Of a stretch of 64,000 nt of DNA, positions 1 through 64,000 are shown in pieces. Every line of letters starts with the position of its first letter. Positions within the stretch are counted from its first letter, which is position 1. A program made the position numbers and the translations under genes. The notes below the pieces were generated by a model. It was not told the origin of the DNA. It searched no databases and worked only from the letters and a program-made list of their open reading frames with translations. Source of the DNA: Branchiostoma lanceolatum (lineage: Eukaryota; Chordata; Leptocardii; Amphioxiformes; Branchiostomatidae); the NCBI RefSeq assembly GCF_035083965.1, contig NC_089726.1, forward strand, positions 12,715,501-12,779,500, in the 5' to 3' direction.

Positions 1-566
1 AAACCTTAGAACTGCAAATCAAATTGGGTTGGTCCCATGGTTCTAGTGGAGTCTTTTATCCTTATGTTTGTGTAACCTTGAGATGGAACCCTTCCTTTGA
101 TGCAGCTGATTTAATGGAAAGGAATCAATTTGTGTGATAAAGACAGCCCTTGATTGGATCATACCTCACAAAAAGGGGTCGTCTGACTGGGTTAATCTGT
201 AAGACCTTTCATATATGTAATCTTGACATATATTGTAAAACTTTTCCACTCAGACGAAAAGCAGTCAATTTTTATGATTAATACGCGGTGCCTGGAAATT
301 GATTTTATGGCATATGTCACAACATGCTGTCAGTAATACCTTTCCCTCATGACATGTGAGTGAAACAAATGGATTTTTAATCTATTTTGTAGCCTCAAGT
401 GGCATAAACTAGGCCATGTTCATCATGGCTTTCATAGGTCTACAAAACAGGAGAGTGTAGCAGAATTTAAATAGATGTAATGGCAATGTTTTGACTTAAT
501 GGAAACAAAACAAATGTTTATCATGTGACCTAGATTCTCATGTCTGGCTTTCACCCCAAATGACAG
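1..566 (+). other. Intron of the alpha2/delta gene, no exon seen
   Basis: AT-rich sequence upstream of the first recognisable exon. I found no stretch matching the VWA_N or signal-peptide exons, so these lie further left. Confidence 0.5.
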
Positions 567-3312
567 GTACATCCAAGGTGCCAGCTCTGCAAAAGATATG
601 ATGATCCTTATTGACAAGTGAGTATATTGTATGTCACATAGTCAGGCTAGTACACTGGTATGATAATCAACCTACCAGGCTCAAGTTAAGAACAGTTACA
701 AACTTTTGTACAAAAAGCCCATACTGTATATTCTTCAGTCACATTACACTACGAAGCTCAGGTTCACGATTTTTTCTTTGTGCTCCAGTCATTGCATGAT
801 CATATGATGTGTAACAGAATCACCAATTGTCACAACCACAATTTAGCATTGTGCTGCTATGTATTTTACTTGATAAACCATCACTGCTATACTAGTCTAG
901 AATAAAAACAACCCTCCCTCTTGTCTTTGCACACATGTACACACACCACTGAACATGTACACTAAAATCAAAGTTGTATATTGACTTCCTAGCTTGTATA
1001 GTTCATTCGACTGGGAATGTGTGACCTTTTGTGACAATACGCCCTGAGACTGTATTACACCAGAACAAGATCAATGCAACATGGAAGATGCAGTCACAGT
1101 GCCTCGTATATTTTGTACCAGTCTTTTGATGTTGGCTGTCACAAGCAAGTTTATGATGCTGAACCATGAATATCTAAAGGACCATACCAACGTGGCCTGT
1201 TTAATAATGGCATTGAAAAGTGAGATGGACACATTTGAGGCACAATCTCAAAGTCTTGTTGAGTGCCTTCTGCGAACCACTAATGATGTATTTGTATATT
1301 GAAACTTTTTTATTTCACCTCTATTGAGCAGATAATCATGAAGTTTAGAATGATAATACCATGCTCCTGTTTGTATGTCACCTTTTGCTCTTTGTCACCT
1401 TCTTGAGTAGTAGTGGAAGTGTCCATGGCCTGACCCTCACTCTTATCAAGAGGTCTGTACAGGAACTACTCAAGACACTGGGAGAAAATGACTTTGTCAA
1501 CATGGCATGGGTTAGTATGAACAACTTTTTACAGACATTGTTCTATTGAACAAAAGATGACATATTTATCTATTTCTTCTTTTTAAAAACTTTTTCCTTG
1601 TTGCTAGAAGAGTTTAAGTTTAACTTCATGAGAAAAAAATATTTTCTCCATGACGCAGGAACCTAATGAATACTGTCTTCCAAAGTTTTCTAATTTTGAT
1701 GATTAGGTTTGACAGACAAACTAAGACACATCTATTACAATATCCATCGCAAGAATTATTAAGTTTTTTCTGTAAATGATGCTTCTTCAAATAAAGCTTA
1801 GGTTTTGTGAATCAGCTCATTGATACCCATTCTTTCCCTCCAGTTCAACACTGAGGCACATTATGTCAGCTGCTTTGACACCTTTGTCCAAGCCAATGTT
1901 CGCAACAAAAAAGTAAGTGTTTGTAATTTACTTAATGACTATTGTCTGATAATTTTTTCCTGTCTCATCTAGAAAATAGACTATATACTTAGTACAATAT
2001 TGGAGTTGGACAGAAAGTTACTGAAAAGTGTAAATCAACTGTTTTCACCATAATCATAGTGTTGGTGACATCATTTAGTATGTGATTTGTAAAATACAAC
2101 AAAAACAGCCTGAATTTAACTGTTACTTCAGTGAAGTTGACCACCTTTTGTATGAGCTATTATGAAATGTTGATGGGACATAGCTGCATTTTGTGAAGGA
2201 CGGCTAAGCTTAAAGTTTAATACGTACCTTCAATGATTTTTTTCAAACAGAAATCACACCATGCAGTCTCAACAACTCAGTTGCCATACAAATCATAAGT
2301 TGTGGAAACTACCTGTTAGGCAGAGCTGAATACTATCATATTTTTTACTTGTATCCCCTCTTTTCTATGCTTTCTATTCTTTCTTCTTTCCATAATTGCT
2401 TCCTCCTGACAATTTTCCTAGATCTTCCTTGATGGTTTAAAACTGATTGAAGCCACTGATCGGCATAATTGGAGTGCTGGCCTAGAATTTGGTTTCAAAC
2501 AATTCCAAAAAGTATGCTCCTTTTTTTCTTTCCTGGTTAGTTCTTACATCTCTAACTTGGTATAACATGAAATATGAATCCATTGTTAGAGTAATTATCT
2601 CACACTTAAAGTGTCTAATTCTAACGAACCTCATGCTAACCCCCAACATTAACAATTGGAGAATCATCCACAATAATTACACATAACAAACTGAATGTCT
2701 TCTCCAGGGGCGTGAAAGCTCTCTGAAAATTGATTGAAGTGATGATATCAAATAGAAGTGTTTAGCTGACTCAAAGCCTGAAGTGAGAGAAGATACACAG
2801 GAGAAGACGTTTTGTTTGTTGAGCTCCTCCATGCATGTGTGTCCTGCATGTTGTGTGTTTGTCCTGAAGGTTCTGGAAGTTGCTGTGTTGGAGATTGGTG
2901 ATGGAAACATGTCTGACTTTGGAAAGGGCTTGGAGTTTGCATTCAGAGCTTTTGACGATGTAAGTCTTGCCTTGCATGTCTATTGATATGGTCCTGAACC
3001 TTACCAAGTGCGGTGAACTGAATGTATGCTAACACTACATGTAACCAGGCCTGTCACAGTGTGATGTGTGTGTCTGTGTGGTGCAGAAATGAAGTGCAGA
3101 CCATTGTGATCATCACGAGCTACACAGATATATGTATCACCAGGGGAATGTGGTGGAAGATACACTCAGATTGTCTATAGTTCACCTTAAGATATAATTT
3201 TTCTGCTCATCTTTGGAATGGTTAAACATAATCTTGTCTTGACTACAGGGGTCTTTTTACCTTTCTTTACTCCAAATATATATAATTTGGGAATTGTACT
3301 TAAGGCAAGGAC

Positions 3313-3346
<34 letters not shown>

Positions 3347-6300
3347 GTATATATATATATATATATTACATGTATGGCATTGTGCACAGTCCAGCTGTTG
3401 ACCTGTGCTGATAGTGCATGAGAGAGAAATAATAAAGGTACTCTCTGATTTCCCTACCAGTTCAATGCTACCCATACCAGCCAGGGTGCCAGGTGTAACA
3501 AGATCATCATGCTTTTTACTGATGGTGGTACCGAGAGACCCGTGGAGGTGTTTGAGAAGTATAACAAGGACAGAGAGGTAAGTCTTACTTCTTGCAGCTA
3601 TAGAAAACAGTTGTGTGTAAATATCACTAAATCAAATTATGTGTGTAAATGGAATTTCCTTGGCAAAACTATACTTGTCAAGTTTTTGATGTTTTGAAAA
3701 TCCAAGGTTTTACCCTGCTTTCAGTGTAAACTGCAACTTTTTATCTCAAAAACAATGATGCCCTTTAAGATTGTAATATTTGTATAAATTGTTCTTTCTT
3801 TCTTTCATTCTTTCTAACATGGTGAGGAACTTATCTGACCCCTTTTGCTACAGATCAGAATATTCACCTATGCAGTTGGTCCTCCTGCTTACTCAACCAG
3901 TGCACTTAAGTGGATGGCATGTGAAAATAAAGGTGTGTGTTAGATGTGCAGGTGTGCCCTCTAACATTCTTTCAATAAAGTGCAACTTTCCAACATAACA
4001 TGGCTTGCTGCTGTTGACACAGCATGACTTTGGCATGGAACTGAATTGCATAATAACAATTCATCAAATGCTAAATGATAATTAAAAGTTATATTCAATT
4101 TTGCTACTATTTATGAAATGATTATGCTGATTTCTCTGGTAAGTTTGCTGGTGCTAACATTTGTTTATGGCATGTTCTTAATATATGGTCTTGTTCTTCA
4201 TTTTTACTGTGAGGAATGACAATAAAGTTTGCTGGAAGTCAGGCATGGCAGTGCTCCCCATATTAAAGCAATTTTGCTGTTTATTCTTAAAACTAATCAA
4301 CTTTGATTAAATGATTGATCTAATATCAGGGGTTTAAACTTGCTATCAAATTAGTTTTAAAAACTTGATTTTTGCATGAAGAGATGATTCTGTAACATCA
4401 ACTTGTCCCAGGGAAAGCTATGATCTCTTTTGCCATATACATTGATCATAAATAAGACACAAATTTAAAGCTCATAATTGGAGAAAATCCATTAAGTGTA
4501 GATTGGAAATTGCTAAATGTTCTTGTGCCAGAAATTATGACTGAAGAGTCAATACTATACAGATGAGCCTTGGCTCTTTTGAATACTAGTACCTCCCCAA
4601 GACCTATTGGATTACAGCTGTTACAGTACCGTAGTTTTATGAAATGAAATGTTCTATAACCTGACTTTGCCCTGGGACAGGAACACATGAAATTTAACAA
4701 CAATCTCTATTGTGCCCATTTCTGTATGACAAAAGCTGATCCTTCTACCATGTACGCTGTAGGTTATTATGTAGACATTCCAGCTGTCGGAGCCATCAGA
4801 CAGAAGACTCAGGTGAGCAGCTGGCTGACTTCTCCACCCCGCACTCTCCTATTTCTCTCCCCGCTCTCCTCTAAGCTGTCTCTCCTTCTGTCTCACCAAT
4901 CAGGTTATTTCTTAGAGATTCCAGCAGTGGGGGCCATAAGACAGCAGACACAGGTGAGGGGAGCTTGACAGGCAGAGGGAACAGCTTGTTTCTCAGGGAC
5001 CTGCCATCAAGTCTCTCCAATTTCGCCCCATTTTTGGAGAGATGAAAAAAAAGTCTAATCTGAGAAAAGTCTGTCACAATTGGTTCAACTACGGCGTACC
5101 ATTCCGCCAAATAGCAGTTCCCGTCAAGCAGCTGGATATGATTTTGGAACGCTTGAGTAACTGCAATTTGGTGTATCTTATTACATGGATCGACATATGG
5201 CATACCATTGTTTGTTTCATTGTGTCAGAGTTGACAAATTTTTGTACCACTAGTCCCAACAAGAAAATTGGCAGAGAAACAAGTGCATGTTTTCTTTGTG
5301 GTTTGTCAAGGCAGGAGGGACTCTAGCTGGGCACATTTGAATGTTCAATGGAAATTTCCACTTGTGATTCAGTAGTTGGTGGATTGGTTATTATGAAGTT
5401 GTGACCCCCAGAAAACCAAGTTCATTGCATTACTTAGCTTTGCAATAGACGCTGCATTGTTGGACCAATACCAATAGACATCAATGCTACAGTCTGAATT
5501 CTGTTCCACATAACACCAGCTTCTGGTGTTCAAATTTGAGTCAACATGGATATTTGACATGATGTAGGGTTTTCATTGTCATAATTTTCTTTTCATCCTT
5601 AAGCGTCATACTTGTGTTGTAAGGCGTAGGTAGCATTGTTGTTCCGGGCCCATATTCCTATTTCTTGCGTTTCACTTCCCTATCACTTACTTTTCATCTC
5701 CTTTCCCTTTCCATTTTGTAACCCTCCCAATTATTTGCGCTGCTGTAGCACCTCTGCCCCCTATGCCACCAGGTAACATAACAAGTGATGCAGGGTGTGA
5801 CCCTCATGTGAATGATGCATGACACATGATGACAGTCTAGTCTATTCATTGTACCAGTGCCTGCTGTCTGCTCATGATCATTATGTTTCATAATGATAAT
5901 TGTTGATAACTTACATGGAGAATCTCCTGGAAAACACACTTTAATACTTAGCTTAAACAATCAGCACTTGGTTAAGTGGCTTTCCAGAAATAATGCATAT
6001 GGTTTGACAAAAGCAGATTGTTGTGTAAAATGTGATGAAACTTGTTGTTTACAATTGTCAGTTGCAAGTAGCACATGATTGTCTTCTTTACATCCATGTA
6101 TCTTCAAGCATCTTCAAGCTATGTTTGTTATATAGAGTTCCCCTACATATTATAGATGGCATCTGATGGCACTTCCATTGGATCCATTTCTATGAGTTGA
6201 CAAAGAGCTGTTGCAGGACACTTTTCTAACAACTCTGTTGTTTGTAGGACTATGTGGCTGTGCTGAGTAGACCTATGGTGTTATCAGAGGAAAAACAGTT

Positions 6301-9300
6301 CATGTGGACAAACATCTACCTGGACGCTATGGTCAGAATTCACTTGATACTATTTTGATAAGTGTTATGCATATACATGTATTTATTTCCATTCTTAGTG
6401 AATCATTATAGCATACTGATTATATATTGTTGATGAGTAGGGGGGCAACATATATAAATTTTCACCTGTTACACTCTTTGGCATTGGTTGATCACTATCT
6501 AGTAAGCAATTAGAGAGAAAGTCTCACTGGACCATTTACTGCAGCAGTAAGTAATGATGTAAGTATTGGATGTAATCAAGTTACATCTTAATAGTATATT
6601 TTATGGTGTGAAACATAACCATAGATGAAGACAACATATAAACAGTTAGCAGCCTCAGTACATGCTTATCTCTGGTGGGATTTTGTGGGTAGTGTAATAT
6701 GTAGTTTGTCTATTGCATTTGCAGTAGTAATTTTCAGTCATTGATAGCATCTGTCAACTTCACAGGTTCATTTACAGGAATGTAACATTTGTAGGCTCTG
6801 TCCAAAGTCCAACTAAATACATTGTACCTGGTAAACCTCTTTGTGTTCCGATTGTAGGGCATGGGCATGATGACAACCATCACTCTTCCTGTCTACAACA
6901 AGTCAGAAGGAGTGAGTAGACTAATTCATTCTCTTTTCTCAAGATAGCCACATAGTCAATCATAGATATGTTAGGAACGTAAAAGGCCACTGTTTGAATA
7001 CATACTATCTACTCGAAGATGTATTCTTGCCACTGGCTGTCAAAATAGTTAGACCTCAGAAGTGAATATAGTATGTAAAGTGAGACTTGTATTGTCTATA
7101 TGTGTGATTTTAGTCCAGTTAATGGTGTGATTGGACAATAAATCTACAAAATGCTACTTATACATAAGTATGCTAAGCCTGTCCTTTTTAGATGGTTCAA
7201 ACTCATCATTTACAACAATTGGCACATCTAAAATTCTATTGAATCAAAAGTCATGTAAGGTTTTTTCTACACAATGGACAGATTGAAAAAAACACCCAAA
7301 ATGTTCAGTTTAACAGTAGTACTTTTATTGTTTCATTCTCAGCAGCCTAAAACTAGCAGACAGAAATGTACTTGTTCTAAACTGTGCATGTTAAATAGTG
7401 TTGGCTGTTCCTTATTTCCTCTTCCATGAAGCAAACAGTGAGTTATGGAAATTCTTATTCCGTAAGTAGCTTGGTGGTAGATGTTGTGTTAGACAGCTGG
7501 CCTTGTTACTGTGGTAAGGTCTCTGGTCTGTGGCTGACTGTATGTATCTGTGACCACTTGTCCTGATGGTAAGTGTCCTGTGTGCCTTTCTGAGATGTGA
7601 TGCAGTGATGTGGTGGCTGTACTGCGCTTGCAGCAATGTCAAATAAGTCTAGAGCTCAGTCATGTTCTTTCCCTGGCAATGCCAGAGTATTGTTAGATGT
7701 GGTCACACAATTTAATACTTGTAAACTTCCATCCAATTGATGTTGTAGGATTTAGTATAATGCAAGTTAAAAGGAAGCACATGTACATAGGGGTTAAACA
7801 TCTGAATGTCATCGCTAAGTGTCGGTGACCAACTTAAACTAATGCAGCTAGCAGTGTAATGTATCTATAGTTTTCTAAAAACTGAGTTTTCCTAATAATG
7901 TATGTGATATATTTTGATCAAGTTTTCCCCAACAATGTCACTTTCTTTCAGAACCATTAATAAAGGGCAGCAGCATCATTAAATTTTGAATGTGTTTTAT
8001 AAAGTGTCTCTGACACAGTAGGATACCATTTGTGCAATGTTGGAGGGGCATACATCAAGCACCAAACGTACTTTGCAAATGGGGAAAGGAAAACTAACTT
8101 TATGTCAAAGTTTGTAATGACAAATATACAGAAATTTCTTATCATATATTTGATTGTTTGTATCTCAGTTTATTTTTGTGTGAATTTGTCACCATACCGG
8201 TACAACTGAAGATCAGAAAGTACTAAATGTTTTGTACATACATGTATGTATTCCTTTGATCATTTCCATTTAGAATCGTATGTATCATTTACTTCCTTCT
8301 GTATAAAATGTAACATTATTTCTTTATTAGACAGTTAAAGATACAAGGTAGCTATAAAATGTGTTTGAACCCCAAAATATTGACATGAACCCCAAAATAT
8401 TGACAGTTGAACTTTGTATTCAGCTATTTCATTTTTCTATCCTATTCCTACATTTGTATATCAGTCTGCTGCAGGGAATTCAAATTTTGTGTATTGCGAG
8501 TTTGATGATGTCATTAACCTTAAGCACTCTGAAGTAACCTTTTGGCACCCAATTCCCTACTGGTTACAGAGTTAGGCAGCAAGGAGAAGGTTACAAAAAC
8601 TACTTTTGTCCTTACACCTGTACAGAGTTGAATTGTCCTGTAGTTAGACACTTTCCTGTAATTTCTATGAAACATGTTTATCTTGGTGTGCATATTAGAG
8701 CCAGGAGATTCTAGGAGTAATGGGCACGGACATCACCCTGGCACAGATCACTAAATTCAACCCCAACAGGGAGGTAAAAACATGCTCCTTCTTATCTAGT
8801 AGCATTATGTAAGCACTTCTTCTTATCGAATAGTATTATGATAAGTTAAGCATTTTTGTTTTACATCTTGCTGGGCCACATTTTTCTGTTTTTCTGATAG
8901 TCCACATCTATCAATTAACATAACTTCAAAGTAATGGTACTGATACATCTTCCAGATTTGTCATGTGCACTGTTTGCAATATAGGTTAACACTTGTACAG
9001 ACAGTCTGGGTCACAAGAACTGGCTCTGAGGAGCACATTGGTCATACTACAGAATAATGTAGTGTTGGAGAGTTCACATGAATTATTGGAAAACTCCATT
9101 GTTACTACAGCCATACTTTCAGCACCAAGGAGAAGCCCTGTGAACATAGGAAATAGCTGCTAGGCATATCCCAGTCTTTTGCTTGTGATTCAAGCAAACA
9201 AATATTTGAAATGCAAAATTAAAATTTCTAAACCTAAGTGTGAGTGCAGAATTACATGCCTTTCCAAGGGATTCCTTTTATTGGTAAAGTTACTATTTTT

Positions 9301-12300
9301 TCTAATTTTTTAGGATGCTGATGACTTTCTGTTTTGCAGGTTGGACCCACTGGGTATACCTTTGCCATCAACCCCAATGGCTACATACTCTTCCATCCCA
9401 GTCTCAAAAGCCAGGTGAGGGTGCACACCTGACATTGATACATTACATAATCCTGAAATGTGGCCCACTTGTCTTATTTTATTGTTTTAAAAGACTGCCT
9501 GTGGTAGTGTGCTGTGATGAACAGGATGAATGGCAGGATTGTACTAAATCATTAAATTAATGACATTTCATTGAAGTTAAAGGTCAAAGTGTGTTTTATT
9601 GGAGATGTGTTGTTGCTATATAAAATACAGCACAAACATAGAGTCAACAGCATTTAGATATGTGTCCTTCTGAGCCAGCTCTGTTCTGAGCTAGAAAGGA
9701 CAGCATTAACAAAGAAATTAGTATCAATTTATAAAGGCTAGCTACTGAAAAGAGTAAACAAAATTAACTGAAGAGAGTAAACAAAATTAACTGAAGAGAG
9801 TAAAAACTAACAGCATTAACTTGTAAATCAACAATGGAACAGAGGTCCATGTAATTAAACCTTGTTTGATATCCTTATGATATTACCCTTTTCTGTATTA
9901 TCTATGTTCCATTTTGTCCTGTCTCCAAATGGAATAGTTCTGTTTTGTTGCCCCAAGTTTCATAACTCATCAGTCGTAGTTCATTTTTGTTGTTACAGGA
10001 GCAAACTTATACATCGGTAAGTTTTCCAGCAATGTTGTCTCAGTTCACTAATTAATTTTGAGCCATTTATTTGCCCCACAAATTAGTTTTAACAAGCTTG
10101 TGCATTTTATCCGGCCTGTTGAAAACAATAACGCAGTTTGCAGTAATCATATTTCTTTCACACATTCAAGAAACTTTTTCATTTCATCAGCTTATTTTCA
10201 TAACGCTTTTAAAATTTATGTTTTATCTTAATGCATAGTGCATTGCATGCTTTACACATTTGCATTCATTTTCAGTTTTCTGAGAAAGCACTGCTTGAGT
10301 ATAGGGTGAGTCTGCCTGGACCTTGATGTGGTGATGATCTAACCAAATCAGGAACTGATGACACCTCACTGATTTCAGTTGATTTCCACAGGAATAACAC
10401 AGTTTAACAAATCTGAACTAACACTTAAGATTGTGATAATCATTGATTTTGCTGTGAGATGATCTAATGAATGACTAGCAGCTGACTGATATGTATTGAT
10501 TTGACAAGTAATAGATTGAACTTCCCTGATAATCAATAATTGTGATAACAAATGATGTTGTTGTGACACTGTTGTGACCTCTATGTGTATGCAAATCACC
10601 AACAACTAACACCTTATTGATTTCAATTAATTTCTAAATGAATTATACAGATCAACCTTACCAATCACAACTAACAGTTGGAAGTGTCTTACTAATCATG
10701 TCCGCTTTTGGATGGAAACTTTGATTGAGACTTACTTTATATTCAGTGTGTCTATGCCATTTAGTAGTTTCACAACATGTTCACTGTACCTAGTACTATT
10801 AGTGCTGTATTTGGGAAATGATTGGGAGTAGTCCAAAGTCCTTGTTTGCTGTGTTTCAAGTTTAAATGGACAATGTTTGTGTATGCGAGTGTATGTATGC
10901 ACACAGCACATGTGGTGTTTGTCTGATAGGAGCAATTATTAAAAAATTATTTTCAAAAAAAGGGACAACTTGCTTCCTTCGCACCCATCTTGTCTAAGAC
11001 AAGCCAGTGCAAGGAAAGTCAGCAGTTCTTTTGTCCTTACACCTTCTGCACCAGCCTTTTTTCCAACATGGATTATAGATGTAGTGATAATTAATGTCAA
11101 CTGAAACAACACTCATCAAAGCTGATGGAGGGAGAAGAGATTCTGTTGAATATCTTTTTTCTGCTTCATAGTTCATTTACAAACATGGGGCTCTTTGCCA
11201 AAATTTTTGTCCAATATTTATATAATAGATCAAGATTTTACAAATCGAACATTGATCATGGAATCAATCTCAGCCCTTTTCCTTTAACATGCCAGAGGCA
11301 CCTCTTTGAACACAGGATCCCCATTTTATGTCCCTTCTGAAAGATGGGTGCAGCCCCAACCAAGGTACCCTTCCCAGGGTCAAGAAAGGATTGTTGTAAA
11401 AAGAAAACCATGTAACTACACAAAACATGTATTTAGAAAATTTATAGGTCATATTTGTTCTTTTCAGCTGGGTTACCTGTCGGAACCACCTAATGTTGAT
11501 TTCCTTGAGGTGGAACCAGACAATCCCAGTAAGGAAGACGTGAGTATGAGAGAACATCTTAAGCCATTATGCAGCTGGACTACTTCTTCACAACACCTTT
11601 AGGCTTTGATATGATCCTGAATGTATTGTTTTCTGTTCTTGTGGGCTGCCCTACTATAATGCCACCAGCATGTATCGTCATTTTCATGCATTTGTACTGT
11701 AATCAAGGATGATATGTTTTTAGACAACTTTTCTGTAACTATACTAAAAAGTTCACTCAGATATTTACAATTTAGAGAAAGCCTAGAACATGTATGAGTA
11801 CATTTTTGGGATCAATGCGATTCCCTGTAATTCATTCTATGCCTCCAGGTTAGGAAAAAGATGATTGATCGTGATTCAGGAGCAGTGACTATAGAGACTT
11901 TTGTCAGGTCACAAGATGAGGTGAGACATTTTGTATTCATTGCAAGGCTAGGTTAGTCACTAGTTAGTTGTAACAGACATTTTTAGGTCATAGGGTTCAG
12001 TGTTGTGTGATCATAGAAAATAACAGGTAGAGAAGTATCCATTGTACGGATAATAGCTGATACATGTATTAGTTTAATGAAATGAAATACAAGTAGTCCT
12101 AATTTAACTCTCATGACAAGTATTCATATAATCCTATTTTCTGTGTTTTAGTCAGAATGTTGTCTTGCATGAGGTAGTTTGTTTGACATGCATGCTTGTC
12201 TGTTCACAGAGATACGTGGACCTTGTGAACAGGACATACATCTACGGTCCCATGAACAGCACCATATTCAGGTAGGCAGTCTATGCTTGCCTTGCACTAA

Positions 12301-15300
12301 TGCATGGGTGAAATCCTGAGCTAACTCCTGGTAATTTTTCCCCAGTACCTTTGCAGCATATGTGTTGTCCAGGATGTGAAGGCACAGACCCCGGCAGCGT
12401 CCCCTGTGCATGGCTGAAACCGGCTGGTGTAGGCAACCTACGTGTCGTCAGTGGAAGTGTTGTGTGCCCATGACCCCTTCCCTTTAGCCCCAAAATTCTT
12501 GTCAGAATAGGCCCCACTGTTGTCACCCCTCTAAGACAGTGCTACCCTGTAGAGATGCTGCGACTGGCATCCCTGTTCCTAAAAATTGTCAGCTGTGAAC
12601 TCTGTGATTTGCTGCATGTCTCAGTTCCCTTAGATTTAGTCCCTTGCATGTTTGGCATAATAAACTAAAAAAGAGAAGTGTCCGTGGTGACCCTCCCCAA
12701 TAGACGGTGAGCTAAAAGAATTGACTTGTATTTTGTTCTCATCTCTACCATTTTAAAATGCCATTAATTTGCAATGAACATCAACGGCAAAGAGGGATAT
12801 GTAGGTATGTACACAAGTCATTAGACTTTAACCTGCTCTCAGAGCTGAGGCTGTTTCAGGAGGGACCACTGAATAATGGTATAAGATTTCATGTCTAAAA
12901 TCACCTGTCGTGTCCCATAGTTTTCTCATCATACATGACTAAGGCTCCTCCTGAAATAGCCTCTCATGTCCCAAAGAACACAATCCAAACTCTGATCCCA
13001 AAAGTAGTGGCATTAAAGCCCAATTCTATCTCAGCCTAACAGTTTCTTTTCACTTTGTTTTGGATTCTTACCCTGGTAGAACTTTATCCTTGCCAAGCCC
13101 ATTGATGCTGACGTTGCTGTAGTGGTGTGTCCCCATTAAATCCATGTTTGCTTGTTTTGGAAAATAAATAAGTAGGTTCTATTATCAGTTTATGTACTGT
13201 GTCCATCTCAATGTATTCCCTTGCTAAATAAATGTCTGTGGTCCCTGCCTGAACCTCACCTTAACTGTGTCTATAAGTTCTAACCAAAGTCTGTCACCCA
13301 TAGTTGTAGGCAAAACAGACTGATGCTCTTATAAATACTGTTATCTGAATCAGATGTAGCACATATCTTGATCTTATCTTATTGAAACACAAATGTTGAC
13401 AATGAGAAGCATCTTTAGTCCAACTTCATGGTACAGCTGTCACTCTAGATCAACCAAGATGTAACTCAGAGATGTTTATTGGACAGATATACATGTATTA
13501 AACATAGTTTTGACAGAGAAGCTAGTACTTCAGATTACATTGCGCTCTCCCTATATATAGATACAATTTGTAAATGTATTCACTGATATAATGGATTTTA
13601 GGTGTATTTGCTTGCATGGGATCACACTCTGGTTTTTGTGCATGTGTGTGCTGTGTGTGCAAACTTATAGTAAAGTTTGTATTTTTGATATTTCTGAGAG
13701 ATTTATTGTATTTCACAAAGCATAGAACTGGACATGTTTCTATATTGTACATGTCGGTGCCTTTATCAATATGGTTTTACCACTCAAGACTTAGTCATAT
13801 CAATCTTAGACCATTTTTCTAGCAATAGTTGCCTGGACATGCTGATTATTAATGTCAATGATAGAGTTGATGTACCCAACGTTAATTCCTGTGTATCAAG
13901 GAAGAACTTGTTAGACAATGTTGTTATATGATCCTGTTTTGCAAGGCTTTACCTTGACTTTGTGCATTTAATGGTAATGATTGCAGATATTGATTTTAAA
14001 TCAAACAGCAGAATTTCATGACATTGATGTCCCATATCTATTGATGTCAAGGCTATTTTTCCTCAATGTGTGTATAATTTGAAGAAAAAACATAATTCTG
14101 AAAGTTAGGATTGCATCCCTATTGATGTTCTCTGTACACTTCTGATCAGAAATGATCTACATTGTAGAAAGCAACCAGGTTAAAGAAGGACATTCTAGAA
14201 ATCTGCTCCAATGGAGGTCCTGGTCTATTCCTCTCAAATATGCACAATGTATTGGCATTGCAGATGCATGTTGGGCTCAAAATACCATGCATTCAATGAC
14301 ATTTGAGCTGAATGTCAGACAAAAGAATGTTTTTTTACCACATATTCAACCAGGGCAAAACTGTATTTCATTAGTCCCTTTAGCCTTGTAACTTTCTCAG
14401 CCATGTCCAGATTTTAGAATGTGAATTAATCATGACTTTCAATTTAACTTTGCAGCCTTGGATTGGTGCTGCCAGAGTATAGACAGAAGAGGATAGAAGT
14501 AGAGAACATTGACATACCAACAGGTAGAGAGTACTTATAGAAAAGCCTTCAAAAAATCTCTCCAATAACTAGGGAAGGGAAGAGCATGTTCGGCGAATGT
14601 TCATGAGGCCTATTTTGTGATGCATATGCTTGGTTTCATAATTCTCTATCAGAATCATTGTGGCAGACCATTTTTATCAGTACGTTATAAGTAAGTTAGA
14701 TTACAGGGGGTGTATTCTTCATAAAATTTCTGCTGATTTCTTGTGGTGCTGAAAAATTTCTGCACATGAACTCGATATGCAGCAATGGAATTCTGGTCTC
14801 CATAAACTTCAGTACTGTTGGCTGTCTTTTATCCAGGTCGTGATTACTTACAAACACAGCGCTCTGCACTCTTCATTGCACCATGGTAAGTGTTAAGACT
14901 TCACCTTCCTCACACCCACTGCACATCACAGTCTCCTATTAATAGCACCTCAATTAAGGCACTTGAATGTTTAATTCTCTACAATGGCATGTGTTTTCCT
15001 GGAAGTAGAAGAATCTGATGATGGTTACAAGTAGAAATAATGAAATGCACTGAATTTCTCCCAGTATCTTCTGTGTGCCCGAGAGCAATAACTTAGACTT
15101 AAAACTTGAGCTAATATTGAAGGAATCTATGCCTGTCTGTGAAATGCTCACTTGTCTAATAATTCTGTTGTCTGCAGGCAGTTCTGTGATGATGTCCTGA
15201 CAAATGCCAGCCATGCTGACTTCCTGCAGGACATCTTGGAAAAACTGAGTGGCTTTGACTTCCCAACTGAATGTTAGTGGCTGGTTTCTTTGTATAATGT

Positions 15301-18300
15301 TTCCATTAATGAACTGCCGTTATTGTCATTGTAGAAGTGGTATTAGAATGTGCTCAATAGATTTCTCTTTAATTTCACTGCTTTTTAAAATTGAGTGAAG
15401 ATTATGGATACTGCAGTTACTGTGTAGGTCATTGATTACTGCAACTGTTCTGCCACGTTGATGACAGGTAATGAGCCCAAGCTGAAGCACTTGTTACTTG
15501 ACACTGTTGTCACCGAGAGCCTGGCAGAATTTTGGAACAACAAAGCTGTAGACTTCAAGAGGTAACAAGAAGAACTGTTTGCAACACACATGTGACACTT
15601 TGATTTGTTGTATCTGCTTATACACGTCTTCTTTGTTTTGAATCATTTGTTACTCTGTTTGTACGTTGTACGGTGTCACTGTAATCTGTGGTTAATTGTT
15701 TTGTATACAAAGTACACGACTTTGTACATAATTTTGGTGTTTGTTTCTGTCATTGTGATGTCTTAGTTCTGTATGTTGATTTTTTTGTTTTGCTTGCAGT
15801 CAAGACCTTGACTCATGCAGTGTTACTGGTAATGCATGTAATGCTACATGTAGCAATGCTCGATTTAATTCAAGGTATGTTTTAAACAATAGCATACTTG
15901 AATTATTTTGTGTGCTACCTGTTATAGGAAAAAGTAGCAACAAGTAAACATGTACCCTTCTGTAAACAGTTGTTGTTCTTTGAATACTCTTATCTGATTA
16001 AAAGAAAGGTGCTAAAAAGATCATACTTATAGAACCTCCCGATTTTTCATCCCTTTTCCTAACATTTCCCTCCACAACATTGTTTTAGTTAACTTTACCC
16101 AATGATATTTGTTTTTGTACAATTGTTTCCCAGTTTGGGTCTTTACAGTCACAGTCATTGTTTTTCGCTTTTCCACAGTGATGGCATCGTGGCGACTTTT
16201 GTATCAACAGAAGGTGGAATCACAAGGGTCTTCCCAGAGAGGTGAGACAAAAATCTAGATACTATCCAGTGTTCAGGTTTTGTTCTACAGTCCCTTCATG
16301 TTGAACAGTCTTTAGATTCCCATTTTAAACTATTAAGACTTTAGCACCTTTGGAAAAGCCATACTGAAACTGTGTTTTGTTGTCTCCAGTGAATGTCAAG
16401 ACTTTGAAGACAGGAGGGACACTTGGCAGCAGACCTTCTTCAGGAGATCTTTGGACAATGATTACTTCATCTACTCAGTGCCTTACAATTCTTGTAAGAT
16501 GCAATGTTATTTTGACAACTCACAGGAATTGCTATATTGTGATGAATGGCCAGAAAAGAATAGATTGGGAGTACTGGAGATGTTTAACCTTAATTCAAAG
16601 CACTCTGAGCAACTTTCTATGGTACTGCAGTGTGACTTCCGATTTTGATATCTCGTGTTCTAAAAATGCGAAGGTCTTGTTTTATTAGTAGTAGATAGCT
16701 ATTGAAAGAGAGAATAAGTCATATATGTTTGGGCCCCCTATGGCTTTTTTTGAACTGCAGGAGCTGATTTTGTTTTAAAATTTTGAGAGAGAATAAGTCA
16801 AAAAGGGGTAAATGGATCCTCATGATTTTTGGTATATAGATAGCTTAATGTATGATTTACATAATCATATACTAATCATGCATGTAATGAGCTAATTAAT
16901 GAGATTAGCTTATAAATCTGTTGCATTCCATAATAGGACTCTCAAACACATGACATATGTAACTCAGAAATAGAGAAATATCGATAGATATGAATCATGC
17001 AAATGAATACCTAATTTACATGATTAATGACAACATACTTTAAACCCATTGTGGTTAATGATGGGAATTCCATTCTTGCAGCATTTGGAAATTAAGTAAA
17101 TGTGAACATTATCGAACATAAATCATACAAATGAGGTCCTCATTTACCTAATTTATGAGGAAATGCTACAATAGCATTCTTTGCTAAGATAACTTTGAAC
17201 AACAATGTGTTATTTGATAGAGAAAGTTATCAACTGCTGTAATCTCTGCATGTCCTTATTTGCATGTGGGCTATAAGCTACAAAAGCACTAACAGACCTC
17301 CGTCGCCATGGTAACATCTTTTTATGTTGCCAATCTTGTTATATACAGTCATGTAAATGTTGCATCTATGAGGTCCAGAAGGGCAAGCATTTGTTCTTTA
17401 TATAGTGGACAGTTCATTGTTGTCATATCACAATCTATGTTGACTGCAAAATCAAGTGAAATAGTGAAAGTGTGATTGGGGTTGACTGACTCCTTTCATG
17501 CTGTCTAAATACTACACTACAGATAGGGATCCAATGAAGAGACTTACTAATTCCCTCCCCAGACCACCAGAACTGGCCAGTGAATTACACCATCATGGCC
17601 ACCTCATCTGTCACTCTGAACGACATGGGCGGCATCAAACCAGCAGGTATCACCATTATCTCATTATCTACTTCATTTCATGAAATTGTACTATAATTTG
17701 CAATCAGTACAATGCTTCTTTCTGCCTTGACTGAATTACATCTTTTTCCTTTTACAGTTGTTGGAGTAAAGCTTGACCCAGAAATCATTTTGGGCACCAT
17801 GTTGCACATCACAGATCAGGTACAGAATTAATGTTCTTGAAAGCATATTTTCTTTGTAAGCAGTCTTCTCACTTAAGGGTCCTTTGGAGAGGGTTGTGGG
17901 GTGCATGGCTGTTATGTACCCACATTACAACATGATGCAGACTGCAGCTGTAAGTGTGTCACAAATGGCAATTTTTGCATCAAAGATTCTGATGACAAGT
18001 AACAAACAAATGGTGAAAAAGGACAGTAGCCAATGTCCATGCTGTGTGATGGTGACAATATCTGTTGTGTGTGTCTGTCTGGCTCCATTTACTTTTAGTT
18101 ACTAACTGTAAAATTGCTATCCCATTTACTATATATAGTGTCCTGGGGGACCATCCTGCTCAGATGTTAGCAGGAGTTGCAGAGATAGTGAGGTAAGTCT
18201 TGATACTCGTCATCTGTCAGTGACATTTATAGCTAAGTATATTTGTGAAGGTAAACATTCTGCATTTGCTCGTAAATGTTACCTTTCTAGAAAAAAATAT

Positions 18301-21300
18301 TTGTAGCAACTTGACTGTCGATTCAGTGCCAGGAATACCTGCCTAAAGGTTCATTTTATCAGGATGACCAAACTGTTTTTCTGCCCCAGAATCTCCTCTG
18401 TGTCCTGCTGGATGATGGTGGGTTCATTGTCACCACTAATCAAGATGAACAAGTGGGAGATGTAAGTGAGGATCAACAGACAACTGTGTTGTAGATGTTA
18501 CATTGCTTTTCTTCTTCACCACATGTCTCCTCAGTCATTCTATCTCTTTATTGGTACTGGTCCACAGATCAAGTATGTAAAGCAATCTTTTTGGGTCTCA
18601 TAATGTTGTATCTTAATACTGTTGATAAGTCAAATATGTGTATACTTTAAGGACATCACATGCGTCTCCAATCCCATTATCTTTGGGAAGGTAATTATCC
18701 CCTATACTACTAGAGTGTAGAATGAGTTTGGCTCATAGTTTTCTGTGGGTATTTGACATTAGGATGATAAAGTATTCTACCCTTTGTCTTAGGTTGGCAG
18801 GTTCTTTGGTGAAGTAGATGGGCACCTGATGAGGGAGTTGTACAATCGGAGTGTATACAGGAGGTTTGTAACATGCATGTTTTGTTAGTCCTTTGTATTT
18901 GGTTGCTGCTACATCTGATAAAGTGCTCTAAGTACCAAAAAACTTTGCAAACAGCTACATGAAGACGTATTTTGGCTTTACATCAGGATTTCATCACCAA
19001 ACCTATGATTTTTATACTTTCACTACCCAACAGATACAAGGTTTTATTGCTTTTCAATCCTGCAGAGTGACACTTCATTTTCCATGAGTTATTGTGATCA
19101 CAACGTTCTGCACCACTTGAAATTGATTTTGGTCCCATAAAAGAAGATACGAGTATCATCTGACATATCAACGTGTCACAAATCATCACATCTCACATAT
19201 ATTACACCTTATGTTACAGGGAGGAGGCATATGACTTTCAGGCCTCATGTAAAAAAGAACAACCCAAAGTTGCCAGTGCAGGATCCAGGGTATCTTTTGT
19301 GGTGAGTTTAACTGAGCCTCCTGTAGATGATGGTGTCAATCGATAAAGATGAGATAGGGTTGTACACCAAGCATTGCGGATTTCATACTTTTTTAGAAGC
19401 CACCATGTAATCATGGTTACTGTGCACTTCGTATATTCTATATTGATGCAAATACCTGTTTCATAATCTAGCAAGTGCAGTGATATGGTGTAATAGTATG
19501 AGCTTTGGTAGTAGATCAATCAATTGATCAAATTACTATTCATGGTTCTTTTCTAACTAGGTAAAATTATGTGTAACCCCCTTAGCCAAGACTGAACCTT
19601 GCAGATGCTCTCAACCTTCAGTGGTGGACTACCAATGCAGCATGGTTTGCCCTTTTTCTGTACACACTGTCAATAACTCAAATCGTAGTGTCCATAGCAT
19701 TCCTTTTACTTATTCGCAATAAGTTTCTCCTTCCAACCATTTCTTGAGGGTCAATTTACTTGTACAATGTACTGTAGAAAAACATGTGGTAATGGAGTGG
19801 GAAAGCTTGTTGAATTATTTTTCATCTCAAAGATTTTAAAGAATTCCCATTGATTGGAGTGTATCCCAGTTCAATAAAAAACAATGATGATTCTGTGCTC
19901 ATGTAACCTTGAGTAATTCCCATGATAGATCTACCATACCATGAAGAATACATCATTCTTTTTTCTCTTCCTTTGCAGGGCATACCTACAGCAGAATGTC
20001 TATGGGTAATTTGTTTAGACTTATAATTACTTTTGTTGGTTGCTATTGAGATGATTACTTTATGACCATTATGATACATACTGCTTCTACTTCTTATTTG
20101 CAGCATGTTTCAGGCTAGTAATATTTTGAATATTCAATAACTTATATCATATTCTCTAAAGTCTAAGCTGGTGGAAAGTATCTCGATGTGAAATACTTTC
20201 AGCACCAAGGTCATGAATGGTTATCTTTCTTATCAAATGAGTTATAATTATACATGACTTCTTGATCAATGTTGGATTTTATGATTAACTCTTACCATGT
20301 ATGTCTGTTTCTATCCCATAGGATTCTGTTCTCAACAAGCTCAAGTAAGTACAAATGACAATGCATTTTGGTGAAATAAAGGATATCACATTTGAAGCAG
20401 TCAACAAATTAAGATATTTTCAGCCCTTTCCTTTTTAATTTTCTTACTGCTTGATTTCCCCCTAGCCATGGCTGAGGAGTTGGGGGAAGAGGGGAGCATA
20501 GATGAGAATGTGAGCTGTGTCAGGTTGCAGCATGAGTACTATCTTGGGCCAGAGGTTCAACTCTATTGGTCTGCTGACTGTGGAAACTGCTCCAGGTACA
20601 TACAGGCTTCTTTTGTATCCTTTCCAATAGATTTGCTGACTCCACATTTATCAAATGTGACAATTCTGACATTTGATGTTTTGAGTATATTTTACTAATT
20701 TTTAGTGCTTTTGTCTGTGTTACAGAACAATGACTGCACGGCAGCTGAGGTACAGCAACCTGCTGCTGGTAGTGGCTGATCCATTATGCAACAGCTGTAA
20801 CAACACACCTGTCATCCAGGAACCACAGAAGAATATCCTTCAACTTTGTGGCAGAATACTTTTGCTGTCATTTTGCTTTATGTGCCGTCCACTTCCTTGT
20901 GACATTTCAGTGGAGACAAACCAAGTCCTGGGATAAGACAACAGTTGCAAGTATCACGGAGGGCTAAATTGTAATGAAACTTATCATTTGGATATTTTCC
21001 CTGGAACTGGGGCCTTTTTAAGTTGATGACATACAATCATGATATCTGTTGTTGTTATTACCTTAACACTGTTACCAAATAATCCAGATCAGTGCACTGT
21101 AACACCAAGGTACAGGAGAGGCCCAGAAAAGTGTTATGACCACCATAAAGATGTAAGTACATGACATTGTGTAATCTGTATTAGTGGTGTCTTTCAGCAC
21201 TGTTGGAAAAAGTGAGTATAAACAATGCCAAAAAAATACTTTCACAAGACAGTGTAGTATGTCTAGACAGAATGTCGTCAGAAACATTGTCATCAACATC

Positions 21301-21546
21301 TTTTATGGTCGTTTGTTTGTTTGTTTGTTTGAAGCAGTACTAGGAAATGTGAACTTCCAGGCTATAACATTTTGTTTTTTACAAACTAGATACTACTAGA
21401 TCAAATGATGGTGAGAGTTATTTTTCTTTATCCAGGAGGACGCCAGTCACTGCGGGGCAGCAGCTTTGGCAGCACCATCACTGTTTGCAACAAGTATCCA
21501 GTTGAGCTTCCTCCTCTTCATCATGAAGCTGTTTGGTGCCACATGA
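567..21546 (+). CDS. CACNA2D: Voltage-gated calcium channel alpha2/delta subunit, 5'-truncated by the window edge
   Basis: Auxiliary, extracellular, membrane-anchored subunit that promotes surface delivery of Cav1/Cav2 channels. I joined 36 exons with correct splice borders and matching phases; they give 866 residues without a stop. Order: end of the VWA_N region, VWA with metal site (LIDNSGSV, then LFTDGGTE), Cache-like VGCC_alpha2 region ([35 protein letters not shown]), the tryptophan-rich stretch near the alpha2/delta cleavage region (WWTTNAAW), the Cys-rich delta part ([19 protein letters not shown]) and a hydrophobic C-terminal tail for membrane or GPI anchoring, stop at 21544-21546. 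Motifs resemble vertebrate alpha2/delta-1 and -2 more than -3 or -4. Signal peptide and VWA_N exons lie left of the window. Exon coordinates are in the block entries below. Exons chosen: 2422 or 2870, and 4763 or 4904. Family certain; exact paralogy open. Confidence 0.95.
2422..2511 (+). other. CACNA2D: Alternative exon 4a of alpha2/delta (VWA)
   Basis: 90-nt exon, phase 0 on both sides, between ag at 2420-2421 and gt at 2512. It encodes 30 residues ([13 protein letters not shown]..., ending [11 protein letters not shown]) that align with the human alpha2/delta-1 stretch ending KGITDYKKGFSFAFEQLLN. The residue facing the MIDAS threonine is histidine (DRHNWSAG). Confidence 0.85.
2870..2959 (+). 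other. CACNA2D: Alternative exon 4b of alpha2/delta (VWA), tandem duplicate of 4a
   Basis: 90-nt exon, phase 0-0, acceptor ag at 2868-2869 and donor gtaagt at 2960. It encodes 30 residues ([20 protein letters not shown], then [10 protein letters not shown]) homologous to exon 4a. Here the MIDAS position is serine followed by aspartate (MSDFGKG), close to the vertebrate ITDYKKG. Same length and phase as 4a, 358 nt downstream, so mutually exclusive use is likely. Confidence 0.85.
3312..3367. repeat. (AT)n microsatellite
   Basis: About 55 nt of alternating AT interrupted by one acgt, inside the alpha2/delta intron after exon 4b. Apparent ORFs across it are artefacts. Confidence 0.95.
4763..4812 (+). 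other. CACNA2D: Alternative exon 7a of alpha2/delta
   Basis: 50-nt exon entering in phase 1 and leaving in phase 0; encodes [17 protein letters not shown] with the first G split. Matches the human alpha2/delta-1 GYYYEIPSIGAIRINTQ segment at the end of the VWA domain. Donor gtgagc. Confidence 0.85.
4904..4953 (+). other. CACNA2D: Alternative exon 7b of alpha2/delta, tandem duplicate of 7a
   Basis: 50-nt exon, same phases, 91 nt after 7a; encodes [17 protein letters not shown]. The upstream tract is pyrimidine-rich and ends in cag; donor gtgagg. Including both copies would add 100 nt and break the frame, so only one can be used in a productive transcript. Confidence 0.85.
8366..8405. repeat. 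Direct tandem duplication of 20 nt
   Basis: The unit tgaaccccaaaatattgaca occurs twice back to back, in an intron of the alpha2/delta gene. Confidence 0.9.
8531..8593 (+). repeat. Dispersed repeat, copy 1
   Basis: About 63 nt containing tttggcacccaatt and gttaggcagc. A second copy with roughly ten differences lies at 55271-55333 in a CEP41 intron. Short, so probably a fragment of an old mobile element. Confidence 0.75.
9752..9805. repeat. Short tandem repeat, 24-nt unit
   Basis: Two to three copies of a unit containing gagtaaacaaaattaactga, in an alpha2/delta intron. Confidence 0.85.
9999..10305 (+). other. CACNA2D: Two microexons (18 and 30 nt) of alpha2/delta
   Basis: 9999-10016 encodes EQTYTS (donor gtaagt) and 10276-10305 encodes [10 protein letters not shown] (donor gtgagt). 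Both are phase 0-0, so each can be skipped without a frameshift. They fall where mammalian CACNA2D1 has alternatively spliced small exons, after the HPNL/HPSL motif. Tissue-specific inclusion is an inference. Confidence 0.8.
12290..12675. repeat. GC-richer intronic patch, possible inserted element
   Basis: Within the 2.2-kb intron after 12271 the base composition rises clearly, then falls back after a run ending aataaactaaaaaag. I find no coding match or inverted ends. It could be an old retroposed element or a noncoding exon; identity unknown. Confidence 0.3.
15800..15874 (+). other. CACNA2D: 75-nt Cys-rich exon of alpha2/delta
   Basis: Phase 2-2 exon encoding [18 protein letters not shown] plus seven residues, with three cysteines and NAT and NSS N-glycosylation sequons. 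Vertebrate alpha2/delta-1 has no matching segment at this point. Skipping it keeps the frame and gives a join ([16 protein letters not shown]) close to the vertebrate length, so it is probably a cassette or a lineage insertion. Confidence 0.75.
16700..17280. repeat. AT-rich interspersed repeat in an alpha2/delta intron
   Basis: Contains repeated phrases of the type caaatgaggtcct and catttacctaatttatgag, similar to caaatgaggaccttgtttgc at 58848-58869. Both look like members of one dispersed family; ends could not be defined by eye. Confidence 0.4.
20833..21075 (+). other. CACNA2D: U12-type AT-AC intron in the alpha2/delta gene
   Basis: Intron of 243 nt starting atatccttca and ending gttac. 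The 5' site fits the minor-spliceosome ATATCCTT consensus and a perfect branch motif ccttaac lies at 21061-21067, about ten nt before the 3' end. Using these borders joins VIQEPQK to [16 protein letters not shown] in frame, matching the vertebrate IQAEQTSDGPNPC region. No GT-AG alternative restores this alignment. Confidence 0.88.
21311..21331. repeat. (GTTT)n microsatellite
   Basis: Five uninterrupted GTTT units in the 3' UTR region. Confidence 0.9.
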
Positions 21547-24310
21547 CAGTAGAGACCCAAGAACTACCACTTTTCTATCAATGTTGCCTTTCAAATGCAA
21601 TATTCCTACTTCCAAGAAGATTTAGACTATGACTTCTTTACCTCCCAGAGGTAGACCTCACTAACACAAACAGTTTTGATCAGTAGATCGAAAATAATTT
21701 TATAAGTAGGCCAGAAATAGGGGATTTGGAATGCATCATGTATGTATGTCTGATGATTGAGTTTTGCTAGAAATGTGTGTTTCTGAAAGCTAAGCTAGCA
21801 AGCTTTTTTGTATGTAGAGGAAACAAAAAAAAGAAGGTTTTTCAAGTGTGAAAGTAGAGAATCCTGGAATTGTTGCCTCTTATTAAGGACAATAAGGAAT
21901 TCTGGATGTCTACCTCAGGACTCTGTGGTTGACACCAGGCCTCTTTTTTGCCTGTGCTTTCTAACAACATTTGGACAGAGCACAGTTGTAGTGTGCCTGC
22001 CAAAGGATTGGTCAACAACAGGTATTTCAGGTGCTGTAAAATTTTCATTGAAACGACAGTGTGACATGGCAGATATCTGTATCTGAGGTAGCTAGCAACT
22101 CAATGAATTTCAGTATTATCACACTACTTGCAAAGTAGAATGCAGTATGACTATAGCTCTGTGCTTCAAGAATGTAAAAAGTTACCTTCTCATGATAACA
22201 GAAAGAATTCTATATCCAGTTAAGAATACACTTTTGAAACAACTTACATACTTTTCAACTGCTGCTGTATGTACATATTAATACTAAAGATATTTTGCTC
22301 TACATGTACTAAATCTCTAGTATATGCCAGTCTATTTTTTGTCTACTGACTGTGCCAAACAAAAGCACTATTGGCAAGTATTTACAGGCCCTGGGATGGA
22401 GAGGTTATTATGAAAAGGATCTGAGTGGTATGTCCTGCCATGTTCCCTTTGTAAATGACCTGTTCAGTGAAAATTACTATTACATCTATGGAGGGTCTGT
22501 ATGCAAATTCAATATCAGTATGATATCAGTGTTAATGACCTAGATTCATATCTCAGACTGAAAACAAAAGTGAGAAAAGATCATGTTTGAAAATTTTCTT
22601 GTTTGGAATGAACATTTGGTTAAAACCAAAAGCTTAAAGATAATTCTCCTTGCTGAGAAAAACACATATATTAAGTCTTTGAATGTGCAATATAGACTGG
22701 GCTTTGACAAAGGAGTGAAGGTATTTCAGAGCAATAATATTTTACTCATAGTAGATTTGGCAGGAGATTTAAAGATTTTGTTGTTGTTGTTTCTCTTAGT
22801 TGCTAACTATGCAAAGTATTTATTTTGAAAGTATTCTTTTGTATTGAATTGATAGTCTATAGAGTTTGTAATATATAAACAGAAAGTTTGTTTGTGTTAT
22901 AATGACATAACAATATGGTGTCTTTGTTGAAAACACATAGGAACAATGCTAAATTGTACCATCTAACTTCAGTTGGAGTTAACGGCAGCTTTCACTGCAT
23001 TTTCATCACACAATTTTTAATGTTATGATATGATATTTGAACAAGCATTTTGACTATGTAAGTGCCTGACAGATGCACAATGTAGAATTTGATCTGTCTT
23101 CACTTGATAGGTAATGATAGATTAGCTTTATTGATTGATCAGATATGGTTAACCTTCTCAAAGCTAAATTGAGGAGATAACATGGAATATTTCTTAATAT
23201 TTAACCTAGACTGTGCTGCAGTGAAGGTAGTGAAAATGTATGTAGAGTTGTCGAAATGCAAATGTCATTATGTGTTGGGCTTATACACAGTATGACTGGA
23301 AATATGCTTTATCATAGCAATGAGCTTCCAATGCATCATCATCCTTGATGAAGGTTAGATTAGGTTTAAAGGCATGGACTTACAAGATAACAGTTAGGAA
23401 GAGGTAAAATGATGTAATGAATTTTAGATTGAAGTGTTCTGGATGTCAGAGCTGTGTTACTGTGTGCTGTCCTGATGAAGATCTGATCTATGATCTATGA
23501 CTTGATTTTTGAGTGCGTTGATGGTGCTTGACATAATGCATAATTGATTCAAATAATGGCAGACTTTTTATGTACATTCAGAGATGGCTGGTTTGTACTG
23601 AGTGAATTTGTGCATAAGGACGAGCTTCAAGGTAGTGTACAATATTCAAACAACGGGGCAACACCAATTGCATTACTTGTTTCTTGTTAATTTGACAAAA
23701 AGAAATGACGATGCATATTTACCTCTTTTTGGTTCACTAGTCTTCTTTAGTGTAGTGTTATTTCTAAAGTTTATGACTGAAACTAAGATGGAGGTCAAAC
23801 TTTATAAACTATAGTAAAGGCAATTTTATCATGTTTGAAAAGGCCTTTTACATGTTCCTCTTTTATATCAGAGATTATTTTTCATTCAGTGATACTGTTA
23901 CTGTTACAAATATTTTTTAAGAATCAAGTCATTTAATTGGTGTTACCCAAAGATAGAAATTAGAATGTATCATACCAGTACTTATTAGTGCTCATAATGA
24001 GCCAAGCAGATTCCACGAACTAGTTCTGAACTAGTATAGCAGGATTAGGAAATGGTAGTGATGAAATCAACAGAAGATGACCAGGCTCAAAGACAAGCAA
24101 TTTGTAGACCATGTATACAAGCAAATTTTTCTACAGAACAGTTCTGGAACAAACATGTCTATAGCTGTACAAAAAAAAGTGTAAAATACCAAATGTATGA
24201 ACTTTTTAGAAACAAGCATAGAATTTTAGGTATGGATTGATCTTCCAGTTTTGCCAGACTTGAGTTGATTTACTGATTGTTGGCAATAAATTCTTGAAGA
24301 AAGATTGAAT
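21547..24310 (+). other. CACNA2D: 3' UTR of the alpha2/delta gene
   Basis: AT-rich stretch after the stop with no supported coding exon. The first good poly(A) signal I see is aataaa at 24285-24290, implying a 3' UTR of about 2.7 kb; an earlier non-canonical site is possible. Contains a (GTTT)n run at 21311-21331. Small ORFs here are AT-rich and unremarkable. Confidence 0.55.
24285..24290 (+). terminator. Candidate poly(A) signal, alpha2/delta gene
   Basis: aataaa in tggcaataaattc, the first canonical signal downstream of the stop codon in this orientation. Confidence 0.45.
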
Positions 24311-24640
24311 TTTTGAATTGAATTTACTGTCTGTAGAATGGGGCTCTATGATTACTTACACCTTTCAATGTCTTTGACTTGAACTTTAGGAGAAACAGGG
24401 ATGGAATTCTACCTCATAGCCTTTTTATTTGTATACAGACCCATGAGTGAAAAGCCCTATAAATACAATTCAGTAGCAGCACAAAGAATACACTTCAAAT
24501 TTTTGACGGAATCTGATTGCATGCCCACCTACCTGTTGAGGGATATTGCATATCACAAGAACGAAAGGAAACAAAAAACAAACCTGCAGTTTATGCATTG
24601 TGTATTACATTTGACTGGCAACGTGAAGTTTTAAAGAATC

Positions 24641-24706
24641 AATGGTGTAACAAAGAAAAGACTAGAGGCTAAAAATGGTGTAACCAAGAAAAGACTAGAG
24701 GCTAGA
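24641..24706. repeat. Two-copy tandem duplication of about 33 nt
   Basis: The phrase aagaaaagactagaggct appears twice, each preceded by aatggtgtaac. Lies between the convergent alpha2/delta and WD40 genes. Confidence 0.85.
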
Positions 24707-25039
24707 TTAGCTCACCAGGCCTTGATATATTACATTTTTACACTGATTGGCCTAGGATGACAGCCAACTAGGGCAATATAACTCAACTCAACTTGGAAGA
24801 ACATGACAGGTACTGAATTCAATGTCTGCTTGTGTAGTCACCCATCACAGAGGCAAATTCACTCCTAGAATGGAAGAGTAAATGATATGTATCAGTGATG
24901 AAACAACTGCACTTAAACCTGAAACATGCATATTCCAGTTGTAAAATTCTCAACCCTGCTTTGAATCTGAATGAAGCAAATGGTACACAGTTACTTGATA
25001 GAACACATCTTTCCCTAGAGTACATTCAAAACAATGTAC

Positions 25040-27856
25040 TTACAGGGAGTTGTCCTGCACAATGCCATACAAGTTCCACACTCGAAGGGTTGCGTCTGCA
25101 TGACCTGTCACCATTCTCCTGGAGCCTGGAAAGAGTCCAGGGTAAAACTTGATCAACATAGAGCAACATCTAAATCAAACTCATTGTAAAATGTAGCATC
25201 ATAAGATTAATTATCATAATTCTAATTTATAAGCAGAAAACACATTACATTTCTTTATTACTATGGACCATATAAACAGTATTTTGCAAAACTTAACATT
25301 TGCCCTAGGTAGCAGCATTGACAAAGTGTATCTAAAAACTTTAAGGGCTACATCAAAAATTGTTGGTAAAGCTACTACATACAGAATTTAAGAAGGTAGG
25401 TTTGGTCCAACTGTGCTCACATACCTGACATCCTGGAGAAGTCCATACACTTGATGGCACCAAATCCACAGGGGTCTGCCAGCTTCCATGCTGACTTGAT
25501 GGGGTTCTCATCCACATTATAAATCAGGATATGTTCCGACTTCCCACCTACACACAGCCTGGAGCCATCGGGCGTGTACAGGACTCGGGAGGCCTCATAG
25601 CCTGGAGGGAGTAAAACATCCTATGTCTGTCCTTGGTGCTGAATTTCTATTAGGAATGTCACTGCTAGGAGTAAGCAATCCTACAACTTATTTTTTTTCT
25701 ATTTGCCTTTGGGCAGAGACAATGACAACGTGGTACTGCACTCAATGACTTATTCTAGCAGTGTCACATACAGAACAATGAGCTTGATGAAGTAAGAGGC
25801 CGTAGGGTCAGTGCGTTATGTCTAGGGCATGGTATTGGAAGGCAGAACCCATCCCTCTCCTTCCACTGCCTTTTACCTACCCATACTAAATCAGGTACCC
25901 ATTTTACACCTGGGTGGAGTGAGGAAAGACATGTTAAGTGCCTTTCTCAAGGGCACAACGTCAGTGGCATGTCAGGGGATTTGAACCCGGGACCTCTGGG
26001 TTCTGGACCAAACACCTTAATTACATCAACACGACTTGTTTCTATACTCAACATGGAAATTGGACTCACCCACAGTGAACATGTGCAAGACTTTCCCTGT
26101 CCCTAGATCCCACACCTTGACTGTTCCATCATGTGAGGCTGTGGCGATCTGGATGTCTCTGTTAGCTGTCCTGCGCATGGAGGCATCCTGCACATCTGTG
26201 GGGCCGGACCATTTCAGTGTGCGCACCAGCTGAAAAAAAGGTGTTTTTGTTGTCCAAAGTTATTTCTAAGTTGGCCTCATTAAATTGCTTTTTTCTCTTT
26301 CTTTCAGCAGCCAACTCAGGACTCTTTTTATAAATCAAAACAGTATCTTGATACTTGAGTAAAATAAAGAAAAGCAGAGAAATACACTGTACATGTACTT
26401 GTTCTAAATGCCTCAATTTGACACATAAAACTAGAGATTGGTAATATGCTGTCTCTAGAGATATCACAAATCAATTTAAAAACCCTAGCTGGAGCACAAG
26501 AGCAACATCATGCCTATGCCTTGTATAACTCACACCTTCAAGTTGTTTGTCTCCAATACATATGTGACACCATCAGAGCAGCATGCTGTCAGCAGCTTTC
26601 CATCCTCAGACATGCTGGTCTTGTAGATGGTTTCCTCTCCTGCACACATTTTTAACATTGAATACTAACATGCAAGATACAATGAGCTTGCAGTTCAACC
26701 AATGCAATTCAGATGTAATAAAGGGAGCCACTGCATTTGGCAATACACAGGAAGTATTGAAATACCTTAAATCACAAAACTGCATTAATTGTTGTTCGTT
26801 TGCAACAGAAGAACTGTGTGACCAGAAAGTTCAAAGGTAACAAAAGTTACCCACAGACCTTATACTGTTTTAGGCAAGTCTGTTTTAGAGTTGGCATATC
26901 CTTCCGGGTTTACATAAGATAAGCCTACCAAAGTGTTCTTTGAGCAGCTCCTGCCTGGTCATCTGTTGTGTGTTGACATCCCAGACACAGATGCCATCAC
27001 TCCAGCCCGAGGACAGCAGCAGGGTGTTAGACGGGTGGAAATGGACATTACGGATGGTGCTGGTATGGCCCTGTAGTTGGACTGGCTCTGGAGCCTCAGT
27101 ATTTATGTTTGTGACCAGGAGAATGTCAGAAGAGGTGGAGCCTGGATGGAAATAATAAAACTTCAGTTGATTACTTGTGGCAGTCCTATCAATTTTGATG
27201 GGTAGTATTCACAAAGAGCCCTCCTTCATAGATGTTTGTAAAAAAATCTGTTAGTACAAAATATAATCAAAAGTTCATCCATCCATCCATCCATTCATTC
27301 ATTAATGACAAATGTTCATTTCTACCGCCTGGTAAGCATGGAAAAGAATCAATATATCAAATACCTTCAAAGATTTGAAGAACAGAAAAGGAGCACCCTT
27401 ACCTGCAACGACTCTGCTTCCATCCCTGGAGAAGTCTGTGCAGGTCCCAGCACCTCCCAGGTCAAAGGAGTGGGGGAAACTCTGTGTGTTCTCTTTGCAG
27501 ATGCGCATTTTGTTTTCCGTACTGGTGGTCACTGCTATAAAGTTATCATCCTAACAGACACGATCAACAAGGAGGCTCAGTGCACGTGACGATTTTCTTT
27601 CCTGATTTAAACCTTCGAAAGTTCAACTTTAGATATTACTTCATTTATTCCAACTTTACTTTTATTCTACTTTATTCACCGCTTCCGAATAAATTCTTAC
27701 ATCTTGGATTCTTTTCAAAGAATATAAAGTGGTGAGAATGTTTTTAAGTGGAACAAAGTTTGTCACCTGTGGGTTGTAGGCACAGCTCCAAACCTCGCTG
27801 TTGGGCTTGACGGTAGCCAGTGCCTCCGACAAGGAAATACGCTGCACCAGGGCCAT
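25040..27856 (-). CDS. WD40-repeat (beta-propeller) protein, 325 residues
   Basis: Seven exons on the minus strand: 27767-27856, 27403-27550, 26929-27141, 26536-26639, 26070-26229, 25425-25601, 25040-25125, all with GT-AG borders and phases that chain, giving 978 nt including the stop. Start ATG at 27856 (MALVQRISLSEALATVKP). I count seven blades, for example GHTSTIRNVHFHPSN, LLLSSGWSDGICVWDVNT, IATASHDGTVKVWDLGTG, YTPDGSRLCVGGKSEHILIY and VTGHADATLRVWNLYG, enough for one closed propeller with no extra domain. WD40 proteins are usually scaffolds; nothing here fixes the partner or pathway, and I do not recognise the orthologue. Head-to-head with porcupine, about 1 kb apart. Confidence 0.9.
25800..26035 (-). 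mobile_element. tRNA-derived SINE-like element
   Basis: Read on the minus strand it starts with a tRNA-like head holding a Pol III B box (gggttcaaatccc, plus coordinates 25976-25988), followed by the body phrases gaaaggcacttaac and acccaggtgtaaaatgggta, typical of metazoan SINE conserved central domains. It sits in the WD40 gene intron 25602-26069. Family name not assigned; left end approximate. Confidence 0.6.
27275..27303. repeat. (CATC)n/(CATT)n microsatellite
   Basis: Run of atcc units turning into attc units, in a WD40 gene intron. Confidence 0.9.
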
Positions 27857-28895
27857 ATTCTTCACTGAATAAGTTCAGCCAGCCTCCCACTTAAGTTTGA
27901 TACTTGTCGTTACTTCAGCTAGGAAAATTGAATTGAACTTCTCTTCGGAGAAACGTCTTTTGTGGTCTTTTCGCCACCACGGGGTTAAAAAAACGTCGTC
28001 TGCAAAGGTTCGATTTTCCCGCCTTCAAAATGTCTCCTTCTGCGCAGGGTCACGCGCAGACTTCAAGGGTCAACTCTGGGCGAGTACATTTTTCTGAGGA
28101 CATTGGACGATAATTGCCGAAAATTTGCAAATTTACTGAATTAACAGAAGCGGAATAAAAATAAACTTAATTTCTACATCAATATAGTTTCATAATTTAA
28201 GATATTTTGTCATAGATGATACGTGCAAGGTAGCTTGGAAAGTAATCATTCCTTTCGGCATAATAGACTGGCCTAGGTTTAAGTAAAACATGGCAGAAAG
28301 TGGATTTGGTTTTGTTTTGGTCCAACCGGTTTTCAGAATATCATCATTATCACGCTATTTAAGACACTTCTGACGTCAGTTTCAAGCCGTTAGGAAGGTA
28401 AGAATTCTAGCTATAGCAGTATCATAGAAGATAACAGCATACTATCGTTGTTTGAGCGAAATTATTTCGTTTTAGAACAGCAACACTTTGATCCTGAAAA
28501 TTTATAGCTGAACTTGCAGCCAGCGACCTAGCTTCCGGTAGAACCGGATCTGTGCGGTAACTGTACACCCAGGATTTCTTATCTTGATGTGTAGCACCTT
28601 TGTTTTTAGCTGTCTACGTGTACGTCCTTGAGCTAACGCCCAGCAGCTGCCTTCAACAACGCTTGTATCTGCTGGCACGTTTTTATCAGAAGTATATTGT
28701 CTCTTTTTTAGGCATAGACACTCTACAGTCTACTCTCTAGAGTGTGACGTTAGCTGCTATGCCTTGTGGAGGATAGGGATTAAAGTGTTGAAATAAAAGG
28801 GGATCATGTTATAACGGGTGCATGCTAAGGATTGAAATGTGAGCAAAAGCTCAAGGTCAAAGCTCAGAGGGTTTAAAATTACCATTGTTTAAGGT
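27857..28895. promoter_or_regulatory. Divergent promoter region between the WD40 gene and PORCN
   Basis: About 1 kb separates the two start codons. It holds a perfect CRE at 28371-28378 (tgacgtca), a TATA-like ctatttaag at 28354-28363, and a likely 5' noncoding exon of PORCN ending at the donor aag|gtaag near 28398, spliced to an acceptor (gtttaag) just before the ATG at 28896. Transcription start sites are inferred. Confidence 0.5.
28371..28378. promoter_or_regulatory. CRE palindrome
   Basis: Perfect tgacgtca, the CREB/ATF site, eight bases downstream of a TATA-like ctatttaag and upstream of the probable PORCN first-exon donor. Confidence 0.45.
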
Positions 28896-31800
28896 ATGGA
28901 TGAAGGAGACTGGTTTCCACAAGGCCATGATGGTGGTTGGTACCCAGAGGATGCAGATGTTGGCAACATTCAGGAGTACTATGATGGGTATGAAGGGGAG
29001 GACTACTACATGCCAGAAGATGCTGAGTGGTACCCAGAGGACATGGATCCTTACGAAATGCAGCAGTATATGAAAGAGGTGACGTAAGCTATTTTCTGAA
29101 CACTTTCATTTTCAACAAAAGCATGTAGCAGAGTAAAGCATGTATCTCACTGAAGCTGCGGCATGTTGGTGGCCTCGCTGCATCCTAAATTGGATTTGTT
29201 TTACTCTTGACTTCATAATGAGAATATAGTGCAAAACGTAAAAGTATAACTAAGACAACATTTCCACACAAATCGTAAAAATATCATTTTCTAGTGATGA
29301 AATTCGTTAAGCGCTCTGTCAAACCGCTTGGCCGCAGCAATGTCGCCAACGTCACAACGTGTAGCAGCTTTAGTGATATACCCACTCTAGAATGACAGTA
29401 ATATAGCATTTCCAGGTTCATGTATTGTGAATGATGATTAAGCCTTATCCTAATTGGCTCAAACCAATTTCCCAGGTGCCTCTTGTCTTTTTTCCCATGT
29501 CACGAGCACATACATCTTATGACTTGAGCATGATGGCATATTGTGGAATCTGTATCTGTATCTGTATCAATATAGCCGCTATAACCGCCATTCGGCGTAA
29601 CATTAACTGGTGTATTACGGAATGCAAGCTTTGAACAGTTCTTACAGAAGTTCATTAGTGTTGTCAATGATCTAAAGTACTTGTAACTTCTTCATCCTCA
29701 GATGTATGGAGAAAATTACCTGGAAGCAGCAGACAGTGGTGGAGGCCTGTCACACATGGACCTACAGGAGCTGTGGAGCCTGTGTATCATCCCCACCCTT
29801 CAACAGGGCTTCACCATGATCTGTCCACTCTTGCTGCTCTGCCTGACATTCAGACTATTAGAAGGTGCAGAACAACTTTGCATCTGTTTTGTGTCTACAC
29901 ATGGTGCATAGGAGTGCATACAATTCAAGCTGGTGTTACTTTGTAATCTTGCCTGCGGTGTGCAAGTAAATGTTTCAAAGCGAATACTTGGAGGGCAACT
30001 TTTGAAGCAAATGTATGTCTTTCTAATGTACATTGGGCAGTGCAGTGTTGCTGATATGTATGATACCCTTTACATCATTTCATTTTGTTTCAAAGCCTTA
30101 AAAAGCAACAAACTACTGCCATCATTCAACACAAGTATGTCACTTGTTCCCATCGGATTTTCCAGGTGCTTCTGCTTGGACGAGACATCTAATGTCCACA
30201 GGCCTAGGCCTGCTGGCACTGTACCTGGTTTTCCCAGATAACTGGTACTTTATCGTCACCTTTGCCATCACTGGCCACCTGTTGCTGCACCTGATGCAAG
30301 GGTCCAGGTGGAGGGGTGTGGCTGCTTCTGTCATGGCCCTTATTTTTCTATTGACATGGTATAGTAACTTTTGTTCTTAGGCATAACTATGTAGGAAATA
30401 GATATATACTGCATTTGCTGCAAGGACATCAAAAGATTTCTAACTATGAAGTAGTATTGATTCACAGATGTGTTAACAGTAGTATCAGTACTGTGTTAAG
30501 TTGGAGGGTCAATATTCTATGGTTAGATGTTCTTATTACATTTTTTGATCCCCATACTGTGTACAGGCAAGATTATATATTGTTTTTCCTTCTCTTAAAC
30601 AGTGAGCTGTTTATTGTTGAGGCAACAGAATGGCATAAGATCAGAGGTAATTTTTTATGCTCTATTTTTTTACATGAATATCATTTTGCTAGGACCTGGT
30701 GAAATTATTATAGAATTATCTTGTAAACTTAATTCTCAAGTTGTAAAAATATTTCTTTTGTGGCTGTGTTTGTGAAGCTTTCAATGTTGCCTGATCTCTT
30801 CATCATCTTTTCTGTGTTTTTTTACAGGTGCTCAAATGATTCTGGCCATGAAGATTATTTCCCTGGGGTTTGACCTTGACAGTGGGGTCATATACGCCAC
30901 ACCCAGTGTCCTGGAGTATTCTGGGTACTGTTGTTTCCTTGGGACATCTGCCTTTGGACCTTGGATCAGTTACAACGACTACTTACAAGTTCTGAAGTCA
31001 AGAAATCTAGTAGGTCATGCTAGTCTTTTTGTAGCAAAAAAAGCTGTAATAGGAGTGAATGTTTCCTGACAGCAGTTGTAGTTTACATTTCATTATGCCT
31101 TCAAATACAGTAGGGGCATTTTATTAAGATTTATTTTTAACATTTAGATATTCTGACCACAGCAACCTTTCTGATAGAACAGACCCAGTTTCATGGAACC
31201 TGTGTAATACTTATTATTTTCAATCTCATGTTACTATGAAACTAACAGTGTACCATGTAACATATCAGTGGTTGGTCACCTGCTCCTACAATTGTGTAAA
31301 ACTTGTGTGTTGCACTAAGGATAGTTTCATTGATTTCGTCTATGGCTGCATGTTTCAGAATTTGTTGAGTTTATGAAGCATAGTAAATGTAACAGAGTTA
31401 TAGTACCACATATGATACATTACTTGATCCAGTTGAACCATCTTTTACAGTCCCTTCAGTGGTTTGTGCGAGGATTTAAGACTACCCTGCAATGCCTGAC
31501 TTGCCTTACTATATCCACCTGCTTGGCTTATTGGGTAATACGGCATGATATAAACAAGTAAGACCATGTTACTATTTTCCCAGTTCTGTCTCCTTTAGAT
31601 TCCTATGTGGTGAAACATCTTTTGGGTCAAATTAAGATTCATCTTTTTATTCTATTTCTGAGGAGCTGTCAAATAAAATTCTTCAAGAAGAACTTTATTG
31701 CATTGATTGCATACGGTACAACAACTATCAAAAAAAGTACAAAATAGAGGCCGAGAATAAAACGTAACATCCTAATTCAAGTGTAACTGCTGAGTCAATA

Positions 31801-34637
31801 CTGAGATATTAATATTCTAATCAAAGATTCATATTAGCTTGTAAAACAAAAAAAACTGTGTATGATTTACTCTCAAGAAGTTAGACTCAGGAAAAAGAAG
31901 TGTCCTTATCAATGTTTCTTCACGTTTGTCTGCAGGTGGGTTACAGCGTACCGTGATGCGCTGTCCTTCCGCTTCAGTCACTACTTCATCAGTTACCTGT
32001 CGGAGATGACCTGTGTGGCATCAGGGGTGGGGGTTACGGAGAAGGGGACCACCAGGGAGGGGAAGGGGACTGACCAGGAAGAGGACGAAGAAGAAGATGT
32101 AAAATGGTATGTGACTCTTGTCAATGCCTTACATGTTTTGGTTTAAGTGATGGCAAGGTGGTCTACTTGTGTTCTCGCGAGACTAGGTCACTCCGTGATC
32201 AAGATGTACAGTAGACATCAAAAAGTTGGAGGTACGTGTCTTGTTACTTAAAAGTCACTGATTGAAGAATATTCTAGTAACTTGTGATCACACGTGACTG
32301 ATGAATCTCTTCAACAAAGGTGGTCTTGTGGTTACACTTACCAAAAAAAGTAAGGGTCCATCATGGTGTGAGTGGCTCAAGCCTTACAGTCTGGTCTTTA
32401 CAGTCATCTTTTACGTAATGTACAAAACTGGTGTGTTACGCCTAATTGCAGTTTACCCATTTTTACCCATACAAACAAACAAATAAATAAATGTAGCCAG
32501 TGTAATCACCCTACCCATTGCTTGTATATTTCAGGGACCTGAGAGTGGCCCGTCCATACTACATCGAGCTGCCCCGCTCTCTAGTGGAGGTGGTGACCAA
32601 CTGGAACAGACCCATGCATCACTGGCTCAAAACCTGTGAGCATCATTTTTTTTCTTTCTTAGTTATTAATTAATCAATTATTATCTTGATTAATATAAGT
32701 TGCTCAGATAGACCAAGAACTAGATAGGAATTGCAATTTAGTATTATAATGCATTATGACTTTGTTTTTCTATTTAGATGTCTTCAAAACTGCAAAACCA
32801 CTAGGTGCCTTTCCTGCTATTATCCTGACATATGCTGCAAGTTCAATATTACATGTGAGTTCAACTGTTTGACACTTACTTACAGTTTGAAACTTCTCCA
32901 TGTTTTAAAAGTCTTGTGGGAAATGTACCGTTCAGATATGCATGTGTACTGAAGTTTATGGAGTTTACCACATGTTGTACTACATTGTAATTTAAAACTG
33001 AAGAACTGTAGCCATAGATATGTAATAGGTATTTTCATTTTTTCATCTTCTCAACCTCCATGGAGATCCATTGTTTGTAGCAGATCCATTGAAATGTGAT
33101 TCATAGGTAGTATTTCTACTTCCAGGGCCTTAATTTCCAATTGGCAGCTGTCCTACTGTCACTTGGATTCTACAGTTATATAGAACATGGTATGTGTGTA
33201 TAGCTTATTTCTATGTCCAAGTAGATAGTGACATATGTATGATTTCGTTGTTTTGTACTGTGTAAGAATAACTTGCATGTGAGTTTCAGACTGTAGAACA
33301 GCAAATTGTGTGCATGTTAATATATGTTGAAATGTTGTTGTAAGATTGTTCTCAATACAAAACAGCTCAGTTAATATGCTAAGAGACTATTTTGAGAAAA
33401 AAAATCTTGTTCTTGCTGGTTTGGCAATCTTTCCAGTAACTAACACTTCCCCTGTTTCAGTATTACGACAGAGACTAGCTGACATCTTCAGTGCCTGTAT
33501 CCTTGCCAAGCGGTGTAAGCCAGACTGTGGGCACAGGAACCAACCAAACTGGGCAGGCTGTGTCAGGCTACAGCTCAGGAGAGACTTCTGGAAACAAGAC
33601 TGGGGCAGTCTCATCAGCATAGAAGATGCAAAGGTAAAAGAAGTCTTAAAAGTTCCCTCTCTCTTATTGTTTCAATGGTGCATTCTGCCCGTAGAGACAG
33701 TTGCATGAGCCACCTGTGGTTTCCTTTAGCAGATGCAAATTGTTCAGTACATTCTAATTTGCTCCAGTAAATTGCATCCTGACCAGCTTGTATATGCTTT
33801 TGTTACAGTATGGACCAGTATGCACACATTGTGTGTACTTACTTTGTCATTACCAGTTTTTTTTTTCCATGAGTCTACAAAATGATGTTATTGTAGAAAA
33901 TGTCACATGGCATCACCATGTATGTGTGAGTTCTAGACCCCTGTGTTCTAATTGCTTCCTCAGACGTGTGTCTGTGTGGGCCTGACAAACCTGTGTTTCT
34001 GCCTGCTGGCCATGTTCCACCTGGCTTACCTGGGGGTCATGTTTGATAGCAGCTCAGAGGTGGAGGAGGAGGTCAGTACTAATCACATCAACAGCTTTAT
34101 CATACCTACATGTACATGTATCCTGCAGCACTTTCTGCCAAATTCTGGGGTGTCAGATAGCACCAGATTTACATTGCATACCTGAGTGCTAGTAATCAAT
34201 GGTATTTACATTCACATTACCCTGTTTGTCATGTACAAGATGTATGTTCACTGCTAGAGGACAATTAAGGATGCAGGTATGTGCTAGACGATTCAGGCTT
34301 CATTCCTCATAAACAGATGACAGAAAAATCTTAACCAGGAAGTAGTCATTTGACCATAATTGGGATTGCTCGCTTGCTGCTTAATCTAGGAAGATGGTTA
34401 ACTAACTTACTATAATATAGATCATTTCAATTCATTTTTGTAAGAGGTATCTACATGTATTTTGTGTTATCACCAGAGTGAATTCACAGCTAAGGTGGGG
34501 GTTCTTTTCAAATTTCATCCTTGCTGCTGTTTCTACAGGGTTACACCATGAGCCACACCCTGCAGAAGTGGGCCCAGTTAGACTATGCCAGCCACTGGGT
34601 AGCTGTGGGATCATTCGTCTTCTACAAACTGATATAA
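28896..34637 (+). CDS. PORCN: Protein-serine O-palmitoleoyltransferase porcupine
   Basis: ER membrane-bound O-acyltransferase (MBOAT) that attaches palmitoleate to Wnt proteins so they can be secreted. Thirteen coding exons: 28896-29078, 29702-29864, 30166-30358, 30603-30646, 30828-31009, 31451-31557, 31936-32106, 32535-32635, 32778-32854, 33126-33189, 33461-33633, 33964-34071, 34539-34637; 1665 nt, 554 residues. Diagnostic matches to human [71 protein letters not shown] with the catalytic MBOAT histidine, [22 protein letters not shown] and [15 protein letters not shown] at the end. Multiple membrane segments are evident. About 90 residues longer than human, mostly from an acidic, Tyr/Trp-rich N-terminus. 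The vertebrate alternatively spliced KKRKARG region is absent. The first donor must be gtgacg at 29079 to keep frame. Confidence 0.97.
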
Positions 34638-35440
34638 ACTGTGGACTGTTGTGCCTTAACATACAAGTCAGCCATGTTTGATATTTATGTATACCCAGAG
34701 GGGAGATTGTATTTTGTACTACAAAGTTTTTAGATATGATCCTTGGAAATCATTATTGTTGGAGATCTTGAGAGAATCATGACCATTGTATACATATATG
34801 AAGAATGAATGGACAGACAGACAGACTGACAGACATACATACAAGTAGGTTATACATGTAGTTAGATGGATTAATGGATGGATGGAAAACAGTCAACATT
34901 TTGTGCTCTTTAAGTCATATAGATTGGTAGATAATTCAACACACCACATTTTTTCACTATATCCCTCTAGTTTGATAATTTCATTTTTTTTATATTCCTT
35001 AACTTATCAGTTTAAGCTTAGAGATCTTTTCATGTACTTATCATCTATGTGCTCAGAAAAGCCATTTTGAAGAGGTAGTTGAATGTACTTATGCAGCACA
35101 AATCATTGCTTCAACATTCCCAAAAGTATATCTTGTAAAGAAAGAGCCATTTTGAAGACTTACATGTAATCATGCCAAGAAATAGATTGAAGATGTGTTT
35201 GCTTATTAGAAAAAAGACATAGTTCATTATTATTTATTGATGGTAATTTAGTTAGCATACCTTTAATACAAAGTCCACCTGATAATTGGTCTTCCACACT
35301 GGTTTCACTTCCAATTGATATTTCTAGAAATGTAATCCTATGCTTATATATGTTTAGCTACTATTTAAAAGCTATTCTCAATATTTTCACTTTTCTACAT
35401 TATTGCATGCAAAATAAAATTCTTTGAACACTGTCCCACA
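34638..35440 (+). other. PORCN: 3' UTR of PORCN
   Basis: AT-rich tail with short simple repeats (gacagacagacagact at 34812-34836, gatggatgg near 34878) ending after aataaa at 35413-35418. No coding feature seen. Confidence 0.6.
35413..35418 (+). terminator. Poly(A) signal, PORCN
   Basis: aataaa in gcaaaataaaattc, about 780 nt after the stop codon; the next gene is convergent. Confidence 0.6.
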
Positions 35441-35863
35441 AGCCTGGTAGTAGTTGACATAACTTTGTTTACATGTTTCTTAGATTATATACTGTACAAG
35501 TCCTGGATGATATTTGTTGTACACAAGTTCTGTATTTTTGGTAATTTAATGATTACCATTCACATTTCGGTAACTAGTATGGGACCTTGTGCATCTACTG
35601 CCTGGCAGGCTTGGGAGTGTGATCATGACCAGCATAGTAGGAGCGGGAACAGCGGTGGGCGTGTGCTGCATGACTGCAGTCGTCCATTGTGCAGGCATGA
35701 TGTTTTGGCCTGATTGTCTGACCGTACTTTTCTGTACCTCGTACGAGTAAGGATTTAACCTGCAACGCTGGACAACTATAGTATAACAGTGGGCATAAAG
35801 CAAGAACACACAAAAAACTAAAGTGCTAGCAGGGTTTTGGACAGCTTTGATCCTTGTATTTTG

Positions 35864-37170
35864 TTATCCTGTTATGATGGGATCACAGATAGCCTCCAGG
35901 AACGGCTCGCAGCCATAGGCGAGCGAACCTTTCCCAGCCAGGGCCGACCGCTTGCCATGCGGAGGTGGAAATTCTGTGTCGTGTTGACAGCGGCAGGTGT
36001 GGCCATTCACCTCGACGTCCCTACCCGCCGGGATCACCGTCCCCATGGCGTTACAGTTCGCACCTAGAGAAGCGGATTTGCCGGCAGAATTAGGAATGTC
36101 TACGTACTACATATATCGCCCCATCAACATATATCATAGACCTACCTCTCTCCTTAAAAACATAGATTTCTGATACTCATTTTATCGAGTCATGCATTCC
36201 TTGTCATACAAATGACCGTTATTTGCTAATCGAATGTTCATGTCTGTAGATATATGTGCGTAAAATAGTACTTCCTACCCAATTTTTTTCATCGGATGAC
36301 AACGACTAAATGTTTCAACACACATAATTTTCATATACGAAAGTTTGCAAATTGCTCACCGTTTGGGCAAGTTGGGCAGCACCTGCCGGAAATGGCATCG
36401 ACACATGGTAGGCAATAACACCAACATCTGCAGCGACAGTTTTCCTGGGCAGTATTGGACCAAGGATCCCTGTCACACGTACACTCGAAACAATCACCGG
36501 ACCCTGTTTTTGTAGTCGGAAGTATACATATATAAGGGGAGTCAGTCATATTGTGGTGGTGTTGTGTGAAAATATTGACCTTTTCTTACAGTGCAATCGC
36601 TCTTTTTTCAACGTTTTCCTGTCGTATACATTTTATCGCACAGTTTCCTCCATAAAACTGAGACGCTGTTCTTCTACGTTGCCATACCCTGCTGCATATT
36701 ACCTAATGTTTCGTATCTCCTAGAGCGTATAACGTTAAACGTTTACAGACAGCAGGAGACGGGGGTATCTCAGCAGTACAACTAAAAAACACTAAGTTAC
36801 AGTCACAATATAGCACATATTGCTTTTGATATTTGATTGCTGTCTTTAGAACTTGGAAATCATATTTATACATGAAGATGAAAATTGCACGCGTTATCAA
36901 TCCTTTGTTCTTGTAAATGCAACTCCTTTTGGAAGCACAGTAATTCATATCTATTCCCATCCCTATTATCCTACATGTACCTGCAGGGTCCGGGTAGTAC
37001 GTAGAACCGGGTGGGCGGCCCTGTCCGTCGTACGAGCTGATACAACCGACAATTTCTGTGGTAGTCGTGGTCGCCCATGGCATGGTGATCTGACCAGCAC
37101 GCTGTACCGCCGTGGCGAACGTATCGGGAACAGTGTGTATCGCTAACAGGAGGACCAACACACAGAGCAT
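35864..37170 (-). CDS. Secreted VWC-domain protein, short paralog (gene A)
   Basis: Three exons: 36981-37170, 36360-36503, 35864-36063 (534 nt, 177 residues), phases matching. The N-terminus is a signal peptide (MLCVLVLLLAIHTVPDTFA). One VWC domain follows: GCISSYDGQGRPPGSTYY from exon 1, then CFECTCDRDPWSN and GRCCPTCPNG from exon 2. Exon 3 is a conserved module starting ANCNAMGTVIPAGRDVEVNG, with five cysteines and a dibasic stretch (HGKRSALAGK). VWC domains commonly bind BMP-type ligands or matrix proteins, but no specific ligand can be inferred. The cysteine run CRCRCWCYCLPC is denser than usual. Same exon pattern as gene B upstream, so a tandem duplicate. Confidence 0.85.
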
Positions 37171-37240
37171 ATTGCCACCTTGCGCTCCAACTTATGTAAG
37201 AGGGGTTCTGATGTGAAGTACAGAAACTGCCTTTCTAGTC

Positions 37241-37288
37241 ATTTATGCCGTGCGAATCTACGCAGATGACGAACAGTTACCGGATGAA
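37241..37288 (-). promoter_or_regulatory. Conserved upstream element of VWC gene A
   Basis: Roughly 42 nt matching the region upstream of gene B (41866-41908) with about nine differences, sharing gcagatg, gaaca and cggatgaa. On the minus strand it is followed toward the gene by a TATA-like ggcataaat, parallel to ggcatatata in gene B. It lies about 70-120 nt upstream of the start codon. Confidence 0.5.
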
Positions 37289-37982
37289 TATATTTATTTA
37301 AAGATATCATTTTGTGAAGGTTGACGTGACCAGAAGAGTGAATTGATCGACGCAACTGTCTGGAGTTGTTACTGCTGTAAAGCACCTTTCAACGATGTCA
37401 CTTTGCTACCACGGACATTGTTGGAATTCAACAAAAAGTTCACAAGAGCATTGCTTTATAAGCCTAGATTATGCGCCTCAGAGGAGTGACGTCACTTGGC
37501 ACAAATACTTTTACTTAGAACTATATTTGTCATGTTTGTCAAACATCTCATGATGTGATGTTTACTTCAAGGTTCATTGGTTTTGTTTTAGCATTACGCT
37601 ATCTGTCTATGAAAAATTGCTTCCAACAGGAAGTCGTCCTACCGTATTTGAGTACTACGCATAATTGCTACCCATGATTTCTACTCTGTACTGGTCCTTG
37701 AATAAGACTTTTATTACCTTTGTTTGGTAACATGGCAAAGTCATGGTCAATATGCTTATCGTCGGCGGTGACTTCACTGTCATTTCATTACAGCCGGTCG
37801 ACATTACGTATACACGAATGGTATTATTTTGATTGAATGATATTACTCGAGCTTTACAAACTCACTAGTCCTCAGACGAGCAACGTTTTGCTAGGATTAT
37901 CAATTGATCAGCACCTTAACGTAATAACTGAAGACCCAACAAAAAACAAGCGAAATCATGTTTTTTCAGACAGTGTTGTCCC

Positions 37983-37988
37983 TTTATT
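37983..37988 (-). terminator. Candidate poly(A) signal, VWC gene B
   Basis: aataaa on the minus strand (tttatt on plus), only 11 nt beyond the stop codon of gene B; unusually close, so a later signal may be used. Confidence 0.35.
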
Positions 37989-37998
37989 GCCAAATTCC

Positions 37999-40900
37999 TC
38001 AGTTACGCCTGGTTGTAGGAGTCGGGATAGTTGTGATGGGGTCGCAGGTTGCTTGCAGAAACTGGTCGCAGTCGCCGAAGATGGGCGAGTCATAGCGGCG
38101 CCTCCTAGCGGAAACCTCCCGCTTGCGCTTGCCGAACGGGAAGCCTGACCGGTCCGGACAGCGGCACATGTACCCGTTCACCTCCACCTCGCGGCCGGAC
38201 GGGATCACGGTTCCCATGGCGTTGCAGTTGTCTCCTGGAAAAAGAATGAAAGCTGTTGTTTGACATTTTCGTCACTTCTTTCGAAGACAAAAACACCCTA
38301 TCATATTATTAGACTATGTATTCTATGTTAAGAATCATATTAGTAGACCCTGGTTGGTCGCAAGAGATTAAAATCTATTTGAACTTCTTAAGTATACTTA
38401 GAATTAACGAATAATCTAAATGTAATGTTTCTCGTGGTTTCGGGAACATTTTCTCCGTTCTTCTACTCACCATTCGGACACCTGGGGCAGCACTGGCCGG
38501 GGTCGATGACGTCATCAACACAAGCTGGACATGCGCAGTCGACGATGTAACACATCTCCTCACCCGTTCCCTGCCACGAGTTGAACTCACACGTACATGT
38601 GTGACACGGGTCTCCTGTGAAGTATTTGATTTGATGAAAGACCTTTATTGTACGTTTATGCTGTTACAAGCTAAGTACGGGTCATGGTGATAAAAGCAGA
38701 AGTACAGTGATATAAGAATGTGGTATCCTACGACATCTACAATGTCAATGTCAGTGACTCATGTGTACTACCCTGCTTTCCTCATACATATGAAGTACGA
38801 AAAGATTTCCACTGCAAGTTCGTCTTTGTTTTCTTAGATATCAAACTTTAGATCTAATCGCGCGTATCACAATGTGTCACTCATTGTTATGGTCTCTAGA
38901 AAGATTGGAGGAAGGGATGCAGATTACTTTTTGCAACTATCGCAAAAGTGAGACCAATTGATTGAATCATGACCCACCATATGGGTTCCAAGTCTGGCCT
39001 GGATAGTAGACTCCGTTGTCAGTAATGCACATTGTCGGTACAGTAGTTGGTACTGTTGTTGGTATCGTTGTCGGTACTGTTGTCGGTATTGTTGTTGGTA
39101 TCGTTGTTGGTACTGTTGTGGGAGGAGGAATCGTTGTCGGACGGGAGCAGGTAGCCTCTAAGAAACGAGTGCAGTCGCCGAAGACCGGCGAAAAGTACCG
39201 AAGGCCCCTCCGAACTGACCGCTTACGGCGGCCGAACGGGTATCCGGAGGTGTCGGGACAGCGACAGGTGTAACCGTTCACCTGGACATCTCTACCGGCT
39301 GGGATCACCGTCCCCATCGCGTTACAGTTGTGACCTGGTGATGAACATTTACCGGCAGAATTAGAAACTTGCCATAGGACTAGTTTGCATAAACACTTTT
39401 ATCATAAATGTTCACTATGCCGTCACTGGTTTTATCCGTAAACGTCACATGTAGTATCAACCCTCCAGGTTACAGTCTTGCACAGCTATCTTTATTCACA
39501 TAGACCCTCTCACCATTAGTAGGTTGGGGGAATGAGGTTATTCACACATGCTCTGTAGCAGCTTTCTTGTACAGTGCTCGTGGACCAATAAAAAAAAGTC
39601 ACAATAAAGGACTGCTCAGCAAGTACAAAAGATGCATTTTCTCCGTTCTTCTACTCACCATTGGGACACCTGGGGCAGCACTGGCCCTGGTCGGTGACGT
39701 CATCAACACAAGCTGGACATGCGCAGTCGACGATGTGACACATCTCCTCACCCGTACCCTGCCACGAGTTGAACTCACACGTACATGTGTGGCACGGGTC
39801 TCCTGTGGATTATGAAAAGTAGATATTGTACTCTGTAGCACACAATTGAAATACAGTTCGTATTGGTTGTAGTTTCATATACCGCCGCCCAGATGAAGTT
39901 ATCCATTCATTTCATACATTACCTTAGTCCTGCTGCGTTATTACCTTCGCCCAGAATTCATAATTTGAATAACTTGGGTAAAGAACGCGATGAACTGATA
40001 TAATCTATGCAAACGAGAACCATAGCTACATAATCAATGAAGTACATTTATGAAACGTCATTAGAAAAGGTTAACATCATTTGACGAAGTCATGAGGTCG
40101 TGTAACTCTAGTTGTGTCTAGAACAAATGAAGACACGGATGCACATGTTTGTACCCACCATAAGGGTTCCAGGTCTGGCCTGGATAGTAGACCCCACTGT
40201 CGGTAAAGCACAAGCCGTGCGGTATGGTTGTGATTGGTTCTGTTGTGGGTCTCGTTCTTGGGGTCGTTGTCGGTACTGTTGTCGGTACTGTTGTGGTAGG
40301 AGGAATCGTCGTCGGACGATAGCAGGTAGCCTCTAAGAAGCGACTACAGTCGCCGAAGACTGGCGAAAAATACCGAAGTCCCCTCGAGCTCCGAGCGACG
40401 GAAGACCGCTTGCGGCGGCCGAACGGAAACCCGGAGGTGTCGGGACAGAAACAGATGTAGCCGTTCACTTCAACATCTCTGCCGACTGGGATCACCGTCC
40501 CCATCGCGTTACAGTTGTGACCTGGTAATAACGGGAATTCGCCGGCAGAATTAGGAACTTGTTATGGAATACAACTACTGATCGACTGATTCATATTCTA
40601 TAATTCTGGCACATTTCATTGTCAATATGTCATGGTCATATCTCATGTGTTCAGCAAGCAACATTGACAGTTTGCTAGCCGTTGCTTCGAGTCTGCTAAT
40701 GCATTAGTAAACATACACTGTCTTGCCAAAGCAAATTTCCCCGCGGATTATCGGGGCACTGGGTCGTTATTGACAAACGTCTAATTCAATATTTGTAATA
40801 AAAAAAAAGCATCCGCTCACCGTTAGGGCAAGTTGGACAGCACTGGCCGGGAGGAATGACGTCATCCACACATGGCGGGCATGCGCAGTCGGTATAGTGA

Positions 40901-41758
40901 CAGTTCTCGCTGATAGTACTGGACCAATCAAACCAGTTGACCATGCCGTAGTCACAATGGCAAGTGTAACACTTGTCCCCTGTGGTTGAAGGAGATATCA
41001 TAATGGACGGGTCACGGATAATGATGCAGCTGTAACCAGTAAAAATATAGTCCATTCTTTTTCACAAGGTAACATGTCGCGCAGTTTTCCATTGCCTTCA
41101 TCTACTTTGTCTTTTTCGAGCATTTGCGTTGAATTTCACCATCTCCCTCCCTGTGTGTTTTCCGATTCTCACGCGCACAGTAATCCCTAGTCCATTCCGA
41201 TAGAAAGTATTTCACTAGACCACTATAAAGTTTGCATGTGGTTCAATAACACTGTTTTTTTGCGTTTCTGGCCTACCGCCATGTGCATGTCTGAGTCCAA
41301 GAAATGTAAAGCCCACGCACGAGTATACGGCGGAGACCTTTCAGATGAAACAAAAAAACAAAATGTGGTATAGTAATTATGGCCATTGCCCAGTCACTTG
41401 ACTTGCAAGTTCTTTGTCAAACCAAACGTGATTGTCACGTATGCTAAGATAAATTTGTATTCAGACTAAGAATTTCATTGATTACAATCAAGGAATAACC
41501 AAAAGAGAGAAAGTGGATGATCAGATAAGTGATGCTATCCTGACCCATACCTGTAGGGTGATAAGTAGAGCCGGGCGCGTGGAATTGTCCGTCCTGGCCC
41601 ATACAGCCGCTTGGAGTAGTAGTCGGCATGGGTGTCGTGGTTACAGGCGTCGTGGTCGGGTCTGGCGAAGTAGACTTTATCTGACGCAGTACCGGTACCA
41701 TGGTGAACACACCAGGAACGGTCAGTACCGCAGACAGTAGGACCAACACACGAACCAT
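37999..41758 (-). CDS. Secreted three-unit VWC protein with Thr/Pro-rich linkers (gene B)
   Basis: Seven exons: 41551-41758, 40821-40979, 40159-40521, 39659-39802, 38978-39334, 38471-38614, 37999-38234 (1611 nt, 536 residues), all joined in phase 1. Signal peptide MVRVLVLLSAVLTVPGVFT, a Thr/Pro-rich stretch, then three units, each a VWC domain (GQCCPTCPNG or GQCCPRCPNG at its end) followed by a five-cysteine module (CNAMGTVIPxGRxVxVNGY, then CxCPDxSGFPFG, a basic cluster, FGDC and FLEATC). Units are separated by mucin-like TTIPTT linkers. Basic clusters RRKRS and KRKRE fit furin-type cleavage. Exons 4 and 6 encode nearly identical VWC cores. Probably extracellular; ligand and function unknown. 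VWC assignment firm, the second module is unfamiliar to me. Confidence 0.88.
39020..39135 (-). repeat. Coding minisatellite, TTVPTTIP linker
   Basis: Twelve-nt unit encoding (V/I)PTT repeated about eight times within exon 5 of VWC gene B. Likely O-glycosylated linker and length-polymorphic; both are inferences. A shorter equivalent lies in exon 3 near 40225-40310. Confidence 0.8.
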
Positions 41759-42225
41759 ACTGTCGCACTTCGCAGTTTCAACTTGCGGCGGCGGCCGGAG
41801 TCTGGGAGATAGAGCGGAGAAGTGCGCAATCTGCCAAACCTATAGCTATATATGCCACTGTGCTTGGCGTGTGAAACTGAGCAGATGGTGAACACATTAT
41901 CGGATGAAAGCAAATATGAAGGGAAGAGCGTCACCGCATCGGTGAAGAAGCTGCCAGAGTAAACTTTTAGATTTGCACACTAAATTTTCTGTCGTGACGT
42001 GACCCAATCGCAACATAGAGGAGTTGTACTATATTGGGTAAGTAATCATTGGGAAAGTTCGTAAAACATGACTAGTACTCATTTTTCCAAAGATAGGATG
42101 AGCGTAGCTGGTCGTCTGCTATTGTCACGACGACAACAGGTGAATCCCTGTCATGTAGTTCGTACATTCGTCTCAAGGTGGCGTTATTGTACGAACCCTC
42201 CGTGTCAAAGGTTACAGAGAGAAAC
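41759..42225. promoter_or_regulatory. Divergent promoter between VWC gene B and KPTN
   Basis: 467 nt separate the two start codons. On the minus side there is a TATA-like tatatat at 41847-41853 and the conserved upstream element at 41866-41908. On the plus side a CCAAT-type cccaatc near 42003 and gtgacgtgac near 41993. No coding exon seen. Confidence 0.5.
41866..41908 (-). promoter_or_regulatory. Conserved upstream element of VWC gene B
   Basis: Counterpart of 37241-37288, sharing gcagatg, gaaca and cggatgaa with an adjacent TATA-like site; the two paralogs thus appear to keep a common promoter. Confidence 0.5.
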
Positions 42226-43575
42226 ATGGCTGCCTGTGGCGACAATATCGGCATGTACGAAGCCAGTTTTTCACGACTTCCGTCCCAAAGCAATGTCTAC
42301 GGCTTGTCCGTGTTGTCCATGCCGACATGGGAAGGCAACAAGCTCCTGGTGGCGTCCCTCAGTGGAGGGAAGATGTTCTGTCTGGAGTACCAGCGGTTAC
42401 AGGGCGTGGTGAGGCTGGTGTCCAGAGAAGTCCACTTTGCCTACATCCCAGGTGATGCGGACATCGTCTCCATCGACTCCTTCAACAGGGAAGGTCCTCA
42501 GCCCGGAACGTTAGGGGGCTTAGTCATCGGCATTACCTTCATCAAGGATCCCAGCAACAGCCCTGCACACTATCTCAACATCTACTCTGCTGCTGTAGAG
42601 AGTGGGCTGGAGTACAGCTTGGACACCATCGCACAGAGCTGCATGTGTAACATAGAGCTCCAGTTCATCCCCTTCCAGTTAACACACACAAGGCTGTGTG
42701 ACGAGGACGGGGGAGATACCGTCTTCCTCCTAGGAGGGAACGACCAACAGATCCACCTCTTCAGACAGGACAGAGAAACGAACCAGTTTGTGGAGGAGAA
42801 TATTACGGACTGTTTCCCGGAGTTTGACAACCTTCCCGGCAATGCAGTGTGGATGGACACACAAAGAGTCGGAGGGCAGAAAAGGATCACTGCATTTGGC
42901 TGTGAAGATGGCCATGTGAACGTAGCTATTGTCAACGAAGCCTCCAAAGAGATCCAGTGTATGGGAGTCGTGCAACATGATGGCCCCATCACCTCAGTCA
43001 GGATATACAGGTCCAAGTTGGACACCCCCTGCCCTGCAGCACTGGGCTCCAAGGCCCCACCACCAGCCATCCACACCACACAGGAGGGGGAGTACCACCT
43101 GGTAGTGACAAGTGTGTTAGAGTTAGCTGTAGTGTACAGAGAGGTGATGCTGGGAGGGCTGACCAGACAGGCTATCCTCCCGGAGAGTAACCTGTACGAC
43201 TCTGCGCTGTGCTGCTGCGTCGGAGACGTGGACTGGGACGGGCGGAACGAAGTCATCATTGGTACATACGGACAGGAGCTGCTTGTGTACAAGTACTGTG
43301 AGGGGAGCAGTAGAAGCAGACACAAGTCCAACAGCTCTGTCGCGTCAGAAAAATCGGCCAGTCTTGAGTCAGACTTCACTCTCCTGTGGAGGAGAAGTTT
43401 TGCCCATCCCATCCTGGCCCTGGCATACCTGGACATGACAAGGGATGGGCTGTGGGAACTAGTGGTCATATCAACAAAAGGGTGTCACATCTTACAGCAC
43501 AGTCTGGAGGAGGCTGCAGGGAAGGTTACAGAAAGGCTCGAGTCTCTCACTTTGCAAGGAAATGGTAGTAAATGA
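42226..43575 (+). CDS. KPTN: Kaptin, KICSTOR complex subunit
   Basis: Single open reading frame of 449 residues, starting at ATG 42226 (Kozak gaaacATGG); the frame is open upstream but that start would be GTG. Matches human kaptin throughout: SQSNVYGL, DADIVSIDSFN, GLVIGITFIKD, SLDTIAQSC, LQFIPFQLTH, VFLLGGNDQQIHLF, DVDWDGRNEVIIGTYGQELL, LLWRRSFAHPILALAYLD and KGCHILQHSL. Kaptin, with ITFG2, SZT2 and KICS2, recruits GATOR1 to lysosomes so that mTORC1 responds to amino-acid loss; it was also described as actin-associated. The fold is a predicted beta-propeller with FG-GAP-like repeats. The absence of introns is odd beside neighbours with 7-36 exons and suggests a retrocopy or intron loss; the frame is intact. 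Confidence 0.96.
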   Translation: MAACGDNIGMYEASFSRLPSQSNVYGLSVLSMPTWEGNKLLVASLSGGKMFCLEYQRLQGVVRLVSREVHFAYIPGDADIVSIDSFNREGPQPGTLGGLVIGITFIKDPSNSPAHYLNIYSAAVESGLEYSLDTIAQSCMCNIELQFIPFQLTHTRLCDEDGGDTVFLLGGNDQQIHLFRQDRETNQFVEENITDCFPEFDNLPGNAVWMDTQRVGGQKRITAFGCEDGHVNVAIVNEASKEIQCMGVVQHDGPITSVRIYRSKLDTPCPAALGSKAPPPAIHTTQEGEYHLVVTSVLELAVVYREVMLGGLTRQAILPESNLYDSALCCCVGDVDWDGRNEVIIGTYGQELLVYKYCEGSSRSRHKSNSSVASEKSASLESDFTLLWRRSFAHPILALAYLDMTRDGLWELVVISTKGCHILQHSLEEAAGKVTERLESLTLQGNGSK

Positions 43576-44162
43576 AATTGCTGGCACTAGCATGATGTGC
43601 TACCAGGAAACTACTGTATGTCACAATGAATCATGAATAAGAAGGATAACTTGATGGAAAATAGTCCTCAAAGTTTACCTATTCTTGCCATCATAGTGTG
43701 TCAAATCATGTTTGTAGGAAAAACAGTACCCAAGAGCTCTCCTGATTATCATGATAACCAACTTTGTGATGGTATCATCTTGTTACTAAAGGAAATGGAA
43801 TTATTGTACTAAATGTTTTTGTGTACTTGGTTGGAAAAGTTCTGAAGTTGCTTCTATGTGGAGAACTTTGCAATCTCATTTATATAAGATACTGCCTACT
43901 TAACTATTACTACATGTATTACAAGGGTTAGGCGATACCATGACAATTACTCCAGGAATGGGACCGCTTTGTTGTTCTCTTCTGTCTTCCATGTCTGTCT
44001 GTTATGCAAGCAAATGACTGATACAGAACTGACATTGATCTTCAACTGTACTTGTGAATCAGTCAGTGAGTCTAATATCTACCTGCCTCATCAACATTAT
44101 CAGTACCTTAATTTTTGACTGGAAATTAGGAGCAGCACTTGGCTTTTGTCGATAGAATTTGA

Positions 44163-44168
44163 AATAAA
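44163..44168 (+). terminator. Poly(A) signal, KPTN
   Basis: aataaa in gaaataaaactac, about 590 nt after the KPTN stop codon. Confidence 0.55.
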
Positions 44169-45354
44169 ACTACAGTGAAATTCAATCTGTTCAACAATAA
44201 TTTTTGTGTTGCAAGATATTCAATCTCCCTGCAGCTATTTTCAGTTGATACAATTAAGCATTCTATAATTTTTTCTACCTGTCCCATAATTATGTTTTAC
44301 CTAAGCTTTAAGCTAGACAGACAGCTCTTGACTCCCTCTTGACGGCCACTGGCTGATTATATTACCCAATTCTGGCAGTGTCACTGAATAGGTCAGTTTG
44401 TCCCACTTAATTGCACAATATGTATTTGTAAATTGCATGTGAACTTTGGCAGATGATGTAGCGTTACCAATACTAGAAAAAAGCGACATCAAGTGATGGG
44501 AGAAAAGTTAAACATGGGAACGTTAACAGCAAATATGGCAATAATAGGCTAGAATTTCTGACCACATGTATCACATTACTACCAATGAAAAATGTTCTGG
44601 ACCAGATAGAGAAGTTTTTGGGGCATTTTCCATCCTTTCATGAACAGCTGACCTTTTAACATTACCTTTGGGACATTTAAAACCCTGTGCAGTCAAGCAC
44701 TGACATTTATGGGGGCTCATTTATGTTAGAGGATTGCAAATTTACATTTCCATGACGTAAAAGAATTATTCAAATGTTTACTTTTCTGTACAATGCACCA
44801 AAGACCATGCCACCTGTTGGTGTAACGTCAATGGGTGTTTCCCCATTTGTTTTGGTGCACATGGTTTGTGCTTAAATTGCAATTTTCCCAACATACCAGA
44901 AACTCTTCCCTAGTTCATCTGGATAGATGGTCTACCCATATTTTTTCCAAAAAAATTAATAACTAACAATTAATAAAGCCCTATCCTGCTATTGACTAAC
45001 ATCAAGTAACGTTAGTATCACTGTAATACATACATGCAGCAACACATCTATAGATACATGTATGCGTACCATCAAGGATGCGAGGAATGATGAAGTTCAT
45101 ACTGAAAAGAAATTTCATTACAATGGTGATAGGTTAGACAATGAAAAACGGCTTTTCATCTAAAAAGAATGCAGTGTGACTGGCAAAGGGCTATTGACAG
45201 GATTACATTGTCAATAGTGGGGGCATCATCCTGTCAAAAGTGCAAAAATCTGTTATTGACAGGATGACCAATAACCACTTCCATGTGACTGTCCTGGGAC
45301 GGGACATATTTACGACGACCAGCCGATTTACGGCAGTCCGAGAACTGTTTGAAT

Positions 45355-45396
45355 TTTCGCGCTGAGTAATTACGCATGCGCAGTTCGCATGGTTAC
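45355..45396 (+). promoter_or_regulatory. CEP41: CEP41 core promoter: E2F, NRF1-like and X-box-like sites
   Basis: tttcgcgc at 45355-45362 fits E2F, acgcatgcgca at 45372-45382 fits an NRF1 half-palindrome, and gttcgcatggttac at 45383-45396 resembles the RFX X-box of ciliary genes with two or three mismatches. All lie within 60 nt of the start codon. Motif-only evidence. Confidence 0.4.
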
Positions 45397-45411
45397 TGAA
45401 ATCATTTCAAA

Positions 45412-48400
45412 ATGTCGGCCAGCCGGGCCTCGAGCGGCGGCAAGAAGAGAAGCGACGTAAGGCTCCTCTTCTCCTTCTATCACGTCTTAGATCCAGTCTG
45501 ATTGTGTCATTTGCAAGACAGTAACCATGTCCTTCTTTACCTTTCAGATTATGAACAAGAAAATCCCCGAAAACCCGAAATACAAGCATGTTCAGTCGAC
45601 GATCGACACCGGTAAGGCAGTACACTTTTCTCTGTTGTCAAATTTATCGATTCGTTCGCGACCGTCGTGTCTCTTCTTGCCTGTTGCAACGTTTGATGCT
45701 GGGTATTATAAATTCATCGTAATGCATAGTCAAGATGGCTTACTGTAGATCCTACTCTGAATAACTAACAATAAATCACTAACGTTAATTTTCAGGCGCA
45801 AGTCTCACCAAGTACATGAAGAAGATCGAAGACATCCGAGCCAGTAAGTTCATTCATTTTTGCCTCTTCAACTTGTGATTGACAGTTGTAGTAGTGGGAA
45901 CGTCCTATCCTTTCCTTGTAGGTTTGAAATTGACTTCACTTGTTGGCTCTAGCCGTCAAGTTGTCTAAGGCCATCCTGAAGGCCATCAAAACAAACTACA
46001 AGTAGTTGAAGCTGTCTGCGTCGTTTTGACAACTGCGGGTGTTGTCACTCGAGTTTACCAACCAGGAAATGGCATCACTATCTGTTGTCTTCCCAGCTGT
46101 TACTTTCAGTTATCAGATAATTTTTCTTCTGACAAAAAGTCTGTACGGACCATTGAATATGAACACTATGGCAGCTTTCTCCAGATTTTGTTACCCTTTG
46201 TTGTGTGGATAACAATACCTTCATGGCTGCTGCTGTCACTTACACCTGGACTGGCTGTACCTGGTTTCCATGACAACCAGGTGGGCTGACTTTTGTCTGA
46301 CAGCAGTTAGTTGAAAGAAGATGCTTTTAAGTAAGTAGATGCTGAAAAGCGACATTTTCAAACGTTTATTAACCATGTGTCTTTAAATGTTCATTGGTAA
46401 CATTATCAATGCCAAGGGTATCCCTTGGCTACTATTTTGGGTATCTGGTATCCAGTAGTTTGTTGGGTATGGTAATTCAAGCTTAGAGAATAAAGTATGT
46501 ATTAAACAGGAACACATTTTCATTGTATGAAAGTTCAAACTGTCATCATATTTGTATAAAAAAGCATATTTATGGTGATTGAAAATGAAATTCAGTATGG
46601 GGAATTCTGGTATCAATGTCGCTTTCAATGTTATGATATTAGTCTCAATACAATGTAGGCATACTGTTCTAAGGTTAGGGTTTAGGTGCATTCCAAAGCT
46701 ACTAGTGTTTTCTGTTATTCAACACTCACACAACAAAGCACAATTGAAATACATGTATATTTATAGGCGGAGAACGATTGAAAGTGTTTGCCTGTCAATT
46801 GTCTAGTGCTGAGTAACCATAAGTGTGTGCAATACCTGCACCTGTTTGAAAGAAAATTGTGGTGCCCAAGGTAAAAAAAGGTAAGACAATGATTCTGAGT
46901 AGTGACACTACATAAAATCTCCTCCCTCCATTTGTCATTACTACAAGTGTTGCATAGTAACATGCTAATGTGTATCTAAGTGGTCAGTACAGATTAGTGA
47001 CCTACAAGCCTTAGAAGGGGCCTGTTGCCATCACAGGTCATTCACTTGCGTACACCGTGCATTGTTAATCCCTAACAACCTTAATCCTCCATGGCTACAG
47101 CTACGCAGCTTTTACAATGTGCACCTGAGTAATAAATACATCTGCTATCTCAGGATTATTTGTGTAATGACGATAAAGGGCCGGAAGCTGGGAAGCAAGT
47201 GTAAAAGAATGCTTTTAATGTAGAAGTCCTTTGTGTTCAAGCTTTAACTTGTTCAACTGACTGGTATTCAAGTTGAGAACTTGAGAGTCACATACGTTGT
47301 TGATTCTGGAAACAAGGATTTAGAAGCTTTTTCAGATCATACTGTTACTTTTGAGATGTGAATTAAAAACATGATGGATGGACATGGAGGGCGGGAAATT
47401 CATTTTTGGGAATAGGTGCACTGGTGCACAGAAAGAATCTTGGTTGCACACCATAAAATAAACTACTGTCAGCAGCAAAACATATTTACAAATTCTACTG
47501 CCTGTCTTAAGAACTTCAATCTGAAATTCAGTAGCTGAATTCAGCAACATTTTAAACAAGTGTCGGTAATAACATATCATACAAAGTACAACGCTTATGG
47601 TTATGTGCTTTTCCTGATACTTAGATTTCAGGAATATTCTGTATACTACTGTACCTTACAGTACTACCTCTACCTTACAGCCTACAAAAATATTTGGTAC
47701 TTAAACTTTAGGTGCACATGCACCCAGCATTTCGAGCCCTGACATGTTTTCCCATGTATTGCTTTCCAAGGTTGGCCTGGGTGCCGTCTGATTACTACAG
47801 GGGCTCCTACACTTGCTACCGGGATTTTTACAGGGTAGTTAGTGTACTAGTAGGAGCCCTGGTAGTAATCGAACAGCACCCAGGCTTTGTGGTGTTAAAA
47901 CACTCCAGATGTATCCTGGCAATGATACTACATGCAGTCCTTTTCGTGCAACCCACCCTACTTACCGGGCTGACCATGTCCCCCCTGCATTTTCATAAAT
48001 CATTCTCAGACATTGGAAACGTCTTTTGAAACTTATCTGGTTGCATGTTTAAGCAAAGATGACAACATTTGATTACAGTGTACTATTATCAGAACATATT
48101 GTTTGAATGTCCTGGCCCATGATATGTCAATATTTGATCTGGGGAAATCTTACACCACGATCTTGACAATGACTGTTTAAAAACTTGCTAATTGCTGTGT
48201 TTGACATCGTGGTCCAACTCCCAACAGGTGCGAAAAATTAAGCTTTTGTAGTTTGATACGGAAGAATTTTCATTGTGACTGAGAATAGGGAGTAGACAAA
48301 AGTCTTGTGTTGTAAACCCTACAATCCAAGGTTAAAGTTTTACTTACAAAGTTTTGGTGAGGGGACTGAGAAGATCTGATAGTGTGATATGCAGTTTTAT

Positions 48401-51400
48401 TCTTTATCTAGGAAATTCACAAGAGTTTTGCAGGGAATAGACATTTTTACCATTCCACCTGTGACAGTATATTGACAGTAGGTGGTTCAGCAAACTGACA
48501 CCTGTATGTGAACCCCAATGTGATTGTCATCATCAGCAAATTTACCCAATGGGTGTAAGCCACAGATAATCCCTAGGCACCCACTCAGGTGGGATATATC
48601 CCTGCCATTTGTACCATTCATTCCCATTGGCCTTTGTATGACCTGCATCGTTGGTATGGCAACTAATAGAACTCCAACATTGCCAGCCATTTCTCCAGTC
48701 TGAATTGTTAATAAAGGTGCTTATGTTGTTCCCTACAAGCCCCATTGACTCCAGCTCAGCATAGTCAATAGGCCCATTCAAACTGTTTGTATGATCTGCA
48801 ATCATTTCCCCATGCCTCTGCGCTGGAATCTTTGTGTTTTCCTGACTGTCGGGGTTGGTATTGTCGTTTCACAATAAATTGTTTATCTACCACCTTCCAT
48901 TGCTGCTAATTAATGTCTTTCTTTGTTCTACAAATGCCGTGTTTGTTTGTGCTTTGATAGTGTGTGAGTCCTGCTAACACTCGCATGTGATCCCCCTGCA
49001 TTACTAATGATGTGTACATTGCCCCTAGCGACACCCGATGCCCTTTCTCGGCACTGTGTATCAGCACATTACGCCAGTCCCCGGTGTTCGTGTATCGTTC
49101 TTGCCCAGTTCCAGTTACGTGGTGTGCGAGATGACGACGTACTGGGTCCGTCGGCGTAAGGAGGAGGCACAGCGACTGTTGAACATCGTCCTGAGCGAGC
49201 ATCCCAGCCGCTATGACCCTCGTAATGCTGTTACCTACCAAACTTTCCCACTTTCTCCCTGTTGCTAGGCTTTTCAGTCATACAGAGGCACTGTTGGCGG
49301 GCTGAACAAACAAATTCTGGGCTATCCATTGATTTGGTTCTCTGTTCTCTCCCCAGATTACAAGTATCGCAGGGATGAGATCTTCAAGAGGATGAAACCC
49401 ACAACGTTTGCTCAATTGGTGAGTTCTGTCTGCTTACCTGTTACATTTGTACGTAAATGTACATGTACACATGTATGTATGCTGTCTCAGATAGTGGGCG
49501 TTGTATCAGTGTTGCCGGTTGGGTTAGTCTTATATTTGTTTGTTTTTCTAAGGTTACACCTTATACAGGGAAGATCCTACATCCTCTTAAGACAGCGGAA
49601 CATAATCCCCTTAGTCAGTGTCAGTTGAACTGGGTCATCCCACAGAACTGTGCATGGCAGTCATGGCTCTGTACACTTCAGTCATGTTTGTCTGGGAAGG
49701 CAGTGAGCAGTAACTGACCCTGAACTTCAGTAACAACTGATTACTTGGCAAGGAATTTTTATGGTGTTGCCATCAGCAAACTCTATGTGTGTTAGCCCTT
49801 TGGCAAGGTGTAAAAAACATTGGCTTGAGTTCAATTTACAATGAAACAATACTGGGGATGGTTGTACATGTACATTTGATGAATCTCCCGTCTTTTGTTA
49901 TAGGAGATCTTAGTAGGTTCTAAGATTTTGTTAAAGATAACGTCTCTGTTAGTATGCTACATACACACTGCATACAGACGTACAGAAGGGTGAAGATACA
50001 GGTAGGATGGAGTTGGTTGCAATGTTTGACCATCTATTTAATTTTCGGAGTGTTAAGCTGGATCAGCTCTGAGGGATTAAGAAGCCAATGCCTGTTGCCA
50101 TGAGACTACTGTGTGCAGGACTTATCAGGTGTTTTTTTTCAATCAAGAAAGTTGAAGAAGCTCATTGGTTAAGGATTAGAGGTTGAAAGGCCCTGCACAG
50201 GTTCCGCTATGTTATTTCATTAAGCCATCTGCTGAAATGCTAATCTGTACACAAAACTCTGACCTCGGAGAGTTGCCATACTTGTAAGGAAATTGGCAGG
50301 TGTTCTATATATGTAGAATTATCACTAGACAATTCCTAAAACATAAGTTGTAAAAAGTTGATTCCTACATAGATTATAGAAACATTAAAACCAAATTGTT
50401 TGCTTTAAAAGACAGTAGCATTTGAGTATTGATAAGTTGCTTTATTAGTGAAATATCAGGACTTTGTTTCATTATCCAGAAGTGCTGTGCAAACCGGACT
50501 GGTCCACTGACTTCATGGGTTATTGGTTCCAAAGTTCAAGAGGAAAAGAGACATGATTAGACCTTACTGCCCCCATTAGCAGAACAGCCATGGAAAAATC
50601 AATGGCTGAGCTTTGATCTGTTAAGTTGTCCCTGTCTGAAAGGTAGATCCATTTGGTTTCTATTGACTCAGTTCGAGACGTGGGAGCATGCATACTTCTA
50701 GTTCTGGGTAGTATACACATTGTGGATTCTGGTCGGCCCTACAGTACAGGCAATAATTGTCTAAGCAGGAAACACTTGTGCCAAGGGCCAAGCCTGATTT
50801 GACAGGAGTCTGAAGTATAAAAGCTCTTGACTAGTATTCCACACAGTAATAAGGCACGTTCAGTACATGAATGTGAAGGTACTGGAAACCTGAGAGCACC
50901 TTTGACCTTGTGAGCCACTTTAGTTATTTCCCTGTTTCACATGCCGTTTATGATAGCTTGGACTGAAACAAAATAGAAGATGAAGAACGTATCAGCTCTC
51001 CCATGGCGCTTATATGTGTTTGTATATGTAACTTTTTTATGATTATGTGGCCATGAAAATGAGGAATTTATGAGATCATTTGTGTGGTAATTTTCTTTGA
51101 GTTTGTGGGAAAGAACACCTGGCCTTTGTTACTATAACTGCTATTTTTTGGCAAGCAAAAAAACTGCAGGGAAACTTTCCTTTTCACCCAGAATAACATT
51201 GGTGCTACCCCTTAGCCAAACACATGCACTAGAAACAACAGTTGTGCATTTGTGATGGCCACTTAGTGTTTGAGGAGCCATTCTCCTGCTTTCAGAGGTC
51301 CTTTCAGGCCCGTGCTGGAGAAGAATGAGGATTAACCCAGGTGAAATGTTGTCAGGGTTACCTGTGTCTGCAGGTTGTGTGCAGCGACTGAGTCCAGCCA

Positions 51401-54400
51401 TGTGGGGAAATTTGTTCTTTGGGATTATCTGTAGTGCTTACACATTCCTACAGGTACAGTCACACGTGAAAAGAACAGCATACTCCAGCAAGCAGCCACA
51501 TATTTTTCTTGCTTAAGCAAAGACTCAGACTCGTCAAAGCACTGACCTGTTAAATGACTTCTTTTGAATGATGGATGATCAGAAATTTCTAAAATGTACT
51601 AATCATTGTTAAAAATTCATTCTTACTTGTAACACAGTACAGTCTGATAAAGTACATTTTGACCAAAAGACGCTAGAAATTAAAGTAGAATGAGTGTCAG
51701 TAGCTAAAATGTAGTCGTCTATGATGAATGAAAGATGAAACTGGCACTTCTAGTCACACACCCTTACACACACACATTTTTGAACATAAAATATAGATGT
51801 CATCATGTGATAGTATAACAATAGCCTCATATTATGAACACATAAGTCTTGAATTGGGAAGTATGACAATGGGGGGCTGTTTTCTCCATACCCCCTTGTC
51901 ATCAAGAAACAAGAAATGAAATGTATATTAATAATCCACAGAAATGTCACTACCATATTATGACCAGCAGGTTAAGTGCTTGTGTGCGTCTTCACTGTTA
52001 TCTTCCCAGAATCACTTTATGATGACAAAGCACTTTTGTCAGCCTAATGGTAGGGTAGAGTTTTGCCATCAATTTTTAATGAGATTCTTATTCTCCCATT
52101 TGCCATCAAATGTCACTACACATTCAGCGGTTGACCTCAGTCTTGAATAGAACTGAATTGAAAGTGCTTGCAGAAATGTGGTTGAAAAGAATGTTTTGCA
52201 TAATTTTGAAGAAAATTAACTTATTCCCAGTAACGCTAACAGTTTTTTCTGGAAACATGTAATCAATGTTATAATAAATGCTAGTTTTAGGGGAATTCAA
52301 ACGTACAATGTATTTGCAAGGGATAATACTAATAGTATGATAGAACATGCCAATTTTTCTAGCTACCCAGTACAATAGGGTTAATCACTATATTCTACTG
52401 TAACAATAGAGTTAATCACTATCTACAAATCATTAGATCAGAAAATGAAGTAAAAACAGATACATGTAAGAAGGATTTGTTGAATAAGTGGTTAACTAAG
52501 TGGTCTGTCCAGATGATAATTATTACATTTCTAGGAAGAAAGTACCAGTGTGCTTTTGTTTTGGGTCCAATATTTGTAGATTTGCCCGTTCTTAAAAAAA
52601 TCCTAGAAGACAGTGACCTTACGCAACTCAGTATATCTATGAATGTCTGAGATGATTTGCTGACACCTTATGTCGTCCCTCCCCAGATCTTGCAGGTAGC
52701 AAACATCAGTAACATGGAGGAGGAGGCAGAGGACGATGCTAGGGAAATCGGTAAGTCTTCTTCTTCTCTCCCATGGCTTAGTCAGCCTTAGGGGCAGTAG
52801 TTACAGTGGGTACCCATTCTTATAAAACAGTATACTTTCACAGTTATCAAGTCCCAAATTTAGCTGTTTGCAGCCGGATGTATATAGTGTAGCCGGAAGC
52901 TGATATATAACTTTGAACGATAATCATATTCTAATAAACTTAGATATTGAACTTGCCTGTGTTTAACTTTAAGACGGTTTCACATGCAAATGTAGGTTCA
53001 GATTGGTGATTTGCTAATTTCATGAGAAGAAATGAAAGACAGCATTAAGATACTGTATAATATAATATACTATAAATAGTATGATTTGTGCTATTGCATT
53101 TTCATATAGTCTAATTGCTAGACAAATCTGCATTGTCTAAATGCCTGCTGTTCCCCCAGATGTCCAATCCCAGCAGACCCAGTCCACAGACCTGGAGCTA
53201 GCAAACATCAGGGGAGACGCGGACACGTCACGAGTCAGCCCCGTCCCGTCCCTTGCTCTGACGGAGGGAGACTACGGGCAGAACGAGGTGGAATCACCAA
53301 GGTCAACCTTACAGAGGTGAGCTCGGGAGATGAACTGGTCCTGTGGTTTGTTCATGACTTGTTGCTATGGATTTGGAGAAATGATACTATACGTATATGA
53401 ACATGAGATGTTTGGGTAGGAAGTGTATGATGATATTGCATAGGATGACAATCATGTTAACTTGACATATTTTGTATATCCCTGGCAGTGCTGCCAGCTA
53501 TGACAGTCAGTGGAGTATCCATGGGTAAGCCTTACAATGGCACTGATTGGCCAAAAACCTCAACACTGAAACTTCATTTCCAGTACAGAAAAAGCACTCA
53601 CGATCACATCATGGTTTAGTAACTCTTAGTGCCATCTCTTATGACATTAGATTCATCAAGTCCGCAGTGTCTCATATCTTTGGGTGACTCTGAGGTGTTA
53701 GTATTTTTAGTTATAGCCAATGTAGGTTCTAGGTTATCAACTTTTGCTGCACTTCAACTTTTCTAACTACTTTGTTCTATGCGTTATGGTGACAGTACAC
53801 ATGATGGTCATGTATCAAGGTGGCAAAGGTTCAAAGTGTTTGTATTTAGAAGTAAAGCTGTTATTTTCCAGTGTGGCCACTTGTAGAATAGTTTTGATCT
53901 AACATCTTAGTAGTTTTTTTTCTATTTGAAATTATCATGTGTTTGTGTATTTTGTCCAGTGTAATCCGAGGTATGGGTGAGGTGGACATGACTGCCATGG
54001 ACAAGGCCACACACAACCCCCCTCCCAGGCCACAAGTGGACAAGATAGACCAACCCTACAAGAACAGTCCCTGTGTGGTGTTGGACATACGGGATGAGGA
54101 TTCCTACAAACAGTGTCACATCATTGGAGGTAGGAAGATGCGATCTCCCCTAACCTACCTATCTCCAGTTACTGTAGGAAGCTGAAATCTCTACAGGCCA
54201 CATGCCTATTTTTCTCTTCAAATACACATACAGTACCCGGTACTTCCTCTTTTCAGGACTGTACATTTTGGAGTCTTTTCTTTATAATTATATTTACTTG
54301 GTCTGTGCTGGACAGACTTACTGAGTACAAGTTACCACATTAGTATATATAGAGGCATTACAGCATGCAGGTGTGATGATACATGTATCTTCATAATGAC

Positions 54401-56737
54401 AGATTCTTGTTTTTTTCCAGCATACAACTACCAGTCCGCTATGCTGTCCCGATCCATGAACTCATTCAGCAAGGAGCTACTAGAATATGTATCCTTGTCA
54501 TATCTATAGATGGTTTATTGTATTTGTAGCCTGCATTCAGATGTTATCAGTAGGGCCTTGGAATAGTACTAGTACTCAGTCATCGTAACATATCCCACAA
54601 TGTTAGGTTATAAGTTTGTGTATTGGAAATTGTTTAGTGAGAAGTGATGAGGTAATCTTCTTAGATATTCTAAAGGGTGCATGTCACAAAATCCTTTGGC
54701 TGCGCTGTAATAAGACAGTCAAAAATGGTTTACAGTGCACCATGGCATGTCTTTATGATGTAATGTTATGTATGCCATAGCTTACATGCTTTGTTCTGTT
54801 TTCCTTAACCTGGCTCTTGTAGAAAAACGCTGTAGGTAAAATCATCATAATTTATGATGAAGATGAGAGATTAGCTCCGCATGCAGCCACCACGCTGGTG
54901 GAGAGGGGTGTGGACAATTTGTTCATGTTGTCAGGAGGTGAGTGGTGTGATGTTTCTGTTGGACACTCTTGGGGATTTTGATCCTTTCCCATCTTAACAC
55001 ATATCTGCCTATGATGTTTACACTGTAACTGTTGTATAATTTTTTTACCATCATATGTTGAAGAATGTCGTGACTAATTGTGGTTAAATGAAGTCTTGTT
55101 TGACAATGTGAACTTGAAATACATCTAGCATCTCGGGCTTTCCTTTCAAGTAAAGCGTTTGTCATTATCTTCCTTTTCTTAGATTATACTGTAAATGGGT
55201 ATTTTTTTGCTTCGTATTGTTTGGAATAGGTCTACGTATAACATTTCTTTATATATTAGAGGAAAACATTGAAGTAGCCATTTGGCACCCAATTCTCTAT
55301 TGGTTACGAGGTTAGGCAGCGGGGAGAAGATTGAAGTACAGTAGCAGCAAAGACCTTTATCTGTATTAAATTTACCTTGATGTGTTCTAACCACCTTTCT
55401 AAATGTACTGTGTTGATCCATTTCTCAGGTATGAAGGTCCTTTCCCAGAAGTTTCCAGACGGATTCTTCACAGGAAGCCTGCCTCCGTCCTGCCAGCCTG
55501 CCCAGCCTGAAGGGAAGACTCCCCGCACCAAGAACACCCCCCGGGCAGTCCCCACAAACAACACACCTGCAGGCAGGAAGATGAGGTTCACACCCGATGA
55601 TATCCTTTACTGTCATGGATGGCGCTGTCATCAGAAGTTCTTGGAGCTTTTTGTTTTAAATCAAGTTTGCCCAGGGCAAGGCTGAAGCCACTGAATTACT
55701 GTAAATGCAGAAATGTTCTTGGTGGTTTTGAGTTCACGGTTTTTGCGGCGACTGTTTCACCACGAACTTAAAACCGCCGCAAACATTTTTGTCCAATACT
55801 GTAGCAGTATGTGACTATAGCGCTGTCACGAACTTAAAAACACAGCAAACACTCCATTTTCCCCATAGCGCGAAATAAAAACCACGCAAACGTAAACGCA
55901 TTTACCGTAAGTTGGTGGGACTCCTGATATAGGTGACTATACTAGGAAGAGGTGGTGAATGTTAGGTTAGAATGCTTGTGGGTTGTATTTGGGAGGGAAA
56001 CACTTGTCAGGGACAGAATTTTGCAGTACTTGGAAAGAAGCTGTTGCTGTAGAAAGTCTTTGAGACTAACATTTGGACAGTGTAATGATGTGAGGTAGAG
56101 GAGATCCTAGTGGTATGCTGACAAACTTTAGACAATATTGGAAAACATGCTTTTCTCTGCCCTTAGTTGACCTTTCACTGTAAAACTTAAACCAACAAGT
56201 TGCAGACAGATCTGTTCATTTACAATCTGCATGTGCCAGGATGTTGTTTATCATGGTGATTTCCCTTAACTCCTTTGCACATATCCAGAAGATACAGAAC
56301 CAGTTAGATGAAAGTCTCATCCCAAGTGACACTGGAAGTAAGTTTCTCTACAAATCTTTTAATTTCTATCACACGAACATATAAAGGTCCTAAGCAGTTA
56401 CAACTTTTCCCCTCCCAGCTTACAAAGGAGATTTTTCTGGACATTCAAGAGTTTTGTGGAGGTACCCTTATCGAAAATGACATAAAAATTTCTCAAACAT
56501 GGCTGTGTAAACTTGCAAACAGTGTTGGAATTCCATAGACAAATTGCTGCTATAAATGTCCTTTCTGCTCTGTGGAGAAGAAATCAAAACATAAGATGAT
56601 ACAGTATAATAATTTGATCTTTCTCCCCAGGTCGGTTGAGTAGAATGTCTACCAACACATCCAGAAACTCCCAGGCCAGCATGACATCCCGGACAAACAA
56701 CACTACAGTGGGAGGGAAACCATGGAAGCCTACCTAA
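45412..56737 (+). CDS. CEP41: Centrosomal protein of 41 kDa, rhodanese-like
   Basis: Basal-body/ciliary protein needed for axonemal tubulin polyglutamylation. Thirteen exons: 45412-45456, 45548-45611, 45796-45843, 49357-49418, 52687-52750, 53160-53316, 53489-53524 (cassette), 53960-54129, 54421-54488, 54823-54937, 55429-55599, 56281-56337, 56631-56737; 1164 nt, 387 residues with the cassette. Matches to human CEP41: [109 protein letters not shown] and the terminal GKPWK. The rhodanese active-site loop reads YDEDER without cysteine, so it is probably catalytically inactive, as in the human protein. Two introns are U12-type. The third intron is long (45844-49356). Confidence 0.97.
45953..46005 (+). 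other. CEP41: Candidate alternative last exon of CEP41
   Basis: After acceptor ggctctag an exon in matching phase 1 would read [17 protein letters not shown] and stop at 46003-46005, giving a protein of about 69 residues with only the CEP41 N-terminus. A poly(A) signal aataaa lies at 46489-46494. The acceptor tract is mediocre; support is frame and signal only. Confidence 0.4.
46489..46494 (+). terminator. Candidate poly(A) signal for a short CEP41 transcript
   Basis: aataaa in gagaataaagtatg, 480 nt after the stop of the candidate alternative last exon and within the third CEP41 intron. Confidence 0.3.
47774..47886. mobile_element. Hairpin MITE-like element
   Basis: About 113 nt forming an imperfect palindrome: left arm ggcctgggtgc...gattactac..gggctcctac, right arm its near-complement ending gtagtaatc...gcacccaggc. 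Arms about 40 nt, short loop. Located in the long CEP41 intron; no transposase. Confidence 0.75.
49030..49217 (+). other. GC-rich open stretch in CEP41 intron, possible alternative first exon
   Basis: From ATG 49038 a frame reads through [20 protein letters not shown] to SEHPSRYDP; a donor gtaatg after 49216 would leave phase 1 and join exon 4 in frame ([13 protein letters not shown]). Composition is much richer in GC and CpG than the flanks. It could equally be a transposon remnant; I do not recognise the peptide. Confidence 0.25.
53489..53524 (+). other. CEP41: 36-nt cassette exon of CEP41
   Basis: Phase 2-2 exon encoding [12 protein letters not shown] between acceptor cctggcag and donor gtaagc. 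Skipping it gives [10 protein letters not shown], which matches human LQSVISGVGE directly, so the exon is an insertion that is probably optional. Confidence 0.75.
54489..54822 (+). other. CEP41: U12-type GT-AG intron of CEP41
   Basis: Starts gtatccttgt, the minor-class 5' consensus, and has a perfect branch motif ttccttaac at 54801-54809, 13-14 nt before the terminal ag. Joins LLEY to [10 protein letters not shown] in frame, as in human LEYKNAHGKIII. Confidence 0.88.
55271..55333 (+). repeat. Dispersed repeat, copy 2
   Basis: Same 63-nt sequence as 8531-8593 with about ten differences; in a CEP41 intron. Confidence 0.75.
55600..56280 (+). other. CEP41: U12-type AT-AC intron of CEP41
   Basis: Starts atatcctttac and ends ttgcac, with branch motif cccttaac at 56263-56270, about eleven nt before the 3' end. 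Joins RFTPD-D-IQKIQ in frame, matching human RFTPEDLKKIE. A MITE lies inside at 55696-55910. Confidence 0.9.
55696..55910. mobile_element. MITE-like element with terminal inverted repeats
   Basis: Left end ttactgtaaatgcagaaatg, with ggtggttttgagttcacgg inside; right end is the imperfect complement (cgcgaaataaaaaccacgc, then cgcatttaccgtaa). About 215 nt, no coding capacity, inserted in the AT-AC intron of CEP41. Confidence 0.7.
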
Positions 56738-58565
56738 GGGACAGATGTAAACCATGGGGAGGGATGGTAGGAACACTGTTTGGGAAGTTGAACTGTTGGT
56801 AGCACATATTTTGACTTCATGTGAAGAGACCACAGCAAATTAACAGTTAGCATGCTGAGCCAGTAAAAATACAGAGGTGTGTGATATTGAAAAGGTAAAG
56901 CTATAAGCCATCAGATAAGAACATATCATGATTAAATGTTTTGGCCATGACACTTGTACGAGAGGAGAAGAATATCTAATACCCTTTCTAACAAAAGTTA
57001 GTAATGTTTACACCAGGGCTGTCTCCAGGACCATCCATCCGTCCCAGGACAGAAATTTGCTTCCTGGGACAGACAAAAATTTCACCCCATCTATCCAAAA
57101 AAATCTGGAAATTTAATTTTTAAGCTTAGAATGACAGATCAACAACATGGGCTCCCATGCCCAAACAACGAGTGGGATGGAAAGAAATGTAAAGCTGGTG
57201 ACAGCCCTGGTTCACACTAATACATGTATCTCCAGGTCTCAGTTGTCCCAAAATCGAACAGGTGAGATACATGTATGTGACACTGCACATGCCTCACCAA
57301 ACAGGATATAACTCTTAACTTAGACTTATGTTAGAGGATTCGTGCTGTTGCTGCTATATGAATGGCCTACCTGGAGGCAAGATTGACATTCCAGTCAGAA
57401 GCCTGATTCACGTGAAACTATTTTGGCCTAATGCAGTGTGTATTATACATGTACAGGCTTGCTGTGTATTGTTGATACAATGTATTGTTATCAATAATAG
57501 TAATTAATTCAAGGAAATTTAGAGGCTGTTATAGAGTAGAACATTTAAATGCACATTCCAAGTGCCTGAAGTTTTGTCCAAAAGTCAGGAAAGTGTATGA
57601 TTTAACAGTATTGTTTTTGTTTCAAAATCTCCTAAGACTTTCTTGCATACATTGTAACTGTGACTGGTTAGTGCTACATTGGTTGGGAAATGAGGTGAAT
57701 TGATATACATGGTATGAGCTCTTATCAAATATCAATGTGTTATTGTCACAACTCCATATTTATGCCATTTCTAAGTAGATATTTTCTAACATTACAAAAG
57801 AGTTGCAGTGAACATGTTGTTGACAACATCTTGGTTTAAGATGAAAATTGGCACAATATCCTGGAAACTTGACTAACTCTGTAACTGGTAACATATCAGA
57901 ATTTATGAATTTGCTATTGAATAGCTACACCAAACGTTGTGTAGGTAGAAAATTTGTCTGAAATATTATGTTTTTGCATAATTTGTAGCTATGAAGGACT
58001 TAGCAACATTTATTACAATGTGAGTATTGTAGGTACTTAACGAGTAACTTCATATACACCTTTTCCTGTGTATTGCTCAATTGATAATGACTTGTACTTA
58101 GGATTTTCTTACACATGATGCTAACTCCACAATTATTTTCACAGTACTACAATGCTTTTTTTTTTCTAATATTATTTACTGTGTGCTACAAAACCTGTTA
58201 ACAAGCTACAGAAGTGGTGCTTTGCACTAGCCTCCATAGTAGACTTCATGTAGTGTTTTTATACAGCCTTTTTTTGCTGATTCATTGCTGGCAATTGCTG
58301 AAAAGACAGAAGCCATCACAGCAAGTAGAGAAACACTCAGAAAGGAAAAAGGCAGTACTGAAATACTACATGTAACATTCAGCTTCCTATGGAGGCTAAC
58401 TTTGCACTTCGATAATGGTGTGTGACTTTGTAAATAGAGGAGAAAATTGTTGTAAGTGCCAAAGCATGTGTTGGCTGAAGAACAGTATATCACAGACATG
58501 TGAAGAGTTGTCTGGGAACTGTGTGAAGTGGTAATAATGAATAAAGATGACACCATTTTGTATCA
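56738..58565 (+). other. CEP41: 3' UTR of CEP41
   Basis: AT-rich tail of about 1.8 kb to the aataaa at 58540-58545. Includes a patch near 57020-57190 (gtcccaggacag, cctgggacag) that looks like a repeat fragment. Confidence 0.6.
58540..58545 (+). terminator. Poly(A) signal, CEP41
   Basis: aataaa in aatgaataaagatg followed by GT-rich sequence (tcatgtgttctggtc), the expected downstream element. Confidence 0.65.
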
Positions 58566-58649
58566 TGTGTTCTGGTCTCCAATGCTGAGGTGAATGTGTG
58601 ATTAATGAATGAGTAGTTTATTACCTTCTTCAAGTATATGTTTTCGGGT

Positions 58650-58935
58650 ACGTGTGTGTGTAGGTCTGTTTGTGAAAAGCATAACTCGAGAAGTTGTGGA
58701 TGGATCTTAATGATATTTGTATTTGTTAGGTGTTGGGAAAATGAAATTATTAGATTATGGGCCCCATGGCCTCATTTGCATGATTTATTGCCTTTGGATG
58801 TCTTGTGTTCTTTGGGTAGAGAATGTTATTAACTGATATAGTTTATGCAAATGAGGACCTTGTTTGCATAATCAGTGATAACGTGTTGGAATGGTGTCAG
58901 TTATTAAGGGTAGCATAACTTGGGAAAGTGTTGGC
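58650..58935 (+). repeat. Interspersed repeat resembling 16.7-17.3 kb
   Basis: Contains gcataactcgagaagttgtg, atcttaatgatatttg and caaatgaggaccttgtttgc. Shares the caaatgagg phrases with the intronic copy in the alpha2/delta gene. No coding content. Confidence 0.45.
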
Positions 58936-59312
58936 TTGCATTTGTGATCCTCTCATCCCCAACATCTTTTGTTCTGAACTCTCGCATTAGATTTGGGGTC
59001 TCCAGAGAACGTCATCCACATAATTACTTTAGTGTGGCTGTATATCAAGAAGCATCATTACAGGTTTGCGATAGCAAAACCTGTTCTGTTTTTGCATCCA
59101 AGGATGGGGGCCGCCATGTTGGATGTGACCATTTTATTGGGAGGGTTTTTTTGTCGCTAATGTTGGGTGTGACTATTTTGACGGAGGGGTGTTTTTCTTG
59201 CTAGTTTTCTTTTTTTTTGTGTTCTTGCTAATTTTTTTCTTGCTGTGGGTTGAGTGTGACCATGTTTACTGGAGGGATGTGTTTTTCACTAATGTGTGGG
59301 TGTGATAGATGG

Positions 59313-60560
59313 AAGTTATTAGTGTGGTAGTGTTGTGACTTTGCCGTTGGCACAAATGGACACAAGGCCCACTGTACTAAAGGACGAGCAAGGTCCACTG
59401 AGCATCATGTTGTTGTGGTCTTGTCGAAAAGTAAGGGACGACAAGATCCCCAACGATAGAGGGTTAATATAGATTTGTTATTTAATGTGATGTTGGATTA
59501 GAAAGTGTTTGTATCGACAATATTGGGGGTGGTTTTAGTCGCTAATGCTGGTTCCCTATATTTTTCCTAATTTCGGGTTAGGTGTGACCATTTTGACCGG
59601 AGGGGTGTTTTTTGCCACTAATGTTAGGTGTAAAAGAGGAATGTTATTAGTGTGGTGGTGTTGTGACTTTGCCGTTGGCACAAATGGACACAAGGCCCAC
59701 TGTACTAAAGGACGAGCAAGGTCCACTGAGCATCATGTTGTTGTGGTCTTGTCGAAAAGTAAGGGACGACAAGATCCCCAACGATAGAGGCCGAGGGTTA
59801 ATAAAGATTTGTTATTTAATGTGATGTTGGATTAGAAAGTGTTGGAATCGACAATATTGGGGGTGGTTTTTGTCGCTAATGTTGGTTCCCTATATCTTTC
59901 CTAGTTTCGGGTTAGGTGCGACAATTTTGACCGGAGGGGTGGTTTTTGCCACTCATTTTAGGTGTAAGAGATTAATGTTATTAGTGTGGTGGTGTTGTGA
60001 CTTTGCCGTTGGCACAAATGGACACAAGGCCCACTGTACTAAAGGACGAGCAAGGTCCACTGAGCATCATGTTGTTGTGGTCTTGTCGAAAAGTAAGGGA
60101 CGACAAGATCCCCAACGATAGAGGCCGAGGGTTAATAAAGATTTGTTATTTAATGTGATGTTGGATTAGAAAGTGTTGGAATCGACAATATTGGGGGTGG
60201 TTTTTGTCGCTAATGTTGGTTCCCTATATCTTTCCTAGTTTCGGGTTAGGTGCGACAATTTTGACCGGAGGGGTGGTTTTTGCCACTCATTTCATGATTA
60301 AGAGATGAATGTTATTAGTGTGGTGGTGTTGTGACTTTGCCGTTGGCACAAATGGACACAAGGCCCACTGTACTAAAGGACGAGCAAGGTCCACTGAGCA
60401 TCATGTTGTTGTGGTCTTGTCGAAAAGTAAGGGACGACAAGATCCCCAACGATAGAGGGTTAATATAGATTTGTTATTTAATGTGATGTTGGATTAGAAA
60501 TTGTTGGAGTCAGTAATATTGGGCGTGATTGATCGGAGGGATGGTTTTTGTTGCAAATGT
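59313..60560 (+). repeat. Tandem repeat array, about 334-bp unit, four copies
   Basis: The core beginning ttgtgactttgccgttggc starts at 59333, 59661, 59995 and 60329 (spacing 328, 334, 334) and is essentially identical for about 150 nt in all copies; the rest is slightly diverged. Each core holds an inverted repeat cttgtcg...cgacaag. Upstream, 59118-59290 has degenerate partial units. An 80-residue frame recurs in two units but looks incidental. Confidence 0.92.
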
Positions 60561-60579
60561 TAGTTTACGACCACATCAA

Positions 60580-61814
60580 TGATAAAGAAATGACACAGAA
60601 ACAAGGATTCCCGCACACTTAGCAAGGTGCACACTTACCCTCAAGTGAACTAAGGTGTCCCAAGGATAATTCAGCTACCACTTGGGGTCCTGAGTGAAAA
60701 TGGACATAAGTCGGCCATACACATTTCAAAACGTCTCAAATTTGCAGGGAAGTGAGATTAGATGTATGTCTTTGCGTCTAAGTAAATTTGATATTGTTAC
60801 GTTACATCCATATGTTTATTTAATTAAAATGATAATGTCATTTTTTTCGGTAGAAAATGTTGTGCGCAGAACCATTCCCGAGGTTCAAAATGTGTAGTTT
60901 GTTGTGTAAACCTTCCAACATTTACCTTTAACCAGAAACTGGGTCCTTATATCAATACTACCTTGCCTTCTTCTGAAAAATCGTAATTTGTGTATATTAT
61001 TGATATTTTTTGGGGGCAGTTCTTTCATAACTGGCTTAAATCAAACCATCGGAATCATTTTACAATACTTTCGCCAGACCTTTGTGTATAGCAGGACATG
61101 GTCATTCATATAATTAATTTTTTATTCTTCCTAAAAGGTTACTATGGTCCTTTAAAATGGTTTAAAGTTTGTACTATAAAATTCACCAGGAGTGGAACAT
61201 TTTCATCACTTTCTCCCATCAATCAACTTGACAGCCTGATCACTTAGGCTATTTAGCACCTTTTTGTGAAGCAATTATAAGTAATCTGCATTTGCATCAG
61301 GGTTCAGCTTGTGTATGTTTCATTCATTGTTATGCGTAGTTTGGTGTGTCAGGATTGTCTAGCGGCTGTTTTCACCGGACCATACTACAATGTTCACCAA
61401 AATAAATGTTCACCAACGTTCACCAAACACAAAAAAATGACACAAAATGGCAGTTGGCAAATGAATAAAAGTTCAAACATCTCTTTTACTTCTTAGCCGT
61501 TAAAGTATAACCCGTACTTGTGTAGACAATAAATAATCTAAGGCGATCAGAATCATTGAATTCTCGAAAGTTTATTCTGATGATAGCAGGGAGACCTAAA
61601 AGACCATCACGGCCTCGCTGAATAAAGTATACAATATAAAACTACGTGTGGGTGTTTGCCGCGCGGGGTACTGTAGTGAGGTCCCGGGACTGAATTCGGC
61701 AGCGTACTGTGTAAAAAGTGCACTTAACATTTGATGTAGGGGTATTAAATTTTGGATGTGAATCGATCGGTTATTATTGAAACCATTGTAATTACAGTGT
61801 AGGCTTCTTTATGC
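60580..61814. other. Intergenic, no gene seen
   Basis: AT-rich sequence with a local triplication of gttcaccaa at about 61391-61425. No exon, RNA gene or clear repeat recognised. Confidence 0.4.
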
Positions 61815-62014
61815 TAGCCTCCTTCGCAGACTTTTTGGAACGGCGGCGTGTATATTTGGGGGAGGGGGGTGACGCGATCATCATGGATGAAAACTCCCTC
61901 GGCGGCGAGAGTCCCTTGCCGGCATTAGAGAACTCTGGTCCGTGTAAGAAATCGCGTCACCCCCCTCCCCCAAATATATACGCCGCCGTTTCAGGAAGTC
62001 TGCGAAGGAGACTA
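61815..62014. mobile_element. 200-bp palindromic MITE
   Basis: 64-nt terminal inverted repeats (61815-61878 and 61951-62014): left begins tagcctccttcgcagac, right ends gtctgcgaaggagacta, and both carry atatttgggggaggggggtg with gacgcgat next to the 72-nt spacer. Arms differ at only a few positions, so fairly young. Flanks tttatg (left) and ttttatg (right) may be a target-site duplication. No transposase. Confidence 0.88.
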
Positions 62015-63836
62015 TTTTTATGTCTAGTGTATCTGTAACAATTTGAATCGATGATAGAGAGCTGGAAGTCTTTTTTAAAAGCTCCTTTTAAGTGGTACAT
62101 TTGTCGGTTACACCTCATTCAAATAACAAACATTATTTGTCTATCGTATCTTTAAAATTCTAGTCGACTGTTTTTCTCCTAAAGTGTCATGCCCTTAGGC
62201 AGAGATATTCACCTTGATTCATATCATCAGACTACGTCGGTCGAAGTTTTGTCTTCTCTATAATGTATGTCATTAATCGGTATGGCTACGTAAAACAATT
62301 ATGGCAAGATCTTATCCAAAATCGCTCTCACAGAACACGAGTCAAGAGCAGCTAATTTGTTATCTCCAATATGTATTGTGATTTACGTCAACTCGACGCC
62401 TTCTGTCTAAACTATCAGGCATAAAATCGTTATAGGTAGTCAAATTAAATCTATTTACACTAAGAATAAACAACGAAAACAAGTAAAAATGTTCCTTCAA
62501 TCAGATTTACCTTGATGTTTATGATTAAAACACTGTCACGCATTTTGAAACAAAGGAACTTGGTCCGACCCAAGCGCTGATTTTAGAGGGATTTCTCATG
62601 TACATGATACATGGTACATGTAATGCGTTTTCGCTACCTTCTTATAATTACTAAGTACTGAGTATAAAGGGCTTTTATGCGTCCCAGTGTAATATTTGTG
62701 AAACATCTGTGGATGAGGAGGCTTGTTTATGATAACGAATAAAATGAAACATTATTGACATGTACCATGTACAGATTACATGCATAGCTATATGATGATA
62801 TCCCCAGACAAGCTACAGATAGATGTGTATTGGGCTGTCTGCTGTCATTCTATGTTTATGAACTATCAAAATGGCCATATGTTGCATTTTCAACTGTCAT
62901 TTCCTTTTATATGTCTTTCTGAAAGATATGAAACACGCACATGTACACAGCTCATATTGCCGATATAACTTGTGTGGATTTTACTGCAATTTAGCTCAGA
63001 GTCTTGTCATTTTCCTTTTACTGTTTGTTCGGCCATCTTGGAAACAGAGTCCCCGGGAGGTGCACCAATTATCTCACCAGGAGAAATTAGCGCGCGATTC
63101 GGATGCAGAATAGGGGCGGGACCGGAGGGCGGTGCACAGCACTCAAACTACTGAATATTTACAAGCGACAGGCTCCGCTTGGTTCATTACAATATTGAAT
63201 TGCCTAATCACCATATTCAAATGGGGTATTTGGTGAGAATGGCATGGACAACCCGGGGACACCTTAGTTGCGCTGAGCCGTTATAAAACTGACTGATTGT
63301 GACTTCATAATGTTGGCTAATTACTACGATCCTTACTGAAGGTCTCTGTTGCTCTTTTGACCTAAACTTCCTTGCCTTTGAAATCTCTTGTCTTTCTACT
63401 GTCTTACTCTGCTGACACAACATTGATTACTTTATCGCTTCGCTGCAGTCCACTTTAACAAACGAATACCCGTCAAAGATGTCAAAGAATAACAATTATG
63501 GCACAACAATAGCAGACTAATTTTACAGTACCGTTGCAAGTTCGGTAAGGAGTTACACTGAAACTTCTTGGACATTATGTGACGGAGTAAAATGTTACTG
63601 TTACTTGTGATTGCAATTGCATACACATTTGAATGGTGTTTCCACCATTCGTACATTCGGTTTGATTTGAGCTGTCATCGGCGAGGTTAACACTTGTATT
63701 TTCTTTGATATACATGCAAAATCAGCCACTAAAAGTCGCACAATAAAATAAACAATAGTATAGACAATACATATTCGTATAGATCAAATGACGTGGACAA
63801 CATGTGCACGTCAGCGTGTGAATTCTCTAAATCGTG
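62015..63836. other. Intergenic, no gene confirmed
   Basis: Mostly AT-rich. A GC-rich island at about 63030-63180 contains ggggcggga (Sp1-like) and ccatcttgg (YY1-like) and could be a promoter or enhancer; no exon could be tied to it. Confidence 0.35.
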
Positions 63837-63937
63837 TCAGCTTTTCTCTGGCTGTAACAGCGCAATCATTTGGCTGCACACGGCTCTGATGCTGGTCAGG
63901 CATCCCCTGTGGCCTTCCTCCCTCATGTTCTTGGCGA
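63837..63937 (-). CDS. Candidate last coding exon of a minus-strand gene beyond the right edge
   Basis: After a good acceptor (ttctacag) the minus strand reads AKNMREEGHRGCLTSIRAVC, then SQMIALLQPEKS and a TGA stop at 63837-63839; the exon would enter in phase 1. GC content exceeds the flanks. The peptide is amphipathic-helical and not recognised. The rest of the gene would lie right of the window. Confidence 0.4.
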
Positions 63938-64000
63938 CTGTAGAAGTAGATGGTTGATCAGTTCTGTGGAGAATTCGAACATAAATATTGATGATATTGT

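Follow-up and report, generated by a model that had tools for sequence, protein, structure and literature searches.

In the present study, the forward strand of a 64,000-nt stretch of DNA from Branchiostoma lanceolatum (the window) was found to carry the 3' part of a CaV alpha2delta subunit gene (CACNA2D), in which two adjacent exons, 4a and 4b, encode divergent versions of the same segment of the VWA domain, such that one of the five MIDAS ligand positions is occupied by His (4a) or Ser (4b). The account that we regard as probable, with considerable room for doubt, is that of an alpha2delta-1/2-type gene in which the exon bearing the MIDAS Thr position was duplicated in tandem long ago and in which the alternative use of its two copies changes the grip on the metal, a second such pair, 7a and 7b, being present a short distance downstream.

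Gene identity and exon layout

The initial annotation had assigned the locus to the alpha2delta family, and this assignment held. When exons 1-9 were joined and compared with PDB entries by phmmer, alpha2delta-1 chains were matched with an E value of 8.6e-81 by the isoform containing 4b and 7a and of 1.7e-79 by that containing 4a and 7b, and the Pfam VWA domain was recovered in both (52.6 and 47.1 bits, respectively, at a cut-off of 23.8). The VWA homology is followed, in the same gene, by the rest of alpha2 and by delta up to the C-terminus: a tblastn chain with an approximate human alpha2delta-1 sequence as the query runs colinearly over residues 244-1091 between positions 568 and 21516, several of its matches being weak. 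The N-terminal exons lie beyond the window. In the VWA region, the form with 4b and 7a is identical to alpha2delta-1 at 131 of 223 positions and to alpha2delta-2 at 125 of 223, as against 93 of 214 for alpha2delta-3 and 80 of 201 for alpha2delta-4, the comparison sequences of alpha2delta-2, -3, and -4 being approximate. Judged by these similarities, the gene is CACNA2D of the alpha2delta-1/2 type. Its exons, which are numbered here from the first one in the window, are as follows.

567..617, + strand: exon 1 (own numbering, not the gene's first), with the MIDAS Asp (D259 equivalent) at 613-615; from splice borders, alignment, and codon
1411..1510, + strand: exon 2, with the MIDAS Ser residues (S261 and S263 equivalents) at 1412-1414 and 1418-1420
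1844..1912, + strand: exon 3, the upstream exon to which 4a or 4b would be joined; from splice borders and alignment
2422..2511, + strand: exon 4a, 90 nt, phase 0-0, with His at the T331 position (2464-2466)
2870..2959, + strand: exon 4b, 90 nt, phase 0-0, with Ser at the T331 position (2912-2914)
3461..3577, + strand: exon 5, with the MIDAS Asp (D363 equivalent) at 3521-3523
3854..3932, + strand: exon 6, the upstream exon to which 7a or 7b would be joined; from splice borders and alignment
4763..4812, + strand: exon 7a, 50 nt; from splice borders, tblastn, and homologue scan
4904..4953, + strand: exon 7b, 50 nt; from splice borders, tblastn, and homologue scan
6248..6331, + strand: exon 8; from splice borders and alignment
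6858..6911, + strand: exon 9, with its 3' border taken directly from the letters (GGA, then gtgagt)
8699..21516, + strand: remaining downstream alpha2delta exons with approximate borders, colinear with residues 481-1091; from tblastn with the approximate query, some matches weak

Homology of exons 4a and 4b

The coordinates, 90-nt lengths, phase 0-0, and GT-AG borders first given for exons 4a and 4b were all correct when checked against the sequence, and the proposal that they encode homologous versions of one VWA segment was borne out by phmmer, in which both align without gaps on residues 317-346 of alpha2delta-1. This 30-residue block is flanked by the conserved motif VQANVRNKK and by a conserved 12-residue stretch, the nearest gap falling inside exon 5. 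The two copies are identical at only 7 of the 30 residues and differ at the other 23, and this divergence suggests that the duplication is old.

Homology was assessed by ungapped BLOSUM62 scoring of the 26,611 open 30-codon segments found in six frames. Against exon 4 of alpha2delta-1, exon 4a scores 29 (mean of all segments -28.6, sd 11.1), and a score of at least 29 is reached only by 4a and 4b; the score between the two copies is 24, a level reached against 4b by 4a and 4b alone. Among 100,000 shuffles of 4a, the corresponding p values were 1e-5 against alpha2delta-1 and 1.5e-4 against 4b. When the scores against alpha2delta-1 and alpha2delta-2 were averaged, the latter from an approximate sequence, 4a ranked first (34.5) and 4b second (31.5), followed by a segment at 14.5. 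A chance resemblance of 4a was rejected on the basis of its place among the top two of the 26,611 segments and of the shuffles; the raw similarity between 4a and 4b, taken alone, is modest. The homology of the pair rests mainly on the common match of both copies to vertebrate exon 4. Since 4b is nearer to exon 4 of alpha2delta-1 (41 versus 29 for 4a) and 4a is nearer to that of alpha2delta-2 (40 versus 22 for 4b, approximate sequence), neither copy can be named as the original.

Normalised scores were also obtained for splice-flanked candidates of the same length, in a scan that covered eight of the ten peptides of exons 1-8 and 1143 candidate rows. The 4a-4b level of 0.15 was equalled by three unrelated segments (16, 16, and 23 residues) and the 4a-to-human value of 0.19 was exceeded by two (16 and 23 residues), none of which lies near its exon. 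Two + strand candidates of the same length lie no more than 1600 nt from 4a, and 4b is one of them.

Residues at the MIDAS

Five MIDAS ligands of alpha2delta-1, namely, D259, S261, S263, T331, and D363, are given in the available text of PMC6231325. In the present gene, the DxSxS motif is present as DNSGS, encoded by exons 1-2, and the Asp at the 363 position is present in the FTDGG of exon 5, which lies outside both exon pairs. Codon 15 of the duplicated exon aligns with residue 331 and reads CAT (His) in 4a and TCT (Ser) in 4b. The canonical Thr is in neither copy; the Ser of 4b is a conservative replacement in which the hydroxyl is kept. Since the other four ligands are encoded by common exons, the fourth ligand alone is exchanged between the two forms. 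The initial annotation had located the exchange at a Thr-Asp position, of which the first half stands, the MIDAS Thr (T331) being within the exon and appearing as Ser or His, and the second does not, because the following Asp (332) is absent from the list of ligands.

The reading that one gene makes metal-competent and metal-deficient isoforms is too strong: four of the five ligands lie outside the pair, and alpha2delta-3 and -4, which lack one MIDAS ligand, still raise currents, as described in the available part of PMC5043047. Regarding the effect of such changes, mutations of the MIDAS in alpha2delta-1 and -2 abolish the increase in current (PMC6231325, PMC5043047, available parts), and the D122A substitution in CaV2.2 abolishes the effect of alpha2delta-3 and likewise that of alpha2delta-1 (PMC6231325). 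The effect on surface expression is smaller for alpha2delta-3 than for alpha2delta-1, according to PMC5092059. In I domains, the MIDAS Thr touches the metal in the open state only; one VWA receptor cannot bind its ligand without this Thr, and a close relative can (PMC1762376, in part). Since the loss of one ligand is not equivalent to a dead site in these reports, a graded difference between the isoforms is predicted, with a near-canonical MIDAS in the 4b form and a weaker or different one in the 4a form. An imperfect MIDAS is not in itself unusual in invertebrates, since both stj and stol of Drosophila have imperfect motifs (PMC7426832, available text).

Splicing and reading frame

Mutually exclusive exons can be predicted from adjacency, equal length, and equal phase (PMC3228551, in part), and both pairs in the window show these properties together with GT-AG borders, at 90 and 90 nt in phase 0-0 for 4a/4b and at 50 and 50 nt in the same phase for 7a/7b. 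Based on this exon structure and the usual behavior of such pairs, 4a and 4b are most likely used one per mRNA. The reading frame does not force exclusivity in this pair: transcripts with both exons or with neither stay open, the former gaining 30 additional VWA residues and the latter losing 30. The introns around the pair measure 509 nt (3-4a), 358 nt (4a-4b), and 501 nt (4b-5).

The splice sites of 4a are middling, the acceptor ranking in the 79th percentile of the AG dinucleotides in positions 1-22500 and the donor in the 93rd percentile of the GT dinucleotides there, by approximate consensus weights. Comparable values were obtained for exon 2 (80th and 91st), the acceptors of exon 1 (68th) and exon 7a (81st), and the donor of exon 8 (93rd).

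An exclusion mechanism based on RNA structure, with docking and selector sequences, was considered and rejected, as it received no support from pairing or folding tests. Five intron pairs were compared with 60 shuffles each, using up to 500 nt per intron and the 4b-5 intron as far as position 3300, short of its TA repeat. Pairing of the introns around 4a/4b was no better than that of shuffles (z +1.23, +0.44, and +1.56), and intron 6 with the 7a-7b intron showed no excess over shuffles either (z +1.06). Intron 6 with the 7b-8 intron gave z -1.87, with three of 60 shuffles as good, which is not convincing among five tests. The fold of the 4a-4b intron is also ordinary (z -0.98, 14 of 100 shuffles as good).

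Two features of the introns on either side of 4b were recorded separately. The 4a-4b intron contains a 21-nt inverted repeat (2685-2705 and 2800-2820) with 86% complementarity and 94 nt between its arms, which alone folds at -26.3 kcal/mol and occurs only once in the window, and the 4b-5 intron contains a (TA)26 microsatellite at 3314-3366.

A second duplicated pair, 7a and 7b

The initial annotation had described a single exon pair; 4a/4b is indeed present, and it is accompanied in the same gene by a second tandem duplicate that went unmentioned, consisting of exons 7a and 7b. These encode 17-residue peptides, the first Gly of which is shared with exon 6, and are identical at 13 of 17 residues. 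Inclusion of both 7a and 7b, or of neither, shifts the frame into stops, and a full protein is therefore obtained only when a transcript contains one of the two and not the other. Neither exon encodes any of the five listed MIDAS ligands. As to a possible exclusion of 7a/7b through the branch point, the 91-nt intron between them carries a CTGAC motif at position +16 relative to the donor of 7a, but an AG intervenes approximately 30 nt before 7b. Judging from the exon structure, the two pairs would allow four isoforms.

The scan for splice-flanked homologues of the same length, which covered exons 1-8, recovered 7a and 7b reciprocally. Among the best two candidates for each of the ten exon peptides, the only neighboring homologues were the partners within 4a/4b and 7a/7b; the best candidate for exon 5 was also a neighbor, but its score was below zero. 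A tblastn comparison of 28 exon peptides with positions 1-22500 yielded one further weak copy on the + strand, of exon 12 (9907-9945, E 0.013), which was rejected as a second exon because an AG-flanked start is missing from its open frame.

Other features in the window

Elsewhere in the window, a long single open frame of 492 codons is present on the + strand at 42097-43575, with a marginal Pfam match to BBS2_Mid and sub-threshold matches to Itfg2 and FG-GAP; we take it to be kaptin-like. The minus strand carries several open frames between 36703 and 41839 for similar-looking cysteine-rich proteins with Thr/Pro linkers; both of the two that were scanned match Pfam VWC2L_C, one of them below the cut-off, and the group looks like a local tandem family. 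A piece of a WD40 repeat protein lies at 26915-27085 on the minus strand (Pfam WD40, 31.8 bits, cut-off 27), and a tandem array of a 334-nt unit occupies 59271-60527 (3.8 copies, 94% matches).

Discussion

In the mechanism that we propose, the exon encoding the VWA segment that contains the MIDAS Thr loop and the sequence after it was duplicated in tandem long ago. Exons 4a and 4b would then be spliced as alternatives, one per mRNA, with DxSxS and the distal Asp being supplied by other exons in either case, such that exon choice would set the fourth ligand to Ser (4b, hydroxyl kept) or His (4a, hydroxyl lost); 22 further differences in the 30-residue segment would accompany this change. We infer that both forms fold and that they differ in function. 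The 4b isoform would be expected to grip the aspartate of the first domain-I loop of CaV alpha1 by way of the metal, in the manner of vertebrate alpha2delta-1/2. The 4a isoform would be expected to bind this aspartate with an altered or weaker dependence on the metal, and to differ in surface expression or in channel preference while remaining a working subunit. Exons 7a/7b, close downstream, would serve as a second alternative pair and bring the number of combinations to four. A more specific idea, to which we assign very little credence, is that the His of 4a together with the Asp-Ser-Ser-Asp of the common exons forms a site that is suited to a transition metal (Zn2+) or is pH-sensitive, such that the metal at the alpha2delta-CaV joint would depend on which exon is used. 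If this were true, splicing would let a single gene produce two kinds of channel coupler, one Mg/Ca-dependent and the other Zn- or proton-sensitive, in addition to the 7a/7b swap.

It is also conceivable, if unlikely, that 4a and 4b are real alternative exons in which the change at the MIDAS is incidental, the pair tuning the VWA surface for different partners, CaV alpha1 subunits or others, and the metal being little affected by whether the residue is Ser or His. The extent of the divergence, which involves 23 of 30 residues rather than one, is consistent with this possibility, as is the duplication of 7a/7b in spite of their having no listed ligand; moreover, alpha2delta-3, with one ligand missing, acts via the same channel aspartate (PMC6231325, in part), and one VWA receptor binds its ligand without needing the MIDAS Thr, although a close relative does need it (PMC1762376, in part). 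However, the changed position is one of the five ligands at the main channel-contact site, and the function of alpha2delta-1/-2 is abolished when the MIDAS is mutated (available parts of PMC6231325 and PMC5043047).

Two other explanations concern the splicing itself. A history in which 4a is a relic, rarely or never spliced in, and 4b is the sole functional copy would suit the middling splice sites of 4a, its low identity to 4b (7/30), and the loss of the MIDAS hydroxyl, but 4a is open, has the same length and phase as 4b, and retains GT-AG borders. Although alpha2delta-1 favors 4b, the good match that 4a keeps to alpha2delta-2 (approximate sequence) is not expected of a relic so diverged, and we regard this history as improbable. 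The inclusion of 4a and 4b together, or their use as ordinary cassette exons with no clean swap, is compatible with the reading frame, which is not interrupted whether both exons are included or both are skipped, and the 358-nt intron between them is presumably spliceable; we consider it very improbable, because 30 residues would be gained or lost in a compact VWA domain that is otherwise gapless against alpha2delta-1 up to exon 5, at a presumed cost to folding. The reading that we prefer continues to be the alternative use of 4a and 4b with a consequence at the MIDAS.

The alpha2delta family is the target of gabapentinoid drugs. Work on the role of its MIDAS in delivering CaV channels to the membrane has so far relied on mutants and on comparisons between paralogues, whose differences extend over much of the protein; natural isoforms identical outside one 30-residue exon, with one of five metal ligands changed, would, if confirmed, constitute a clean evolutionary experiment. 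None of the matches listed in a limited search of openly licensed literature described an alpha2delta gene with duplicated VWA exons, and the term CACNA2D is absent from the main text of a survey of human mutually exclusive exons (PMC5740500). Among viral and prokaryote contigs, 8 and 32 pattern matches were obtained, respectively, and none was confirmed as a relative. Alternative exons that swap ion ligands are already known, as are perfect and imperfect MIDAS motifs in separate vertebrate genes (PMC5043047, in part); what appears to be new, in that no report was found in this limited search, is the duplication of VWA exons that would swap a MIDAS ligand within one alpha2delta gene.

Tandem duplicated mutually exclusive exons are a familiar arrangement, with CACNA1C as an example. 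The exons described here resemble them in being adjacent, homologous, and equal in length and phase, whereas their use one per mRNA is predicted. A close parallel is NALCN, exons 15 and 31 of which swap residues of the selectivity filter by alternative splicing in many invertebrates, vertebrates keeping one form (PMC3557258, in part). In both cases, the alternative exons of one channel gene exchange ion-coordinating residues; however, NALCN involves a pore filter and measured transcripts, whereas the present case concerns a protein-binding metal site in an auxiliary subunit, with a predicted exon choice. In alpha-actinin-1 (Actn1 NM/SM), exon choice yields an EF hand that binds Ca2+ or one without Ca2+ ligands (PMC5062968, available text); that system differs from ours in the protein and the metal motif, and its regulated splicing is established. 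The alpha2delta-3 and -4 paralogues presumably have Gly at the T331 position, whereas 4a has His. Vertebrate alpha2delta-1/-2 and -3/-4 offer a close likeness, being of the same family and differing at the same VWA site by one ligand outside an intact DxSxS motif (available parts of PMC6231325 and PMC5043047). In vertebrates, the difference is distributed over separate genes, whereas it is found here in the exons of one gene of the -1/-2 type, and, if the proposed alternative use is true, splicing in this gene does what separate genes do in vertebrates.
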